Assembly (NCBI GenBank): GCA_022565155.1 | Contig: JADFKB010000005.1 | Coordinates: 1-64,000 of the forward strand | Length of the DNA: 64,000 bases | Direction: 5' to 3' | DNA from: Chloroflexota bacterium | GTDB lineage: Bacteria > Chloroflexota > Dehalococcoidia > DSTF01 > RBG-16-68-14 | Part shown: piece by piece, positions 1-64,000 of the stretch | Numbering within the stretch: the stretch's first letter is position 1 | Layout: every line of letters starts with the position of its first letter | Notes under the pieces: model-generated | Database searches by the model: none | Seen by the model: the letters and a program-made list of their open reading frames with translations, nothing else | What the model was told of the DNA's origin: nothing | Position numbers and translations under genes: made by a program

Positions 1-702
1 GGCTACACGGAAGACGTGTATATCAGACCCATCGCGTATAAGAGCGAAGAGGTGATCGGCCCGCGCATGCACGACGTCGCGGACGACTTCCTCGTCTTCG
101 TCATACCCTTCGGCAACTACCTGGACGCCGACGCCGGCATCCGCTGCATGACCTCCACCTGGCGTCGCGTCGACGACCTCGGCATCCCGGCGCGCGCCAA
201 AGTCAACGGCCTCTACGTCAACTCGGCGCTGGCGAAGACCGAGGCGCAGGAGAACGGCTTCGACGAGGCGATCATGCTGGACGATCGCGGCCACGTCTCG
301 GAAGGCAGCGGCGAGAACATCGTCCTCGTCCGGAACGGCAAGCTGATCACGCCGCCGGCGTCCGATAACATCCTGGAGGGCATCACCCTCAGCTCGGTGA
401 TCACTATCGCCCGTGACGAGCTGGGCCTTGAGACGGTCGAACGCTCGATCGACCGCAGCGAGCTGTACGTGGCCGATGAGTGCTTCATGACCGGCACCGC
501 GGCCCACGTCACGGCCGTGATCGAGGTCGACCGGCGGCCGATCGGCGACGGCAAGACCGGCGAGCTGACGCGCAAGCTCCAACAGCTCTACTCCGACGCC
601 ATTCGCGGCAAGAACGCCACGTACGCCCAGTGGGTGACGCCTGTGACGCCGCAGGCCGCCGGTGCGCCGGCCAGGAGCGCCAGGAGCGAGACTCTGGCGT
701 GA
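1..702 (+). CDS. ilvE: Branched-chain amino acid aminotransferase, 5' end outside window
   Basis: PLP-dependent class IV transaminase that interconverts Val/Leu/Ile and their 2-oxo acids, the last step of branched-chain synthesis. The frame is open from base 1, so the N-terminus lies upstream; about 233 of roughly 305 residues are present. Visible family signatures are the STWRR segment, the KVNGLY stretch whose Lys (codon 199-201) is the expected Schiff-base lysine, SEGSGENI, LEGITLSSV for phosphate binding, and the C-terminal ADECFMTGTAAH block. The tail after about residue 215 is Ala/Pro-rich and not conserved. The stop overlaps the GTG of the next gene by two bases, so the two are probably co-transcribed. 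Function is clear from motifs; the substrate is supported by the ilv/leu neighbourhood. Confidence 0.93.
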   Translation, partial: GYTEDVYIRPIAYKSEEVIGPRMHDVADDFLVFVIPFGNYLDADAGIRCMTSTWRRVDDLGIPARAKVNGLYVNSALAKTEAQENGFDEAIMLDDRGHVSEGSGENIVLVRNGKLITPPASDNILEGITLSSVITIARDELGLETVERSIDRSELYVADECFMTGTAAHVTAVIEVDRRPIGDGKTGELTRKLQQLYSDAIRGKNATYAQWVTPVTPQAAGAPARSARSETLA

Positions 703-1583
703 TCTCTGAGCTGCACCCGAACCGGGCTATCGGCACGCTGGTCGGCGGCGCGATCACGCTCTGGTGCTTCCTCTTCACCGGCGCGCTCCTCTGGCGCGGC
801 CTCACCCAGCCGATCGACCTGCCCGCCGTTGGCGCGTACGTAGCGGCGACGCTCTTCTTTAGCGTCGGCTGCCTCTTCGCCTACTGGACCTACGGCTGCC
901 TTTCGATGCGCTACTACCTGGACCGCAACGGCCTCACGATCCACTGGGGCGACATTCGGCAACTGATCCCGATGGACCGCATTCAGCGGCTGGTGCCCGG
1001 CCGCGAGCTACCGAACCCGAGGGTGACGGGCGTGAGCTGGCTGGGCCATCACGTCGGCCACGGTGACGTGGACGACCTGGGGAACGTCATCTTCTACGCC
1101 ACGCATCGCTCTCGCGACGAGCTGCTCTACATCGTCACCGCCGACCAGACGTACGCGATCTCGGTCGACGATGAAGTGCGCTTCGCAGAGGAGCTGCAGG
1201 GTCATCAGCGGCTGGGCCAGGTCGTCTCGCTGCCGCAGGTGACGGAGCGACACTCGATCGCCAGCCTGCCGTTCTGGCACGACCCGCTGGCGCAGCTTCT
1301 GGCGCTCGCCGCTGTCCTCGCCTGCACCGTCACGCTGGGCTACGTCTTCCACCAGTACCCCGGCCTGCCGGAGAGCATCCCCTTCCCCTTCGCCACGCTC
1401 GGCTTCGGCGAGAAGCGGGAGCTGCTCAGCATCCCGATCACCGGCCTCGGCCTGCTGGCCGTGAACCTGGTGCTGGGGTTCGCCCTTCACGCCGTCGATC
1501 GAGCGGTGGGCTACCTGCTCTTCCTAGCGGCTTTCGGCACGCAGGTAACGCTGCTGGCCGCTGCCATTATCACACTGAACTAG
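699..1583 (+). CDS. Membrane protein with bacterial PH-like domain
   Basis: About 294 residues from a GTG that overlaps the ilvE stop (GTGA). Two hydrophobic helices near residues 12-33 and 43-65 are followed by a soluble region starting near YYLDRNGLTIHWGD that resembles the bacterial pleckstrin-homology (bPH2/DUF304-type) fold seen after paired membrane helices. Three further hydrophobic segments follow near residues 195-215, 245-265 and 270-290. It is therefore an integral membrane protein with the PH-like domain probably on the cytoplasmic side. No catalytic motif is seen and no biochemical role can be given. A longer frame upstream overlaps ilvE in another phase and does not look coding, which favours the GTG start. 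Its stop codon lies inside a 21-bp tandem duplication. Confidence 0.75.
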   Translation: MISELHPNRAIGTLVGGAITLWCFLFTGALLWRGLTQPIDLPAVGAYVAATLFFSVGCLFAYWTYGCLSMRYYLDRNGLTIHWGDIRQLIPMDRIQRLVPGRELPNPRVTGVSWLGHHVGHGDVDDLGNVIFYATHRSRDELLYIVTADQTYAISVDDEVRFAEELQGHQRLGQVVSLPQVTERHSIASLPFWHDPLAQLLALAAVLACTVTLGYVFHQYPGLPESIPFPFATLGFGEKRELLSIPITGLGLLAVNLVLGFALHAVDRAVGYLLFLAAFGTQVTLLAAAIITLN

Positions 1584-1609
1584 TGGGGTATCACGCTGAA
1601 CGAGTGGGG
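1568..1609 (+). repeat. 21-bp imperfect tandem duplication across a stop codon
   Basis: Two adjacent 21-bp copies (1568-1588 and 1589-1609) differ at two positions. The first copy carries the TAG stop of the PH-domain gene; the second has GAG at the same place. The second copy is therefore non-coding, and the duplication probably arose after the gene's end was fixed. Confidence 0.8.
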
Positions 1610-1664
1610 CGCGAACGCGGCCGCGCTTCGGTACGCCGCACTTCGATACGGATGCCGTAGCGTC

Positions 1665-2102
1665 ATGCTTCCAATGGCGCACATCGCCTCCGCGCTGGTG
1701 GTGAACCGGGTGGCCGGACTGGATACCGGCATGGCGCCGGCCGTGGCAGGCGCTCTTCTCCCCGACGCTATCGATAAAACGCTCGCCTGGGTGCTCGGCG
1801 TCGTACCGGCGGCGAGGCACGCCGGCCACACGCCGCTCGCCGTCGCGGCCTTCGGCCTCGCCGGCTCCGCCCTGATCGGGAAGCGGTGGGGCGCGGCGTT
1901 CGCCAGCGCCTACGCCACCCATCTCGTCGGCGACCTCTGGCAGCACGGCCACGTCCCCTGGCTGATGCCGTTCAAGCGCTACCACGTCCGCGGCGAGCGC
2001 TGGAGCGTCGGCCTCGACCGCTCGACGCTGCTGCTGGAGGCGATCGGACTCGCAGCGATCGCTCTGCTCGCCAGACAACCGGCCGGCAGCCAGAGTTCGT
2101 AG
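1665..2102 (+). CDS. Small membrane protein resembling metal-dependent hydrolase family DUF457/YdjM
   Basis: About 145 residues with several hydrophobic segments. The pattern GALLPDAIDK near residue 29, an H-A-G-H segment near residue 50, and YATHLVGDLWQHG near residue 86 match the spaced Asp/His motifs of the LexA-regulated inner-membrane hydrolase-like family (DUF457), where LLPD and the H-x-x-x-D pair are conserved. The usual HRGxTHS motif is here only RHAGHT, so membership is tentative. The ATG at 1674 is an equally possible start; no clear Shine-Dalgarno site precedes either. It sits downstream of ilvE and the PH protein in the same orientation. Its activity is unknown for most of the family. 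Confidence 0.55.
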   Translation: MLPMAHIASALVVNRVAGLDTGMAPAVAGALLPDAIDKTLAWVLGVVPAARHAGHTPLAVAAFGLAGSALIGKRWGAAFASAYATHLVGDLWQHGHVPWLMPFKRYHVRGERWSVGLDRSTLLLEAIGLAAIALLARQPAGSQSS

Positions 2103-2134
2103 TCAGGTTTCACCTTGCAGGCGGCAGATGACAG

Positions 2135-2238
2135 AACCAGATACGCGCGCAGCGCTATCTGGGTGAGAGGAACCAGATACGCGCGCAGCGCTATCTGGGT
2201 GAGAGGAACCAGATACGCGCGCAGCGCTATCTGGGTGA
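2135..2238 (+). repeat. Three tandem 36-bp units, each a hairpin
   Basis: Units start at 2135, 2171 and 2207 (the third is cut after 32 bases) and are identical where they overlap. Each unit contains the 7-bp inverted arms CCAGATA and TATCTGG; inside them GCGC pairs with GCGC around a GCA loop, leaving one bulged C. RNA from this stretch would fold into three successive hairpins between the DUF457-like gene and the promoter of the T-box leader. No T-run follows, so these are not classical terminators, and there are no spacers, so it is not a CRISPR array. Confidence 0.85.
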
Positions 2239-2288
2239 ACTGGTACTGTAACCGCATACGATGCCATCATCGTTAGGGCTTCTCCCGG

Positions 2289-2317
2289 TTGACATCGCCT
2301 ATCGTGGGCAGTACACT
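2289..2317 (+). promoter_or_regulatory. Sigma-70-type promoter for the T-box/ilv transcript
   Basis: A perfect -35 TTGACA at 2289-2294 is separated by 17 bp from a -10-like TACACT at 2312-2317 (4 of 6 consensus bases). Transcription would begin near 2324, just upstream of the T-box stem I. Spacing and position support it; no mapping data are available. Confidence 0.6.
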
Positions 2318-2334
2318 GCATCACGATATATAAG

Positions 2335-2555
2335 GCGATGAAGGGGAGTAGTAAGAGCCTTCTAAGCCGCAGAGAGCCGGTGGTTGCTGCGAATCCGGCG
2401 CTGATCAGGCTCCCAACTCACCCCTGAGCCTTTGGGCCGAATGATGTAGGCCTGAACGGGTGCGCCCGTTATCGCGCATAGAGAGGTTCGGCTCGCGCCG
2501 GACAAGAAGGGTGGTACCGTCCTGTCCCCACGGGATCCCTTTGGGGGCGGGGCGT
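2335..2555 (+). promoter_or_regulatory. T-box riboswitch leader, probably leucine (CTC specifier)
   Basis: The stem I pieces are in canonical order: an AGTA element near 2347, the AGAGA bulge and GGTGG...TGCGAA apical region at about 2373-2398, and the specifier side near 2411-2430, where CTC (2417-2419) is preceded by AA and followed by A-N4-TGAGC, the usual context of a specifier codon. The T-box core GAAGGGTGGTACCGTC is at 2506-2521 and would pair with the uncharged tRNA acceptor end. A competing stem can form from CCCC (2526-2529) with GGGG (2543-2546). It lies about 270 bp before ilvB, so uncharged tRNA-Leu is expected to raise expression of the ilv/leu genes. Ile (ATC at 2404-2406) is a less well placed alternative specifier. 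Confidence 0.88.
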
Positions 2556-2576
2556 ATTGATCTAAGCGGAATTGAG

Positions 2577-2723
2577 ATGAACGTAGACAAGAGCGCATCG
2601 CTCCTGGAGGTGACCCCGGTTTCCCTAGCGGGAAACCGCGTCGTAATCGTATCTCCTCTTGCCCTCAGCCTGCTCGGGCTGCTGGGCGTCGGCCTGCTTC
2701 TGCTAGGCGGGCTGCAACCATGA
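2577..2723 (+). CDS. Candidate leucine-rich leader peptide (48 residues)
   Basis: A short frame from ATG 2577 encodes 48 residues, of which 14 are Leu, 7 Val and 1 Ile, with the run GLLLLGGL just before the stop. The stop codon at 2721-2723 directly abuts the first of two strong hairpins. That arrangement is what amino-acid attenuators look like. The peptide could instead be a tiny single-span membrane protein, since its second half is hydrophobic. No strong Shine-Dalgarno is seen. It lies between the T-box and ilvB, so if it works as a leader the operon has two stacked leucine sensors. This is inference from layout and codon content. Confidence 0.4.
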   Translation: MNVDKSASLLEVTPVSLAGNRVVIVSPLALSLLGLLGVGLLLLGGLQP

Positions 2724-2790
2724 GGTTCTCGGACGAACTGTAAACTGGCAAGAATCGCCCGAGAACCGGCCCCGAACATATCGGGGCCGG
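2724..2790 (+). terminator. Two adjoining hairpins, candidate attenuator
   Basis: Hairpin 1 pairs GGTTCTCGG (2724-2732) with CCGAGAACC (2759-2767). Hairpin 2 pairs CCGGCCCCGA (2766-2775) with TCGGGGCCGG (2781-2790) around a 5-base loop. They share two bases, so full formation of one partly opposes the other. Only a short T-poor stretch (ATCGTT) follows hairpin 2, which is weak for intrinsic termination. Both lie upstream of the ilvB Shine-Dalgarno and do not cover it. Confidence 0.5.
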
Positions 2791-2823
2791 ATCGTTACTA
2801 GGAACCGAGGAGGATACAGAGAC

Positions 2824-4532
<1,709 letters not shown>

Positions 4533-4536
<4 letters not shown>

Positions 4537-5102
4537 GCACGCATACGATCGTTGCGCTGGTGGAGAACCGGCCTGGCGTCCTGAACCGCATCGTCAGCAA
4601 GTGGCGGCAGCGGGGATTCAACATCGAGAGCCTCGCCGTCGGCCACAGCGAGGTGCCGGGGCTCTCCCGCATGACGTTCACCGTCGACGGCACAACGACG
4701 GACATCGACCAGGTGACCAAGCAGATGTACAAGGTGATCGAAGTCGTTAAGATCGCCGACCTGACGGAGCACGACATGGTGCACCGTGAGCTGGCGATGG
4801 TGAAGGTGACCGCGCCGCCGAAAGAACGGGGCGGCATCATGGAGGTCGTCGATATTTTTCGGGCCAAGATCGTCGATGTCGCCACGGAGTCCCTGATTAT
4901 CGAGGTGACGGGGACGGAAGAGAAGGTAGACGCCTTTCTGGAGATGGTACGGCCGTACGGGATCAAAGAGCTGGTGCGCACCGGCCGCATCGCGATGGCG
5001 CGCGGCGGCGGCACGCCGATGGCCATCGAGGGCGCCAAGGGCGAGCAGCACCGCTACCGCCCGGCCGGCGAAGGCAAAGCGAAAGTCGGGACGCTGATTT
5101 AG
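4533..5102 (+). CDS. ilvN: Acetolactate synthase, regulatory small subunit
   Basis: 189 residues; the ATGA overlap with ilvB indicates translational coupling in fixed stoichiometry. The N-terminal ACT domain is visible as HTIVALVENRPGVLNRI, RGFNIESLAVG and TFTVDG, the region that binds valine for feedback inhibition in this family. The second half, including ERGGIMEVVDIFRAKIVDV and IEVTGTEEK, is the usual second ferredoxin-like domain that activates the large subunit. Size is slightly longer than the 160-170 residue norm because of an extra C-terminal stretch after RTGRIAMARG. Confidence 0.96.
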
Positions 5103-5129
5103 GAGCTGGAGAAGGAGACATAACACATA

Positions 5130-6125
5130 ATGGAGATCTACTACGACAAGGACGCCGACATCGCGCTGTTGAAGGACAAGACGATCGGCATCGTCGGTTA
5201 CGGCAGCCAGGGCCACGCCCACGCGCTCAACCTAAAGGACAGCGGGATGAACGTCGTCGTCGGCCTCTACTCCGGCTCCAAGAGCTGGAAGAAGGCTGAG
5301 GACGCCGGGCTGCGCGTCGGCACCGTCGCCGATGTCGCGCGCGAGGCCGACATCGTCATGGTGCTGCTGCCCGACCAGGTGCAGAGCGAGGTCTATGCGA
5401 ACGAGATCGAGCAGGGACTCTCCGCCGGCAACATGCTCATGTTCGCCCACGGCTTCAACATCCACTTTAACCAGATCCAACCGCCGCCCGATGTTGACGT
5501 GACGATGATCGCGCCCAAGGGCCCCGGCCATATGCTCCGCCAGCTCTACAAAGAGGGCATCGGCATGCCCGCGCTGGTGGCCGTCCACCAGAACGCGACG
5601 GAGCTGGCGAAGCAGCTCGCGCTGGCATACGCGAAGGGCATCGGCTGCGCGCGCGCGGGCGTGCTGGCGACGACGTTCCGGGAGGAGACGGAGACCGACC
5701 TCTTCGGCGAGCAAACCGTGCTCTGCGGCGGCGTTACCGCCCTGATCAAGACCGCCTTCGAGACGCTGGTCGAGGCCGGCTACCAGCCGGAAGTCGCCTA
5801 TTTCGAGTGCCTGCATGAGCTGAAGCTGCTGGTCGACTTCATCCACGAGGGCGGCATGGCCTCGATGCGCTACACGATCAGCGACACCGCCGAGTACGGC
5901 GACTACACGCGCGGCCCGCGTGTGATCGATGAGCACGTGCGCGAGACCATGCGCCAGATCCTGCGCGAGATCCAGGATGGCTCGTTCGCGCGCGAGTGGA
6001 TTCTAGAGAACCAGGCCGGCCGCCCCGGCTTCCTCGCCCAGCGCAAGATCAACGCCGAGCACCCGATCGAGCAGGTCGGCGCGGAGTTGCGCGGCATGAT
6101 GAGCTGGTTGAAGAAGGACGAGTAG
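5130..6125 (+). CDS. ilvC: Ketol-acid reductoisomerase (class I)
   Basis: 331 residues, the normal short class I length. Converts acetolactate and acetohydroxybutyrate to dihydroxy-acids using NAD(P)H and Mg2+. The N-terminal Rossmann motif [17 protein letters not shown] is followed by a loop ([12 protein letters not shown]) of the type that reads the cofactor phosphate. Metal and substrate residues sit in the C-terminal knotted domain: DLFGEQ, the [12 protein letters not shown] helix and [13 protein letters not shown]. It follows ilvN by 27 bp with a GGAGA-type ribosome site, completing a standard ilvBNC unit. The next enzyme, IlvD, is not in the window. Confidence 0.97.
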
Positions 6126-6130
6126 CTAGG

Positions 6131-6829
6131 GTGAGCACCACGGCTGAGCAAGGCAGCGAACTGCGTACAGAGCGCACGACGGCGAAACGCCACCCGGAGC
6201 GCAGCACGCACGAGTTCGTGACGATCACGCGCATCCTCGATGAGGGGATCTACTGCCACATCGGCTTCTCCATAGATACCCAGCCGTTCGTCGTGCCGAC
6301 GGCTTACGGCCGGGAGGGACGCGCCCTCTACATCCACGGCTCGGCTGCCAGCCGTGCGCTACGTTCGCTTTCGGAAGGCCTGCCGCTCTGCCTGACGGTG
6401 ACGCTGTTCGATGGGCTGGTGCTGGCGCGCTCGGCCTTCCGCCAATCGATCAACTATCGTTCGGTGATGATCCTCGGCGTCGCGCATGTAGTGGCGGATG
6501 ACGATAAGGCGCGCGCGCTGCGGGTGATCACGGAGCACGTCGTCCCCGGTCGCTGGGCCGATGTCCGGCCGCCGTCGAGCCAGGAGCTGGAGGCGACAAC
6601 GGTGCTGAAGCTCGACATCAAGGAGGCCTCCGCGAAGATCCGCAGCGGCCCGCCGAACGATGACGAGGAAGACCACACGCTCCCCTGCTGGACCGGCGAA
6701 CTGCCGTTTACGCTTGAGGTACAGTCGCCGGTGCGCGATGCGCGGCTAGCGGCCGGCGTGAGGCCGCCAGCATACCTCACACAGTACCGCAGACCGTCGC
6801 GAGACGGCGCCGCGAGCGATGAAGTTTGA
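6131..6829 (+). CDS. Flavin-nucleotide-binding protein, pyridoxamine-phosphate-oxidase fold (NimA/COG3467-like)
   Basis: About 232 residues from GTG 6131, five bases after ilvC. The order of conserved pieces (H-E-F-V-T-I near residue 26, CHIGFSIDTQPFVVPTAYGRE, LYIHGSAASR, LTVTLFDGLVLARSAFRQSINYRSV, and VVPGRW) matches the split-barrel flavin-binding family that includes NimA-type nitroreductases. Such proteins bind FMN and most have unknown substrates. A more upstream start would run back into ilvC in another phase. It may be co-transcribed with the ilv genes, but nothing ties it to branched-chain synthesis. Confidence 0.8.
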   Translation: MSTTAEQGSELRTERTTAKRHPERSTHEFVTITRILDEGIYCHIGFSIDTQPFVVPTAYGREGRALYIHGSAASRALRSLSEGLPLCLTVTLFDGLVLARSAFRQSINYRSVMILGVAHVVADDDKARALRVITEHVVPGRWADVRPPSSQELEATTVLKLDIKEASAKIRSGPPNDDEEDHTLPCWTGELPFTLEVQSPVRDARLAAGVRPPAYLTQYRRPSRDGAASDEV

Positions 6830-6853
6830 TCCAATGTTGAGGAGATACCAGCG

Positions 6854-6928
6854 ATGAGATCGTACCGTGCGTCAGCGCTCAACCTGCGCCGGCCCTCTGC
6901 CCTTCCACGGAAGGACGAGGGGGCCTGA
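6854..6928 (+). promoter_or_regulatory. Possible short leader ORF with hairpin ahead of leuA
   Basis: A 24-codon frame starts at ATG 6854 after GAGGAGA and stops at 6926-6928. Its second half forms a long hairpin: GGCCCTC (6891-6897) with GAGGGGGCC (6917-6925), and inside it CCTTCC (6901-6906) with GGAAGG (6909-6914). The peptide holds three Leu codons. It could be a leuA leader, but no T-run follows the hairpin and the Leu codons are not clustered, so the case is weak. Confidence 0.25.
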
Positions 6929-6970
6929 ATCGCACAACACGCACGACATCGATTAGGAGGTTGAGCAGTC

Positions 6971-8521
<1,551 letters not shown>

Positions 8522-8562
8522 CCATGCCAAGAAATAATGACAAATACCAAGCCAAAAGTGAT

Positions 8563-8591
8563 TTGACAAAGAAAACCAGGCGTAGTAAAGT
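8563..8591 (+). promoter_or_regulatory. Promoter of the AbrB/PIN module
   Basis: TTGACA at 8563-8568, a 17-bp spacer, and TAAAGT at 8586-8591 (4 of 6). The stretch is noticeably A-rich compared with its surroundings, and it places the transcript start about 35-40 bp before the antitoxin ATG. Confidence 0.6.
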
Positions 8592-8634
8592 ATCAGAAGC
8601 GGCGCTTGTGTACCTGCCGCAAGAGGCTACAGCT

Positions 8635-8913
8635 ATGCCAAAGACGACACTGAGCAGCAAGTATCAGATCACTCTCCCAGCGCGGCTAGTGCGCGAGCTG
8701 GGCCTGCAGCCCGGAGACAAGCTCGCTGTTGAGTTGGAGGATGGGCATTTGGTGCTGCACCCGCAGCCCAAAGATTGGGTCGCGTATACGGCAGGATCGA
8801 TGCCTGGTTACTACGGGAAGACGAAGGAAGAGATCGACGCCTATCTTAGAGAGGTACGAGGCGACTGGGGCACGTATCTGGAAGAAGAGGAGGAGACATC
8901 CGAGAGCAAGTAG
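8635..8913 (+). CDS. AbrB/SpoVT-type antitoxin
   Basis: 92 residues from ATG 8635. The swapped-hairpin DNA-binding domain is plain at the N-terminus: TTLSSKYQITLPARLVRELGLQPGDKLAVE, then HLVLHPQP, as in MazE/VapB-like antitoxins. The C-terminal half (Y-Y-G-K-T-K-E-E-I-D-A-Y-L-R-E) ends in an acidic tail, the part that usually wraps the toxin. An in-frame ATG at 8524 exists, but starting there would put the promoter inside the gene, so 8635 is preferred. The PIN-domain gene overlaps its 3' end. Such antitoxins usually repress their own promoter, so autoregulation is expected. Confidence 0.85.
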   Translation: MPKTTLSSKYQITLPARLVRELGLQPGDKLAVELEDGHLVLHPQPKDWVAYTAGSMPGYYGKTKEEIDAYLREVRGDWGTYLEEEEETSESK

Positions 8914-9344
8914 CTGCGGCGAGGCGCATCTGCTTCGACACGAATACGATTATCTACCACCTGCACCGGGCCGAGCCGTACCATGAGGTCATCGAACAGC
9001 TCTTCAACACGGTTCGGGACGGGCAGAAGCAGGCGTTCGTCTCGGTCATCACGGAGTTGGAGTTACTGGTGCGTCCGTATCGCGAGGGCGATGGCTGGGA
9101 GGCCGAACAGGTTCGCATCGTCTTGGATGGTCCGGGGATGCATATCGTCGAGATGGACAGGCACGTGGCGCGCATGGGCGCTGAGATCCGCGCGAAGCGC
9201 GCCCTGTCGCTGGCGGACGCTACTATCGTCGCCACGGCCATCTACGCGAACTGCGATGTCATCGTCGGCAACGACGCCCGCTGCGCGCAGCGTGTCCGCG
9301 ATATCCCATACGTGCTGCTGGATGAGCTGGTAAAGGAGAGGTAG
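8898..9344 (+). CDS. PIN-domain ribonuclease toxin (VapC-like), non-canonical start
   Basis: PIN fold with its acidic residues visible: the first Asp in RICFDTNTIIYHL, Glu in SVITELELLV, Asp in LSLADATIVATA, and the final acidic site in VGNDARCAQRV. These form the metal site of the VapC-type RNases. The frame is open from 8850 to the stop at 9344, yet contains no ATG, GTG or TTG before the first catalytic Asp. The best-placed initiation is ATC 8898, right after AGGAGGAG; CTG 8865 is another option. That gives about 148 residues, normal for the family. Coupled translation from the overlapping antitoxin is plausible. A base error or a dead start is also possible. Confidence 0.78.
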   Translation: MREQVAAARRICFDTNTIIYHLHRAEPYHEVIEQLFNTVRDGQKQAFVSVITELELLVRPYREGDGWEAEQVRIVLDGPGMHIVEMDRHVARMGAEIRAKRALSLADATIVATAIYANCDVIVGNDARCAQRVRDIPYVLLDELVKER

Positions 9345-9346
9345 CC

Positions 9347-10597
9347 ATGATCGGCCACGATACGCTGACCCCCGAAGAGCGAGCCTACGTGGAAGAGTGC
9401 GACGCCTTTCTGGCGAAGCGGCTCGACCCGGAGCTGGTCGCCCGCATGGACCGCAGCGAGGTGCTCTACCCTGATGGCTTCATCCGGGAGCTAGCGGAAC
9501 AGCACTACCTGGGCGCCGCCGTACCGGCTGAAGAGGGCGGCGGCGGTCGCAGCTTCCTGGAGGAGGCGCTGCTGAACGAGCGGGTGGGCTACCACGGCTC
9601 GGCCGCGATCGCCTGCGCGCGCACGTTTACGGGGCACGTGGGCTGGATCCTGCATCGCTACGGCACGGACGTGCAGAAGGAGAAGTACCTGCGGCCGATG
9701 CTGCGCGGCGAGAAGATCACCGCCCAGGCGCTGACTGAGCCAGGCGCCGGCTCCGATATGGCCGGCATCCAGACGACCGCGCGCCGCGATGGCGACCGCT
9801 ACATCGTCAACGGGGAGAAGCGGTTCCTCGATGGCGCGCACACCGCTAACTTCATCTCGTGTGCCGTCCGCACCGCCGACGGCGACGACCCCCGGCGCAC
9901 CCTGAGCGTGCTGATGGTCGATACCGACCAGCCCGGCTACGAGATCCTGCAGACGCACGATGACTGGCTCGGCTTTCGCGGCCTCGGCTCGGCCTGGGTG
10001 CGCTTCACCGACGTTGAGGTACCGCTGGAGAACATGCTGGGAGAGGAGCACAACGGCTGGCAGTACCTATCAGAACAGCTGTTGTTAGAACGCGTCTACG
10101 CCACCCGAGCGCAGCTCGGCCAGGCGCACCGCGCGCTGGAGATCGCGGCGACGTATGCAGAGCAGCGCGAGACGTTCGGCAAGAAGCTGAAGGACCACCA
10201 GTGGGCCTCGTTCAAGGTCGCGGAGGCCGCGACGCGGCTCGATGCCGCGCTGCTGCTGAACGACCGCGCCGCCCGCATGTTGGACGATGGCCTCTGGGCG
10301 GAGGCGAAGATGGAAGTGGCGATGGCGAAGAAGTTCGGCGTGGAGGCCGCCTGGCAGACCGTCGACGACGCGATGCAGATCGTGGGCGGCATCGCCTATA
10401 CGAAGGCGTACCCGATCGAGCGGATCTTCCGCGACGTGCGCGCCTCTCGCTTCACCGCTGGCAGCACGGAGATGATGGCGCTGATCATCCAGCGCCGGGC
10501 GTTCGATAAGCTGCGCGACCCGAACTTCCGCACGGAGCTGGTCGGCCACGAGGTGGACGGCTCGCCGGTGGCGAAGCAGATGCCGGAACGAGTGTAG
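9347..10597 (+). CDS. Acyl-CoA dehydrogenase, isovaleryl-CoA-dehydrogenase-like
   Basis: 416 residues; FAD enzyme that makes the alpha-beta double bond in an acyl-CoA. The N-terminal helical domain is followed by the beta-domain FAD/substrate signature QALTEPGAGSDMAGIQTTA, then NGEKRFLDGAH and LGFRGLGSAWVRFTDVEVP. The C-terminal helical domain has YAEQRETFGKKLKDHQW and MQIVGGIAYTKAYPIER. At the position where short/medium-chain enzymes carry the catalytic Glu (YEGT), this protein has FTAGST, whereas a Glu is present in LLLERVYATRAQLG, the helix that bears the base in isovaleryl-CoA dehydrogenase. It starts two bases after the PIN gene. Substrate is inferred, and its place between leuA and leuC is unusual. 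Confidence 0.88.
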   Translation: MIGHDTLTPEERAYVEECDAFLAKRLDPELVARMDRSEVLYPDGFIRELAEQHYLGAAVPAEEGGGGRSFLEEALLNERVGYHGSAAIACARTFTGHVGWILHRYGTDVQKEKYLRPMLRGEKITAQALTEPGAGSDMAGIQTTARRDGDRYIVNGEKRFLDGAHTANFISCAVRTADGDDPRRTLSVLMVDTDQPGYEILQTHDDWLGFRGLGSAWVRFTDVEVPLENMLGEEHNGWQYLSEQLLLERVYATRAQLGQAHRALEIAATYAEQRETFGKKLKDHQWASFKVAEAATRLDAALLLNDRAARMLDDGLWAEAKMEVAMAKKFGVEAAWQTVDDAMQIVGGIAYTKAYPIERIFRDVRASRFTAGSTEMMALIIQRRAFDKLRDPNFRTELVGHEVDGSPVAKQMPERV

Positions 10598-10704
10598 AAG
10601 CGGGACGGGTGACATTCTCGGCGAAATGGCAGAGACGCTGCGAAAGAGAGCGCCCAACTAAGCTACAATAAGTCAAGCGAATACTAGGGAATTGAGGCCT
10701 ACTC

Positions 10705-11988
10705 ATGGGCATGACGCTAGCAGAGAAGATCCTCGCCGCGCACTGCGGCAAGAAGGAAGTATCGCCGGGCGACTTGATCAACGCCAAGGTCGACCTGGTG
10801 ATGGCGAACGACATCACTGCGCCGATCGCTATCGAGCAGTTCAAGAAGCTGGGCGTGTCGGAGGTGTTTGACAAGGAGCGCGTGGTCTTTGTGCCGTCGC
10901 ACTTCCTGCCGGCGCGCGACATCGCCACCGCCGCTCAGGGGAAGGTGATGCGGGACTTCGCCAAGGAGTCGGGCATCGTCTACTACGAGATTGGCCAGGC
11001 CGGCATCGAGCACATCCTGCTGCCCTGGAAGGGTCACATCGTCCCTGGCGACCTCTACTGCGGCGCCGACTCACACACGCCGACGTGCGGTGCGCTGGGC
11101 GCGTTCGCCTGCGGCATGGGCAGCACGGACATCGCCGTCACCATGGCCACCGGCGAGACGTGGATGAAGGTGCCTGAGACGATGCGCCTGATCTACCACG
11201 GTAAGATGCCGACGTGGACGCGCAGCAAGGACCTGATCCTGCACACGATCGGCGAGATCGGCACCGACGGCGCCACCTACATGGCGATGCAGTTCGAGGG
11301 CGAGGCGCTGAAGGAGATGTCGATGGACGCCCGCTTCACGATGACGAACATGGCGGCAGAGGCAGGCGCAAAGGCCGGCCTGATGGTCGCCGACGAAGTG
11401 ACGTTGGAGTACGTGAAGCCCCGCGCCAAGCACGAGTGGACGGTCTACGAGCCTGACCCGGACGCGCATTACGCCTCCACGTACGAGTTCGACGCTTCGA
11501 CGATCGAGCCGACCATCGCGATGCCGTTCAGTCCGGGCAACACGAAGACGATCTCGGAGCTATCGAACGAGGACATCAAGATCGATCAGGTCTTCATCGG
11601 CTCCTGCACCAACGCCCGTATGGAAGACCTGCGAGAGGCCGCCGACATCATGCGCGGCCGCAAAGTCGCCGAGTGGGTGCGCTGCATCGTCATTCCGGCG
11701 ACGCAGGACATCTTCAAGGAGGCGCTCAAAGAGGGGCTGATCGAAGTCTTCACGGAGGCTGGCTGCCAGGTGAGCGCCGCCACCTGCGGCCCCTGCCTGG
11801 GCGGCCACTACGGCGTGCTCGCCGAGGGCGAGCGCTGCGTCTCCACGTCGAACCGGAACTTCCCCGGCCGCATGGGCCACCCCAAGGCCGAGGTGTTCCT
11901 GGTCAACCCGCCGCTGGCCGCCGCGGCCGCCATTGCTGGCCGCATCGTCCATCCGGAAGAGGTGATAGGAAAGGCAGCGGTGTCATGA
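10705..11988 (+). CDS. leuC: 3-isopropylmalate dehydratase, large subunit
   Basis: 427 residues, the length of the prokaryotic/archaeal-type (LeuC2) aconitase-family subunit. Isomerises 2- to 3-isopropylmalate; with CimA it would also process citramalate. The [4Fe-4S] cluster cysteines are in GSCTNARMEDL and AATCGPCLGGHYG; substrate and cluster-region motifs include CGADSHTPTCGALGAFACGMGSTD and VSTSNRNFPGRMGHP. ATG 10705 is preceded by a TACAAT -10-like hexamer at 10664-10669, so transcription may restart here. The small subunit overlaps its stop by 4 bp. Confidence 0.95.
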   Translation: MGMTLAEKILAAHCGKKEVSPGDLINAKVDLVMANDITAPIAIEQFKKLGVSEVFDKERVVFVPSHFLPARDIATAAQGKVMRDFAKESGIVYYEIGQAGIEHILLPWKGHIVPGDLYCGADSHTPTCGALGAFACGMGSTDIAVTMATGETWMKVPETMRLIYHGKMPTWTRSKDLILHTIGEIGTDGATYMAMQFEGEALKEMSMDARFTMTNMAAEAGAKAGLMVADEVTLEYVKPRAKHEWTVYEPDPDAHYASTYEFDASTIEPTIAMPFSPGNTKTISELSNEDIKIDQVFIGSCTNARMEDLREAADIMRGRKVAEWVRCIVIPATQDIFKEALKEGLIEVFTEAGCQVSAATCGPCLGGHYGVLAEGERCVSTSNRNFPGRMGHPKAEVFLVNPPLAAAAAIAGRIVHPEEVIGKAAVS

Positions 11989-12484
11989 CTATGCGCGGCC
12001 GCGCGCACACGTTCGGCGACCACGTCGATACCGACCAGATCATCCCGGCCCAGTACCTGGTCACGACTGATCCGAACTGGCCAAGCACTGCATGGAGACG
12101 GCCGATGAGGACTTCGTGAAGCGCGTCAAGGAAGGCGACATCATGATCGCCGGCATCAACTTCGGCTGCGGCTCTTCGCGAGAGCACGCGCCGATCTCGA
12201 TCCGTGGCGCAGGCGTGACGTGCATCATCGCCAAAAGCTTCGCGCGCATCTTCTTCCGCAACTCGATCAATCTCGGCCTGCCCGTGCTCGAATGCCCGGA
12301 GGCGGTCGACGGCATCCACGCCGGCGACGAGGTCGATGTCGACCTCGAGACCGGCACGATCCGCAACCTGACGACGGAGGCGACGTTCAAGGCCAAGCCG
12401 TTTGAGCCGTTCATGATGGAGATCCTGGAATCGGGCGGCCTGATCGAGTACACCAAACGTCGGCTGGCGGCGGCTAACTCGTGA
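11985..12484 (+). CDS. leuD: 3-isopropylmalate dehydratase, small subunit, split by a frameshift
   Basis: The first part is read from ATG 11985 (overlapping leuC): MTMRGRAHTFGDHVDTDQI, PAQYLVTTDP. The second part continues in the next frame from CTG 12077: LAKHCMETADEDFVKRV, then the swivel-domain active loop NFGCGSSREHAPI, and ends at 12484. After GAT CCG (12069-12074) only two bases (AA) remain before the frame changes, so one base is missing relative to an intact reading (or four, restoring an extra codon). Joined, the product is about 166 residues, the standard length. Both halves are well conserved, which points to a sequencing/assembly error or a very recent mutation rather than an old pseudogene. 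Confidence 0.85.
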
Positions 12485-12505
12485 CGCTGATCCTGCTGGC
12501 AGTTC

Positions 12506-12525
12506 GGTCAGGCTGAAGCCTGACC
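12506..12525 (+). repeat. REP palindrome, copy 1
   Basis: Perfect 9-bp arms GGTCAGGCT and AGCCTGACC around GA, followed by CCGCGG. It stands just after leuD and about 110 bp before the REP-associated transposase. Confidence 0.85.
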
Positions 12526-12599
12526 CGCGGAAAAGAGAGAAACCTTTTGGCTGGAGGAGTGGTTGGATCAGCTCTCGGAACACACGACTTCTCTTGTGG

Positions 12600-12617
12600 G
12601 ACAGGCTTTAGCCTGTC
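12600..12617 (+). repeat. REP palindrome, copy 2 (variant)
   Basis: Arms GACAGGCT and AGCCTGTC around TT, preceded by CTTGTGG and followed by CGCG. One base pair of the arm is changed in a compensating way compared with copy 1 (T-A becomes C-G-compatible spacing in GACAGG versus GTCAGG). It lies 16 bp upstream of the transposase ATG. Confidence 0.75.
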
Positions 12618-12633
12618 GCGATAATTCCGCCCG

Positions 12634-13110
12634 ATGAGCATCTACCGGCGATTCCCCGCCGAAAACCTTCCTTTATTCATCACTACCAACACAAGCAAAC
12701 GTCGCCTCATCTTCACGTCTCCGTCTGCCTGCAAACTGCTCATCCGCACCATTTACGAGGTGCGAACTGAAACCCACTTTTCGCTGCTTGCCTTTACTGT
12801 TATGCCGGATCACTTGCACCTCCTTCTCGTTCCACAATGCTCAGGGCTTGGCCAAGTTGTTCAACTGATCAAAGGCCGTTATGCCCGAGCATATAATCAG
12901 AGTGTTGGGACTACGGGAGCAGTTTGGCAGAGTCGCTACCATGAGCAGACTCTCAGGAGTGAGACTGCGCTGTTCAAGGCGATTGCGTATGTACATCAGA
13001 ATCCTGTGGCGGCCTATTTGGTTTCAGAAGCCGAAGATTACGATTGGTCATCGGCAAGTGGCCGGTATGAGCTAGACCTTGACGAGTATCTTGGTCAGGC
13101 TGAAGCCTGA
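12634..13110 (+). CDS. REP-associated tyrosine transposase (RAYT, Y1/HUH family)
   Basis: 158 residues. The HUH metal motif is VMPDHLHLLL near residue 57, and the catalytic Tyr is in FKAIAYVHQNPV near residue 120, followed by WSSASGRY, all in the usual order for the IS200/IS605-related TnpA_REP proteins. These single-strand nucleases act on REP hairpins. Three such palindromes lie around it (12506, 12600, 13093) and a fourth is 40 kb away. The third palindrome is inside the coding end: its bases spell the last residues GQAEA and the stop. Base composition is lower in GC than the neighbours, consistent with recent arrival. No terminal repeats or target duplication were recognised. Confidence 0.9.
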   Translation: MSIYRRFPAENLPLFITTNTSKRRLIFTSPSACKLLIRTIYEVRTETHFSLLAFTVMPDHLHLLLVPQCSGLGQVVQLIKGRYARAYNQSVGTTGAVWQSRYHEQTLRSETALFKAIAYVHQNPVAAYLVSEAEDYDWSSASGRYELDLDEYLGQAEA

Positions 13111-13112
13111 CC
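13093..13112 (+). repeat. REP palindrome, copy 3, inside the transposase 3' end
   Basis: Identical arms to copy 1 (GGTCAGGCT/AGCCTGACC around GA), followed by CCGCAAG. The stop codon TGA at 13108-13110 is part of the palindrome, so coding end and element end coincide. Confidence 0.85.
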
Positions 13113-13440
13113 CGCAAGAATATGGGGATTCCGGGCGCGACCTAGTCTGACTTTGGTACGTGAGGCGATCAAGCAGAGAAAAGCTGGCAGCAAAGGGCTG
13201 TTCGCGAACGGCCTCTACCTGAGAACTGAAGGGTTCTCCCCCTCCCTCCCTCCTGCCGGATGTGCTATCGTGATCTCGCTATGATCTGCCTCTCGCCGCG
13301 CACGGCGAACCTAACGGAGCTTCTCCTAAGCCCCCGACAGCAACGTCGGGGGCGGGCGATTGGCGTCGCCTCCACGCCCATCGATTAACCGAACGGTCCT
13401 TCCGCGGAGGGACTGCGCACCCTACGGAGGTAACCCTTTC
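13113..13440 (+). promoter_or_regulatory. cimA upstream region with hairpins and a possible leader ORF
   Basis: No protein gene is evident in these 328 bases. A hairpin pairs GCCCCCGAC (13330-13338) with GTCGGGGGC (13345-13353); a second weaker one pairs GGGCG (13354-13358) with CGCCC (about 13375-13379). A short frame from ATG 13281 to TAA 13386-13388 (35 codons) reads through the first hairpin and has a Leu cluster (LTELLLS) just before it. This could be a third branched-chain attenuation site, but no T-run follows and no ribosome site precedes the ATG. No T-box core was found here. Confidence 0.3.
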
Positions 13441-15012
13441 ATGCAGTTGCAACTGTACGACACTACGTTGAGGGACGGCGCCCAGATGGAGGGCATCTCC
13501 CTCTCGGTTGAGGACAAGCTCAAGATCGCCGCCAAGCTCGATGAGCTGGGCATCCACATCATCGAGGGCGGCTGGCCCGGCTCCAACCCGAAGGACATCG
13601 AGTTCTTTGAGCGGGCGAAGTCGCTCAAGCTCCAGCATGCCCGGCTCGCGGCGTTCGGCAGCACGCGCCGCGCCGGCGGCAGCGTCGAAGACGATGCGAA
13701 CCTGCGCGCGCTGATCGACGCCGAGACGCCGATCGTGACGATCGTCGGCAAGGCGAGCGACCGCCAGGTGCGCGACGTGCTGGAGACGACGACCGAGGAG
13801 AACCTGGCGATGATCGCCGACTCCGTGCGCTTTCTTAAGGGCGAAGGCCGCGAGGTGTACTTCGACGCGGAGCACTTCTTCGATGGCTACTTCTCGGACA
13901 GCGCCTACGCGCTCCAGTGCCTGAAGACGGCTGACTCCGCCGGCGTCGATGGCGTTGTCCTCTGCGATACGAACGGCGGCACGATCCTCACGAAGCTGGT
14001 GGAGGCACTACGCGCGGCGCGCGAGGCTGTGTCCTGCACGGTCAGCATCCACTGCCACAACGACGCCGGGCTCGCTGTCGCGAACACGCTCGCCGCCGTC
14101 GAGGAGGGCGTGACGCAGATTCAGGGCTGCATCAACGGCTACGGCGACAAGTGCGGCAATGCCGACCTGGCGAGCGTGATCGCCAATCTGAAGCTGAAGA
14201 TGGGTATCGATGTCGTGACAGACGAACAGCTCGCGCGGCTGACTGAAGTCGCCCACTACATCAGCGAGATCGTCAACGTCGTGCCGTCGCCGTTCCAGCC
14301 GTACGTCGGCGCCAGCGCCTTCGCCCACAAGGCCGGCCTGCACACGGACGGCATGATCAAGGACGAATCGTCGTACCAGCACGTGGCGCCGGAGCTGGTG
14401 GGCAACAGCCACCGGCTGCTGATCTCGGAGCTGGCCGGCAGCCGCGGCCTGCTGGAGAAAATGCGCGCTGCGGGCATCGGCGTGGAGCTAAATAGGGACG
14501 ACGCGCGCCGTGTGCTTCAGCAGGTGAAGGAGCAGGAGAGCCGCGGCTACCAGTACGAGGGCGCGGAGGCGTCGTTCGAGCTGTTGGTGCGGCGTTCGCT
14601 GCCTGGCTATGAACCGCCGTTCGAGCTGGAGGACTTCTGGGTCATCCAGCGCCGCGCAGCCAAGACGGCTGACCACGGCCGCGAGATGCAGACCGAGGCG
14701 ATGGTGAAGGTGCGAGTCGGGGGGGAGCTGATCCAGACGGCGGCGGACGGCAACGGCCCCGTGAACGCATTGGATGCGGCCGTGCGAAAAGCGCTGGTGA
14801 CGACGTACCCCAGCCTGGAGACGATCAAGCTGGTCGATTACAAGGTGCGCATCATCGATTCGGCGGCCGGCACCGGCGCGTCGGTGCGCGTGCTGATCGA
14901 ATCGACGGACGGCGATCGGCTCTGCAGCACCGTCGGCGCCTCGACCGACATCGTCGAGGCCTCCTGGCTCGCCCTGAACGACGCGCTGGAGTACTGGCTG
15001 CTAAAGAGGTAG
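13441..15012 (+). CDS. cimA: Citramalate synthase
   Basis: 523 residues from ATG 13441, which follows an ACGGAGGT site. HMGL-type barrel: LQLYDTTLRDGAQMEGISL, then IIEGGWPGSNPKD, the signature that separates the CimA/LeuA-like subgroup from true LeuA (IEAGFP). The metal motif is SIHCHNDAGLAVANTLAAV, followed by GYGDKCGNADL. The C-terminal allosteric domain starts near residue 400. The enzyme makes (R)-citramalate from pyruvate and acetyl-CoA, feeding 2-oxobutyrate and hence isoleucine without threonine, using LeuCD and LeuB. A longer upstream in-frame GTG/ATG reading lacks homology. It ends 5 bp from the convergent MMPL gene. Confidence 0.93.
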   Translation: MQLQLYDTTLRDGAQMEGISLSVEDKLKIAAKLDELGIHIIEGGWPGSNPKDIEFFERAKSLKLQHARLAAFGSTRRAGGSVEDDANLRALIDAETPIVTIVGKASDRQVRDVLETTTEENLAMIADSVRFLKGEGREVYFDAEHFFDGYFSDSAYALQCLKTADSAGVDGVVLCDTNGGTILTKLVEALRAAREAVSCTVSIHCHNDAGLAVANTLAAVEEGVTQIQGCINGYGDKCGNADLASVIANLKLKMGIDVVTDEQLARLTEVAHYISEIVNVVPSPFQPYVGASAFAHKAGLHTDGMIKDESSYQHVAPELVGNSHRLLISELAGSRGLLEKMRAAGIGVELNRDDARRVLQQVKEQESRGYQYEGAEASFELLVRRSLPGYEPPFELEDFWVIQRRAAKTADHGREMQTEAMVKVRVGGELIQTAADGNGPVNALDAAVRKALVTTYPSLETIKLVDYKVRIIDSAAGTGASVRVLIESTDGDRLCSTVGASTDIVEASWLALNDALEYWLLKR

Positions 15013-15017
15013 CCCAG

Positions 15018-17315
15018 CTACTCCGCCATCTTGATTTCGGGTATCCACTGCAGCCAGGACGGCAGGTACCAGTTCCAATCGCCCAGGAGCTTCATGCTCG
15101 CCGGCAGCAGGATCGAGCGGATCACGGTGGCATCGATGAGGATGGCGACGCCGAGGCCGACGCCGAACTGCTTTAGGCCGATGTCGCGGGTGAAGGCGAA
15201 GATGCTGAACACCGCCACCATGATCGCCGCCGCCATCGTGATCGTCCCGGCGGTGGCCTTGATGCCAATGGACACGGCCTCGTCATTGCTGGCGCCCCGT
15301 TCATAGGCCTCCTTGATCCGGGCCAGGACGAACATGTGGTAGTCCATCGAGAGGCCGAAGAGGATCGCAAACAAGAATAACGGTAGCCACGCCTCAACGA
15401 TACCGGTCGCCTCGAAGTCGAGGATGCCCTCCAGCAGCCAGCCCTCCTGGAACACCAGCACCAGCACTCCATAGGCAGCGCCCACGGAGAGCAGGTTCAG
15501 GATGATCGCCTTGATCGGGATCACGATGCTCCTGAACATCACCAGCAGGATGATGAATGCCAACCCCAGCACGAAGGCGAAGACCAGCGGCGTCTTGGCG
15601 AGAATGTTGTCCTTGAAGTCGATGCTGCCAGCCGTAGCGCCGGTCGACAGAACGCGCGCCGGGCTGTCTCCGAAGGCTGCTGGAATGAGCTCGTCGCGCA
15701 GGCGGTTCACCGCATCGAACGCCTTGTCTTCGCCGAAGTCGGCGTTGATCGGGATGAAGAGAATTTCGGTGTCGCCGGCGTCGTTGAACTCAGGCTCCTG
15801 GGCTATCTCGCCGTAGAAGGCATCGGGGTCTTCAAGGACGCTCTCCGCCTCGACAAGACTGATGAGCTGATCCACGTGAGACTGGATGTTCGCATCGAAC
15901 ACGTTCCCCTTCTCGCCTGCGTCCACAAGGACGAGGGCCGGCTGTGCGAGGCCAAGCGTGAAGTTCTCCTCCAGCGCGATCAACGCCTTCTTCCCCTCCG
16001 CGTCGTCGGAGACGCTCTTCACGCCGTTGAAGCCGAGGTTGAAGCCGGGGAAGATGATTGGCGATGCCAGCGCAAGCAGCGCCACGAGCGCCGTGGTGGC
16101 CCAAATGGCAGGCCGAGCCAGCACCTGGTCTGTGATCACGCCCCAGATGCCGCCTCCCTCGCCGGTGCCACCGCCGATGAACGGGACGCGCAGCCGGTTC
16201 ACATTGTCGCCCAGCAGGGCAAGCAGCGCCGGAAGCAGCGTCATCGAGATGATCACCGCCATAACGACGACGACAATTGAGGCTAGTGCCAGGCTGCTGA
16301 ATATCAAATCGTCCACCAGGAACAGGCCGCTGAGGGACAGCAGTACGGTAACGCCGGCGAAGGCGACCGCCTTGCCGGAGGTGCTGGTGGCAATACGGAG
16401 CGCATCGTCCTCGGAAGCTCCAGCCGCCCGCTCCCGGCGGAATCTGGTGACGACAAATAGGGCGTAGTCGATGCCGGTGGCCAGACCCAGCAACAGCACC
16501 ATCTCGATATAGATCTCACTCAGCGCGAACCACTGGCTGATGATGGCCAGGAGGCCGTTGGCCGTAATGATGGCCGCAAAGGCGAGCGCCAGCGGTACTG
16601 AAGCTACGACCAGAGCCCCGAAGGCGAGGATGAGGATGAAGAACGTGATTGGCAGATTGAGGAAGAGCGCGCGGCCGAAGTCCTCTTCGACGATCTCGGT
16701 GATCTGTTTTTGGAGCGAAGCGCTTCCGCCAACTAAAATCTCGAAGCCCTCCGCCTCTCCCTGCGCCTCGGCCACCGCATCGAGCACGAGGCCGACGTTG
16801 TCGACCGCAGTGTCGATGTCGCCCTCGAGCTCGAGAATGGCGAACGTGACGTCGCCGCCCTCTGCGTTCGTCGCGACGAAGGGCGATTGCTCACGAGGAG
16901 CGCCGATGTCGTAGTGGGTCGTGATGCTGGCGACAACCCTGGTGTCGCTGACGACCGTTGTTGAGCCCTTCGCGGCCTTCTCCTCTACGACGAGGCCAGT
17001 AAGCGCGTCACGCAGTCCTCGGACGGTGTCTGCATACGCTTGGTCGTCAACGGTGAGCGACGGATGGGAAAATACGATGAATTCCGTGGGAATGTCCTCG
17101 TCCTCACCGAACCGCTCCTGGAGCAGATCGAAGGCCTCGCCGGCCTCGCCCGGCGCTTTCAGTTCGATGTCCGTGTTGGCGGGTACGGCGGAGCAGGCGG
17201 CCAGCGCGGCGATGACGATGAGCACCCAGGCGATGGCGACGGCCTTCCGGTGGCGGGCGCTCCACATGGCGATGCGGGCGGTGAAGGAGTGGGCTTCAGC
17301 TGACGCGTCGTTCAA
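15018..17315 (-). CDS. MMPL/RND-family membrane transporter
   Basis: 765 residues from a TTG (17315) with a strong AGGAGG site. A first membrane helix (residues 22-42, ending in AACSAVP) is followed by a large extracytoplasmic domain, then five to six helices (from VEEDFGRALFLNLP), a second external domain (VKSVSDDAEGKKALIALEE...) and a second helix bundle with the GLSMDYHMFVLARIKEA and IGIDYALFVVTRFRRE-type segments characteristic of MMPL proteins (compare GLATGIDYALFVVTRFRRERA). Family members move lipids, surface polymers or drugs by proton motive force. The substrate here is unknown. It is divergent from a substrate-binding lipoprotein across a palindrome that may control both. Confidence 0.92.
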   Translation of the reverse strand: MNDASAEAHSFTARIAMWSARHRKAVAIAWVLIVIAALAACSAVPANTDIELKAPGEAGEAFDLLQERFGEDEDIPTEFIVFSHPSLTVDDQAYADTVRGLRDALTGLVVEEKAAKGSTTVVSDTRVVASITTHYDIGAPREQSPFVATNAEGGDVTFAILELEGDIDTAVDNVGLVLDAVAEAQGEAEGFEILVGGSASLQKQITEIVEEDFGRALFLNLPITFFILILAFGALVVASVPLALAFAAIITANGLLAIISQWFALSEIYIEMVLLLGLATGIDYALFVVTRFRRERAAGASEDDALRIATSTSGKAVAFAGVTVLLSLSGLFLVDDLIFSSLALASIVVVVMAVIISMTLLPALLALLGDNVNRLRVPFIGGGTGEGGGIWGVITDQVLARPAIWATTALVALLALASPIIFPGFNLGFNGVKSVSDDAEGKKALIALEENFTLGLAQPALVLVDAGEKGNVFDANIQSHVDQLISLVEAESVLEDPDAFYGEIAQEPEFNDAGDTEILFIPINADFGEDKAFDAVNRLRDELIPAAFGDSPARVLSTGATAGSIDFKDNILAKTPLVFAFVLGLAFIILLVMFRSIVIPIKAIILNLLSVGAAYGVLVLVFQEGWLLEGILDFEATGIVEAWLPLFLFAILFGLSMDYHMFVLARIKEAYERGASNDEAVSIGIKATAGTITMAAAIMVAVFSIFAFTRDIGLKQFGVGLGVAILIDATVIRSILLPASMKLLGDWNWYLPSWLQWIPEIKMAE

Positions 17316-17365
17316 GTTATCCTCCTAGACTGCGCTTGAGCCAGAGGCGCAATTGATCGTAATGT

Positions 17366-17389
17366 AACATTAATATGCATGTTAATGTT
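17366..17389. promoter_or_regulatory. 24-bp palindrome, candidate operator
   Basis: AACATTAA and TTAATGTT flank a central ATGCAT; 22 of 24 positions obey the dyad. It lies in the 105-bp gap between the divergent MMPL transporter and the substrate-binding lipoprotein, and is AT-rich in a GC-rich setting. The size and symmetry fit a TetR/MarR-type dimer site, but no regulator gene is adjacent. An upstream ATG (17379) lies inside it, which argues against using that ATG as the start of the lipoprotein. Confidence 0.6.
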
Positions 17390-17420
17390 CAGTCAACCAG
17401 TGGCCACTGGAGATGAAGGG

Positions 17421-18800
17421 ATGGATATGTTGCGATTGATGAAGCTGCCGAAGGCCATGATCTTCTTCCTTGGGCTTGTTTCCTTGCTGTACGTTGCGGC
17501 GGCGTGTGGCGAGGATGATGCGGACATACCCCCGGTCGACGCTGAGCCTATCGAGCGCGGTATAGACGTTCCTATTGTGATCCCGGCCGGTGAACCGATC
17601 ATCATCGGCATCTCGACCGCGCTGACAGGCGGGCCTGTGGGCGTGCGTGGGGCGGAGTATCGGGATGCCGCCATCGTTGCTGTCGAGCGCTGGAAGCAGC
17701 AGAACGGCGAACTGATAGGCGGCCACGAGATCGAAGTGCATGCCGAAGACGACGGCTGTTCGGATACCGAAATCACCATGCGCGCAGCCGGCCATCTCCT
17801 CCGTGGCGAAGACGGCCATCGCCAGCTCCCGGGTCTCGTCGGTGTGATAGGCCCGCAGTGTAGCGGCGGCGTCGCTGCCGTTATCGACGACTACGCGGAG
17901 TCTGGCATCGTCATGATCTCCGGCTCCGCCACCACGACGAGCCTCACCGACGACCAGGGGGAGGACGGCTTCTTCTTCCGCACAGCCTACCGCAACGACC
18001 TTGAGGGCACGTTAATCGGCCTGTTCGTCAGCGGTAGCCAGCAGCTCGGGATCGAAAGCGCCGTCATTGTGGACAACAGCGAGACGTACGGTCAGGACCT
18101 GGCAAACAGCGCGGCGCGTGTTTCCGAGGAGTTCGGCCTGACGGTAGTCCGTCTAAGCATCGTAGAGGGGACGGTCGACTTCGGCCCGGCGGTAAGCGAG
18201 ATCCTGAGCAGCGACCCCGACTTTGTTGGGTTCGCGGGGTTCAATCCAGAGGCGGCGCTGCTCTACCGCCAGCTCCGAGACGCGGGGTTCGATGGCATCT
18301 TTGGCGCGGGCGACGGCGCCGCTTCTGTAACCGGCTTTGTCGAGCCGGTAGGCGCCGCCGAGGCCGAGGGCGTCCTGTTCTCAGGCTGCACGCTGCTGCT
18401 TCCCCAGGTGTTCCTGGACAGCTTCGTAGACTTGCACGGCTACACACCCAGCGCTTCCTTCCCGACCCAGTACGCTGACGCTGTTACGGTCCTGCTGAAC
18501 GCGGTACACGCAGTGGCCGAGGCCCAGGATGACGGCTCTCTCGTCATCGAACCGACAGCGCTGCGTGATCGCGTGCGCGATACCGTCATCAGTGGCCTCT
18601 CCGGGGGCATCGCGTTCGATGAGAACGGTGACCGGCTTCCGCCGGGCGTCGCGAGCCTCGATGAATTCGTGGACGATGCGCTCGCGAACCAGGACGCGAG
18701 CGCCTACGTCGATCTTGGGCTCGTGCCTTGCCAGGTGCAGAACGGCAAGTTGGTCAACCTGCTGGGGCCAGACCCGGGCGAGATCATCCTGCCGGAGTAG
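17421..18800 (+). CDS. ABC transporter substrate-binding lipoprotein, Leu/Ile/Val-binding (type I periplasmic fold) family
   Basis: 459 residues from ATG 17421. A lipoprotein signal is visible: basic N-terminus, hydrophobic run IFFLGLVSLLYV, and lipobox AAAC. The mature part opens with the family block IIIGISTALTGGPVGVRG, then GVIGPQCSGGVAAVIDDYAESGIVMISGSATT, FFFRTAYRNDLEG and ADAVTVLLNAVHAVA, as in LivK-type receptors for amino acids, urea or aromatic acids. No permease or ATPase genes follow, so it is an orphan receptor here. The substrate cannot be told from the sequence. Its start region is divergent from the MMPL gene. Confidence 0.88.
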   Translation: MDMLRLMKLPKAMIFFLGLVSLLYVAAACGEDDADIPPVDAEPIERGIDVPIVIPAGEPIIIGISTALTGGPVGVRGAEYRDAAIVAVERWKQQNGELIGGHEIEVHAEDDGCSDTEITMRAAGHLLRGEDGHRQLPGLVGVIGPQCSGGVAAVIDDYAESGIVMISGSATTTSLTDDQGEDGFFFRTAYRNDLEGTLIGLFVSGSQQLGIESAVIVDNSETYGQDLANSAARVSEEFGLTVVRLSIVEGTVDFGPAVSEILSSDPDFVGFAGFNPEAALLYRQLRDAGFDGIFGAGDGAASVTGFVEPVGAAEAEGVLFSGCTLLLPQVFLDSFVDLHGYTPSASFPTQYADAVTVLLNAVHAVAEAQDDGSLVIEPTALRDRVRDTVISGLSGGIAFDENGDRLPPGVASLDEFVDDALANQDASAYVDLGLVPCQVQNGKLVNLLGPDPGEIILPE

Positions 18801-18834
18801 CCTGACGTATGCCTGTGACTTGGGCGGCTGACGC

Positions 18835-19347
18835 ATGAGCGGCCTGGCGCAGATCAAGGCGCTTTACGCCTACAACGAGTGGGCGGACGGCCACGTCATG
18901 GACGCCGCCTCAAAGCTGACGGATGATCAGTACACCCGCGATCTGGGCGCCAGCTTCGGCAGCGTCCGGGGCAACCTCTCCCACATCGTCGGCGCTCAGA
19001 TACTGTGGCTCGCGCGGTTCAACAGCTCGGGCGGCAACTCCCTGCCGAAGATCGACGGAGACCTCGCGGCGATCCGCCGCCTGAGCGCCGATGTCCACAC
19101 TGGATTGCACGATCTCTTGGCCCTTATGGATGAAGACGACCTGTCGCGTGTTCTCTCCTACGTGGACACGCAGGGTAACGCCCAGCAGCACGAACTGGGC
19201 CCGGCCCTGCTGCACCTGGTCAACCACGGCACGCACCACCGTGCCGAGACGGCGCTGCTGCTGACATCGTTAGGCCACGCACCGCGGCAGTTGGACTACC
19301 TGTTCTTCGAGCTGGAGCGCGCCGGCGGCCCGCCGCGGCTCACGTAG
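18835..19347 (+). CDS. DinB-like metal-dependent protein
   Basis: 170 residues matching the DinB/YfiT four-helix fold: ALYAYNEWADGHVMDA at the N-terminus, the first metal His in NLSHIVGAQILWLARF near residue 45, and the His pair in LVNHGTHHRAE near residue 125. Members include bacillithiol or mycothiol-type S-transferases and many proteins of unknown role. It follows the lipoprotein by 34 bp and converges with the histidine kinase, overlapping its 3' end by 8 bp. A specific reaction cannot be assigned. Confidence 0.85.
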   Translation: MSGLAQIKALYAYNEWADGHVMDAASKLTDDQYTRDLGASFGSVRGNLSHIVGAQILWLARFNSSGGNSLPKIDGDLAAIRRLSADVHTGLHDLLALMDEDDLSRVLSYVDTQGNAQQHELGPALLHLVNHGTHHRAETALLLTSLGHAPRQLDYLFFELERAGGPPRLT

Positions 19348-20935
19348 CCGAATCGTCAGACCGAGCCGATTCGGTGCGGCCTTCGCGACGCTTCGTATTG
19401 TTTGCATCGGACGCCGCCGGCAGCGTAACGACGAACTCCGTGCCGTCCTCCAGGCTGCTGGTGGCGTGCGTGCGGCCGCCGTGCGCCTGCACCACCTCGC
19501 TGACGATGGCGAGGCCGAGGCCCGCGCCGTCCGTGCTGCGATTGCGTTCGACCTGGAAGAAGCGCTCGAAGACCCGCGGTAGCTTCTCCGGCGGAATGTA
19601 CGACCCGGTGTTGTGCACCGCGATGCGGACATCGTTGCCTTCGCTCTGGGCGCTGATCGTGATCACGCCGCCCGCCGGCGCGTGACGGACGGCATTGTCG
19701 ATCAGGTTGGTAAACGCCTGTTCCAGCCTTCGCTCGTCGCCGGCCACGGACGGGATCGGGGCGAGGTCGAAGCGTAGCTCTGCACCCGACTCGCGCAATT
19801 GCCAGTCGAACCGGCCGGCGCACGCTTCGAGTAGCTGCGCGAGATCGACCTGCTCCCGTTGTACCACGGCCTGGCCTGATTCCAAACGCGAGAGCTCAAT
19901 CAGGTCCTCGACTAACGTGCGCATCCGTTGCGCCTCTTGGTTGATGATCCGTCCGGCCTGCTCGCGCTCCTCCGGCGAGGAGATTGCGCCCTCCTCCATC
20001 GCTTGCGAGAAGCCCTGGATAGAGGTAAGCGGCGTCTTCAGCTCGTGCGAAACGTTCGCGAGTAGATCGCGCATCATCTGCTGGGAGCGGCTCACCTGAA
20101 GCGCCATCTCGTTGAAGGCGCGGGCTAGGCGGCCCACCTCGTCTTCCCCGCGCGGGTCAAGCTGTTGGTCGTAGTCGCCCTGCGCCATCTTCTGGGCCGC
20201 CTGCGTCACGCTCGCCAGCCGGCTGGATACTGAGCGCGAGATGAGCAACGCGGCTACTGCGGACGCGACGAGGGCGATGCCGCCGGCGATCGCTAGCTGC
20301 GGGATCAGGTCCTGCCAGGCGGACGCCACTTGCCCTTCCGGTACAGCGACCAGCGGCCGCAGGCTGGGAAGCGGCAGCATCCGCGACCCCTCCGCCACAG
20401 GGACCAGGCCCCGGACAAGTTGGTCTATGGTCTCCTGCGAGACGCCGGCGGCCGAAAGCTCGTAGATCGCAGTTTGTAGCTCCAGCAGCCCGCTGCTAGA
20501 GACGCGGAGAGTCTCGTTGGCTGGCGCGAAGAGAAGCAGCTTATCTCCGTTGGCCTCGTATGTGGCGCTACGGAAGCGAACCCCGTCCCGTTCGGTCACG
20601 TGCGGCCCGAGCGCGAGGAACGCATCGACCGTGTGGCCGGCCATGCCTGCTTCGGTGTCCATCGCCACGAGGCCGCGCCCGTCCACGAGCAGGATGCGCA
20701 CGTCAAAGCTCGTTGCGAAGCCGTTGATCGTGGTCCGGATCTCCATCGGGTCGACGCCCGCCTCCTCCAGCAGCGCCACCGCCAGCGTGATCGGCTCGGC
20801 CAGGCGGCCGACGCGCGATTCCGCGGCCTCTCGCTCCTGGTTGCGTAACAGCACGAGGGTGCCGACGGCCGAGACGGCCAGCGAGAGGATGATGACGAAG
20901 GCGAACGCCAGGAGTAGCCGGGGTCTAAGACTCAT
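19340..20935 (-). CDS. Two-component sensor histidine kinase
   Basis: 531 residues from ATG 20935, overlapping the regulator gene by 11 bp (a TTG at 20962 would add nine residues). Order: membrane helix at residues 9-31, an external sensor region of about 180 residues, second helix at 212-234, HAMP linker to about 287, HisKA with the phospho-acceptor His near 297 in LLANVSHELKTPLTSI, and HATPase_c with NLIDNAVRHAP (N box) and DGAGLGLAIVSEVVQAHGG (G boxes). The signal is unknown. It forms a classic OmpR/EnvZ-type pair with the gene upstream. Confidence 0.95.
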   Translation of the reverse strand: MSLRPRLLLAFAFVIILSLAVSAVGTLVLLRNQEREAAESRVGRLAEPITLAVALLEEAGVDPMEIRTTINGFATSFDVRILLVDGRGLVAMDTEAGMAGHTVDAFLALGPHVTERDGVRFRSATYEANGDKLLLFAPANETLRVSSSGLLELQTAIYELSAAGVSQETIDQLVRGLVPVAEGSRMLPLPSLRPLVAVPEGQVASAWQDLIPQLAIAGGIALVASAVAALLISRSVSSRLASVTQAAQKMAQGDYDQQLDPRGEDEVGRLARAFNEMALQVSRSQQMMRDLLANVSHELKTPLTSIQGFSQAMEEGAISSPEEREQAGRIINQEAQRMRTLVEDLIELSRLESGQAVVQREQVDLAQLLEACAGRFDWQLRESGAELRFDLAPIPSVAGDERRLEQAFTNLIDNAVRHAPAGGVITISAQSEGNDVRIAVHNTGSYIPPEKLPRVFERFFQVERNRSTDGAGLGLAIVSEVVQAHGGRTHATSSLEDGTEFVVTLPAASDANNTKRREGRTESARSDDSAT

Positions 20936-21614
20936 CAGAGCTGACCACCAGCTTGTAGCCAATGCCCCAGACCGTCTGAATCTTCACGCGTTTGGCGCCG
21001 CTCAGCTTCTCCCGCAGCCAGGCGACGTGGACATCGATCGTGCGGGTGTCGCCGTAGTAGTCGCTGCCCCAGACCAGTTGCAGCAAGCGCTCCCTGTCCA
21101 GCACTGTGCCAGTGTGGCTCATGAACGCGGCCAGTAGGTCGAACTCCTTCGCCCGCAGGGTAACTTGCTCGCCTTCCACCGTCACCTCGCGGCTGGCAGA
21201 GTCCAGGCGGACGCCATCCGCTTCCAGCACGGGCTGAGCGGGCGGTTCGTTCGAGGCGCGGCGCAGCACCGCCCTCACGCGCGCGACGAGCTCTCGCGGG
21301 TTGAAAGGCTTCGTTATGTAGTCGTCCGCGCCGAGCTCCAGGCCGACGATGCGGTCGATGTCGTCGTCGCGGGCCGTCAGGATGATGATCGGGACGTTGC
21401 TGGTTTTGCGCAGCTCCCGGCAGACGGCCAAGCCGTCCATCTCAGGCATCATGATGTCCAGGATGATCAGGTCCGGTCGAATCGACTTCGCCTTCTCCAG
21501 CGCCTCTGCGCCGTCGTAAGCGGCCTCCACCTGGTAGCCGTCCTTGTTCAGGTAGAGCCGGGCGAGCTTGACGATGTTCTGCTCGTCATCGACAACGAGG
21601 ATGGTGCTGGCCAT
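20925..21614 (-). CDS. OmpR-family response regulator
   Basis: 229 residues. Receiver domain: acidic pocket VVDDEQ (D9, D10), phospho-acceptor D53 in LIILDIMMPEMDG, the Thr of LTARDD, and Lys of TKPFNPREL. A winged-helix DNA-binding domain follows from about residue 130, with EFDLLAAFM, LVWGSDYYGDTRTIDVHVAWLREKL and VKIQTVWGIGYKLV. It is translated first in the operon, and the kinase gene overlaps its stop. Targets are unknown. Confidence 0.96.
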   Translation of the reverse strand: MASTILVVDDEQNIVKLARLYLNKDGYQVEAAYDGAEALEKAKSIRPDLIILDIMMPEMDGLAVCRELRKTSNVPIIILTARDDDIDRIVGLELGADDYITKPFNPRELVARVRAVLRRASNEPPAQPVLEADGVRLDSASREVTVEGEQVTLRAKEFDLLAAFMSHTGTVLDRERLLQLVWGSDYYGDTRTIDVHVAWLREKLSGAKRVKIQTVWGIGYKLVVSSDES

Positions 21615-21963
21615 ACTTCCGCTCCTGGCTTGTTTGCCTAAGACGTTACCCCTTTACTATAACGCGACAGGAGAAGGAACGTACGAAGATGGCAGGACGG
21701 ACCGCTCTCCTGCCCTGCCTCCAAGCACTGCAGAATGCACACTATCCATGTGTGCGGGCGGCCCGCCCTCATACCGATCATCCGGCATCGACGATAAGTC
21801 AAAGCTAAGGGACTGTAAACTCTATGTTAACTCTGCCCGATGTCGCTCCTGAAGCGGTCCAAAGAATCTCTGCTGTGCTATACTCCGCTCGTGTCCTGCC
21901 ATCATCCGCGGGCTGCTAGGGGGTCCGTGTGCAGAGATGTAGCGATTGGGGAGGTGGCTTGTG
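21615..21963. other. Divergent intergenic region, no gene seen
   Basis: These 349 bases separate the response regulator (leftward) and the zinc-ribbon protein (rightward). A -10-like TATACT sits at 21879-21884 for rightward transcription, without a good -35. A GGGGAGGTGG ribosome site ends at about 21956. No conserved RNA structure or coding signal was recognised. Confidence 0.5.
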
Positions 21964-22173
21964 ATGATTAGCGGACTGCCAAGGTGTCAAAAGTGCAAGG
22001 CCGGAGACCTGGTTCCTCTGTCCGACTTTGGAAGCCAGGGGGCGGCGATTCACTACAAGGCTTGGGCATGCACTAATCCGGGGTGCGGGTTCAATCTCAA
22101 GATCCGCAACGGCGATCTCTACGTCGACGAGCCGATAAGTAGCGGCGTCGGCCACGTCCCGCGCCCGCGCTAA
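21964..22173 (+). CDS. Small zinc-ribbon protein
   Basis: About 69 residues from ATG 21964 (GTG 21961 is also possible), with a strong GGGGAGGTGG site. Four cysteines in two pairs, C8-x2-C11 and C36-x4-C41 (CTNPGCGF), form a ribbon-type zinc site. The rest is short beta-like sequence and a Pro/Arg-rich tail. Nothing in it is catalytic. It points towards the 3' end of the glycan cluster with a 28-bp convergent gap, so it is probably transcribed separately from it. Role unknown. Confidence 0.6.
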   Translation: MISGLPRCQKCKAGDLVPLSDFGSQGAAIHYKAWACTNPGCGFNLKIRNGDLYVDEPISSGVGHVPRPR

Positions 22174-22201
22174 CCGACCGCGCGCAACGTACGGCTGACC
22201 G

Positions 22202-23452
22202 TTAGCGGCCGATGCCGAGATACTGCATGCCCGCAGCCTCCACGGCCGTCCGGTCCACCGCGTTACGGCCGTCCAGTAGCGCCCGGCAGCCCGTAAACGA
22301 CGCCAGATCGAGGTCTCGGTACACATCGTGCCAGGCCTGCACGATCAGCGCATCGATGCGTGGTGGTGGGAGCGCGCCGGCAGGCTCCAGCCCCAGCTTT
22401 CGCAGCTCATCATCGGAATACAGCGGGTCGTGCATAATCGGCCGCGCACCGCGCCGCCGCAACGCTTCGACGAGCAGTAGCGCGCTCGAATGCGCGGCCT
22501 CCTTCACGTTTGCCCGATAGGCCAGTCCCAGCACCAGTACCGTCGCCCCGCGCAGCGAGCCGATCGCTCGCTCCAGCTTTCCCACGCCGTAGTCCGCCAT
22601 CGCATCGTTGGCGGCGCGCGCTGCCGCCGGCAGGCGGAGGGCGGCCTCTGCTGGGAGGAAGTAGGGGTAGACAGGGAGGCAGTGGCCGCCCACGCCGACG
22701 CCCGGCTGGTGCAGGTGCGAGAACGGCTGGCTGTTCGCCGCCGCGATCGCTTCCGTCACGTCGATGCCGAGTTCGTCGGCGTAGCGCGCCAGCTCACCAG
22801 CGAGCGCGATGTTGACGTCTCGATACACGCCTTCGGCCAGCTTGGAGAGCTCCGCCGTCTCCGGATCGGCGACGCGCAGCACGTCCGGCGCCTCAAGCGC
22901 GTTCGTGTAGAATGCGTGGGCCCGAGACCAGCTCTCGTCGTCGATAGCGCCAACGATCTTGGGGTAGGACTTCAGGTCTGCGAAGATGCGGCCCGTGGTC
23001 AGCCGCTCCGGGCTCGCCGCCAGCAGCGTGGCATCGATGCCGGCCAGCGCGTTGCCCACGCGGCCGCGCGTCGTGCCGACAGGTACCGTGGTTTCAACGA
23101 CGACGAGAGTGCCCGGCTGCAATCCTGCACGAATCGATTCGACCGCGGCGTCCAGTTGCGAGAAGTCAGGCTGTTGGCTCGCAGTCAGGCCGAGGGGCAC
23201 GATGATGACGACGACGTCGCTTTCGCGGACGGCCGCTGCCGTATCGCTCGTCGCGCGCAGGCGGCCCGAAGCGATCGCCGCGTCCAGCGCCGCTTCCAAA
23301 CCGGCCTCGCCTGCGATCGGACAGTCGCCGGCGTTGATCCGCTCTACCTTCGACGCGTCGACGTCGCAGCCGATGACAGAGAGGCCGCGTGAGGCGTACT
23401 GCACCGCCAGCGGCAGCCCGACCTTGCCCAGGCCGACGACGCAGGCCTTCAC
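22202..23452 (-). CDS. UDP-N-acetylglucosamine 6-dehydrogenase-like nucleotide-sugar dehydrogenase (WbpA/WecC family)
   Basis: 416 residues from GTG 23452. The N-terminal Rossmann motif ACVVGLGKVGLPLAVQYA binds NAD; the middle helix and catalytic Cys lie in GVGVGGHCLPVYPYFL; the C-terminal UDP-binding domain includes VLVLGLAYRANVKEAAHS. This is the UDP-GlcNAcA/UDP-ManNAcA-forming four-electron dehydrogenase family. In the setting of the next four genes it would supply UDP-GlcNAc uronic acid, the first intermediate of the UDP-ManNAc3NAcA route. The start overlaps the oxidoreductase stop by 4 bp (GTGA); upstream in-frame sequence has no homology. It is the last gene of the cluster. Confidence 0.9.
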   Translation of the reverse strand: MKACVVGLGKVGLPLAVQYASRGLSVIGCDVDASKVERINAGDCPIAGEAGLEAALDAAIASGRLRATSDTAAAVRESDVVVIIVPLGLTASQQPDFSQLDAAVESIRAGLQPGTLVVVETTVPVGTTRGRVGNALAGIDATLLAASPERLTTGRIFADLKSYPKIVGAIDDESWSRAHAFYTNALEAPDVLRVADPETAELSKLAEGVYRDVNIALAGELARYADELGIDVTEAIAAANSQPFSHLHQPGVGVGGHCLPVYPYFLPAEAALRLPAAARAANDAMADYGVGKLERAIGSLRGATVLVLGLAYRANVKEAAHSSALLLVEALRRRGARPIMHDPLYSDDELRKLGLEPAGALPPPRIDALIVQAWHDVYRDLDLASFTGCRALLDGRNAVDRTAVEAAGMQYLGIGR

Positions 23453-24441
23453 CGCCCCGCTTCTCCCACTGGCACCTGGACTGCATCGCCAAGCTGCGCC
23501 GATTCGACGAGCGCCTCCGCCACTCGCATCGCGGCGATGGCATCGGCCGCGCCGACGAGCGGCGGCTCGAGTCCACGCGCCGTCCGTAGAAACGCTGCCA
23601 GCTCGACGCGCAGCGGCTCCTGCCGCTCCACGTCGATAGCAGTAACGTTGGCCGCGTCCTTGGGGGGTGACGGATCGGGGTCTGGCCCAGAATCGTAAAA
23701 GCGCAGCTCCTGGCGGATGTAATCGGCGACGAACATGCCGTTTTCGCCGACTACGGCCAGCGTTCGCTGCTTGACGGGCGTTAGCCAGTTCACCTCTAAC
23801 GAGCCGATGACACCGTTCTCGAATCGGAGCAGGCCCAGCAGCGCATCTTCGAACTCCGTTCGCACGCCCCGCTGCGTCTCCGCGCGTGCCCGCTCCACCT
23901 CGCAACCGAGCAGGTGGCGCATCACGTCGATGTCGTGCGTCGCCAGGTCGTGTACCACGCCGATGTCGCGGTGGCGCTGGTGGAACGGCCCAACGCGGAC
24001 GGCGCGCATTTGCAGTACTCGGCCGATCTCGCCAGCGTCCAGACGCCGCTTCAACTCCACGACGGCGGGGTTGCAGCGTTCGATGTGCCCTGCTGCCAGG
24101 GGCACGCCGCGCGCCTCGGCGGCCGCCTGTATCCGCTCCCCCTCGGCAACGCTGGCGGCCAGCGGCTTTTCGACCAGCAACGGCACGCCTCGTTCGATGC
24201 AGGCGAGCGCCACCTCCAGGTGCGACCGCGTCGGCACGGCGATCGATACGGCGTCCAAGTGCTCTTCCGCCAGCAGGCGGTGGTAGTCGCCGTAGGCGCG
24301 CGCAGGCGCGTCGTTAAGCCGCGACTCGTCGCAGTCGGCGACGGCGACCAGTTCGGCGTCAGGGAGCTCGCTGTATACTCGCGCGTGGTTGCCGCCCATC
24401 ACGCCCATGCCGATGACGGCGACGCGCAGCCGGTCAGCCAC
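23449..24441 (-). CDS. Gfo/Idh/MocA oxidoreductase, WbpB/WlbA-like UDP-sugar 3-dehydrogenase
   Basis: 330 residues. N-terminal NAD site VAVIGMGVMGGNHARVYSEL, the EKPLA motif with the catalytic Lys, and a C-terminal sheet domain with the conserved HDLATHDIDVMRHLLG. In the wbp/wlb pathway this enzyme oxidises C3 of UDP-GlcNAcA to the 3-keto sugar that the aminotransferase next door uses. Its place between the WbpA-like and WbpE-like genes, with overlaps of 4 and 8 bp, supports that job over other members of this broad family. Confidence 0.85.
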   Translation of the reverse strand: MADRLRVAVIGMGVMGGNHARVYSELPDAELVAVADCDESRLNDAPARAYGDYHRLLAEEHLDAVSIAVPTRSHLEVALACIERGVPLLVEKPLAASVAEGERIQAAAEARGVPLAAGHIERCNPAVVELKRRLDAGEIGRVLQMRAVRVGPFHQRHRDIGVVHDLATHDIDVMRHLLGCEVERARAETQRGVRTEFEDALLGLLRFENGVIGSLEVNWLTPVKQRTLAVVGENGMFVADYIRQELRFYDSGPDPDPSPPKDAANVTAIDVERQEPLRVELAAFLRTARGLEPPLVGAADAIAAMRVAEALVESAQLGDAVQVPVGEAGR

Positions 24442-25540
24442 GGCTTGCTCCGGAAAGCGCGCGTGCGCCGTTCACCGCTGCTGCGATAGCTTCGAGGTCG
24501 CTCTGCGCGAGGGCGGGGTGGATGGGCAGTGACAGCACTTCCTGCGCCGCCCGCTCCGCGACCGGGAACGAGCCGCCGATGCCCAGCTTCTGGTACAGCG
24601 GCTGATGGTGCAGGCAGCGTTCGTAGTACGGGATCGCTTCGATTCCCTGCGAGCGGAGGCTGTCGCGGAGCGCGTTGCGTGCGCCGCCTGGCACTCTGAC
24701 CGTGTACTGCTGGTAGACGTGGCGGGCGTCCGGGCGCTCCTGCGGCGTGACGACTCCCGCCAGGCGCTCGCTGAGCCAGGCGGCGTTGGCGCGGCGGCGC
24801 TCGTTCCAACGGTCCAGTTTTCGTAGCTGCGCCAGCCCCAGCGCCGCGGCGATCTCCGTCATCCGGAAGTTGCCGCTCAGCAGCGAGGTAACGTAGCGCG
24901 TCTCCTCGCCCTGGTTGCGTAGTATCCGCGCCTGCTCCGCGACCCGCCCGTCGTCCGTCACCACCATGCCGCCTTCGCCCGTCGTCATGCTCTTCGTGGC
25001 GTAGAAGGAGAAGCAGGCCGTTCCCCGCGACCCTATGGTCGCTCCGCGCCAGGACGCCCCGATCGCCTGGCAGGCGTCCTCGACGATCAGTAAGTCGCGC
25101 GCCTCGGCGAAGCCGCGCAGCGCCGTCATATCGCAGGGATGGCCGAAGAGGTGCACGGGCACGATCGCCCGTGTGCGCGGAGTTACCGCCGCCTCCGCGC
25201 GCGCTATGTCGCCCGTCAAATCGATAGTATAGTCGTCCTCGCGGACGTCGGCGAGCACAGGCCGCGCGCCGGCGAGCAGGACGGCGTTCGCGCTGGCGGC
25301 GAAGGTGAACGCCGGCACGAGCACTTCGTCGCCGTCGCCGATGCCGTGCGCCTGCAGCGCGATCACCAACGCGGCGGTGCCGGACGAGACGGCGACGGCG
25401 TGGCGGGCTCCGAAGTGCTCCGCGAACGCCTCCTCGAACTCGGCGACGCGCGGCCCTTGCGCCAGGCGGCCGGAGCGCAGCGCGGCCAGCACCGCCTGCT
25501 CCTCCTCGTCGCCGATCAGCGGCTGGGCGATGCGGATCAT
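24434..25540 (-). CDS. DegT/DnrJ/EryC1 sugar aminotransferase, WbpE/WlbC-like
   Basis: 368 residues from ATG 25540, which overlaps the acetyltransferase stop (ATGA). PLP Lys in SFYATKSMTTGEGG, the phosphate-site SSGTAALVIAL, and the EDACQAIGASWRG helix place it in the sugar-aminotransferase family. Here it would put an amino group on the 3-keto UDP-GlcNAcA using glutamate, the WbpE reaction. An alternative upstream start adds 20 non-homologous residues. A second, distinct DegT enzyme is 4 kb upstream in the same cluster. Confidence 0.88.
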   Translation of the reverse strand: MIRIAQPLIGDEEEQAVLAALRSGRLAQGPRVAEFEEAFAEHFGARHAVAVSSGTAALVIALQAHGIGDGDEVLVPAFTFAASANAVLLAGARPVLADVREDDYTIDLTGDIARAEAAVTPRTRAIVPVHLFGHPCDMTALRGFAEARDLLIVEDACQAIGASWRGATIGSRGTACFSFYATKSMTTGEGGMVVTDDGRVAEQARILRNQGEETRYVTSLLSGNFRMTEIAAALGLAQLRKLDRWNERRRANAAWLSERLAGVVTPQERPDARHVYQQYTVRVPGGARNALRDSLRSQGIEAIPYYERCLHHQPLYQKLGIGGSFPVAERAAQEVLSLPIHPALAQSDLEAIAAAVNGARALSGASRG

Positions 25541-26115
25541 CGCGTCTGCACCTCCGCCTCCTCGAACTGAAAGCTCTGTTTGCAGGTTTCGCAGCGCCAA
25601 CGTTCGTCCTCCTGCGCGAGCGGCCGGCCGCAGGTGCAGACGTAGCCAACGGCGCGGGCGGGGTTGCCTGTGACCAGCGCATGCTCCGGCACATCGCGCG
25701 TGACGACCGCGCCAGCCGCGACCAGCGCCCAGCGTCCGATGACGATGCCGGGCAGCACGACCGCGCCCGCGCCGATAGACGCGCCGTACGACACCAGCGT
25801 TGGTTCTGCCTGCCAGTCGTCCTCAGTGAGCGGCTCACCTTCGGCATTGACGGCGCGAGGATAGCGGTCGTTGCTGAAGCTGACGTGCGGGCCGATAAAG
25901 ACGCCGTCCTGAACCGTCAAGCCACGAAAGAGGGAGGCGCGATTCTGAATCTTCACCCTGTCGCCGACAACGACACCGCGGTCGATGTAGACGCCCTTGC
26001 CGATCACGCACTCCTCGCCGACGACGGCGTCTTCCCGCACCTGGGCTTCGTGCCAGATGCGCGTGCCCGCACCGATGCGGGCGCTATCCGCGACGTGCGC
26101 CGTGGGATGGATCAT
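25537..26115 (-). CDS. Hexapeptide-repeat N-acetyltransferase, WbpD/WlbB-like, with C-terminal zinc ribbon
   Basis: 192 residues. Left-handed beta-helix repeats run through most of the protein (for example IGKGVYIDRGVVVGDRVKI, IGAGAVVLPGIVIGRWALVAAGAVVT), with the catalytic-type His in FSNDRYPRA context typical of this subgroup. The tail has two Cys pairs (CTCG and CETC), a small metal ribbon found in WlbB-type enzymes. It would acetylate the new 3-amino group to give UDP-GlcNAc3NAcA. It overlaps the epimerase gene by 32 bp and the aminotransferase by 4 bp. Confidence 0.88.
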   Translation of the reverse strand: MIHPTAHVADSARIGAGTRIWHEAQVREDAVVGEECVIGKGVYIDRGVVVGDRVKIQNRASLFRGLTVQDGVFIGPHVSFSNDRYPRAVNAEGEPLTEDDWQAEPTLVSYGASIGAGAVVLPGIVIGRWALVAAGAVVTRDVPEHALVTGNPARAVGYVCTCGRPLAQEDERWRCETCKQSFQFEEAEVQTR

Positions 26116-27166
26116 CGCGCAGCAACTCTACCATGCGCTGGGCAGCGTGGCCATCGCCGAAGAGGGCGGCCGGCTCACCTGTTGGCCCCGTCCGCTGCGC
26201 CGCTTTCACGATGCGAGAGGGTTCCGTGCCGGCGAGCACGTTCCAGCCGCCGCCGCACGTCTCCGGCCACTCCGTCTCCTCGCGCAGCGTCACGCAGGGC
26301 ACGCCCAGCAAGTAGGCTTCTTTCTGGACGCCGCCGGAGTCGGTCAGCACGACGCGCGCGCTCCGCTCCAACGCGAGCATCTCCAGATACCCGACCGGCT
26401 CGATCACGCGAACGTTTGGCGTCGGTTCCAGATTCGCCGCCACCAGCGCCGCCCGTGCCCGCGGGTGGATGGGGAAGACCACCGGCTCGTCCAGCAGCGC
26501 CAGCGCCTCCAGTATCCGGCCGAGGGCGGCCGGGTCGTCCGTGTTGGCCGCGCGGTGCACCGTCACCAATACGTACCCTTTTGGTTGCAACTTCAGCCGT
26601 TCAATAACGTCTGTTCGCTCCTCGCTCAGCGGCAGGTGCTGGAGCAAGGCATCGTACATAATGTCGCCGGTGAGGCGGGCGCGCTCCGCCAAGCCTTCGC
26701 GGGATAGCTGGTCGAACGCGGTCTGCGTCGGGCAGAAGAGCAGGTCGGAACAGTGGTCAGTGACGATTCGATTGATCTCCTCCGGCATCGAACGGTTGAA
26801 GCTGCGTAGTCCCGCCTCCACATGGGCCAGCGGCAGGCCCAGCTTCGCGGCCGCCAGCGCGCCGGCGAGCGTTGAGTTGGTGTCGCCGAAGACGACGACC
26901 CAGTCCGGCGCTTCCTCTTGCAGCACCGGCTCCAGCCGCTCCAGCATGCGGCCGGTCTGCTCTCCGTGCGGCCCGGAGCCGACGCCGAGCCGGTGTCGCG
27001 GTTCGGGCAGATCGAGAGACTGGAAGAAGACGGCGGACAGCTCGTCGTCGTAGTGCTGGCCGGTGTGGACGAGCGCCTCTTCGATTCGCTGGGCGCGAAG
27101 CGCGGCGCTGAAGGCGGCGGCCTTGATGAATTGCGGTCGGGCGCCGGCGATGGTGACGACCTTCAC
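26084..27166 (-). CDS. UDP-N-acetylglucosamine 2-epimerase family, WbpI/WlbD-like
   Basis: 360 residues from GTG 27166. GT-B fold epimerase motifs: TIAGARPQFIKAAAF, VVFGDTNSTLAGALAAAKL, LAHVEAGLRSFNRSMPEEINR, and TDSGGVQKEAYLLGVPCVTLREETEWPE. WecB converts UDP-GlcNAc to UDP-ManNAc; the WbpI branch acts on UDP-GlcNAc3NAcA to give UDP-ManNAc3NAcA. The presence of the four other wbp-type genes in one overlapping block favours the WbpI role. Confidence 0.88.
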   Translation of the reverse strand: MKVVTIAGARPQFIKAAAFSAALRAQRIEEALVHTGQHYDDELSAVFFQSLDLPEPRHRLGVGSGPHGEQTGRMLERLEPVLQEEAPDWVVVFGDTNSTLAGALAAAKLGLPLAHVEAGLRSFNRSMPEEINRIVTDHCSDLLFCPTQTAFDQLSREGLAERARLTGDIMYDALLQHLPLSEERTDVIERLKLQPKGYVLVTVHRAANTDDPAALGRILEALALLDEPVVFPIHPRARAALVAANLEPTPNVRVIEPVGYLEMLALERSARVVLTDSGGVQKEAYLLGVPCVTLREETEWPETCGGGWNVLAGTEPSRIVKAAQRTGPTGEPAALFGDGHAAQRMVELLRDDPSHGARRG

Positions 27167-27174
27167 GGGGGTGG

Positions 27175-29082
27175 CTAGTTTTCGGAGATAAAGGGCGCCG
27201 GGTGTACGTCCCGCAGGTCGATGCGGGCGAGCGCGTGCAGGCGGGCCGCCAGCTCGTCGCGGTCCTCCGGCAGGTCGCGCTGCAACGCTTCGATCTTGCC
27301 GATGATCTCGTCTGCGGAGCAGGCGGGCGTGTTGTCCGCCAGGAAGATCTTAGGATGCGCCGTGCCCAGGAAGCGGCCGCGTCGTTGCAACGGCTCCTCG
27401 CCCAAATGCTCCCCGGGGCGGAGGCCGGTGTAGACGATCTCGATCTCTTTGCCGGGCTGGTAGCCGCGCAGCCGGATCAGCTTCTCCGCCAGGTCGCCGA
27501 TCTTCACCTCTTCGCCCAGGTCGAGCACGAATATCGACTCTTGCTCCTGGAACGCCGCCGCCTGCAGCAGCAGGCGCACGACCTGCGGCGGCGACATGAA
27601 GTAGCGCGTCGCCTGGGCGTCCGTCAGTAGCACCGGCCCGCCGCGTTCGATCTGGCGCAGGAACAGCGGTACCACGCTGCCCCGGCTGCCCATCACGTTG
27701 TGCAGCCGCACGGCGTTGTAGCGTGTCTTGCTGCGGCTAGCCAGCGCCACCGTCAGCAGCTCGCCGATGCGCTTCGTCGCGCCGTAGACGCTGTCCAGTT
27801 CGGCCGCCTTGTTGCTGGAGAGGAAGACGAACTGCTGCGCCCCCACGGCGTCGGCTGCGCGGCAGAGGTTCATCGTGCCCACGACGTTGACGTGGAACGC
27901 AGCCTCCGGGTGGGCTTCGATGACGGGGATATGCTTGTAGGCGGCGGTGTGGAAGATGACATCGGGCCGGGCGGCGCGGAAGGTGCGCTCCACCTGTTCG
28001 CGGTCGACGATGTTCGTGATCCAGATGCGCGCCTCCACGCCTTCGGCCGCGAGATCGCGCTGCAGGTCGTAGAGGCCGGTCTCGTTGGTATCGAGCAGGT
28101 GGAGGACGGATGGCCCCAGCGCGAGCAGTTGCTTGGTCAGCTCCTGGCCCAGATAGCCGGCTGCCCCTGTGACCAGCACGCCGCGGTCGCGGACGAGGTC
28201 AGCGCACGCCGCGGTATCGACCTTCGTCTCCTCGCGGCCGAGCAGGTCGTCGACGGTGATCTCGCGGAGCTGGGCGGACCCGCCCGCGTGCACCATCTCC
28301 GGCACGCCCGGCACCGTCCGCACCGCCACGTCGCCCTGCTGGCAGAGGCCGACGAAGTCGCGGATCGTGGCGCCGCTGGCGGAGGGCATCGCCAGCGCGA
28401 CCATATCGACGCTGCGGCTGGCGACGAGGTGCGGAATGTCCTGCCGCACCCCCAGTATCGTCAGGCCGTGGATGCGCTGGCCGCGCTTCTTCGGATCGTC
28501 ATCGACGAAGCCGATCGGCTTGTACTGCCACTCCGGATGCTGGAGGAACTCGCGTGCCAGCATCTGGCCGGTGTGGCCCGCGCCGGCGATCAGCACCTGC
28601 TGCGCCGGCCCGCCCCAGCCCGTAAACGGGGCTTGTGAGCGCAACCTCGGCCAGAGCTTCGCCACGCCCATCGAGAGGAAGATCAGCGCCGGCGCGGTGC
28701 CCGTGACGGTGAGCGGGATATGGCGCGGCGTCAGGAAGACGTTGATGCCGATGAGGAGGATCGAGACGAGGCCGACGGCTGACGCCAAGGTGATCGCGTC
28801 GGCGATGCTGGCGTACTGCCAGGCCGTTCGATAGATGCCGAAGAAGTAGTTACCGGCCAGATACGCGAGCACGATCAGCGCGATCACCTGGCCGAAGAAG
28901 ACCATCGATTCGCGCGGGATCGTACCATCGAACTTGAGGCCGAGCGCCGCCGCGTAGCTGGCGATGATCAGCAGCGCATCGAGTGCGAGGACAGGCAGCA
29001 GCCGCAGGCCGCGCTCGAGCAGCCATCCCGTTCCGCGCTGGGAGGCCGGTTCGCCGCTAGAACTGCTGGACTGCTCCGGCAT
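27175..29082 (-). CDS. CapD/PglF/WbpM-like membrane nucleotide-sugar SDR
   Basis: 635 residues. Four N-terminal membrane helices (about residues 28-120), a Rossmann-like CoA-binding-type domain (VLIAGAGHTGQMLA), then the SDR domain with VTGAAGYLGQEL. Family members are UDP-GlcNAc 4,6-dehydratases that start synthesis of bacillosamine-type sugars. The catalytic segment here reads LSSNKAAELDSVYGATK: Lys and Tyr-x3-Lys are kept, but the Asp of the usual STDKA is Asn. WbpM/PglF relatives have Met at the Tyr position, so this enzyme mixes features. It may be a dehydratase with altered chemistry or an epimerase. The PglC-like and second DegT genes beside it suggest a 4-amino-sugar pathway. Confidence 0.82.
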   Translation of the reverse strand: MPEQSSSSSGEPASQRGTGWLLERGLRLLPVLALDALLIIASYAAALGLKFDGTIPRESMVFFGQVIALIVLAYLAGNYFFGIYRTAWQYASIADAITLASAVGLVSILLIGINVFLTPRHIPLTVTGTAPALIFLSMGVAKLWPRLRSQAPFTGWGGPAQQVLIAGAGHTGQMLAREFLQHPEWQYKPIGFVDDDPKKRGQRIHGLTILGVRQDIPHLVASRSVDMVALAMPSASGATIRDFVGLCQQGDVAVRTVPGVPEMVHAGGSAQLREITVDDLLGREETKVDTAACADLVRDRGVLVTGAAGYLGQELTKQLLALGPSVLHLLDTNETGLYDLQRDLAAEGVEARIWITNIVDREQVERTFRAARPDVIFHTAAYKHIPVIEAHPEAAFHVNVVGTMNLCRAADAVGAQQFVFLSSNKAAELDSVYGATKRIGELLTVALASRSKTRYNAVRLHNVMGSRGSVVPLFLRQIERGGPVLLTDAQATRYFMSPPQVVRLLLQAAAFQEQESIFVLDLGEEVKIGDLAEKLIRLRGYQPGKEIEIVYTGLRPGEHLGEEPLQRRGRFLGTAHPKIFLADNTPACSADEIIGKIEALQRDLPEDRDELAARLHALARIDLRDVHPAPFISEN

Positions 29083-29108
29083 CTGGCAGGTGGGATTCCC
29101 TTCCGCGC

Positions 29109-29708
29109 TTAGCGTGCGCCTCGCTGGCTCAGTACGGCCGGCGGTGTCTTCGCCAGGATCACCAGGTCCCGCAGAAGCGAGTGGTGGTCTACGTACTTAA
29201 GATCGTAGAGCATCATCTCTTCATAGGTCAAACTGCTGCGTCCATTGACCTGGGCGAGGCCGGTGATGCCCGGCCGGACGGAATGCCGGCGCTGGTACTC
29301 GGCTGGATACTGGGCGACCAGCTCCGGCACGTCCGGCCGCGGGCCGACGATCGACATCTCGCCGCGCAGGACGTTGATCAGGTTCGGTAGTTCGTCGATG
29401 CTCGTCGAGCGCATGAAGCCGCCGATGCGTGTGTACTGCTTGCCGCCGTAGAGTGGATCGAAGACGTAGCTGCTGAAATCGGACACCTGCGGCACCGGCG
29501 ACGAGCCGTCGCCGGCGTCCTGCGGGTCGCTGCGCATCGTGCGGAACTTGAGCATGGAGAAGGTTGCGCCGTCCCTGCCGACGCGCTGCTGCCTAAATAC
29601 CACCGGCCCTGGCGATTCCAGCTTCACCGCGATGGCGACGGCGGCGATGAGCGGCGAGAGCGCGATCAGCGTCGCGCCCGCCACGACGATGTCGAACGCC
29701 CGCTTCAC
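29109..29708 (-). CDS. Initiating phosphoglycosyltransferase (monotopic PGT, PglC-like)
   Basis: 199 residues, the size of the minimal catalytic unit. The N-terminal re-entrant helix (RAFDIVVAGATLIALSPLIA) is followed by the amphipathic region with KLESPGPVVFRQQRVGRDG, the catalytic Asp-Glu pair in STSIDELPNLINVLRG, and SIVGPRPDVPE. It moves a sugar-1-phosphate from a UDP-sugar to undecaprenyl phosphate, starting the lipid-linked glycan of this cluster. It is placed between the CapD-like SDR and the DegT gene that would make its substrate. Confidence 0.92.
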   Translation of the reverse strand: MKRAFDIVVAGATLIALSPLIAAVAIAVKLESPGPVVFRQQRVGRDGATFSMLKFRTMRSDPQDAGDGSSPVPQVSDFSSYVFDPLYGGKQYTRIGGFMRSTSIDELPNLINVLRGEMSIVGPRPDVPELVAQYPAEYQRRHSVRPGITGLAQVNGRSSLTYEEMMLYDLKYVDHHSLLRDLVILAKTPPAVLSQRGAR

Positions 29709-29710
29709 AG

Positions 29711-30904
29711 CTAACGGCCCGGGCGCCGGTGCGCCTCCGCGATCTCGCGCACGGCGGCTGCCACGCGCTCCACGCCGGCGTCCTCCATGCGTGGATAGAT
29801 CGGCAGCGAGATCAACCCTTCGTAGATCGCCTCGGTCACAGGGAAGTCGCCAGGGCCGAGCGATAACGCCTTTCGATAGTACGGATGCAGGTGGATCGGG
29901 ATGAAGTGGACGGAGGTGCCGATGCCGCGTTCGCGCAGCTCCTCGATGAAGTGTGCGCGGTCGATGGTGAGCCGGTCGAGCTGCAAGCGGATGGGGTAGA
30001 GGTGCCAGGCGTGGACGATCTCGTCGCGCATCGGCGGGCGGATCAGCTCCGGTACGCCGGCGAAGAGAGCGTTGTACTGGTTGGCGATGTGCGTGCGGCG
30101 CGCCTGAAACGCCTCTAACCGTTTTAGTTGGTGGATGCCCAGCGCGGCCTGGATGTCGGTCATCGCGTAGTTGAAGCCGGGCGCCAGTACCTGGTACTCG
30201 GCGCTGCCGCCTTTCGAGTAACGGTTCCAGGCGTTCTTGCTCAGGCCATGGAGGCTGAGCAACCGCACCTGGTTGGCCAGATCGGCGTCGTTTGTCGTCA
30301 GCATGCCGCCCTGGCCGGTGGTGATCGCCTTGATCGGGTAGAAGCTGAACACCGCCGCGTCCGTCAGGGCGCCGATCGGCTGCCCGCGATAGCGTGCGCC
30401 GATCGCGTGCGCCGCGTCTTCGATGACGCGCAGCTTGTGCCGGTCTGCCAGCGCTTGCAGCTCGTCCATGCGGCAGGGCTGGCCGCCGTAGTGCACCGGC
30501 AGTAGCGCCTTCGTTCGCGGCGTAATCTTACGCTCGATCTCGTCGACATCGATGTTGTAGTCGTCCTCGCGCACGTCGGCCAGCACCGGTGTGGCGCCGG
30601 CGTGGAGGATGACGTTGACCGTGGCGGCGAACGTGAGCGGCGTTGTGATCACCTCGTCGCCGGGGCCGATGCCCGCCGCCAGCAGCGCCAGGTGCATGCC
30701 CGCGGTGCAGGACGAGAGCGCGACGGCGTGCGACGCGCCGGTTACATCCCGGAAGCCCTCCTCGAAGGCCTGGACCTTGGGGCCGCCGGTCAGCCAGCCG
30801 GAGCGCAGCGTATCGACGACTTCGTCGATCTCCTCCTGCCCGATCTCCGGCTGCGCGAACGGCAGGAACGGCTCGACGGCGGCGGCCGGACTCGATTCGG
30901 TCAC
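29711..30904 (-). CDS. Second DegT/DnrJ sugar aminotransferase (PglE/PseC-like)
   Basis: 397 residues from GTG 30904, overlapping the methyltransferase stop by 4 bp. PLP Lys in FSFYPIKAITTGQGG, SSCTAGMHLALLAAG for phosphate, and EDAAHAIGARYRG. C-terminal contact region HFIPIHLHPYYR is typical of 4-aminotransferases of nucleotide sugars (PglE, PseC, ArnB). It would aminate the 4-keto sugar produced by the CapD-like enzyme. Open frame upstream of the GTG lies antisense to or overlaps other genes and has no homology. A sugar N-acetyltransferase specific for this branch was not found nearby. Confidence 0.88.
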   Translation of the reverse strand: MTESSPAAAVEPFLPFAQPEIGQEEIDEVVDTLRSGWLTGGPKVQAFEEGFRDVTGASHAVALSSCTAGMHLALLAAGIGPGDEVITTPLTFAATVNVILHAGATPVLADVREDDYNIDVDEIERKITPRTKALLPVHYGGQPCRMDELQALADRHKLRVIEDAAHAIGARYRGQPIGALTDAAVFSFYPIKAITTGQGGMLTTNDADLANQVRLLSLHGLSKNAWNRYSKGGSAEYQVLAPGFNYAMTDIQAALGIHQLKRLEAFQARRTHIANQYNALFAGVPELIRPPMRDEIVHAWHLYPIRLQLDRLTIDRAHFIEELRERGIGTSVHFIPIHLHPYYRKALSLGPGDFPVTEAIYEGLISLPIYPRMEDAGVERVAAAVREIAEAHRRPGR

Positions 30905-31581
30905 TGCGCGCGCTCCTTGATCACGGCGGCGAGCAGGTGGCTGCGCAGCCAGGGCAGCCGTTCCAGCCGCCGGCAAAGGCCGGGCCGCCCGCCAAGCGCC
31001 CGCACGATCGGCGGCGCCAGCGTCACGCGTTCGACCTCGACCCGGCTTCCCGCGAAGAGCGCGCGCAGCTCGTTTGGCCGTAGCGAGCGCGTCGTCCGAT
31101 TTAACGGGTTGACCCAGAAGTCGTAGACGGCCAGCAATCCTCCCGGCCGCAGCACGCGGAGCGTCTCGGCCGCGGCTTGTTCGCGCTCCCGCTGGTCGAG
31201 CATGGAGGTCAGCGACGTGAACGCGAACGCTACGTCGAATGATCCGTCGCGGTACGGGAGCGCGGCGGCGTTGGCGACGGCGAGTGGTGTTCCGGGCAGG
31301 GCGGCGCCTGCGCCGGCGACCGTTGCGGACGCGATATCGATGCCTATTAGCCTGTCGCCATCCGCCCCATAGTGGAGCAACGTGCGTAGCAGCGAACCGC
31401 CGCCGCAGCCGACTTCGAGGATGCGTAACCCGGCGAGCGTCTCGATGCCGTGGCGGCGCAGCAGCGTCAGCAGCGCCTCGTCGCGGGATTGGTGAACATA
31501 ACGATCGGTGGCGTCGAGGTGTGCGTAGAGGCCAGTCTCCGGCGCGCCCGGCTGCGCTGCGGCTACCGGTACAAAGCTCAC
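30901..31581 (-). CDS. SAM-dependent methyltransferase
   Basis: 226 residues from GTG 31581, coupled to the glycosyltransferase by a 4-bp overlap. Class I fold: motif I ILEVGCGGGSLLRTLL, the acidic end of strand 2 in LIGIDIA, motif near LPYRDGSFDVAFAFTSLTSM, and LRPGGLLAVYDFW. Inside a glycan cluster it probably methylates a sugar or caps the growing chain, but O-, N- or C-methylation cannot be told. The in-frame extension upstream overlaps the glycosyltransferase gene and is not coding. Confidence 0.82.
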   Translation of the reverse strand: MSFVPVAAAQPGAPETGLYAHLDATDRYVHQSRDEALLTLLRRHGIETLAGLRILEVGCGGGSLLRTLLHYGADGDRLIGIDIASATVAGAGAALPGTPLAVANAAALPYRDGSFDVAFAFTSLTSMLDQREREQAAAETLRVLRPGGLLAVYDFWVNPLNRTTRSLRPNELRALFAGSRVEVERVTLAPPIVRALGGRPGLCRRLERLPWLRSHLLAAVIKERAQ

Positions 31582-32606
31582 GGCGCTTCCGCTTCTCGCG
31601 GCATCGCGACCGGCTGGCGCAAGAGCGTACGCACAATGCCGATGAGGAAACCGAGCCCATAGGCGATATGGAGACATCCGAACGCCACCGGCAGCCGCGG
31701 CAGGTGACGCCAGCCGGAGCGCCAGGAAAGGACGAGAGAAGTGGCAACGGACGCGGCGAGGTACGCTCCCGCAATCGCTGCCAGCGGCAAGATGAACATG
31801 CCGCCGAACGCCGCGAGGATCCCGAACGCGAGCAGCGCCAAGATGAAGGCGGACGGCGCGAGCTGCCGTAGCCTCGTCTGACGCGGGTGGCGGGAGAGCA
31901 CGACCACTTTCGCCTGGCCGTAGCCGAAGTACTGGCGCGCCAGCTCCCAGTACGACCGGCGGGCATAGTAGGTCGATCGAATCGCCGGCGTCAGCAGGAT
32001 GCGGCCCCCGTGGTCGCGTAGCCGGTAGTGCAACTCGTCGTCCTCGCCGCCGTCGATCTCCGCGAACGGGCCGATCCGGTCGAAGACGTCGCGCCGGTAG
32101 GCGGGGAAGGCGACGGTGTCGGTCCACTGCTCGCGCTGGCTGTAGCGGAAGACAGCGTTGCCGATACCGAACGGCGATGAGATGGCGAGCGCGATTGCCT
32201 CGCCTGCCGGGCCATCACCCCGCGTCTCGATTGGGCCGCCGGCGACATCGGCGCCTGTGCGCTTCAGCGCGGCGACGCATTGGCTGATGTAGTCCGGCGC
32301 GACGGTTGCGTGCGCGTCGACACGGGCGATGACATCACCCTGCGCAAACGCGAGGCCGATGTTCAGGCCGCTCGCGGTGGACTTCCCCCGGTTTTCGATC
32401 ACCTGCAGCCGCGGCACCGCCTCTCGCAGCGACTCTGCGACGCCGCGCGAGCCGTCCTCCGAGCCGCCATCGACGACGATTACCTCAATTTGGTCGCGCG
32501 GGTAGTCCTGGGCTGTGAGGCTGCGAATGCAGCGCTCGATGTGGCGCTCTTCGTTGCGCATCGGGACGATGACGGAGACGAACGGCAGGGTGGATGCTTC
32601 AGACAT
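31578..32606 (-). CDS. Family 2 glycosyltransferase with C-terminal membrane helices
   Basis: 342 residues. GT-A fold: VSVIVPMRNEERHIERCIRSL, DVIARVDAHATVAPDY (the DxD-like metal site), and GEDDELHYRLRDHGG for the acceptor side. Three hydrophobic helices close the protein (LAPSAFILALLAFGILAAFGG and following), as in ExoA-like enzymes of exopolysaccharide synthesis. It acts on the cytoplasmic face with a nucleotide-sugar donor. Donor and acceptor are unknown. Confidence 0.9.
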   Translation of the reverse strand: MSEASTLPFVSVIVPMRNEERHIERCIRSLTAQDYPRDQIEVIVVDGGSEDGSRGVAESLREAVPRLQVIENRGKSTASGLNIGLAFAQGDVIARVDAHATVAPDYISQCVAALKRTGADVAGGPIETRGDGPAGEAIALAISSPFGIGNAVFRYSQREQWTDTVAFPAYRRDVFDRIGPFAEIDGGEDDELHYRLRDHGGRILLTPAIRSTYYARRSYWELARQYFGYGQAKVVVLSRHPRQTRLRQLAPSAFILALLAFGILAAFGGMFILPLAAIAGAYLAASVATSLVLSWRSGWRHLPRLPVAFGCLHIAYGLGFLIGIVRTLLRQPVAMPREAEAP

Positions 32607-32629
32607 GGGATCGACCAGAACGGGCGGTG

Positions 32630-33733
32630 TTAGCCCTCGGGTACGGTAGCACGGGCCGCGCCTTCTGCAAAGGATTCGAGCAGGTGGCGGTAGAGCCGTT
32701 CCATCTGGGCGGCGTTCTCTTCCCAGCGATAGCGCTCCTGGACAAGGGCACGGCCCGCCGCGCCCATCTTCGTGCGCAGAGCCGCGTCTTCGGCCAGGCG
32801 CCGGATCGCGGCCGCCAGCGCGTCTACATCGCCGGGCGGCGTCAGGATGCCGGTGCGGCCGTCGTCCACGACGTCCGGGATGCCGTGGACGCGCGAGGCG
32901 GCGACGGGCAGCGTCATCGCTGACGCCTCGATCGCTGCTACGCCGAAGCCTTCTGCCAGCGAGGGCATCGCGAAGATGTCGAACTCCGCGAGCGTCGCCG
33001 GCACGGCTTCGTGCGCTATCTCGCCTCGAAACTCCACTGATGCGGCGATGCCGAGTTCGCCTGCCAATCGAGCCAGCTTCTCGCGTTCCGGCCCGTCGCC
33101 GGCCAGCACCACGCGCAGCCTCGTGCCGCTATCGAGCAGTCGAGCGGCGGCGCGGAGCAGCACGTCCAGCCCCTTCTCCGGCGACAGCCGCGCCACTGCG
33201 CCGACAACGACTTCGTCCTCGCCGGCAGCGTCGCGCGGGCCGGGCTGGAAGCGGGCTAGATCGACGCCGTAGGGCACGACCGTCACCGGCGTCGATTCGG
33301 GCGTGTACGGCAGCGTCGCGTTCGCCAGGTGGAGGCCGGTGGCGGTGACGTGGTCGGTTCGCGCCAGGGCGTATCTCGTGATCATGTTGTGGAGCGGGCT
33401 CCACCGCGGCGCTTCCAGGATGTCGGTGCCCCAGACCGAGGTAAGGGTGGGTCTAATGCCGCAGAGCGCGGCGAGCAGGCCGTAGCTGGTGAGGTGCATC
33501 GCGTGGAGCAGATCGGGCTGGAGCGCGCGCACCAGCCTGCGTACGCGGCGGGCGTGGAGCAGGTAGCGGGCCTTGCCCAGCCGCTCCCAGCCATCGATGT
33601 GGTGGACGCGCGCGCCTTGGATCTGCGCCGGCCGGAAGGAGACGACGTGCGTCTCCCAACCGGCGCGGGCGAAGTGCTCTACCCAGCGCCGGGTGTGGAT
33701 GTAGGGGGCATCGGCCAGATAGACGACACGCAT
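32630..33733 (-). CDS. Family 4 glycosyltransferase
   Basis: 367 residues from ATG 33733. GT-B fold: N-terminal RVVYLADAPYIHTRRWVEHFARAG, hinge VVPYGVDLARFQPGP, and C-terminal VGAVARLSPEKGLDVLL with the nucleotide-sugar EX7E motif in PSLAEGFGVAAIEASAMTLPV. Retaining glycosyltransferase using a nucleotide sugar. The start is supported because upstream in-frame sequence is Arg/Pro-rich and unrelated. It follows the previous gene by 67 bp. Confidence 0.9.
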   Translation of the reverse strand: MRVVYLADAPYIHTRRWVEHFARAGWETHVVSFRPAQIQGARVHHIDGWERLGKARYLLHARRVRRLVRALQPDLLHAMHLTSYGLLAALCGIRPTLTSVWGTDILEAPRWSPLHNMITRYALARTDHVTATGLHLANATLPYTPESTPVTVVPYGVDLARFQPGPRDAAGEDEVVVGAVARLSPEKGLDVLLRAAARLLDSGTRLRVVLAGDGPEREKLARLAGELGIAASVEFRGEIAHEAVPATLAEFDIFAMPSLAEGFGVAAIEASAMTLPVAASRVHGIPDVVDDGRTGILTPPGDVDALAAAIRRLAEDAALRTKMGAAGRALVQERYRWEENAAQMERLYRHLLESFAEGAARATVPEG

Positions 33734-33800
33734 GTCACATCGAGTGTACGGCGCAGAGCGGACGTTGCCAACCGAATCGGACCGACCACAAGGTCTGTCC

Positions 33801-35042
33801 CTATATATCAATGACGTCCGCTTCTCCCGCGCGGCCGGCCAGGCGGTAGTACCAGGCCTCCATTCTCGCCATGTTCGTCTCCTGCACGCCGTACTCCTCC
33901 ACGAACGCGCGGTTGCGCTCGACGGCGTCGCGCCGCAGGCTACCGTCTTCCAGCGCCGCGCAGATCGCTTCGGCCAGCGCCGCCTCGTCGCGGACGGGCA
34001 CGCGCAGGCCGGTGACGCCGTGTTCGACCAGCTCCTGCTGGCTGGGCAGGTCGGAGACGATAGGGAAGCAGCCGGCGGCCTGCGCCTGCAGTAACGCAAC
34101 CGACGTACCGTCGGATGACGGGACGGAGACGAAGACCTCGGCCTCGCTGAGGGCGGCGCGAAACTCCGGCTGCGCGAGCGCGCCGGTGAAGCGAATTACG
34201 TCGCTCAGGCCGAGCTCGGCCGCTAGCCTTTCGAGCCGCCCGCGCAGCCTACCGTCGCCGGCGACGACGAGCCGGGCAGCCGGCAGCGACTCCCGGACGC
34301 GTGCCATCGCGCGGACGATGACATCGACGTTGTAGAGCGGCATGTCGAGCGAGCGGGTGCTGATCAAGGTAGGCACGTGCTTCGATTCGGGCGGCCGGGC
34401 GTTGACAGAGGCCGGGCCGCGATCGATGAAGTCGCGCTCGACGCCGAGGACGATGTGCTGTACGCGCGCCCGATCGATGCCGAGCTTGAGCACCATCTCA
34501 CGCGCCATATAGCGGTTGTTCGCAGTCGCCAGGTCGGTTCGTCTCAATACGAATCTGGCTAGCGCGCGGTTGATCGGTGAGCGAGCGGCTTCGACGAGCA
34601 CATCGGAGCCCCAGGCGGAGACGACGTACGGATGGTAGTTGGCCGCCGTTGCGTACAGGCCATGCTCGACGAGGTAGTGCGCGTGTAGGACATCGGGAGC
34701 GATCGCTTCCACGGTGCGTCTGATGCCGGCGCGCCGATATCGGAGCAGGTTGGCCACTCGCTGCAGGCTGGGCGGTAGTAGCTGAGCTATTCGGGCGGTT
34801 GTGCTCTCCTTCCGCGACCCCGTTTGGGGGCGTCCGCCCTTCCGGGGAAGGGCGGGCCGGAGGGTGTGGACCAGCACGCCCTCCGGCGGCCGCGCCGGTG
34901 TGTAGTACGACACGCCGTGGACTTCGTGGCCGCGCTGGACAAAGTAGCGCAGCCAGCTCTGTGTATGGACGCCTTCCAGGTCGCCGACAACGCAGAGGCG
35001 CAGCCGGCGTTCGGGTGGCAGCTCTTTGACAGGCATCGTCAT
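33801..35042 (-). CDS. Family 4 glycosyltransferase with degenerate EX7E motif
   Basis: 413 residues, ATGA overlap with the flippase stop. GT-B fold: LCVVGDLEGVHTQSWLRYFVQRGHEV, HYLVEHGLYATAANYHP and VVSAWGSDVL in the acceptor domain, and VVAGDGRLRGRLERLAAELGL with SVPSSDGTSVALLQAQAAG in the donor domain. Where most family members have Glu-x7-Glu, this one has Asp in SSDGTS and Gln in LLQAQ. The second Glu normally touches the donor sugar, so activity or donor choice may be altered. The rest of the fold appears complete. Confidence 0.87.
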   Translation of the reverse strand: MTMPVKELPPERRLRLCVVGDLEGVHTQSWLRYFVQRGHEVHGVSYYTPARPPEGVLVHTLRPALPRKGGRPQTGSRKESTTARIAQLLPPSLQRVANLLRYRRAGIRRTVEAIAPDVLHAHYLVEHGLYATAANYHPYVVSAWGSDVLVEAARSPINRALARFVLRRTDLATANNRYMAREMVLKLGIDRARVQHIVLGVERDFIDRGPASVNARPPESKHVPTLISTRSLDMPLYNVDVIVRAMARVRESLPAARLVVAGDGRLRGRLERLAAELGLSDVIRFTGALAQPEFRAALSEAEVFVSVPSSDGTSVALLQAQAAGCFPIVSDLPSQQELVEHGVTGLRVPVRDEAALAEAICAALEDGSLRRDAVERNRAFVEEYGVQETNMARMEAWYYRLAGRAGEADVIDI

Positions 35043-36382
35043 GACTGTACAGCGGCGAATCGACGGCGCGCCGCCTCCAGATAGCCGCGCAGGTCGTCGC
35101 CTCGAATCAACACAGCCTCCGATATCGACCCGCCGGACAACCGTCGATACGCCGCCAATGAGAGCGCGAAGTGAACGACGTACGCGATCGAAGACGCGAT
35201 CGCCGCGCCCGTGACGCCGAACGGCGGTATCAGCGCGAAGTCGGCGATGACGGTGGCGATGAGCGCGGCGGCGGTGATCAGGCTGTTGGTCAGCGGCTGG
35301 CCCTGGCTAAAGATGTAGCTGGTCAAGATCTTCGAGCCCGCCAGCGCCACCGTGCCCGGCAGCAGCCAGAGCAGCGGATTAAGCGCGGACCCGAACTCGC
35401 CGCCGAACAGCCCTTCCACCAGCCACGGGGAGATCGCGGCGAGCGCCGACGCCGCCAGCACGCTGACCAGCAGCGTGTTCCGGCAGACGACCGGCGTGGT
35501 GCGTGCTGCCTCGGTTTTCGAAGCGGCGGTGAGGCGCGGCAGCAGCACGGCGGCAACGGCGTTGGCGATGAACCAGACGCTCTGGCTCATGGTGACGCTG
35601 ACCGCGTAGATCCCGACCCCGGCCGTGCTCACGAAGAGCAGGACGATGTACTGGTCCAGCCGGTAGTTCAGCAGCTGCACCAGGTTGCCAACTTGGCCCC
35701 GCATGCCGAATCTCACCTGCCTGCGCAGCGACGGCCCATCGAAGCGCAGTAGCTCGCGCAGCCGCAGCGCCGGCCGGCCGAGCAGGAGCAGCGCCAGCAG
35801 CGTCGCCGCCAGCGTGCCGCCCGACCAGCTGAGCAGTGCCATCCTGGTGTCGATTTCGCCGAACGCGGCGCCGGCGCCGAGCAGCGCCAGCAACGCAATC
35901 GGTTGCGCGACGACGACCGCGCTCATCGCCGTGAAGCGGCTTGCTCCTTGCAGGATCGTCGTCAGCACCTGGTAGTTGACGAAGAGCGGCACGGCGAAGG
36001 CGAAGATCCAGTACGGCGTATCGTGATCGAGTAGCCTATCGCCGAACAGCGGCCAGGCGATCAGCACCAGCAGCCCGCTCACAACCGCCGAGCCTAGCAC
36101 CACGTGCTGGCTGTTCGCGACGATGCGGGCGATCGCAGTCGTGCCCTTCCCCAGCTCGTAGACGGCCGATACGCCGAGGCCGAGGCTGAGCGCCGCCTGC
36201 GTGATCGATGCCGAGAGCAGGAACAGCGCGTAGACGCCCCGGCCTTCCGCTCCTAACGCGCGGGCGAGAATGACGGCGATGACGAACGCGAGCGTGGCGT
36301 TGGCGACATAGGTGAGGAAGACGAAGTTGACGTTCGCCAGAAAGCCCGCCTGTTCTCGCCGCGCCACCTGCCCTTCCGCCAC
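35039..36382 (-). CDS. Wzx-type lipid-linked oligosaccharide flippase
   Basis: 447 residues with about 12 to 14 hydrophobic helices spread evenly and the PST/MATE-like start NVNFVFLTYVANATLAFVIAVILARALGAEGRGVYALF. Such proteins move undecaprenyl-diphosphate-linked glycan across the inner membrane. It belongs to the same overlapping transcription unit as the glycosyltransferases. No Wzy polymerase or O-antigen ligase was recognised beside it, so either a single repeat unit is transferred or those genes lie elsewhere. Confidence 0.88.
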   Translation of the reverse strand: MAEGQVARREQAGFLANVNFVFLTYVANATLAFVIAVILARALGAEGRGVYALFLLSASITQAALSLGLGVSAVYELGKGTTAIARIVANSQHVVLGSAVVSGLLVLIAWPLFGDRLLDHDTPYWIFAFAVPLFVNYQVLTTILQGASRFTAMSAVVVAQPIALLALLGAGAAFGEIDTRMALLSWSGGTLAATLLALLLLGRPALRLRELLRFDGPSLRRQVRFGMRGQVGNLVQLLNYRLDQYIVLLFVSTAGVGIYAVSVTMSQSVWFIANAVAAVLLPRLTAASKTEAARTTPVVCRNTLLVSVLAASALAAISPWLVEGLFGGEFGSALNPLLWLLPGTVALAGSKILTSYIFSQGQPLTNSLITAAALIATVIADFALIPPFGVTGAAIASSIAYVVHFALSLAAYRRLSGGSISEAVLIRGDDLRGYLEAARRRFAAVQS

Positions 36383-36383
36383 G

Positions 36384-37637
36384 CTAGCGGCTCCCGGCGA
36401 CCGGCTGCGCCGTCTGGCTAACTAGCCGCTCGACCTCGTCCAGCTCGGCCGCCAGCCGCGCCTCCCAGGTCCAGAACTCGCTCTCGGCGTAGTGGCGCGC
36501 GCCTGCGCCGAGACGGCCGCGCTCCTCGTCGTCCTCCGCCAACGCCACTACCGCATCCGCGATCGCTTCCGGTGCGCCCGTCGCGAGCAGGCGGCCGGTG
36601 TTCCCATCGCGGATCAGTTCGCCCGTCGCGCCGGCATCGACCGTGATGATTGGCAGGCCGCACGTCATCGCCTCCAACAGCGGATTGCCGACGTTCGAGA
36701 GGTCGGCTGGCGCAAGGAACAAGTCGGCGGCGTGCATGTAGTCGACCACCCTCTCCTGCGGCACCGCGCCCGCGAAGCGGACACGCTCCACAACGTTTAA
36801 CGCGCGCGCCTGCTGCTCTAAGCTAGCTCGCTCCTCGCCGTCGCCGACGACGAGCAGCAGCGCGTTCGGCACGCCGCGCAGGATGCGCGGCAGCGCAGCG
36901 ATCGCCCGGTCGACCCGCTTCCAGGCCGCCAGACGGGATGCCGTCAACAGCACGAAGTCTTCGTCCGCCAGGTTAAACGCAGCGCGCTTCGCTGGCCTCT
37001 CGCTGGCTTCGGCAGGTCCCAGACGATCGAGATCGAGGCCGTTGCGCCAGAATCGTAGCTTCTGCCCGGCGGCGCTATTGACGCGTCTCAGCACCTCGTC
37101 GCCGCGCGTGCCGTCGTTCGTCATGATGTAGATGTCCGCGGGCAGGCGCAAGGCCAGCAGCTCCTCGTACATACGTAGGCGCGCCAGCGGGCTGGCCAGC
37201 GCCGGATACATCACCGTGCCCTGAAATCGCGCGACGGTGGGAAGTTCGGCGCGCAGTAGGCGCGCGGCCAGCGCCCCGTGCACCTCGTAGGCGTAGAGCA
37301 GGTCGACCTGCTCGCGCTCCAGCACGCCGCGGGCGCGGCGCGCGGCTAGGAACGGATAGAGGAAGGCGAAACGTAGCTTCTGGTCGGCCTTCTTCAGCAA
37401 CTGAGGTAAGGGCAGGCGCGATTCCTGCAGGCTGGGGAGATGAAATCGCTCGAAGGTGACGCCGGCGATGTCCGGCGGCGGGCCGGGCGAGAACGCGTTC
37501 GCTCCCACCGTGGGTGCGATGTACGTCACCCGATGCCCGCGCTCGCCGTACGCGCGCAGGGTGCGATACAGCGTTGGCGCGCCGCCGCGACCCGGAAGCG
37601 CCCACACCTCCAGCGCGCACAGCATCAGTACGTGCAT
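36384..37637 (-). CDS. Family 4 glycosyltransferase
   Basis: 417 residues from ATG 37637, preceded by GGGAGG. GT-B fold: HVLMLCALEVWALPGRGGAPTLYRTLRAYGERG at the N-terminus, YAYEVHGALAARLLRAELP and LKF-type acceptor region, hinge FWRNGLDLDRLGP, and donor half ASRLAAWKRVDRAIAALP with LSNVGNPLLEAMTCGLPIIT. It is the first gene of the 14-gene cluster and probably defines its promoter region, although no clear -35/-10 pair was seen in the 97 bp towards tRNA-Pro. Donor and acceptor are unknown. Confidence 0.9.
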   Translation of the reverse strand: MHVLMLCALEVWALPGRGGAPTLYRTLRAYGERGHRVTYIAPTVGANAFSPGPPPDIAGVTFERFHLPSLQESRLPLPQLLKKADQKLRFAFLYPFLAARRARGVLEREQVDLLYAYEVHGALAARLLRAELPTVARFQGTVMYPALASPLARLRMYEELLALRLPADIYIMTNDGTRGDEVLRRVNSAAGQKLRFWRNGLDLDRLGPAEASERPAKRAAFNLADEDFVLLTASRLAAWKRVDRAIAALPRILRGVPNALLLVVGDGEERASLEQQARALNVVERVRFAGAVPQERVVDYMHAADLFLAPADLSNVGNPLLEAMTCGLPIITVDAGATGELIRDGNTGRLLATGAPEAIADAVVALAEDDEERGRLGAGARHYAESEFWTWEARLAAELDEVERLVSQTAQPVAGSR

Positions 37638-37734
37638 CGTTCGCCTCCCGCGCAGTGTAGCCGCCGCGTGGAAGCCGATCAATCTTCTCGACAGTGTGAC
37701 GGACGGTTTGTTACCATGCGGCATACTCCCCGGT

Positions 37735-37812
37735 CGGGGTGTAGCTCAGCCAGGCTAGAGCGCACGGTTCGGGACCGTGAGGCCGGCAGTTCAAATCTGC
37801 CCACCCCGACCA
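37735..37812 (+). tRNA. tRNA-Pro, anticodon CGG
   Basis: Acceptor stem CGGGGTG (37735-37741) pairs with CACCCCG (37802-37808); discriminator A and an encoded CCA follow (37810-37812). D arm GCTCAGCCAGGCTAGAGC, anticodon stem CACGG/CCGTG with loop TTCGGGA, giving anticodon CGG with the G37 typical of tRNA-Pro. The T arm contains GTTCAAATC. It reads codon CCG. Confidence 0.96.
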
Positions 37813-38011
37813 ATCGCTACGCCTGCCAGGGGCCGGATCGCTGCCCCGTTTCGTAAGGTTTACCCTACTGTACGGTGCCTCAGATTCGACCGAGGGAAAC
37901 TGTGGAAAACTTTTCACACTTTATGCGCGCTGATGTCTTGCGCACCTATCTGCGCGGCGTTACAATCCGTCGGATATCGAGCGCGAACAGAGCGGAAATA
38001 CGAGCTGTCTA

Positions 38012-38872
38012 ATGTTCCAAGACGAGGATCAGAACCAGGTAAGACGTCGCCAGTCCGAGCAGGCGATCCAGCTAGCGATGGCCAACCGCTGGGAGGATGC
38101 CGTCCAGGCCAACCGTTCGGTCATCAAGATGTTTCCGAACGACGCCGATTCCTACAACCGGCTGGGCAAGGCGCTGATGGAGCTCGGTCGCTTTCCCGCC
38201 GCGAAGAAGGCGTACAAGCGGGCGTTGGAGTTGGACGGCGCGAACCAGATCGCCAAGAAGAACCTGGAGCGTTTGAACGTGCGAGCAAAGGTCGGCGGGC
38301 AGACGGAGGCGGCACAGGTCGATCCGAGCCTCTTCATCGAGGAGATGGGAAAGAGCGTCCTCACGATCCTGGAGAATACATCCGAAGAGGGGTTGGCGAA
38401 GCTGAACGCCGGCGACCGCGTCGAGCTGCGGCAGGACGGGAACGCGCTGCTGGTCGAATCCATCGGTGGCGACGTCATCGGTGAGATTGAGCCGAGGCTG
38501 CGCCTGCGGCTCTTCAAGCTGCTGGAGGGCGGTAACAAGTATAAGGCGGCGATCACCAAGCTATCGGATGAAGAGTGCCGCGTTCTGATCAAGGAGACGT
38601 ATCAGGACCCGAGCCAGGCCGGCCGCCCTTCCTTCCCGACGGCTATCGCTACCGAAACGCTCCGTCCATATACGAAGAGCAGCGTTCTGGACTACGGAAC
38701 GGCCGATGACGAACCAACGCGAGCAGGTCCAGGCGCAAATGATCTCGCGGCTGACGACGATGAAGCGGAAGCCGAAGGCGCCAGCACGGAAGTTATCTCC
38801 CAGGGCAGAAACGTCAGTCTGCACGCCGCCGTCGCTGCGGAGGAGGCTGCTCAGGAAGAGCTGGAAGAGTAG
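38012..38872 (+). CDS. TPR-repeat protein with unrecognised C-terminal domain
   Basis: 286 residues. Two tetratricopeptide units occupy residues 12-80 (QAIQLAMANRWEDAVQANRSVIKMFPNDADSYNRLGKALMELGRF and the following A-KKAYKRALELD helix). Then comes a compact region with RVELRQDGNALLVESIGGDVIGEIEPRLRLRLFKLLEGGNKY, which resembles a small beta domain that might bind nucleic acid or act as a scaffold, and a long acidic disordered tail rich in Asp, Glu and Ala. There is no signal peptide. It is a single gene between tRNA-Pro and a strong terminator. Role unknown. Confidence 0.7.
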   Translation: MFQDEDQNQVRRRQSEQAIQLAMANRWEDAVQANRSVIKMFPNDADSYNRLGKALMELGRFPAAKKAYKRALELDGANQIAKKNLERLNVRAKVGGQTEAAQVDPSLFIEEMGKSVLTILENTSEEGLAKLNAGDRVELRQDGNALLVESIGGDVIGEIEPRLRLRLFKLLEGGNKYKAAITKLSDEECRVLIKETYQDPSQAGRPSFPTAIATETLRPYTKSSVLDYGTADDEPTRAGPGANDLAADDDEAEAEGASTEVISQGRNVSLHAAVAAEEAAQEELEE

Positions 38873-38898
38873 CGCAACGCCGAGATCCAGCAACCACC

Positions 38899-38932
38899 AC
38901 ACTCCTGACAGGCTCATGTCAGGAGTGTTTTG
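38899..38932 (+). terminator. Intrinsic terminator after the TPR gene
   Basis: A 12-bp perfect stem, ACACTCCTGACA with TGTCAGGAGTGT, around a 6-base loop, followed by TTTTG overlapping the end of the stem. It sits 26 bp after the TPR stop and separates it from the ABC exporter. Confidence 0.9.
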
Positions 38933-39025
38933 TAGCGTAGAGACCACAAGCCCGCCGTCCGCCGCGCCTACGCAGTTCACAGTTCGAGGTATCTGCTACA
39001 GTCATAGGAACGCCACCATACTGCC

Positions 39026-39949
39026 ATGTCTGAGATCATCCGCGCCCGCAGCCTGCTGAAGCGCTTCGGCGACCTCATCGCCGTCGATGGCATCGACTTC
39101 TCCGTTGGAGAGGGCGAGTGCTTTGGTCTGCTCGGCCCGAACGGCGCAGGCAAGACCAGCACGTTCAAGATGATCACCTGTGTCTCTCCGCCCACCGCCG
39201 GCGAGCTGCTGGTGGGCGGCATGGATGTCATGACGGAGGGGCGGCGGATTAAGGCGACGCTTGGCGTCGTGCCCCAGGAAGAGAACTTAGACCCCGATCT
39301 GAGCGTTTTGCAGAACCTGGCCGTCTACGCCCGCTACTTCGATATTCCAGCGTCAGAAGCCCGCCGCCGGGCCGAGGAGGTCCTCGATCTGTTCCAGCTC
39401 CTCGATCGGAGGAACGAGATCGTCGACAACCTCTCCGGCGGCATGAAGCGCCGGCTGATCTTCGCCCGCGCGCTGATCAACCAGCCGAAGATCATGGTGC
39501 TGGACGAGCCGACGACCGGGCTCGACCCGCAGGCGCGCCATCTCGTCTGGCGCAAGCTGCGGCTGCTGCGCGAACAGGGCATCACGATGCTCCTCACCAC
39601 CCACTACATGGAGGAAGCTGCCCACCTCTGCAATCGCCTGGTGGTGATGCACGTGGGCCGTATTCTGGCAGAAGGAAGCCCGGACGAGCTGATCCGGCAG
39701 TACGTCGGCGATCAGGTGCTCGAACTGCGCCTCACCGATGGCCAGCGGCAGGAGGCGGTGGCACTGCTCCAGCGGCACGATGGCGTGCGGCTGGAGGAGG
39801 TTGAGGACTCGATCTACGCCTTCGGCCCTGCCCAACAGTGGCAGCCGATCCTCGATATGCTCACACCCTTTGGGAAAGCCGTCCGGCTGCGCGAGGCGAC
39901 GCTGGAGGACGTGTTCCTGCAGCTCACCGGCAGGGGGCTGTCCGAATGA
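39026..39949 (+). CDS. ABC-2 exporter ATP-binding subunit (NodI/DrrA type)
   Basis: 307 residues. Walker A LLGPNGAGKTSTFK, Q-loop near VVPQEENLD, signature LSGGMKRRL, Walker B IMVLDEPTTGLDPQARH, and H-loop LTTHYMEEA; the C-terminal 80 residues are the DrrA-type extension ending in LEDVFLQLTGRGL. It powers the permease encoded next, whose ATG overlaps its stop. Such pairs export drugs, lipo-oligosaccharides or lipids. The cargo is unknown. Confidence 0.95.
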   Translation: MSEIIRARSLLKRFGDLIAVDGIDFSVGEGECFGLLGPNGAGKTSTFKMITCVSPPTAGELLVGGMDVMTEGRRIKATLGVVPQEENLDPDLSVLQNLAVYARYFDIPASEARRRAEEVLDLFQLLDRRNEIVDNLSGGMKRRLIFARALINQPKIMVLDEPTTGLDPQARHLVWRKLRLLREQGITMLLTTHYMEEAAHLCNRLVVMHVGRILAEGSPDELIRQYVGDQVLELRLTDGQRQEAVALLQRHDGVRLEEVEDSIYAFGPAQQWQPILDMLTPFGKAVRLREATLEDVFLQLTGRGLSE

Positions 39950-40728
39950 GCGTGATGGGCGTCTCTTATCGCAGCTATCGCGTCTGGCAGCGCAACCGCG
40001 ACGTCGTGTTCAAGCTCTGGATCGCAGAGCTGGCGCCGCCGATACTCGGGCCGATCATGGTGATCACGGCCCTCGGCTTGGGCCTGGGCGGCTTCGTCGA
40101 GCTGGGCGGCGACCAGGATTACATCGAGTTTCTCACGCCCGGCCTCCTCGCTCTCTTCCCCATGCTCTGGGCGATGTTCGACTGCGGCTGGGGCGCCTAC
40201 GGCCGCATGAACATGCAGGGCATCTACGATGCCGTCGTCGCCACGCCGCTCAACGTCGAGGATGTTATCGCCGGCGAGATCTTCTGGGGCGCTACCCGGG
40301 GGACGTTCCAGGCGGTGCACATCCTGATCGCGGCGCTCATGTTCACGCCTGCCTACGGCCTGATTGACTCCCCGCTCGCCGTGCTCGTGATCCCGTTCTC
40401 GTTGCTGTACGGCGTCCTCTTCGGCGCGATGGCGATGTCGTACACGTCGATCGCGCCCTCAATGAGCTCCTACAACTTCCTCTGGGCCTTCGTCATCAAC
40501 CCGATGTTCTGGTTCGGCGGCGCCTTCTACCCGACGGACCGCCTGCCGGATTGGGCGCAAGTTCTCGCCCAGTTCATCCCCCTCACGCATGTCGTGGAGA
40601 TCAATCGCGGCCTGATCGAAGGCGAGATGCACTGGTCGCACCTCGGCAACCTCGCCGTCGTTGCTGCGCTGACGGTGGCCCTCTTCGCGCTCGCCTTGTG
40701 GAGTATGCGCCGCCGCCTGGTGAAGTAG
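39946..40728 (+). CDS. ABC-2 exporter permease (NodJ/DrrB type)
   Basis: 260 residues from ATG 39946 (ATGA overlap). Six hydrophobic helices: residues about 28-50 (LAPPILGPIMVITALGLGLGG), 62-80, 108-130, 138-160, 172-192 and 228-250. The ABC-2 hallmark is the block FLWAFVINPMFWFGGAFYPTDRLPDWAQVL. It ends in basic residues on the cytoplasmic side. It forms a homodimeric channel with the ATPase before it. The pair stands alone, so the cargo cannot be named. Confidence 0.92.
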   Translation: MSVMGVSYRSYRVWQRNRDVVFKLWIAELAPPILGPIMVITALGLGLGGFVELGGDQDYIEFLTPGLLALFPMLWAMFDCGWGAYGRMNMQGIYDAVVATPLNVEDVIAGEIFWGATRGTFQAVHILIAALMFTPAYGLIDSPLAVLVIPFSLLYGVLFGAMAMSYTSIAPSMSSYNFLWAFVINPMFWFGGAFYPTDRLPDWAQVLAQFIPLTHVVEINRGLIEGEMHWSHLGNLAVVAALTVALFALALWSMRRRLVK

Positions 40729-40772
40729 CCTCCAGCCTCCCGCGTGCTATCCTGCAGCCGGGAGTTTGTCTC

Positions 40773-41489
40773 GTGAACGAATCACCACCGCGCATCGGCG
40801 TCACGCGCTGGGAGGACCTGCCCGGCGAGCGCATCGAAGACTACTGGCGGCGCATCGAAGAAGTCGGCAGCGAGCCTCTCGACCTGCGCGGCGTGGAGAC
40901 GGACGTTTCGACGTTGGACGGCCTCGTTCTTACCGGCGGCCTCGACATCGCGCCGGAGCGGTATGGGCAGGAGCCGCATGAGAGAACCGTGTGCGCCGAA
41001 CCAGCGCGCGATGCCTACGAGCTGGACCTGCTGCACGCGGCGCTGGCGGCAGATCTGCCGGTGCTGGCGATCTGCCGCGGGTCGCAACTGCTCAACGTCG
41101 CGCTGGGAGGCAGCCTGCTCCAGAACATCGCGTCCGCGAACCACCGCGCCGATTACAAGACCGAAGGCATGCCGTCGCGTTGGCACAGCGTTAGGGTCGT
41201 CTCCGGCAGCCGGCTCCGCGGGTTGCTCGGTGTCGAGGAGATGGAAGTGAACTCGCGCCACCACCAGGGCGTGCTGGCCGAGACGGTCGCGCCAGGCCTG
41301 ACCGCCGTTGCGATATCGCCGGACGGCGTCGTCGAGGCGATCGAAAGCGATGCGCACCGGTGGGTGGTCGGGGTCCAGTGGCACGCGGAGCGGCCGGAGC
41401 CGGAGTATCCAGATTTCGCGAAGCTATCGCGGCCGTTGTTCCAGGCGTTTGTAGATGCCGTGACACGGCAGCTGGAAGAGGTACACTGA
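40773..41489 (+). CDS. Class I glutamine amidotransferase-like gamma-glutamyl hydrolase (PuuD-like)
   Basis: 238 residues from GTG 40773. Nucleophile elbow VLAICRGSQLLNVALGGSLLQ with the catalytic Cys, GLVLTGGLDIAPERYG at the oxyanion side, NSRHHQGV, and the His-Glu dyad in VVGVQWHAERPE near the end. This is the peptidase C26 family that cuts gamma-glutamyl bonds, for example gamma-glutamyl-GABA. It is somewhat short because the N-terminal region is trimmed. No partner polyamine genes are present, so the substrate is open. Confidence 0.88.
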   Translation: MNESPPRIGVTRWEDLPGERIEDYWRRIEEVGSEPLDLRGVETDVSTLDGLVLTGGLDIAPERYGQEPHERTVCAEPARDAYELDLLHAALAADLPVLAICRGSQLLNVALGGSLLQNIASANHRADYKTEGMPSRWHSVRVVSGSRLRGLLGVEEMEVNSRHHQGVLAETVAPGLTAVAISPDGVVEAIESDAHRWVVGVQWHAERPEPEYPDFAKLSRPLFQAFVDAVTRQLEEVH

Positions 41490-41490
41490 C

Positions 41491-42873
41491 ATGGTGGACG
41501 CGCCGAACATCCAATTTCTCACAACACCAGATGGTGTCAGTATCGCCTATACCGTCGCCGGGGAAGGGCCGCCGCTGGTCTGCACGCCGGGCTGGGTGAG
41601 CCACCAGGAGCTGGAGTGGCAGGACTCATTCGGCGAGTTCTATCATCGGCTTGCCAGAGCGCGACGCCTGATCATGTTCGACGGTCGCGGCACGGGCCTC
41701 TCGGACCGCCGGGTCGATGACGTATCTCTAGACGCGCGATTGAACGACCTGGAGGCGGTCGTTGGCCACCTCCAACTGGACTCGTTCGCGCTCTTGGGCT
41801 CAAGCCAGTGGTCACCGGTGGCGATCAAGTACGCGGCTCAGCATCCGGACCGCGTTACCGAACTGATCCTCTACGCACCGTTTTGTGACGGCTTCGTGGC
41901 CTCAGAAGGGAAGGATGATCGGGCGGACTTGGCGCGAGCGCTGCTCGGCCTCATGCGCGCAGAGTGGGGTGTGGGAGCGCGCGCAGTCACGGGATTCGTC
42001 CACCCTGACGCCGACCTAGAAGAGCAACAGGCAAGCCTCCAGTACCTTCGCCAGGCAAGCTCCGGGGACGTCGCAGCCCGCATCTTGGAAGAGGGCATGT
42101 TTGAGATCGACGTGTCAGAGTACGTGCCGCAGATAGAGACACGCGCCCTGGTGCTGCATCGCCGGGACGACAACGCGGTGCCACCGGAATGCGGCCGCCG
42201 GGTCGCCTCGCTGTTGCCCAACGTGCGCTTTCTGCCGTTGAACGGTGACCACCACCTTCCCCAGTATGGCGACACCGAGTCGATCTTAGGCGCAATCGAC
42301 GACTTTCTTGGCATCGAGCCGATCGCGCCGGCGTCGGTCGCGCCCCCGACCGCGCCCGCGCCGTCCGGCGCGCCGGTGGCGCTGCTCTTCACCGATATTG
42401 AAGGCTCAACAGTGCTGACTGAGCGGCTGGGTGATGCGGGGGCGCAGGAGCTGCTGCGTGCCCACAACGACATCGTGCGCCAGGCGCTCGCCACGCACGG
42501 AGGCAGCGAGGTCAAGCACACCGGCGATGGCATCATGGCGTCCTACCCGTCCGCATCCAGCGCGCTGGACAGCGCCGTCCAGATCCAGCGCTCCCTCGCG
42601 AAGCGAAACGAAGAGAAGCCAGACGAGGCGATTCATGTTCGCATCGGCATCAACGCCGGCGAGCCGGTGCGCGAGCAGGACGATCTATTTGGCACCGCCG
42701 TGCAGGTCGCTCGTCGCATCTGCGACCAGGCGGAGCCGGGCCAGATCCTCGTCTCCAACGTCGTGCGGGAGCTCGTTGCAGGCAAGGGGTTCCTCTTCGC
42801 CGATATGGGCGAAACCGCGCTGCGCGGCTTTGAAGACCCGACGCGCGTCTACGAAGTGCGCTGGACAGAATAG
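41491..42873 (+). CDS. Alpha/beta hydrolase fused to a class III nucleotidyl cyclase domain
   Basis: 460 residues. Residues 1-275 form an alpha/beta hydrolase: oxyanion region GPPLVCTPGW, MFDGRGTGLSDR, nucleophile elbow LLGSSQWSPVA (Ser present, last Gly of GxSxG replaced by Trp), acid in HRRDDNAVP and His in LNGDHHLP. After an Ala/Pro linker, residues 295-458 are a class III cyclase: FTDIEGSTVLTERLGD and VKHTGDGIMASY supply the two metal Asp residues, and LFGTAVQVARRICDQAEPGQILVS the transition-state region, where the usual Asn is Gln. Fusions of this kind recur in Actinobacteria and Chloroflexota. Whether it makes cAMP or cGMP, or is inactive, cannot be read. It starts one base after the previous stop. 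Confidence 0.9.
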   Translation: MVDAPNIQFLTTPDGVSIAYTVAGEGPPLVCTPGWVSHQELEWQDSFGEFYHRLARARRLIMFDGRGTGLSDRRVDDVSLDARLNDLEAVVGHLQLDSFALLGSSQWSPVAIKYAAQHPDRVTELILYAPFCDGFVASEGKDDRADLARALLGLMRAEWGVGARAVTGFVHPDADLEEQQASLQYLRQASSGDVAARILEEGMFEIDVSEYVPQIETRALVLHRRDDNAVPPECGRRVASLLPNVRFLPLNGDHHLPQYGDTESILGAIDDFLGIEPIAPASVAPPTAPAPSGAPVALLFTDIEGSTVLTERLGDAGAQELLRAHNDIVRQALATHGGSEVKHTGDGIMASYPSASSALDSAVQIQRSLAKRNEEKPDEAIHVRIGINAGEPVREQDDLFGTAVQVARRICDQAEPGQILVSNVVRELVAGKGFLFADMGETALRGFEDPTRVYEVRWTE

Positions 42874-42985
42874 GCCACACTCCCTGCCGATCCGGCTCCG
42901 GAACGCTCCAAATTCGCGCGGCTGCCCCCATACGTGTCCGTAGCTGCGCGGTCGTGTACCATGACGGCAGGAGCGTGATTCACCT

Positions 42986-45718
42986 GTGACCACGGACAGC
43001 AACATCGGCGCCGTCCGCGATATCAAGATCGAGGACGAGATGCGCGCCTCGTACCTCGATTACGCGATGAGCGTCATCGTCCAGCGCGCGCTGCCGGACG
43101 TCCGCGACGGCTTGAAGCCGGTGCAGCGGCGCATCCTCTACGCTTGCTACGCGGAAGGCATCCGCTCCACCTCTCGATACAAGAAGAGCGCCGGCATCAT
43201 CGGCGAGGTGCTGAAGAGCTACCACCCCCACGGCGACGCCCCCGTCTACGAGGCGATGGTGCGCATGGCGCAAGACTTCTCGCTGCGCTACCCGCTGATC
43301 GACGGTCAGGGTAACTACGGCAGCGTCGACAACGACCCGGCGGCCGCCATGCGCTATACGGAGGCGCGTCTGTCCGCGATTGCCGAAGAGCTGCTGCTCG
43401 ATATCGACAAAGAGACTGTCGACTTCACCCCCAACTACGACGACAGCACCCAGGAGCCACGGGTGCTGCCGGCGCGCCTCCCGAACCTGCTGGTCAACGG
43501 CTCCAGCGGCATCGCCGTCGGCATGGCGACGAACATCCCGCCCCACAACCTGAACGAGATCTGCGACGCCATCGCCAAGCTGATCGAGGAGCCGGAGACG
43601 ACGACCGACGAGCTGTCGGAGATCGTCAAGGGCCCCGACTTTCCCACCGGCGGCATCATCTTCCGCATGCGCCGGGAACACGAGTACGACGCCGAAGGAA
43701 ACCGCGTCGAGGTGCTGCGCGACGCCGTCAAGCAAACCTACGCCGACGGTCGCGGCCGCATCGTCATGCGCGCTGTCACGGACGTCGAGTACATGGGCCG
43801 TGGCGACCGCATGCAGATCATCGTCACGGAGCTGCCGTTCCAGGTGAACAAGGCGGCGCTGGTGGAGCGCATCGCCACCCTGGTGCGCAACAAGAAGATC
43901 GAAGGCATCAGCGACCTGCGAGACGAGTCCGACCGCCACGGCATGCGCATCGTGCTGGAGCTGAGCCGCACCGGCAACCCGCAGCAGGTGCGCAACGCCC
44001 TCTTCAAGCACACCGCGATGCAGAGCACCTTCCCGGTGAACATGCTGGCTCTGGTGGACGGCCAGCCGCGCGTGATCAACCTCAAGACGGCGCTGGAGCA
44101 GTACATCGTGTTCCGGCGCGATGTGATCCGCCGCCGCGCTGAGTTCGAGCTAAGGAAGGCGCAGGATCGGGCGCATATCCTCCAGGGGCTGATCAAGGCG
44201 CTGGAGCGTATGGACGAGGTGATCCAGACGATCCGCAAGGCGGCGTCCGCCGACAGGGCGAAGACCGAGCTGATGGCTGCGCCGTTCGAGCTGAGCGAGA
44301 TCCAAGCTCAGGCCGTATTGGACATGCAGCTACGCCGCCTCGCCCGGCTGGAGCGGGAGAAGATCGAGGAGGAGTACGCGGAGATCGTCAAGACGATCGC
44401 CGAGCTGGAAGACCTGCTCGGGAACCCGCGCAAGATCGACTTCTTGATCGAAGAGGACGTCCAGGAGCTGAAGAAGACCTACGGCGACGAACGGAAGACG
44501 CAGATCGTCGCCCAGGAGGCGGAGCACTTCTCAGATGAAGACCTGGTGGCCCACCAGGAGATCGTGATCACGCTCAGCCAGCGCGGTTATATCAAGCGGC
44601 TGCCACTCGAGACCTACCGCCCGCAGCAGCGCGGTGGCCGCGGCATCGCGGGCATGGGCACGCGCGAGGAGGACGCAGTCCACCGACTCGTCGTCGCCGA
44701 TACGCACGATAGCCTGCTCTTCTTCACGGATCGCGGCCGCGTCTTCCAGGTCCGTGCCTTCGATGTGCCTGATGCATCTCGCCAGGCGAAGGGCATCCCC
44801 CTCATCAACCTGATCGAGATCGACCAGCGCGAACAGGTGACAGCCGTCGTCGCAGCGCGCGATTTCGAGAAGGACGCCATGGTGCTGGCAACGAAGATGG
44901 GCGAAGTGAAGCGAACCTCGCTCTCCGAGTTCTCCTCCGTCCGCCGCTCCGGATTGATCGCGATGGACTTCGAGCCTGACGACGTGCTGGTGTCTGCCAG
45001 GCTGGCGCACAACGACGACGATGTCGTCGTTGTCACATCGGACGGCCAAGCCGTCCGATTCCCCGTCACCGAGCTGCGCTCGGCGTCGCGCGCCAGCGGC
45101 GGCGTCCGCGGCGTCAAGCTCTCGAAGGGCGCCACTACGGTGAGCATGGAAGTGGCGTCGGCGGGAGACGAACTGCTGACGTTAACGGCGAACGGATTTG
45201 GCAAGCGGACGCCGATCGGCGAGTACCCGACGCATCATCGGGGAGGTAGCGGCGTGCTCACGTTCAAGGTGCTGGACAAGACCGGCCCCGTCGTCGCTGC
45301 GCGCATGGTAACGGGCACGCAGGAGCTGATCGTGATCTCGCGCGATGGCATCGTCCTGCGGACACGGATAGACGGCATCTCCATCCAGGGGCGCGCGACG
45401 CAAGGTGTAGCCATCATCGGCGTATCGCCGGGAGATGCCGTCGGCTCGGTCGCGACGATCGATATGGCGAACCAGCAGGCGGCCGCGGACGCGCAAGGAC
45501 CGGAGCCGGACGCTCCGGCCGATTCTACAAACGGCGCGCCGCAAGCGGGCCCGCCGTCTGCCGCCGGAGGGAAGACACAGCGCAAGACGAACCCCGTGCG
45601 CGAGAAGAAGGCGCTGGGCAAGGCAGACGCTGCTATGCGTAAAGCGGACGGCGCCATACGCAAGACACGCGCCGCGAAATCGAACGGTAAGAAGCCCGAC
45701 CCGCCAGCCCGCACGTAA
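42986..45718 (+). CDS. gyrA: DNA gyrase subunit A
   Basis: 910 residues from GTG 42986. Type II topoisomerase breakage-reunion subunit: [27 protein letters not shown], the quinolone-region [34 protein letters not shown], and the catalytic Tyr in [13 protein letters not shown] coiled-coil gate is near residues 380-480. The C-terminal beta-pinwheel carries the GyrA box [10 protein letters not shown], which distinguishes gyrase from topo IV. The last 80 residues are a Lys/Ala-rich basic tail with repeats such as RKADGAIRK, which may add DNA contacts. gyrB is not adjacent. Confidence 0.97.
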
Positions 45719-45727
45719 CCTCCGCCC

Positions 45728-46213
45728 GTGGTCCCGCAGTCCTCCGATAACGCGCTTGACGCCCCGCACATCCGCGACGCGCATGAGGCCGACCTGCCAC
45801 GCATCGTCGAGCTGCTAGCGCAGCTATCGCTGGACGCGCCGCGCGAGTGGCCGGACGAGCCCCTGCCAGCGTCCTATCTAGCAGCGTTCGAGGAGATCGT
45901 CGCGGACCGGCGCCAGCGGCTCCTCGTTGTCGAGGCGCAAGGACGGATCGTCGGCAGCGCCGCGCTGATCATCGTGCCTAACCTGTCGCGCCAGGGGCGG
46001 CCGTACGCGATCATCGAAAACATCGTCATCGATACGGACGCGCGCGGCGTGGGCCACGGGGAGGCGCTCGTGCGCTACGCGATCGAAGAGGCGCGGAAGG
46101 CCGGCTGCTACAAGCTCTCGCTCACCAGCAACAAGCGCCGTCCGGACGCCCATCGCTTCTACGAGCGTCTGGGCTTCCAGGCCACGCACGAGGGCTACCG
46201 GGTGGAGTTCTAG
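45728..46213 (+). CDS. GNAT-family N-acetyltransferase
   Basis: 161 residues. The fold begins at IRDAHEADLPRIVELLAQLS, with the acetyl-CoA loop VIDTDARGVGHGEALVRYAIEEARKAG (R-G-x-G-x-G/A form) and the closing motif RRPDAHRFYERLGFQATHEGYRVEF. Such enzymes acetylate amines of antibiotics, proteins or metabolites. Substrate unknown. It starts 10 bp after gyrA and ends convergent with the Mrp gene, overlapping it by 4 bp. Confidence 0.92.
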   Translation: MVPQSSDNALDAPHIRDAHEADLPRIVELLAQLSLDAPREWPDEPLPASYLAAFEEIVADRRQRLLVVEAQGRIVGSAALIIVPNLSRQGRPYAIIENIVIDTDARGVGHGEALVRYAIEEARKAGCYKLSLTSNKRRPDAHRFYERLGFQATHEGYRVEF

Positions 46214-47274
46214 TTCTGTCGCTCCGACAGCCATTGTCGAACCGCGCTGCCAATCTTGGCGAACTCGAACGCGATCGGCCCTGTCGGATCTCCTAGGACG
46301 AGCGGCCGGCCCTGGTCTGCCGCAGTCGACAGACGAACGTCAAACGGGATCCGCCCGAGCACCGCTAGTCCGGCTTCGCTGAGTCTTGACGAGCTTCCGA
46401 AGAGATCGATCCGCTTCGCGCAGTGCGGGCAGTTCAGCTCCGCCATGTTCTGCACCCATCCGATCACCGGCACGTGGTGCTCATTAAGCAGCGCCAACGT
46501 GCGTTCCGCGTCCATCTGCGCCAAGTCCTGCGGCGTCGTCACGAAGATCGCGCCGGAGAGCGGCAGCTCCTCTGCAATCGCGTGTAGCTCATCGCCGGAG
46601 CCTGGCGGCGCGTCGATGACGAGGATGTCTGCCTGCCAGACAACGTCGTATACGAGGTAAGAGAGGAGCGTCGATGCCAGCTCCCGGCCCGCTAGTACCG
46701 GCGCCATGCGCTCCGGCACGAGGAAGCCCACGGACATCACTTCTACGTCGAAGCGCTTGTGCGGACGTGCGCGTTCCGATAGTGGCTTCACCTTTCTAGA
46801 CATGATCTGCCATCCGAAGTCGCGCGGCGTCTCCTTCGGATGCAGGCCCAGGAGGTGGGGGAGGTCAGGTGCGCTGAGGTCGCCGTCGATGATGCCGACG
46901 GAAACACCCATCGCGGAGAGCGTGAGCGCCAAGTTCACAGAGAGTGTGGACTTGCCGACACCGCCTTTGCCTCCGATCACCGCAACCACGTGGCGGCCCT
47001 CGCCGAAGCCTCGCCCGCCGCGAAAGACCCGGCGGCCGGCCCTGACTTCGAAGTCGACCTCGGGGAACGCGCCGGCTAGGTGCGCATGCGCGCGAGCTAA
47101 CAGTTCTTTGGGCGGCTCCTCTCGACCGATGACCACGGCGGCCCATCCGCCCTCAAGCACCACGTCCGCGATCTCGTCAACGTTGAGCGACGGCGAGCCG
47201 TCCGGCTCTCGCATCGAAGCCAGCGCTGCTCTGATAGCAGCTACCCCGATCTCAGTCGCGTCCGGCCTGTCCAT
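46210..47274 (-). CDS. mrp: Mrp/Nbp35-type P-loop iron-sulfur carrier ATPase
   Basis: 354 residues. The N-terminal 90 residues are a MIP18-like region, followed by the deviant Walker A VIGGKGGVGKSTLSVNLAL, the switch IIDGDLSAPDLPHLLG, Walker B-like ILVIDAPPGSGDELHAIAEEL, and the cluster-binding CPHC pair in ELNCPHCAKRID. These proteins assemble or deliver [4Fe-4S] clusters, which fits client enzymes such as LeuCD encoded in this genome. The overlap of 23 bp with the PPOX-fold gene upstream suggests co-transcription. Confidence 0.92.
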   Translation of the reverse strand: MDRPDATEIGVAAIRAALASMREPDGSPSLNVDEIADVVLEGGWAAVVIGREEPPKELLARAHAHLAGAFPEVDFEVRAGRRVFRGGRGFGEGRHVVAVIGGKGGVGKSTLSVNLALTLSAMGVSVGIIDGDLSAPDLPHLLGLHPKETPRDFGWQIMSRKVKPLSERARPHKRFDVEVMSVGFLVPERMAPVLAGRELASTLLSYLVYDVVWQADILVIDAPPGSGDELHAIAEELPLSGAIFVTTPQDLAQMDAERTLALLNEHHVPVIGWVQNMAELNCPHCAKRIDLFGSSSRLSEAGLAVLGRIPFDVRLSTAADQGRPLVLGDPTGPIAFEFAKIGSAVRQWLSERQN

Positions 47275-47671
47275 TGAACTCGATCACCTTCTCCGGCCGC
47301 AGGCGGATCGTCACGGAGCTGCCCGCCTCGGTTCTGGCGACGTAGGCGCGGCCCATCTCGCCGCCCAAGTAGCGCGTGGCCAGCTCCAGCCGCTTGGCGT
47401 CCGACAGCGGCGGGCCGATCTCCGCCCGGCCGCTCACCATCGCCGCGAAGTAGGGTAGCGTGCGCCGGTCGGCGACGAGCGTGACGTTCGGGTTGCGCTC
47501 GATGTTGCGGTGCTTCTGGGAGCCGCGGCCGGTGGAGACGATAAGATCGCCGTCTTCGTACAAGTACCAGACCGGCGCGGCGTGCGGCCGACCTTGCCCA
47601 TCGACCGTCGCCAGCACGGCTACGTTGGCTTCCTTGAGAAACTCCTGTACGTCGACTTGCCCGCTCATCAT
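47252..47671 (-). CDS. PPOX-class split-barrel flavin or F420-binding protein
   Basis: 139 residues, a complete small split-barrel: VAVLATVDGQGRPHAAPVWYLYEDGDLIVSTGRGSQKHRNIERNPNVTL, then VSGRAEIG and RPEKVIEF at the end. The order and size match pyridoxamine-phosphate-oxidase-related proteins that bind FMN, heme or F420. It overlaps both neighbours (4 bp with the lactamase gene, 23 bp with mrp), so the three are likely one operon. The reaction is unknown. Confidence 0.87.
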   Translation of the reverse strand: MMSGQVDVQEFLKEANVAVLATVDGQGRPHAAPVWYLYEDGDLIVSTGRGSQKHRNIERNPNVTLVADRRTLPYFAAMVSGRAEIGPPLSDAKRLELATRYLGGEMGRAYVARTEAGSSVTIRLRPEKVIEFNGQAGRD

Positions 47672-48384
47672 GCCTCCTTAGTCCACACAGTTGCGTCGTG
47701 GCTGAAGTATACGCGCTCCGGCGCAAGGCCTCGCAGAGACGCTAGCGATCGGGCGTACGCTTCGCTGTCCCACTCGCCTTCTGTTGGTGGCGACGCGCCC
47801 GCGAACTCCGCCGCGCTGTACACCGCCTGGCCGGCGATGATTGAGAGGCCGTCTTCGCCCTCGACCAGAACCGACTGATGGCCGGGCGTATGGCCGGGCG
47901 TCGGTAAGACCGATAGGCCGGGCGTATGGCCGGGCGTCGGTAAGACCGATAGGCCGGGCAGCAGCTCCGATTCGCCGGAGAGCTGCTCGAGGCGTACGCC
48001 TGGGAAGTCGATCCACTCGCGGATGGTGTGGAGCGGGTCTTGCGCGGCCTCGTACTCGGCGGCCTGGACGTAGATCGGTGTGTCTGGGAACAGCCGGTTC
48101 TCACCGCAGTGGTCGAAGTGGAGATGGGTGTTGATAACGGCGACGATGACGGACGGGTGCAGACCGGCTTCGTCCAAAGTATTCGCCAACGGCTTACGCA
48201 CCGGCCGGTAGATTCTATCGATGCCGTCGTGGCGGCCGCCAACGCCCGTATCGACAAGCACCGGCCCGTCAGCGTGTCTGATGAGATACGCGAACACTGG
48301 ACACTGGTCACCAGCTAACGGATGTCCGTCCGGCAGCGTCAGATCCGCCAGATGTAGCGGTTCGATCGTTGCCGGTGGCGGCAT
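47668..48384 (-). CDS. Metallo-beta-lactamase-fold hydrolase (lactonase-like) with internal duplication
   Basis: 238 residues. Zinc motif INTHLHFDHCGENRLF near residue 77, VDTGVGG upstream, and the later metal residues around PGHTPGH and the C-terminal YFSHDATVW. It resembles the N-acyl homoserine lactonase-like subgroup. Between the third metal region copies, the 12 residues LSVLPTPGHTPG occur twice in tandem, encoded by an exact 36-bp repeat, so the protein has two candidate His ligands where one is expected. The active site may be displaced or the protein impaired. It overlaps the PPOX gene by 4 bp. Confidence 0.87.
   Translation of the reverse strand: MPPPATIEPLHLADLTLPDGHPLAGDQCPVFAYLIRHADGPVLVDTGVGGRHDGIDRIYRPVRKPLANTLDEAGLHPSVIVAVINTHLHFDHCGENRLFPDTPIYVQAAEYEAAQDPLHTIREWIDFPGVRLEQLSGESELLPGLSVLPTPGHTPGLSVLPTPGHTPGHQSVLVEGEDGLSIIAGQAVYSAAEFAGASPPTEGEWDSEAYARSLASLRGLAPERVYFSHDATVWTKEA
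47881..47952 (-). repeat. Exact 36-bp tandem duplication inside the lactonase-like gene
   Basis: Copies at 47881-47916 and 47917-47952 are identical, and the match runs a few bases further. The length is a multiple of three, so the frame is kept. Zero divergence points to a recent event or to an assembly artefact. Confidence 0.92.
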
Positions 48385-48387
48385 GCG

Positions 48388-49440
48388 TTAGTATCCCCGC
48401 TGCGGGTCGGCGAGGTTCATCAGCGGCTCACCTGCAAGGTAGCGGCGCAGGTTATCGCAGAAGATGCCGGCGGCGCGCTGGTTGTAGATCTCCGTGCCGC
48501 CGGAGATGTGCGGGCTCATGATCACGTTCTCCATCTGCCAGAGCTCGCTGTCATCTGGCAGCGGCTCCTGCTCGAAGACATCCAGCCCGGCGCCGGCGAT
48601 CACGCCGTCCTTCAGCGCTTGCACCAGCGCGCCCTGATCCACGACCGCGCCGCGTGCGATGTTGATCAACACGGCATTCGACTTCATCGTTCGCAGCTCG
48701 GCCTCGCCGATCAGTTGCCGCGTCTCCTCGGTCAGCGGCACGGCGAGGACGACGAAGTCGCTCTCGGCCAGCAGGTGCGGCAGCTCCGCGGAGGGCAGCA
48801 GCTCGCCCAGCGCGTCGTCGACCGTCCGCTCTGTCAGCGACCGCCGCGTCGCCAGCACGCGGCAGCCGAAGGCCTTCGATAGCCGCGCCACCTCCGCGCC
48901 GATGTGGCCGAGGCCGACGACGCCGACGGTCTTGCCGTACAGCTCTTGGGGCATGTAGCGGATCCACTCGCCCCGATTCTGAGCGCGGACGAAGCGATGC
49001 GCTCCCTTGCAGAACATCAGCATGAGACAGAGCACGTACTCGCCGATGGGCGTCGCGTGCAGGCCGCTGGCGCTGGTCACCATCAGGTCGCTCTCCAGCA
49101 GGCCGCTGCGCGCCGCACGGTCGAAGCCGGCACTGGTGAGTTGCAGCCAGCGCAGGCGAGGCGCCGCCTCTCGCAGCGCCTGGGGCGTCGGGTACATCTC
49201 TATCAGGCCGGGTCCCCAGAAGCCGAAGAGCACCTCCGCCTCGGACATCGCCTCCTCGAACTCGCGGCGTGCCGTTTGCGCCTCCAGCTCGCTTGGGTAC
49301 TTGCTCTGCCCTCGGAACAGCCGCCGCGCGTCCTGCCCCAGCACCTGCGTCACGATGCGCGGATCGACGTCCTCTATCTGCTGCACCAGCTCCGGCTCCA
49401 GCGCGAAGCTGATCAGTACGCGCACCTTGCGTTCCTCCAT
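48388..49440 (-). CDS. D-2-hydroxyacid dehydrogenase
   Basis: 350 residues. NAD-binding motif VGVVGLGHIGAEVARLSKAFG, the catalytic Arg in LINIARGAVVDQGAL, Glu in GLDVFEQEPLP, and the general base His in IMSPHISGGTE. The nicotinamide-site dehydrogenase fold is complete, with the split catalytic domain at both ends. Family members reduce 2-oxo acids (phosphoglycerate, glyoxylate, pyruvate-type). Substrate unknown. It starts upstream of the lactonase-like gene with a 3-bp gap to its start codon, so it may head that operon. Confidence 0.92.
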   Translation of the reverse strand: MEERKVRVLISFALEPELVQQIEDVDPRIVTQVLGQDARRLFRGQSKYPSELEAQTARREFEEAMSEAEVLFGFWGPGLIEMYPTPQALREAAPRLRWLQLTSAGFDRAARSGLLESDLMVTSASGLHATPIGEYVLCLMLMFCKGAHRFVRAQNRGEWIRYMPQELYGKTVGVVGLGHIGAEVARLSKAFGCRVLATRRSLTERTVDDALGELLPSAELPHLLAESDFVVLAVPLTEETRQLIGEAELRTMKSNAVLINIARGAVVDQGALVQALKDGVIAGAGLDVFEQEPLPDDSELWQMENVIMSPHISGGTEIYNQRAAGIFCDNLRRYLAGEPLMNLADPQRGY

Positions 49441-49601
49441 CCGTTCCTCCTTACGACCATAGATTGACGCGGTATGTGTAGGCCGGGGTCTTCACCTGCC
49501 CGCCGGCAGGCGGGGACCCCGACGAAGGCTTGACTTATCCATACTGGTTCCATCTGTGGCCATCGCCGTCTACTGGTGATCCTACCTGCGGCTATCGCCG
49601 T

Positions 49602-50336
49602 CTACAGGCCCTCGCTCAGCCGATCGCTCAGCCAGCGCGGCAGCCCGGCCTTCTTCATCGCCCGCTGCGTCGCCGCGATATCGTACTCGACGCGAGCGAA
49701 TGTGACCGTGGCGGCGTCGGTATCGTAGAGCGCGTAGCCGACGCGCGGATCGCCGTCGCGGGGCTGGCCGGCGCTGCCGGGGTTCAGGATCAGCCGTTGT
49801 TCCGTGAGGTCGGCGCGCTCGCCGTCCGTCGCGAAGAGCAGCGTTGGCGGCGCCAGTTCGACCTCCCGGCAGACGAACGGCATGTGCGAGTGGCCGACGA
49901 TGCTGTAACGCGTCTCCTGCAGCGCGAACTGGGCGCGCGCCTGGCTGGTGGAGAGCAGGTACTCCCACTCGGGCTCGCGCAGGCTGCCGTGTACTAGCGT
50001 GAACTCGTCGCGCTGGGCCACCAACGGCAAGCTCTGTAGATACTCGCGAGAGCTCTGCGTGAGCTGCTTCTCGGTCCAGAGCGCGGCTTTGGCAGCGGCG
50101 TCGTTGAACTCCTCCACGGTCATGCTCCCGCACGCCGCCAGGTCGTGGTTGCCGGCGACGGCCAGGTGTTCGTAGCTGCGGAGCAGGTCGAGGCATTCGT
50201 TCGGCTGCGGCCCGTAGCCGACAGTGTCGCCCAGGCACCAGATCGCGTCCAGGCTGCCGCCCGCTTCGGCGTGCCGTAGCATGGCCTGAAACGAGGCGAG
50301 GTTGGCGTGAACGTCTGCAACGATAGCGATGCGCAT
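49602..50336 (-). CDS. Metallophosphoesterase (ApaH/YfcE-like)
   Basis: 244 residues from ATG 50336. All five metal motifs are present: IVADVHANLASF, CLGDTVGYGPQPNE, GNHDLA, VHGS and GHSHMPF, followed by LILNPGSAGQPRDGDPRVGY. This is the small calcineurin-like family with GDTVGYGP, related to diadenosine tetraphosphatases and phosphodiesterases. Substrate unknown. Just past its stop an imperfect copy of the last 25 bases (with TAG) is repeated in the non-coding region around 49560-49600. Confidence 0.9.
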   Translation of the reverse strand: MRIAIVADVHANLASFQAMLRHAEAGGSLDAIWCLGDTVGYGPQPNECLDLLRSYEHLAVAGNHDLAACGSMTVEEFNDAAAKAALWTEKQLTQSSREYLQSLPLVAQRDEFTLVHGSLREPEWEYLLSTSQARAQFALQETRYSIVGHSHMPFVCREVELAPPTLLFATDGERADLTEQRLILNPGSAGQPRDGDPRVGYALYDTDAATVTFARVEYDIAATQRAMKKAGLPRWLSDRLSEGL

Positions 50337-50451
50337 AGGTTTACTCAGCCATCGGATTCTAGCACGACCATGCAGCTGGTTGGCCGTCGCGCTCCAAGCG
50401 GCCGGGTGGCCGCGGCGCTCATAGAGGAGACCGTTCGCTATACTCGAACGC

Positions 50452-51480
50452 GTGAAGGTCTCCGACCTGGGTGAATTCGGGCTGATCGAGCGGCTGGCCG
50501 CGGCGCTCGCCGCGCGGCCGGGCGTCGCTTCCAGCGAGCGGCTCGCCGTCGGCATCGGCGACGACGCCGCGGTCTGGCTGAACGGCCCGCGGGCGGCGTT
50601 CGCGACGATCGCCACCACCGATACCCTCGTCGCCGGTGTTCACTTCCTGCTGGACGCAACGCCCTGGTCCGACGTAGGCTGGAAGGCGATCGCAGTCAAC
50701 GTGAGCGACATCGCCGCGATGGGCGGCGAACCGGAGTTCGCCCTCGTCACGTTAGGGCTGCCGGGCAGCGCCGAGGTGGAACAGCTAGACGAGCTGTACA
50801 GCGGCGTCGCCGAAGCGTGCGAGGCGTACGGCGTCGTTGTCGCCGGCGGCGATGTCGTGCGCGCGGAATCGATGTTCATCACCGTTGGCTTGAGCGGCCG
50901 AGCGGAGCTGGACACCAAAGGGAAGCCCCTCGTGCTCCGCCGGGACGCGGCGCAGGCCGGCGATGCAGTGGCCGTCACGGGCTGTCTGGGTGGCGCGGCG
51001 GGCGGTCTGCGCGCTTTGCAAGACGGACTGGCGGAATCTGAGTCGACCCGCGCGCTGATCACACGCCAGCGCCGGCCGCGGGCGCGCCTGGCCGCCGGTT
51101 CAGCGGCGCTCGCGGCCAGGATCCGCTGTGGTATCGACATTAGCGACGGTCTGCTGCAAGACCTCGGCCACGTCTGTCGCGCCAGCGCGCTAGGCGCCGT
51201 TCTCCGTAGCGAGGAACTGCCTATCGATCCGGCGCTCGCTGACGTGTTCGAGCCGGAGCAGGCGTTGCAGTTCGCTGCCGCCGGTGGCGAGGACTACGAG
51301 CTGCTCTTCACGGGCGGTCGCGAGCAGATAGCTGAGTTAACGAGGCAGGCTGATATGCCGGTGACGATAATCGGCGAGATGGTGGACGTTGCCCGTGCGG
51401 GCGTCCGGCTGCTGGACGGCGCGGGCCGCGAGATCGAGGTGCCGGACGCGGGCTGGGACCACCTGCGAGGTGCGGAATAG
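50452..51480 (+). CDS. thiL: Thiamine-monophosphate kinase
   Basis: 342 residues from GTG 50452. PurM-like ATP-grasp fold: LGEFGLIERL, VGIGDDAAVW with metal Asp residues, TTDTLVAGVHF, WKAIAVNVSDIAAMGG and VVVAGGDVVRAE, all in ThiL order, then CGIDISDGLLQDLGHVCRAS and GGEDYELLF. It phosphorylates thiamine phosphate to thiamine diphosphate, the cofactor of IlvB. No TPP riboswitch was seen before it. The next gene follows one base after its stop. Confidence 0.95.
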   Translation: MKVSDLGEFGLIERLAAALAARPGVASSERLAVGIGDDAAVWLNGPRAAFATIATTDTLVAGVHFLLDATPWSDVGWKAIAVNVSDIAAMGGEPEFALVTLGLPGSAEVEQLDELYSGVAEACEAYGVVVAGGDVVRAESMFITVGLSGRAELDTKGKPLVLRRDAAQAGDAVAVTGCLGGAAGGLRALQDGLAESESTRALITRQRRPRARLAAGSAALAARIRCGIDISDGLLQDLGHVCRASALGAVLRSEELPIDPALADVFEPEQALQFAAAGGEDYELLFTGGREQIAELTRQADMPVTIIGEMVDVARAGVRLLDGAGREIEVPDAGWDHLRGAE

Positions 51481-51481
51481 C

Positions 51482-51982
51482 GTGCAGGTCGAGAGCCGGA
51501 CATCGGAAGAGACGCACGGCCTCGGTGTCAGGCTGGGGCGGCTGGCGCAGCCGGGCGATGTCCTGCTCTTCCAGGGCGAGCTGGCGAGTGGCAAGACCGT
51601 GCTCGCCCAGGGCGTCGGCGAGGGGCTGGCCGTGCAGGAGCCGGTGACCAGCTCGTCGTACGTCCTGATGGCCGAGTACCATGGCCGCCTGACGCTCTAC
51701 CACGCTGACCTATTTCGATTAGACGATCCGGCCCAGGTAGCGGAGCTAGCTCTCGAGGAAGTGGCGGCGGCGGGCGTCCTCATCGTCGAGTGGCCGGAGC
51801 GCGCCTGGGGCGAGTTGCCGGCCGAGCGCCTGCTGGTGGTTATCGAAGAGACGGAGCGCGAAGAGACGGAAAGCGGCCGAAAGCTGACGCTGACGGCCCG
51901 CGGCACGCGCTACGATGCGCTGCTGGAGGCGCTTGCAAACGACGGCAGTCGGCGCGAAGAGAGCGCAAGAGCCGGTGGCTGA
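51482..51982 (+). CDS. tsaE: tRNA t6A threonylcarbamoyladenosine biosynthesis ATPase TsaE
   Basis: 166 residues from GTG 51482, right after the thiL stop. P-loop LLFQGELASGKTVLAQGVGEGL, T-S-S-S-Y-V-L switch, and YHADLFRLDD with Walker B-like IVEWPERA. TsaE is the ATPase that resets the TsaB-TsaD complex in making t6A at position 37 of ANN-decoding tRNAs. The N-terminus (about 10 residues) and Glu-rich C-terminus are variable. It overlaps tsaB by 8 bp. Confidence 0.93.
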   Translation: MQVESRTSEETHGLGVRLGRLAQPGDVLLFQGELASGKTVLAQGVGEGLAVQEPVTSSSYVLMAEYHGRLTLYHADLFRLDDPAQVAELALEEVAAAGVLIVEWPERAWGELPAERLLVVIEETEREETESGRKLTLTARGTRYDALLEALANDGSRREESARAGG

Positions 51983-52646
51983 TTCGCTGGAGCTGTCGCT
52001 CGATACGGCATCGCAGCTCGCTTCGATCGCGCTCTCCTGCGAAGGCGACACCCTCGCCGAGCTGACGTGGCGCATCAACCGAGACCACTCTAAGCAGCTA
52101 CTGCCCGCCATCGATAGCCTCCTCGCCCGTCAGAGCGCCTCTCAGCGTGATCTGACGGCGATCTTCGTCTGTATGGGCCCTGGTGGCTATGCGGGCCTGC
52201 GTGTAGGCGTCAGTACGGCGAAGGGGCTCGCCTTCGCCTTAGAACAGCCGCTGGCCGGCGTCGGGCGGCTGGAGATCGAGGCGTACGCCCACGCGGCGTA
52301 CGGCGGCCCTGTCGCCGCCGTCCATGTGGCCGGCCGGGGCGAGCTGGCCTGGGCCGCCTACGCCGCCGATCCGGGCTGGCGCGAGCTGACGCCGCCGCGC
52401 CTCTGCAAAGCCGACGAGTTGGTGGACGCGTTGCCGCCCGCTGCGCTCGTCACAGGCGAATTGGACGACGAGCTGGCCGCGTCACTTACGGAAGCCGGTC
52501 ATCAACTGGTGCGCGGTGCGGCAGGTGCGCGGCGGGCGGCGCTGCTGGCGGAGCTGGGCTGGGCGCGACTGCAGGCCGGGCGCGCGGATGATCCTAAGTC
52601 GCTGGCGCCCCTATACTTACGGGAGCCGGCTATTGGACCGCAGTAG
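51975..52646 (+). CDS. tsaB: tRNA t6A biosynthesis protein TsaB
   Basis: 223 residues from GTG 51975, overlapping tsaE. ASKHA fold without catalysis: LELSLDTASQLASIALS, HSKQLLPAIDSLL, and CMGPGGYAGLRVGVSTAKGLAFALEQPLAGVG, the classic TsaB (YeaZ) block. It is the structural partner of TsaD, which is not encoded in the window. Together with TsaE it completes two of the four t6A factors here. Confidence 0.94.
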   Translation: MADSLELSLDTASQLASIALSCEGDTLAELTWRINRDHSKQLLPAIDSLLARQSASQRDLTAIFVCMGPGGYAGLRVGVSTAKGLAFALEQPLAGVGRLEIEAYAHAAYGGPVAAVHVAGRGELAWAAYAADPGWRELTPPRLCKADELVDALPPAALVTGELDDELAASLTEAGHQLVRGAAGARRAALLAELGWARLQAGRADDPKSLAPLYLREPAIGPQ

Positions 52647-52664
52647 CTATCCGAGGTCATCTGC

Positions 52665-53114
52665 ATGGAACGAACGTTGATTCTGATCAAACCCGACGCG
52701 CTCCAGCGCGGCCTGGCAGGTGAGATCATCTCGCGGCTAGAGCGGCGCGGACTGAAGCTCGCCGGCATGAAGCTGATGCAGATGGACGATGCGCTCGCCC
52801 GCCGTCATTATGCGGAGCACGAGGGCAAGCCGTTCTTGGAATCGCTCGTCAATTTTATCACCTCGGGGCCGCTCATCGCCGCCGTCGTCGAAGGGCCGGC
52901 CGCGATCGAGGCCGCGCGCAGCATGATGGGCGCGACGGATCCGCAGCAGGCCGCGCCGGGGACGATTCGTGGCGACCTCGCCCTCTACGTCCAGTACAAC
53001 CTGATCCACGGCTCGGATTCTCCTGAATCGGCCCGGCGCGAGATCGCACTCTTCTTCGACGAGACGGAGCTGGTCAGCTGGGAGCGCAGCACGGATCCCT
53101 GGCTGTTCGAGTAG
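52665..53114 (+). CDS. ndk: Nucleoside diphosphate kinase
   Basis: 149 residues, the usual length. [16 protein letters not shown] at the start, [37 protein letters not shown], and the phosphohistidine in [13 protein letters not shown] near residue 118. Transfers the gamma phosphate between NTPs and NDPs. It follows tsaB by 18 bp in the same direction and ends near a stray REP palindrome. Confidence 0.97.
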
Positions 53115-53181
53115 CCTCGACGCTGCGTTATCCTCCGTCCCCCCGATCGTCCGACCCGAATTCCCCGACGATTTCGACACC

Positions 53182-53199
53182 GTCAGGCTAAAGCCTGAC
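53182..53199 (+). repeat. Dispersed REP palindrome, copy 4
   Basis: GTCAGGCT and AGCCTGAC around AA, followed by CCCACGAG, in the ndk-rsfS gap. Arms and right flank match the copies beside the transposase at 12.6-13.1 kb, which are 40 kb away. It suggests the element has been mobilised within this genome. Confidence 0.8.
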
Positions 53200-53281
53200 C
53201 CACGAGTTTGTTTCAGACTTCTAAGCCATGTTTCGACCGGCACCTATCCGAGCCGATCTGTGTCCTATTGCCGCCAATAGA

Positions 53282-53587
53282 CTACTGAAGCCGCACCACC
53301 TGCTTCGCCTCCCGCCAGAGCTCCTCCAGGTTGTAGCGTTCGCGCAGCTCCGGCGAGAAGAGGTGGACGATGATCGAGCCGTAATCGAGCAGCACCCAGC
53401 CGGAGTCGGACTCGCCCTCCTGGTGTCTGGGGCGAACGCCGTCGCCGCGCAGCTCCTTGGTCAGCGTGGCGACGACGGCGCGCATCTGGCGCGCGTTGGT
53501 GGCCGTGGCGATGATAAAGTAGTCGGCGAAAGAGGCGACCTCGCTGATGTCGAGCAGCGTGATCTCTTCCGCCTGTCGGTCGGTCAA
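53282..53587 (-). CDS. rsfS: Ribosomal silencing factor RsfS (start uncertain)
   Basis: At least 101 residues read from TTG 53587. The RsfS/Iojap domain is clear: ITLLDISEVASFADYFIIATATNARQMRAVV, SGWVLLDYGSIIVHLFSPELRERYNLEELW. The factor binds uL14 and keeps ribosomal subunits apart in starvation. Homologous sequence continues upstream of the TTG (A-A-R-R-I-I-D-L-L-T-D-R-Q), to a stop at 53630-53632, without any ATG or GTG. The true start may be TTG 53587, CTG 53590, or ACG 53626, or a base is missing. It is convergent with ndk and divergent from mnmA. Confidence 0.87.
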   Translation of the reverse strand: MTDRQAEEITLLDISEVASFADYFIIATATNARQMRAVVATLTKELRGDGVRPRHQEGESDSGWVLLDYGSIIVHLFSPELRERYNLEELWREAKQVVRLQ

Positions 53588-53724
53588 CAGGTCGATGATG
53601 CGGCGGGCGGCGTCCGATGATTCCGTTGGTTAATGCTCCTATCGGTTGCGATAGCGGTTCGTCGTGCCCGCCAGTATAGCATCCCGAAATGGGAGCTGAG
53701 ACGGATGCGATACAATAGCAGCGT

Positions 53725-54801
53725 ATGGCTACGCCACGTGTGATCGTCGCGATGAGCGGCGGCGTCGATTCTGCCGTCGCCGCCGGCCTCCTAGTTCGCC
53801 AGGGCTACGATGTCATCGGCATCACCATGCGTCTCTGGGCGCAAGACGACCCGCGGGCCCCGCGCCTGCATCGCCGCTGCTGCCCGGCGGAGGACACCGA
53901 CGACGCCCGCACCGCAGCGGACGCGCTGGGCATTCCGCACTACCTGCTGAACATGGAGGAAGAGTTCAGCGCCAACGTCGTCGATTACTTCGTCCGGGAG
54001 TACGCGCGCGGCCGTACGCCGAACCCCTGTCTGCCCTGCAACGAGCACGTCAAGTTTCGCGCACTGCTGGCCCACGCGGGCGCGCTAGAGGCCGATTACC
54101 TGGCGACCGGCCACTACGCCCGAATCGCTGGCGATGAAGGCGCTTATCGCTTGCTGAGCGCGTATGACGCGGAGAAGGACCAGTCGTACGTGCTCTACAT
54201 GCTCGGCCAGGAAGAGCTGGGCCGTGTGCTGTTCCCGATCGGCGGCTATCGCAAGGAAGAGGTGCGTGGGCTGGCCGAGGAGATGGGGCTGCTGCTGGCC
54301 GATAAGCCTGACAGCGCCGACATCTGCTTCCTGCCTACCGAGGACTACCGCGACTTCATCGCGGAGCGCGTCCCGCAGAGCGAGGGCGATGTTGTCGATA
54401 GCGCCGGCGCGGTCGTCGGACGCCATCGCGGCGTTGCCGGCTTTACGATCGGCCAGCGGCGCGGCCTGGGCGTCGCCGTCGGCGAGAAGCGCTTCGTCAC
54501 CAGCATCGATCCGCAGCTCAACCTGATTACGATCGGCAGGGAAGAAGAACTGCTGTCCGGCTCGCTGACGGTGGAGGATGTGCGCTGGGTCGCGGGAGCG
54601 CCGCCGGGCGCAACGTTCGATGCTGAGGTGAAGATCCGCTATCGCACGACCGCGCAGCCGGCGGCCGTGGAGATCGTGGCGGACGCCGCTACGGTGCGAT
54701 TCCGGCAGCCGCAGCGGGCGATCGCCGCGGGCCAGGCGGCCGTGTTCTACCGTGGTGCCGAGATGCTTGGCGGCGGCATTATCTCTTCGGCGAGCACTTG
54801 A
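53725..54801 (+). CDS. mnmA: tRNA-specific 2-thiouridylase
   Basis: 358 residues. PP-loop ATPase: VIVAMSGGVDSAVAAGLLVRQ, GITMRLW, catalytic Cys in NPCLPCNEHVKF and SADICFLP, DQSYVLYML, then the beta-barrel domains with GFTIGQRRGLGVAVGEKRFV and the C-terminal RYRTTAQPA. It makes 2-thiouridine at tRNA position 34 for Lys, Glu and Gln codons. Length is typical. TACAAT (53711-53716) just upstream may be a -10 element. Confidence 0.96.
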   Translation: MATPRVIVAMSGGVDSAVAAGLLVRQGYDVIGITMRLWAQDDPRAPRLHRRCCPAEDTDDARTAADALGIPHYLLNMEEEFSANVVDYFVREYARGRTPNPCLPCNEHVKFRALLAHAGALEADYLATGHYARIAGDEGAYRLLSAYDAEKDQSYVLYMLGQEELGRVLFPIGGYRKEEVRGLAEEMGLLLADKPDSADICFLPTEDYRDFIAERVPQSEGDVVDSAGAVVGRHRGVAGFTIGQRRGLGVAVGEKRFVTSIDPQLNLITIGREEELLSGSLTVEDVRWVAGAPPGATFDAEVKIRYRTTAQPAAVEIVADAATVRFRQPQRAIAAGQAAVFYRGAEMLGGGIISSAST

Positions 54802-54913
54802 CAGGTGTTGTGGCGGTAGGCTAAGGTGGCGTGGCTAGATTCTTGGCGCGCGCAATCGATATGCAAACCCCCGGTCACTAAGCACAGGATGAGACTGTAC
54901 GAATGGAGTTGGG

Positions 54914-55651
54914 ATGATTGAACACGCAGTTGTACTTGCGGCAGGTGAAGGCAATCGGTTACGCGGGCTGACCAACGGCCGGCCGAAGAGCCTGTTTCCC
55001 GTGGCGGGCAAGCCGCTCATCGATCATGTGCTCACCTCGCTCGCGCAGGCCGGCATCGGCGAAGTGGTGATCGTCCTTGGCTATTGCGGCGAGGAGATCA
55101 AGGAACACGTGGGAGACGGCAGCCGCTTTGCGTTGCGCGTCCGTTACGTCTGGAACGCATACTATCGGTTGGGCAACGCTAGCTCGTTCTGGAGTGCGCT
55201 CCCGTTAGTCGCGGGCAGCCCGTTTCTCTTGGCGATGGCTGATCACCTCTGTCATCCCGACCTGCTCCGGGCGTTTCTGGCATACGTGCCAGACCGTATC
55301 GCCATAGCCATAGATCGTTCGACGCTGGATCCGGAGCGAACGGATGATGCGACGAAGGTGGAGTTGCGTGCTGGCAGTATCGTCGACATCGGCAAGCGAT
55401 TGGTGCGTTGGGACGGCATCGATACTGGATTCTCGACATGGCCGGCGCACGTGGCCGCGGGAATCGATCAATCGATGTGCGGTGGCGAGCTGGCGGTGCT
55501 GATGACCAGCCTCGCCCGTGCGACCAGCGGACTTGCTGCGCGCGATGTGACCGGCCACTTCTGGTTTGACGTCGACACCGAGGACGATATGCGACTGGCT
55601 GAGAGGATGTTGGCTGCTGAGGCGGACGAGTTCGCTCCGGCGCTTGGATGA
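54914..55651 (+). CDS. Nucleotidyltransferase of the LicC/inositol-phosphate cytidylyltransferase type
   Basis: 245 residues. HAVVLAAGEGNRLRGLTNGRPKSLFPVAGKPLIDH is the nucleotide-binding signature, with IVVILGY-like strand and WNAYYRLGNASSFWSAL, then MADHLCHPDLL with the metal Asp (where sugar nucleotidylyltransferases have GDxxF/M). The (Y/F)R..N.SS segment resembles CTP:phosphocholine and CTP:inositol-1-phosphate cytidylyltransferases. No downstream phosphotransferase domain is fused, so the activated alcohol is unknown. It has its own start region and is 106 bp from the next gene. Confidence 0.82.
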   Translation: MIEHAVVLAAGEGNRLRGLTNGRPKSLFPVAGKPLIDHVLTSLAQAGIGEVVIVLGYCGEEIKEHVGDGSRFALRVRYVWNAYYRLGNASSFWSALPLVAGSPFLLAMADHLCHPDLLRAFLAYVPDRIAIAIDRSTLDPERTDDATKVELRAGSIVDIGKRLVRWDGIDTGFSTWPAHVAAGIDQSMCGGELAVLMTSLARATSGLAARDVTGHFWFDVDTEDDMRLAERMLAAEADEFAPALG

Positions 55652-55753
55652 ACGGCCGTCCCTTGCGCTGTCGATACGTACGTGCCTGCATGACAGGCGA
55701 CTGCATGATGAGCGCACCCATGCTATCATGCGCCGTATTGGGAGGTGATGTCT

Positions 55754-56077
55754 ATGAGTCTGGATAACGTACGTGACGTCGTGATCATCGTCGCCGGTTC
55801 TTTCGCGGTGCTGGTGCTGGTAGCCGTCCTGGTCTTTACCGTGGTGCTGGGGCTAGCATCACGGGCGCTGCTGAGAACCTTGCGGTCCGTACTCAAAGAC
55901 GACCTGGGGCCGCTGCTCGACTCGGCCCAGCAGACGGTGCAGACGGTGCGCGGCACCACCACCTTCATCGGCGAGAAGGCCGTCAGCCCCATTATCCGAG
56001 TCTTCGGTGTCGTCGCCGGCGCGCGGAGAGCGGTGGGCGTCGTCACGGGTGTTGTCGGCCGCCGCAAGGACGACTAG
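55754..56077 (+). CDS. DUF948-like membrane-anchored protein
   Basis: 107 residues from ATG 55754, seven bases after GGAGGT (a GTG at 55745 would add three residues). A single helix near residues 8-30 (VIIVAGSFAVLVLVAVLVFTVVLGLA) is followed by an amphipathic stretch with LLDSAQQTVQTVRGTTTFIGEKAVSPIIRVFGVVAG. This is the layout of DUF948 proteins that often sit beside YtxH-like genes, as here. Probably an inner-membrane scaffold. Function is not established. Confidence 0.72.
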   Translation: MSLDNVRDVVIIVAGSFAVLVLVAVLVFTVVLGLASRALLRTLRSVLKDDLGPLLDSAQQTVQTVRGTTTFIGEKAVSPIIRVFGVVAGARRAVGVVTGVVGRRKDD

Positions 56078-56098
56078 GCGTTGGAAAGGAGTCAACTC

Positions 56099-56509
56099 AT
56101 GGCTGACGAGGAGATGGTTGACGAGACGGAAGCGGAAGAGGACGAGACGTTCGCTCCGGAAGAGTTGGAGGGCGAATCCCCTTCCGGCCGTGGCCCCGGC
56201 TTCATTCGTGGTGTCCTCCTTGGCTTGATAGCCGGCGCCGGGGCAGCGACGCTGTTCGCGCCCGCCGCCGGCAAGGAGTTGCGAGACAAAATCGCGGCGG
56301 AAACGACGCCGGTGCGCGGCTACGGCGGCGACCCGGACGCCCCGCTTGGCGGCGATGCCGGAGGGACGCCCATCGATCGAATCCGGGCGCTGTTAGCCCA
56401 GGTCCGCGCTCGCGTACAGGAAGCGAAGCGGGAGGGCGCGCTGGCATCACGGGAAGCTGAAGAGCTGAGCTACGCCCGCTACGCGGAGCTGACGCGCCAG
56501 GGCGATTAG
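56099..56509 (+). CDS. YtxH-like small envelope protein
   Basis: 136 residues from ATG 56099 after GGAAAGGAG. An acidic N-terminus (about 35 residues) precedes the characteristic Gly/Ala-rich helix FIRGVLLGLIAGAGAATLFAPAAGKELRDKI, which is the YtxH signature, then a Gly-rich linker and a charged coiled region (IRALLAQVRARVQEAKREGALASREAEELSYARYAEL, written here in parts: IRALLAQVRARVQ and EAKREGALASREAEE). It follows the DUF948-like gene by 21 bp. Such pairs occur in many bacteria without a defined role. Confidence 0.75.
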   Translation: MADEEMVDETEAEEDETFAPEELEGESPSGRGPGFIRGVLLGLIAGAGAATLFAPAAGKELRDKIAAETTPVRGYGGDPDAPLGGDAGGTPIDRIRALLAQVRARVQEAKREGALASREAEELSYARYAELTRQGD

Positions 56510-56595
56510 TCGTCTAATTGATCCGGCCTGGTGGCCGGCCGGTGAACCGCGCTGAAGGCGCGTCCGCGCTTTACGTGGCGTCCGGCCTTATATAC

Positions 56596-56683
56596 TGGCG
56601 GAGAGGGTGGGATTCGAACCCACGAGGGCTTGCACCCTACGCGCTTTCCAGGCGCGCCTGTTCGGCCGCTCCAGCACCTCTCC
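56596..56683 (-). tRNA. tRNA-Ser, anticodon GGA
   Basis: On the minus strand the acceptor GGAGAGG (56677-56683) pairs with CCTCTCC (56600-56606); discriminator G and encoded CCA (56596-56598) follow. The anticodon stem CGCGC/GCGCG holds loop CTGGAAA, anticodon GGA, and a long variable arm typical of tRNA-Ser is present. It reads TCC and TCT. Confidence 0.95.
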
Positions 56684-56813
56684 GCGATAGCGTTCGGACT
56701 CTGTATCGGTAGTTCGTACTTCGCTCTGACCTAACCGTGTCCAGCGACAACACGCGAACGACCTGGTGGCCGACGGATCACCCGCGCCAAAGGCGCGTCC
56801 GGCCCAATAATAA

Positions 56814-56901
56814 TGGCGGAGAGGGTGGGATTCGAACCCACGAGGGCTTGCACCCTACTGCTTTTCGAGAGCAGCACCTTCAACCACTCGGACACCTCTC
56901 C
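56814..56901 (-). tRNA. tRNA-Ser, anticodon CGA
   Basis: Acceptor GGAGAGG (56895-56901) with CCTCTCC (56818-56824), discriminator G and encoded CCA (56814-56816). Anticodon stem CTGCT/AGCAG with loop CTCGAAA, anticodon CGA for codon TCG. From the variable arm to CCA it is identical to the tRNA-Ser(GGA) 130 bp away, so the pair probably arose by duplication or conversion. Confidence 0.95.
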
Positions 56902-56971
56902 GGCACAGATCATACCAAAGAGCGCCGTCACGGCGCTCTTTGCGAATCATACCGACACGCTGTCGTAGCGG

Positions 56972-57691
56972 CTATGGGGAGATTTGCGCGCCAATGGAAC
57001 TGTCGTCGTACACTCGCTGCGCACGGACGACTACGCGGTTATCATACTGGCCGACGCTCGGGTCGAACGTGCCGCCGCAGGTGATCAGCGTGATCACCTC
57101 GGCATCTGTCCGGCCGACGATCTCCTGAATGGGTGCGCTCGTCGCGTTGTATTCGTTTCTGGAAATGACGCCGTACTCGTAGACTGTGCCGTCCTGCAGA
57201 GTAACCTCTATGGTGTCGCCTTGCTCCAAATCCTTCAGGTTCCAGAAGACAGCTGCGCCGTAGTTGTAGTAGTCGACGTGGCCGGAGAAGACTGCGTTGC
57301 TGCCGAAGCCGGGACGGGCGCTGAAGTCGTACCAGGCGACGTCGAGCGGCCCGTCCGGTGATTCCATCACGCCATCATCGTCCACGCTTAGTACAATGAT
57401 CGGCGCGTCTATGTTGAATTTCGGGATCGCCATGCTTGCGATCGGCGCTTCGCTCGGTGGCGGCGGGGCAGCGGTAGGCGTAGCAGGCGGCGCGATGACG
57501 TCTCGGATATCTGGGCCGAATGTCGTGGAGGTTCCCGGGCCGCTATATCCGCCAGACCCGGTTAGCGTGAACACGAAGAGGACGGCCGCCGCGATCAGCG
57601 ACAGCACGCCCGCGCCCATGACGAAGAGCGAGAGCCGGTTCCAGGTGGCGTTCTGAGGCTTCATCTCGTTTCCGCTGTTCTGTTCCTGCAT
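56972..57691 (-). CDS. Sortase (class E/F-like transpeptidase)
   Basis: 239 residues. One N-terminal membrane helix (residues 18-43, LSLFVMGAGVLSLIAAAVLFVF), a Pro/Ala linker, then the sortase barrel: MAIPKFNIDAPI, the catalytic His in AVFSGHVDYYNYG, Cys in VITLITCGGTFD and Arg in YDNRVVVRAQ. All three catalytic residues are present. Sortases join surface proteins to the envelope through a C-terminal sorting motif. No LPXTG-like substrate was found in the window. The large surface protein 1.3 kb downstream ends in a dockerin instead. Confidence 0.9.
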   Translation of the reverse strand: MQEQNSGNEMKPQNATWNRLSLFVMGAGVLSLIAAAVLFVFTLTGSGGYSGPGTSTTFGPDIRDVIAPPATPTAAPPPPSEAPIASMAIPKFNIDAPIIVLSVDDDGVMESPDGPLDVAWYDFSARPGFGSNAVFSGHVDYYNYGAAVFWNLKDLEQGDTIEVTLQDGTVYEYGVISRNEYNATSAPIQEIVGRTDAEVITLITCGGTFDPSVGQYDNRVVVRAQRVYDDSSIGAQISP

Positions 57692-57841
57692 TATGTACTA
57701 TATCGTCAGCTTCGGTACAGTACGCCAGATCACGAACGATCCGGTACGGTAATCTCGGCAGACGAATCTGGCCTGCCTCAGTGAAATCTTAGCAGCGGCC
57801 AGATAGCCGATCAAGCGATGGCAAAGCGGTACGGAAGAGTG

Positions 57842-58948
57842 ATGTCACAAACCAGCGAAAAGCCCCTGAATCGCCTTGGGAGCGCGGTAAGCACGCGGCG
57901 GCTGCCCGCGCTCGCCGCGCTGGCGACCCTCTGCCTGGTGCTTGCAATCGGCTGTGGCGGCGGGGGCGGCGACGCGATCGTGCGCGTCGAAGGGCCGGTA
58001 AACGTCATCGCGTTCGGCGCGCAGGACGGCGAACGCCACGGCCTCTACCTGGTGCGGCCGGACGGCTCCGGCCTGCGGGCGCTGACGGCGGAAGAGGCGG
58101 TTGTCTCCTTCCCGGTCTGGTCGCCGGCGGGCGGACGCATCGCCTACTACGCCGGCGCCACCGAGCCGCAACTTACCGGCGCGCTGCGCATCTACGATTT
58201 CGCGACCGAGAGCGTGATTACAGTCAGCGACCGTGCGCTCATCAGCGCACTTGGCCCGGCGATGAGCTGGTCTGGAGACGGCGGCAGGCTTGCCTTCGCG
58301 GACGTGGAGGGCCAGATTCGCATCTACGACGCGGACAGCGGGAAGCTGTTAGACGGCGCTGTGGTGTCGTCCAGTGTGATGGTCGCCTGGTCGCCCATCC
58401 GAGACGAACTCGCCGTCAGCCGGCAGGGCGGTGCGAGCCTCGGCGATCTGTACGCGGTGCAGCCGGACGGCGGTGGACTGCGCCCGCTGCTGCAGCGTCA
58501 GGGCGATGATACCGCGCCGGTCTGGTCACCGGACGGCGAGCTTCTCGTATTCTCGAGCGCGCCACCGAACACCGAGCAGGAGCGCCAGCAGCTACTCATC
58601 CTCGATCCCGAGACCGGCGCGCTGACGGAGCTGGGGCAGGGCTTCGGCGCCGCTTGGTCGCCGGATGGCGAGCGGCTGGCGTACAGCGGCCAGGCCGGGG
58701 ACGGCGCTGCCCAGAACCAGGACATCTTCATCGTGGCGGCTGGTGGCGGTGAGCCACAGGCGATAAGCAGCTCCGTGACGCGCGATGTCTGGCCGAGCTG
58801 GTCGGCAGACGGCGAGCGCGTCGTCTACCTGGCCCGGGTCGACCGGACGACGGCGTTCCTCTGCGTTGTGCGATTACAGCCGGAGGAGCGGGACTGTCTG
58901 GATCTGCCTGGCCTGCTCCCCTCGGCGCCTGCCTGGTCGCCCCGCTAG
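57842..58948 (+). CDS. TolB-like beta-propeller lipoprotein
   Basis: About 368 residues from ATG 57842 (ATG 57818 would add eight). Signal peptide LPALAALATLCLVLAIGC with lipobox LAIGC and a Gly spacer, so it is probably an outer-face lipoprotein. The body has repeated WD40-like PD40 units, each with a W-S-P or W-S-x-D-G motif: VWSPAGGRIAYYAG, SWSGDGGRLAFAD, VWSPDGELLVFSS, AWSPDGERLAYSG, SWSADGERVVYLA. These form a propeller of about six blades. A binding role is likely; no partner such as TolA/Pal is nearby. Confidence 0.88.
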   Translation: MSQTSEKPLNRLGSAVSTRRLPALAALATLCLVLAIGCGGGGGDAIVRVEGPVNVIAFGAQDGERHGLYLVRPDGSGLRALTAEEAVVSFPVWSPAGGRIAYYAGATEPQLTGALRIYDFATESVITVSDRALISALGPAMSWSGDGGRLAFADVEGQIRIYDADSGKLLDGAVVSSSVMVAWSPIRDELAVSRQGGASLGDLYAVQPDGGGLRPLLQRQGDDTAPVWSPDGELLVFSSAPPNTEQERQQLLILDPETGALTELGQGFGAAWSPDGERLAYSGQAGDGAAQNQDIFIVAAGGGEPQAISSSVTRDVWPSWSADGERVVYLARVDRTTAFLCVVRLQPEERDCLDLPGLLPSAPAWSPR

Positions 58949-58981
58949 CGCCGCCAACGCGCCGGTTCGGCGGTGCGCAAA

Positions 58982-59012
58982 AGGGCGCCGGATCCATGCC
59001 GGCGCCCTCTTG
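58982..59012 (-). terminator. Bidirectional terminator between TolB-like gene and surface protein
   Basis: A 10-bp stem, AGGGCGCCGG (58982-58991) with CCGGCGCCCT (58999-59008), around ATCCATG. On the minus strand it is followed by TTTTGCGC, giving a good intrinsic terminator for the large surface protein gene; on the plus strand only CTTG follows. Confidence 0.8.
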
Positions 59013-59039
59013 CTAGTAGCTTGGTTGCCTAGCTGTGCG

Positions 59040-62000
59040 TTAGTCCAATCCGATCCAGCGCCAGAACGTGCCTCCTCCGGCCGAACCCGCCGCGTTCGGG
59101 AAGCTATCGATCAGGCCCGCGTCCAGCTGCAGGATCCAGAGCGAGTCGAACGCGTCGATGTTGCCATCGCCGTTCACATCCGCGACCTCGGGGCAGGGCA
59201 GCTCCGCGACGTCGACCACATGGAACAGGATCCAGAGCGAGTCGATCGGGTCGATGCCGCCGTCGCAGTTCACGTCGCCCAGTTCTGGTGTTGTCGTTCT
59301 CGGTAGGACGCTCGGCTGGCCGAAGTTCCAGGTGCCGGCCGTGGACGAGAAGACGGTGATCTGGATGTCGCCGGCGGCCGGGCCTGACAGCAGGTTGCGC
59401 TTGGCGACGCAAGGGTCCGGGTCAGCCTTATTTGCAACCCCGGTGCAGTTCGGCACCAGAACGCCTCCCTTGAATATCGGCAGCGTCTGCGCGGTCATGC
59501 CCAGCGGAATGATCGAGGTGTCCAGGAGAAACTCAATAATCAGCGGTAGCTGGGCGGTCCCTGACGGGGCGCTGATGTTCACCTGCTGGCCGATGAGGAT
59601 GAATCCGTTCGGGTTGGGCTGGATGATCACCTTCTCCAGGATCGTCACCAGGCCGCCGACGGGCAGCGTCACGGAGGTCTCGACCGGGTCGGACTGTGTC
59701 GCTCCGTCTCCCTCCGTGTCGGTAGTGACGCGGCCGCCCGGCGGCACCTCCAGCACCCGTTCTTCCGGCAGCGCGGGCGTCGGTGTGAGCGTCGATGTCG
59801 GCGTGTGGGTCTGCGTCGGCGTATCGGTCGGCGCCGGTGTCGACGTGTTGGTCGGCGTGTGGGTCTGCGTCGGCGTCGGGCACTCGCCCGGGCACGGCGT
59901 ATTCGTTGGCGTCGGCGATTCCGCCGGCGTCACTGTCACCGTCGGCGTCACTGTCGGCGTCGTCGTGGGCGTGGGCGCTGCCGCAACAACGCAGTTGATG
60001 CGCAGCACGTCCAGGACTTGGATAAGGGCCGTATCTGTCAATTCGGTCGAATCGATGACCGTGTCGCCATTGGTGTCCATGCCGCGCGCACCGATGTGCT
60101 CCACTCCATCATCGAGGAAGTCGATGTTGCCGAGTGGCGAGTTAGGGTCCGGGTCGGTGCCGTAGAAGACCGATCCGGTCAATCGGTCCAACGTTGCAAC
60201 TCCTACATCGCGATACGATGTCAGCGAGACCGGGAACTGGTTGAGCGCCGGGCAGTGGACCTCCATCCGTACGAGAGTGCCGATCCGGCGGCTGGCCGGG
60301 AACGGCGGGAAGTCGGCCGACTTGGCGGACAGCCTGCGCTCGAGCGGGAGGCCGGTGGCCGGATTGCCAACGCGAACGAGGAGTGCCTCGCAGGTGAAGC
60401 CGGCCAGGTCGGCTGCGTCCGGCCTCCATATCACTTCATCAAGGCAGGAGCGCTCCTGGTATTTGAGTCCGTTGAAGTACGTCTCCGTCTGGAAGCCGCC
60501 GTAGCCGTCCGGAATGGAGCTGGCCTCGATCACGATCTCGAACTTCGCCGATTCCGGATCGTCTGCCACGAATGGCGCGGTACATTTCGTCGGCTGCCTC
60601 GGCTGGTCTACAGGTACGCAGGTGACGCCGGCCCCTTCGGCCCATAGCGACATAGCCGGCGGCGCCGGCTCGCAGTTGATGAAGAGCTTATCCGCGTCGG
60701 CACCGGCGAATGCCTTAACTGCCACGCGGTTGCCGGCTGCATCGATGTACCTGGTGCCGTTCTGGTTTCCGATTGGCGGATTGGTCAGCGTTATGGCCTC
60801 GTCCGGCCCGCCGAACTGCGTGCAGTGCACATCCAGCTCCACTAGTTTGCCGACGTGGGTGCTGTTCGTGAAGGTCGGCAAGAAGGCGCTTTGGGCGCTG
60901 TGACGCACAAACTGCCCGGAGCTGGCGGCGTTGCTGCACGAGAAGCTGTCCGGCCAGACAACTTCATCGCTGCAGGTGGCGCGCGGGAGCCACTGGAGAC
61001 CGGCGCTCAGCTTGACTTCCGATACGAATCCGCCGTAGCAGCCGCCCGGTTTGCCCGGCGCCGTCGGCGTCGCCGTCGGACAGCCGGCTGGCGTCGGCAG
61101 CAGGTTGGCGTTGATCGTGACGGTGAACTTGCCCTCCGCCTCTTGGCCTACGAAGAAAAAGGCGGTGCACTTCTCCGGCTTGACGAACGGCGTCGGCGTC
61201 GCCGTGGGCGTCGGCGCTGGGGTTGCCGTGCTGGGGGCGACGGCGTCGCAGTCGATCCCCTCGGCGCCGAGCGAGATCAGGGGCCCCGGTGTCTGCGCCG
61301 GCGTTTCGGTCGCCGTTGGTGTGAGCGTAGGCCCGCCCTGGGTGACGGTAGGCGTGGGCGTCGCCGTCGGCGTGACCGTCGGCGTCGGGGTCGGCGTGTT
61401 CGGGTTCGTGCAGTGCAGGGTGATCGTGTTGCCTCTCGCAGCGGTGATCAGGCCGCCGAACTCGGCGTAGGCGTTGCCGCTGGTGCCGGCGTTGGGCCCG
61501 CCCAGCGCCTCTAAGGTGAGCGTGTGCCCCTGAACCTTGTCAGTTGTGCAGTTGAAGCTGAAGACGAACAGGTCGCCCTTGTGGAAGCTGGCCGGCGGGT
61601 TAAGCAGGCCGGTCAGGGCGCCACAGCCGACGCCGAATCCGTTGTCGTTACACAGGAACGTGATGTCTGCCGGCGGCACCGTAGCATCTAGCCACGGCTG
61701 CGCCACCACGGCGCTCTTGAACGTCGGGCCGATGCGGAACGCCAGCATCACGCTGGTTAAGTCGTCCGCGCCGGCGATGGTGTCGATGTCGCCAGACTCA
61801 TCCACATCCACCTCGCCGTTGATGATGTCCACCTGATCGGGGCTGCCCGTAAGGAGAGGCAGCAACACGTCGGCCAAGTCGTCTGCGGCGTCGACGGTGC
61901 CGGACTCATCCACATCCACCTTGCCGTCGATGATGTCCACCTGGTCGGTGCCGCCGCCAAGGAGAGGCAGCAACACGTCGGCCAAGTCGTCATCGCCGTT

Positions 62001-62522
62001 GGTTTCGACTGTGCCATCCTGATCCACATCCACCCCGCCCTGGATGATGTCCACCTGGTCGGCGTCGCTGTACAGGATAAATGCATTGGCACCGACGTAG
62101 CCGTTGGTCAGCGGGATGGCGTCAGCGCTCACCGTGACCGTGAACGTGGTGCCGATCAGTACGCAGACGTCGCCAGGAGCCTTGGTGCCCGGACAGGTTA
62201 TCGTGGGGCTGACGGTCATGCTCATCGCCAAGCTAAACAGCAACACGTCGGGCAGGTCGTCGTCGCCGTTGGTCTCGATGGTGCCATTCTGATTCACATC
62301 CACCTTGCCGTTGACGATGTCCACCAGGTCGACGCTGCCGTCAGAGAGACGCAGCACCACGCCGGTCAAGTCGTCATCGCCGTTGGTTTCGATGCTGCCA
62401 TTCTGATTCACATCCACCTTGCCGTCGATGATGTCCACCTGGGCGGCGGGGGCGCCAGCGAGAGGCAGCAACACGTCGGCCAAGTCGTCCTCGCCGGTGG
62501 TGACGATGCCGGGTTCGTGGAC
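59040..62522 (-). CDS. Large secreted protein with calcium-type repeats, TPT linkers and C-terminal dockerin, N-terminus missing
   Basis: More than 1,147 residues; the frame runs to the stop at 62550-62552 without a real start, and recognisable repeat sequence ends near 62522. From the N-terminal side: six units of the form VDII-x-GKVDV-N/D-QNG-x-I/V-ETN-GDDDLADVLL, each with a DxN/DxDG-like loop as in EF-hands/dockerins. There are three cysteine-bearing modules of similar pattern (KCTA...F-x-V-x-I...DEVVW...INC), separated by Thr/Pro-rich linkers. The C-terminus is a two-loop type I dockerin (DVNCDGGIDPIDSLW and DVNGDGNIDAFDSLW). Two of the calcium units interrupt the first cysteine module. 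It is probably an exported, calcium-dependent surface or cellulosome-like protein. Role unknown. Confidence 0.82.
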   Translation of the reverse strand, partial: VHEPGIVTTGEDDLADVLLPLAGAPAAQVDIIDGKVDVNQNGSIETNGDDDLTGVVLRLSDGSVDLVDIVNGKVDVNQNGTIETNGDDDLPDVLLFSLAMSMTVSPTITCPGTKAPGDVCVLIGTTFTVTVSADAIPLTNGYVGANAFILYSDADQVDIIQGGVDVDQDGTVETNGDDDLADVLLPLLGGGTDQVDIIDGKVDVDESGTVDAADDLADVLLPLLTGSPDQVDIINGEVDVDESGDIDTIAGADDLTSVMLAFRIGPTFKSAVVAQPWLDATVPPADITFLCNDNGFGVGCGALTGLLNPPASFHKGDLFVFSFNCTTDKVQGHTLTLEALGGPNAGTSGNAYAEFGGLITAARGNTITLHCTNPNTPTPTPTVTPTATPTPTVTQGGPTLTPTATETPAQTPGPLISLGAEGIDCDAVAPSTATPAPTPTATPTPFVKPEKCTAFFFVGQEAEGKFTVTINANLLPTPAGCPTATPTAPGKPGGCYGGFVSEVKLSAGLQWLPRATCSDEVVWPDSFSCSNAASSGQFVRHSAQSAFLPTFTNSTHVGKLVELDVHCTQFGGPDEAITLTNPPIGNQNGTRYIDAAGNRVAVKAFAGADADKLFINCEPAPPAMSLWAEGAGVTCVPVDQPRQPTKCTAPFVADDPESAKFEIVIEASSIPDGYGGFQTETYFNGLKYQERSCLDEVIWRPDAADLAGFTCEALLVRVGNPATGLPLERRLSAKSADFPPFPASRRIGTLVRMEVHCPALNQFPVSLTSYRDVGVATLDRLTGSVFYGTDPDPNSPLGNIDFLDDGVEHIGARGMDTNGDTVIDSTELTDTALIQVLDVLRINCVVAAAPTPTTTPTVTPTVTVTPAESPTPTNTPCPGECPTPTQTHTPTNTSTPAPTDTPTQTHTPTSTLTPTPALPEERVLEVPPGGRVTTDTEGDGATQSDPVETSVTLPVGGLVTILEKVIIQPNPNGFILIGQQVNISAPSGTAQLPLIIEFLLDTSIIPLGMTAQTLPIFKGGVLVPNCTGVANKADPDPCVAKRNLLSGPAAGDIQITVFSSTAGTWNFGQPSVLPRTTTPELGDVNCDGGIDPIDSLWILFHVVDVAELPCPEVADVNGDGNIDAFDSLWILQLDAGLIDSFPNAAGSAGGGTFWRWIGLD
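62484..62522. other. Putative junction between two unrelated sequences
   Basis: Left of about 62,484 the sequence matches earlier copies of the surface-protein repeat almost base for base; by 62,522 that similarity is gone. To the right, plus-strand coding with different codon preference begins mid-protein. Both genes meeting here lack their N-terminal parts. A chimeric assembly join is the simplest explanation; recombination in the cell is the alternative. Confidence 0.6.
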
Positions 62523-63254
62523 CCTCAGACCTACACGCTGGATACCGGCTCACCCCGAGTCGCGGACATTCCTTTCCGATCGACCGCGAAACAGTTGGAG
62601 ATCGACTTCCTCGGCCGGATCGACAAGCCACAAACGGGGCTGACCGAGCCGATGATCCTGCCGCAAGGCCAACTCGAGATTCAGAACTTCTGGCCGACCG
62701 GTAAACTCTCGCACGGGCTGCCCGGGCCGATGCGCGACGTCCTGCTGCTTTACTGTCCGGGCGAAAACCAGACACCCTTCATCTGGCGGCTCGCCGACCC
62801 GTGGGAGCCCAAGCAGGTTCTGGACCTGGGCCAACTCACCAACCACCAGCCGCTTGTGCTGCGCCCCAAAGACAATTCCTATACCAATCGGACTTGGAAT
62901 AGCGAAGGTTTCCTGGGCCAGCTCATGAGCAAAAAACCCGGCCAAAATCTCATAGATGCAAGCGGCACCGAGGTCTTCGCCTCATCCAGCGAAACGATCA
63001 AGTACATCCAACTGCTTTGCTTCTACGACACCCTGCCCCCGCCGGACTTCCGCAAGACCGGGTTTCCCTACGCCGTGAGCTACCAACGCTCGCTGGGCCG
63101 ACAGCTTGACCTGACCCGTTTGCTCGCTGGCCGCAGACTCATCATCATCGGGCACCTCGAAGACACGCCCCTGCCCATCCCCATGACCGTCGAGGGCAAA
63201 GAGATCCCCTCCACCGGCTGGACCGTTGTTCGTTGGGTGTATGATTTTAAGTAG
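62517..63254 (+). CDS. Hypothetical protein, 5'-truncated, ahead of an ABC ATPase
   Basis: About 245 residues are readable from GTG 62517, but the frame is open further left into the junction, so this GTG is unlikely to be the native start. The sequence (DTGSPRVADIPFRSTAKQL..., LPQGQLEIQNFWPTGKL, LLYCPGENQTPFIWRLADPWEPKQVL) has no membrane helix and no motif I recognise. It ends SYQRSLGRQLDLTRLLAGRRLIIIGHL and WTVVRWVYDFK. It lies 104 bp before an ABC-2-type ATPase in the same orientation and may be the external domain of a membrane partner. The style recalls Planctomycetes, but this is only an impression. Confidence 0.6.
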   Translation: MDPQTYTLDTGSPRVADIPFRSTAKQLEIDFLGRIDKPQTGLTEPMILPQGQLEIQNFWPTGKLSHGLPGPMRDVLLLYCPGENQTPFIWRLADPWEPKQVLDLGQLTNHQPLVLRPKDNSYTNRTWNSEGFLGQLMSKKPGQNLIDASGTEVFASSSETIKYIQLLCFYDTLPPPDFRKTGFPYAVSYQRSLGRQLDLTRLLAGRRLIIIGHLEDTPLPIPMTVEGKEIPSTGWTVVRWVYDFK

Positions 63255-63358
63255 GCACCCTTACGCCTGTTTATCGCCGCCCCGCGGGGCAGGGCTTTGG
63301 ATGGGCAAGTAACTCACGGCGGTCTGTGATCGACCGCTAAACGACCGGATTGTTTCCC

Positions 63359-64000
63359 ATGCCCATGATCCAGACGATCAACCTGACCAAGCGCTACGGC
63401 AACCTCATGGCGCTATCGAACCTCAACCTCGAAATCGAGCAGGGCGATTGCTTCGGGTTCATCGGCCCAAACGGCGCGGGTAAGACCACCACCATCAAGG
63501 TCCTGGCCACCCTCCTCAAACCCACTTGGGGCGAGGCTCGCATCGACGGCTTATCCGTCGGCCCGGTCAACGCACGACAGGTCCGCTCCGTCATCGGCTA
63601 CGTCCCCGACTACTTCGGCTCCTACGAAGACATGGTCGTCCAGGAATACCTCGAGTTCTTCGCCGCCAGCTACAACATCCACGGCGACAAGCGTAAACAG
63701 GTCATCAACGACGTCCTGGACCTGACCGACCTGGCCTACAAGATCGACGCCGAGGTCAACTCGCTGTCACGCGGCATGCAGCAAAGGCTCAGTGTTGCCC
63801 GCGTCTTGCTGCACGACCCGAAGGTCCTCCTGCTGGACGAGCCCGCCTCCGGCCTGGACCCACGCGCCCGTATCGAGATGCGCGAGCTCTTAAAAGAACT
63901 CCACCGCATGGGCAAGACCATCCTCATCAGCTCCCACATCCTCCTTGAGTTGGCCGACCTGTGTAACCGCGTCGGTATCATCGAGCAGGGCGAACTTAAA
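63359..64000 (+). CDS. ABC-2 transporter ATP-binding protein, 3' end outside window
   Basis: 214 residues from ATG 63359 to the window edge, no stop reached. Complete ATPase core: Walker A FIGPNGAGKTTTIKVL, Q-loop GYVPDYFGSYEDM, signature LSRGMQQRLSVARVL, Walker B VLLLDEPASGLDPRAR and H-loop ISSHILLEL. The Asp-Y after VP (usually Gln-x) is as in the YxlF/gliding-type branch. It probably pairs with a permease beyond the window. Two ATGs six bases apart (63359, 63365) are both possible starts. Confidence 0.93.
   Translation, partial: MPMIQTINLTKRYGNLMALSNLNLEIEQGDCFGFIGPNGAGKTTTIKVLATLLKPTWGEARIDGLSVGPVNARQVRSVIGYVPDYFGSYEDMVVQEYLEFFAASYNIHGDKRKQVINDVLDLTDLAYKIDAEVNSLSRGMQQRLSVARVLLHDPKVLLLDEPASGLDPRARIEMRELLKELHRMGKTILISSHILLELADLCNRVGIIEQGELK

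Follow-up and report, generated by a model that had tools for sequence, protein, structure and literature searches.

What does a long CapD/PglF-like SDR do once the catalytic Asp of its family has been replaced by Asn? The question is raised by a gene at positions 27175–29082 (minus strand) of the window, the 64,000-nucleotide stretch of a Chloroflexota genome analysed here. The limits first assigned to the gene were confirmed exactly: the open reading frame starts with ATG and encodes 635 aa, with an N-terminal membrane and CoA_binding_3 region at residues ~1–260 (Pfam CoA_binding_3 over residues 81–258, 54.7 bits) and a catalytic PF02719 domain at residues 302–582 (280.6 bits, model positions 1–291 of 293 in Pfam). 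The combination of PF02719 with the N-terminal membrane/CoA_binding_3 part assigns the protein to the long CapD–PglF–WbpM architecture. Where the family reads T-D-K…[M/Y]…K, the catalytic positions are S422, S423, N424, K425, Y433 and K437 (27772–27819, minus strand), given by the motif FLSSNKAAELDSVYGATKR, in which SSNKA occupies residues 422–426; the minus-strand codons are 27811–27813 for N424 (AAC), 27808–27810 for K425, 27784–27786 for Y433 and 27772–27774 for K437. The sequence-only reading, which had described a CapD-like enzyme with Asn for the catalytic Asp, is borne out by this S-N-K…Y…K arrangement in a long PF02719 protein.

Published fingerprints assign [ST]DKxnYx3K to FlaA1/PseB, TDKxnMx3K to PglF/WbpM and [ST]xnYx3K to GalE epimerases (PMC8987622), in agreement with the earlier statement that PseB/FlaA1 dehydratases use Asp-Lys-Tyr and PglF/WbpM use Asp-Lys with Met. 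The catalytic residues of FlaA1-type enzymes are D132, K133 and Y141 (PMC5774825), Asp being given as the acid and Lys as the base (PMC8987622); in PglF, the C4 proton is taken by Thr and Asp, and dehydration is served by Lys (PMC8987622). Measured against PglF/FlaA1-type dehydratases, the window protein and its family lack the complete acid-base pair ([ST]DK), reading S-N-K with the Lys retained, and possess the [M/Y]x3K element as Y433…K437. S423, Y433 and K437 of the [ST]…Yx3K triad are present alongside Lys425 of the acid/base pair.

Among solved proteins, PglF is nearest in sequence (207 bits) and is also the best fold match (TM 0.84/0.90, 36% identity) to an AlphaFold2 model built for the catalytic part (pLDDT 87.9, pTM 0.86), followed by WbjB, Pen and CapE, with GalE-type epimerases trailing at a TM of about 0.62. 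Scores of 133 bits against the PseB model TIGR03589 and 61 bits against the GalE-type 4-epimerase model TIGR01179 fall below the curated cut-offs of 407.75 and 262.3, respectively. The window protein resembles the UDP-GlcNAc 4,6-dehydratases PglF (C. jejuni) and WbpM (P. aeruginosa) in its membrane part, CoA_binding_3, PF02719 and fold, as well as in gene place, ahead of genes for an aminotransferase and for a phosphoglycosyl transferase. However, it differs from PglF in Asp396→Asn (His in sister families), Thr395→Ser and Met405→Tyr, and from PglF/WbpM in RFGN→RLHN and the change of a conserved Met to Leu at 522. PseB-type SDRs have in common with it the triad's Tyr and Lys as well as the Lys beside the acid site, but are short, soluble and Asp-Lys. 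Wild-type PglF, FlaA1, WbjB and CapE all carry Asp-Lys at the aligned site, and Thr-Asp-Lys is the reading in the family's solved dehydratases. PDB entries 5bjv (D396N/K397A) and 6bwc (Ser-Asn at the Asp-Lys site) were rejected as natural variants because both are engineered mutants, and no proven dehydratase with a natural Asn at the Asp site was found, the kind of enzyme that the sequence-only reading had named as its counter-evidence.

Homologues were gathered from the relatives of the genome and then from its order, class and phylum. The Chloroflexota alignment comprised 114 distinct Asp-Lys genes against five with Asn-Lys, two with His-Ala and two with His-Thr, and in this survey all genes other than Asp-Lys were confined to one order. 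Alignment around the motif confirmed the Asn and showed it to be fixed, together with Lys and Tyr, in all five full-length genes of the window's GTDB family, from four species (the window gene, two genes in genome G002 and one each in G004 and G005). His-Ala with Met was found in the two genes of sister family f2 and His-Thr with Tyr in the two genes of sister family f3. Family f4 of the same order, represented by eight genomes, has Asp-Lys in 7/7 genomes with a full gene, and the same pair is present in 89/89 further homologues, 80 on viral contigs and nine on plasmids whose hosts belong to Bacillota, Deinococcota, Pseudomonadota and Bacteroidota. Together with the 114 from Chloroflexota, this makes 203/203 sampled homologues other than the three variant families. 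Some Asp-Lys homologues (L048, L049, L047, L050, L052, L130 and L136) have Leu at the third catalytic position rather than Met or Tyr. As judged from these alignments, the window protein is a known kind of enzyme with an unusual, repeated active-site change, and the His-Ala and His-Thr sister families were absent from the sequence-only reading.

Fixation of Asn in five genes of four species rejects a sequencing or assembly error, and a pseudogene is rejected by open frames and by purifying selection in all variant pairs tested (dN/dS 0.08–0.28). A scan of genome contigs found two loci, both of the same family. Genome G002 carries two whole loci (L067 on contig C90 and L070 on C96), both Asn-Lys and each with the order aminotransferase–transferase–CapD–2-epimerase–acyltransferase–DegT–Gfo. 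A paralogue supplying the dehydratase was considered and rejected, as no second full PF02719 protein was found in the variant genomes. The window's own genome holds RmlB and GalE-like SDRs, which leave a residual chance of an alternative dehydratase source.

Phylogenetic analysis with the trait columns masked grouped the Asn-Lys clade with Asp-Lys family f4 as its sister (support 100); the His clade fell elsewhere, adjoining an Asp-Lys sequence (support 98). A single origin of all variants was rejected by the AU test (p 0.0035 for the full length and 0.008 for the catalytic domain). The intact Asp-Lys pair has disappeared from three families, all of one order, and did so at least twice, once giving Asn-Lys and once giving His-Ala and His-Thr. 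Among the 57 catalytic-domain positions that are near-invariant (≥95% identical) in Asp-Lys proteins, six are changed in the Asn-Lys clade and seven in the His clade, of which four (424, 460, 461 and 522) are common to both; without the group-defining position 424 (56 sites), the overlap has p 0.0066. The other changes common to both clades are F460L, G461 to His/Ala/Thr and M522 to Leu/Val/Ala, and none of the changes at 460, 461 and 522 was found in the Asp-Lys control lineages. In the window protein, they correspond to L460-H461 (F-G of the family RFGN; 27700–27705, minus strand) and L522 (27517–27519, minus strand), the latter being Met in 114/114 Asp-Lys Chloroflexota homologues. By homology, Gly461 and Met522 would lie near the sugar. 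Each variant has gained one new His, at 461 in the window form and at 424 in the sister families. The proposal that loss of the Asp changes function is supported by these repeated, correlated active-site changes; nevertheless, Asn by itself is no proof of lost dehydration, given the behavior of CapE D125A (see below) and the retained Lys.

The gene lies in a minus-strand cluster ordered GT4–flippase–GT4–GT4–GT2–methyltransferase–DegT aminotransferase–phosphoglycosyl transferase–CapD-like gene, followed by 2-epimerase–hexapeptide acyltransferase–second DegT–Gfo/Idh–UDP-HexNAc 6-dehydrogenase. The GT2, the three GT4 enzymes and the Wzx-like flippase are encoded at 31578–37724, and the class I methyltransferase at 30901–31577 (start approximate), the C-terminal part of an open reading frame at 30901–32127. 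The first aminotransferase, a PseC/ArnB-like DegT protein (29711–30904), begins at a GTG codon preceded by AAGGAG. The small phosphoglycosyl transferase (Bac_transf PF02397; 29109–29708) likely puts the first sugar on the lipid carrier. On the other side of the CapD-like gene are a UDP-GlcNAc 2-epimerase of WecB/WbpI type (26084–27166), a hexapeptide acyltransferase of NeuD/WbpD type (25537–26115), the second DegT aminotransferase in a WbpE-like place in the locus (24434–25600), a Gfo/Idh protein like UDP-GlcNAc(A) 3-dehydrogenases and WbpB (23449–24441) and a WbpA/WecC-like UDP-HexNAc 6-dehydrogenase (22202–23450, start estimated from domain limits). Two larger open reading frames, an ATG version of the first aminotransferase reaching 31966 (751 aa) and a 482-aa frame at 24399–25847, were rejected as over-long or wrong-frame readings. 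By gene family, the WbpA/B/E/D/I (ManNAc3NAcA-type) set of 6-dehydrogenase, 3-dehydrogenase, DegT, acetyltransferase and 2-epimerase is complete, and the five genes after the CapD-like gene are predicted to match WbpI/D/E/B/A for a ManNAc3NAcA-type sugar.

Families f1 to f4 and Asp-Lys relatives farther off all keep the order of the aminotransferase–phosphoglycosyl transferase–CapD core, save one f4 genome, and the downstream five-gene set is retained in many of the compared relatives. In G012, of family f4, the CapD homologue stands apart from the cluster (L076 and L168), and neither aminotransferase nor phosphoglycosyl transferase was recognised alongside. Four Asp-Lys/Met loci of class family f36 (L083, L164, L165 and L169) retain CapD, the phosphoglycosyl transferase and the acyltransferase–DegT–Gfo set, but over the stretch covered they have neither the first aminotransferase nor the 2-epimerase. 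With its ketosugar enzyme, DegT aminotransferase and phosphoglycosyl transferase adjoining, the window core constitutes an initiation module like PglF–WcfR–WcfS, a trio shown to load AATGal on a lipid carrier (PMC13063421). The UngD2(PglF)–WcfR–WcfS pathway of B. fragilis matches the window's putative 4-ketosugar maker, aminotransferase and initiating phosphoglycosyl transferase (PMC13063421), but its sugar is 6-deoxy, and in the window locus the dehydration step is doubtful.

The partner aminotransferase also differs between the two sides. Immediately before its PLP Lys (I189-K190 in the window; 30329–30334, minus strand), 9/9 variant-family loci encode Ile and 10/10 Asp-Lys loci encode Thr. 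The CapD motif was directly seen in seven of the nine Ile loci and was assigned from the family in L166 and L040, whose contigs do not include the catalytic half of CapD; three of the ten Thr loci were added after the Ile/Thr pattern was noticed. With these three loci, the initial 11 columns differing between variant-side and Asp-Lys-side aminotransferases were reduced to one fully consistent conserved column, and ≥1 such column occurred in 15 of 55 other clade splits. As a count, a single consistent column is therefore unremarkable; what is suggestive of a co-change with CapD is its position beside the catalytic lysine. A single origin of the Ile was rejected on the aminotransferase tree (AU p 0.0045). 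Profile scores for PseC against ArnB did not separate variant-side from Asp-Lys-side aminotransferases.

The interpretation that we tentatively prefer is a remodelled active site, in which C4 oxidation is kept, efficient 4,6-dehydration is given up and a 4-keto sugar is still fed to the aminotransferase. The enzyme would bind a UDP-N-acetylhexosamine and NAD, as before, and would oxidise C4 with Tyr433 as the base, or Ser/His in the Met form; water would no longer be efficiently removed across C5–C6, and the 4-keto sugar, its 6-hydroxyl intact, would pass to the adjacent PseC/ArnB-like aminotransferase. The neighbouring phosphoglycosyl transferase would take the sugar of the resulting 4-amino-4-deoxy-HexNAc nucleotide and place it on the lipid carrier to begin a surface polysaccharide, whereas known PglF–WcfR–WcfS (AATGal-type) chemistry would be expected in the Asp-Lys relatives. 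The sugar unit that the variant enzyme of this Chloroflexota order supplies for the cell surface is probably a different one. In the ArnA–ArnB pair, an SDR oxidises C4 without 4,6-dehydration and the keto sugar is handed to a DegT aminotransferase; the oxidative part of ArnA with ArnB resembles the proposed window pair, and ArnB is the nearest solved relative of the window aminotransferase (336 bits) and also has Ile before the PLP Lys. Nevertheless, ArnA is unlike the window protein in that it belongs to another SDR subfamily, decarboxylates UDP-GlcA and is absent among the sequence and fold matches listed.

On current assignments, the window form is without the acid but retains the base, the sister families are without the base and have His at the acid position, and each of the three forms has a group that could serve as base in C4 oxidation. 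Should the common changes reflect a common function, the form devoid of both Asp and Lys would be the one to go by, and efficient 4,6-dehydration would be unlikely; the His-Ala and His-Thr forms lack the Lys equivalent to CapE K126, and CapE K126A and K126E are dead, with conversion only 4–6-fold lower in D125A (PMC3699295). The retained aminotransferase needs a keto sugar, which would favor C4 oxidation without dehydration over epimerisation. Several points count against such C4 oxidation. The window form keeps its Lys, and CapE D125A still partly dehydrates (PMC3699295). The aminotransferase link depends on a single column. We know of no PF02719 enzyme that oxidises C4 without dehydrating, and if a 4-keto sugar leaves without the hydride being returned, NADH has to be re-oxidised. 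The fuller claim, that a PglF-type 4,6-dehydratase turned twice independently into a C4 oxidase releasing a non-deoxygenated (or decarboxylated) 4-keto UDP-HexNAc, with a co-adapted aminotransferase, is possible but doubtful.

The main rival, and a strong one above all for the window's Asn-Lys form, is that the protein is still a UDP-GlcNAc 4,6-dehydratase, in which a substitute acid (Lys425, water or His461 in the window, His424 in the sisters) protonates the leaving C6 hydroxyl and the usual 4-keto-6-deoxy product is formed. We regard this as a serious though uncertain possibility, consistent with the activity of CapE D125A (PMC3699295), with the retention of Lys425, Tyr433, Lys437 and Glu558 in the window form, with the one new His per variant at 424 or 461 and with the presence of the aminotransferase–phosphoglycosyl transferase trio found beside Asp-Lys copies too. 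However, continued dehydration leaves unexplained the replacement of an invariant Asp, the disappearance of the essential Lys from both the His-Ala and the His-Thr family and the correlated changes at F460, G461, M522 and in the aminotransferase.

The sequence-only reading had suggested that loss of the Asp might yield a C4 epimerase or a ketoreductase; the epimerase would turn UDP-GlcNAc into UDP-GalNAc, and the reductase would act on a 4-keto group. All three members of the SDR triad (S/T, Tyr and Lys) persist in the window form, GalE-type enzymes have [ST]xnYx3K without the acid/base pair (PMC8987622), and such a reaction is redox-neutral with NAD tightly held. GalE/WbpP UDP-hexose 4-epimerases, extended SDRs with [ST]…Yx3K and no acid/base pair, are comparable with the window protein, in which the pair is broken with its Lys kept; they belong to another subfamily by sequence and fold score and need no aminotransferase partner. 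An epimerase frees no keto sugar, yet a ketosugar-type aminotransferase stands beside every variant locus with a visible flank; the fold is of PglF type (TM 0.84, against about 0.62 for GalE type), although fold does not decide chemistry. Altered function is supported, but epimerisation or ketoreduction is an unlikely outcome because the 4-ketosugar-type aminotransferase is kept, with one active-site residue changing in step, and because GalE-like SDRs are already in the genome.

It is quite improbable that the enzyme acts in an ArnA-like manner, oxidising C4 and decarboxylating a UDP-HexNAc uronic acid from the cluster's own 6-dehydrogenase to give a 4-keto pentose for the ArnB-like aminotransferase: the Ile shared with ArnB, the presence of that dehydrogenase and a His or Lys in each variant where the carboxylate could sit are compatible with it, but the aminotransferases of Asp-Lys neighbours score equally ArnB-like and the uronic acid is better explained by the adjoining ManNAc3NAcA-type set. 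A catalytically dead remnant kept for a membrane or scaffold role, which loss of invariant catalytic residues might suggest, is highly unlikely in view of purifying selection, conserved nucleotide-binding and remaining catalytic residues, parallel and specific replacements at identical sites and the lack of another full PF02719 protein as a substitute in these genomes.

For these dehydratases the Asp-Lys pair counts as a hallmark, and the fact that it has been replaced repeatedly, in step with active-site and aminotransferase changes, represents a natural experiment on oxidation versus dehydration in the PF02719 SDR family. Blanket annotation of PF02719 proteins as 4,6-dehydratases is unsafe, since it assigns to three families of one order a 6-deoxy sugar that they may not make. 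If C4 is indeed oxidised without dehydration, the product would be an undescribed first sugar for bacterial surface glycans. Elsewhere in the window, a 1147-aa open reading frame (59040–62483, minus strand) has a C-terminal dockerin type I domain as its sole Pfam match, and a 460-aa protein (41491–42873, plus strand) combines an alpha/beta hydrolase domain with a class III adenylate/guanylate cyclase domain.
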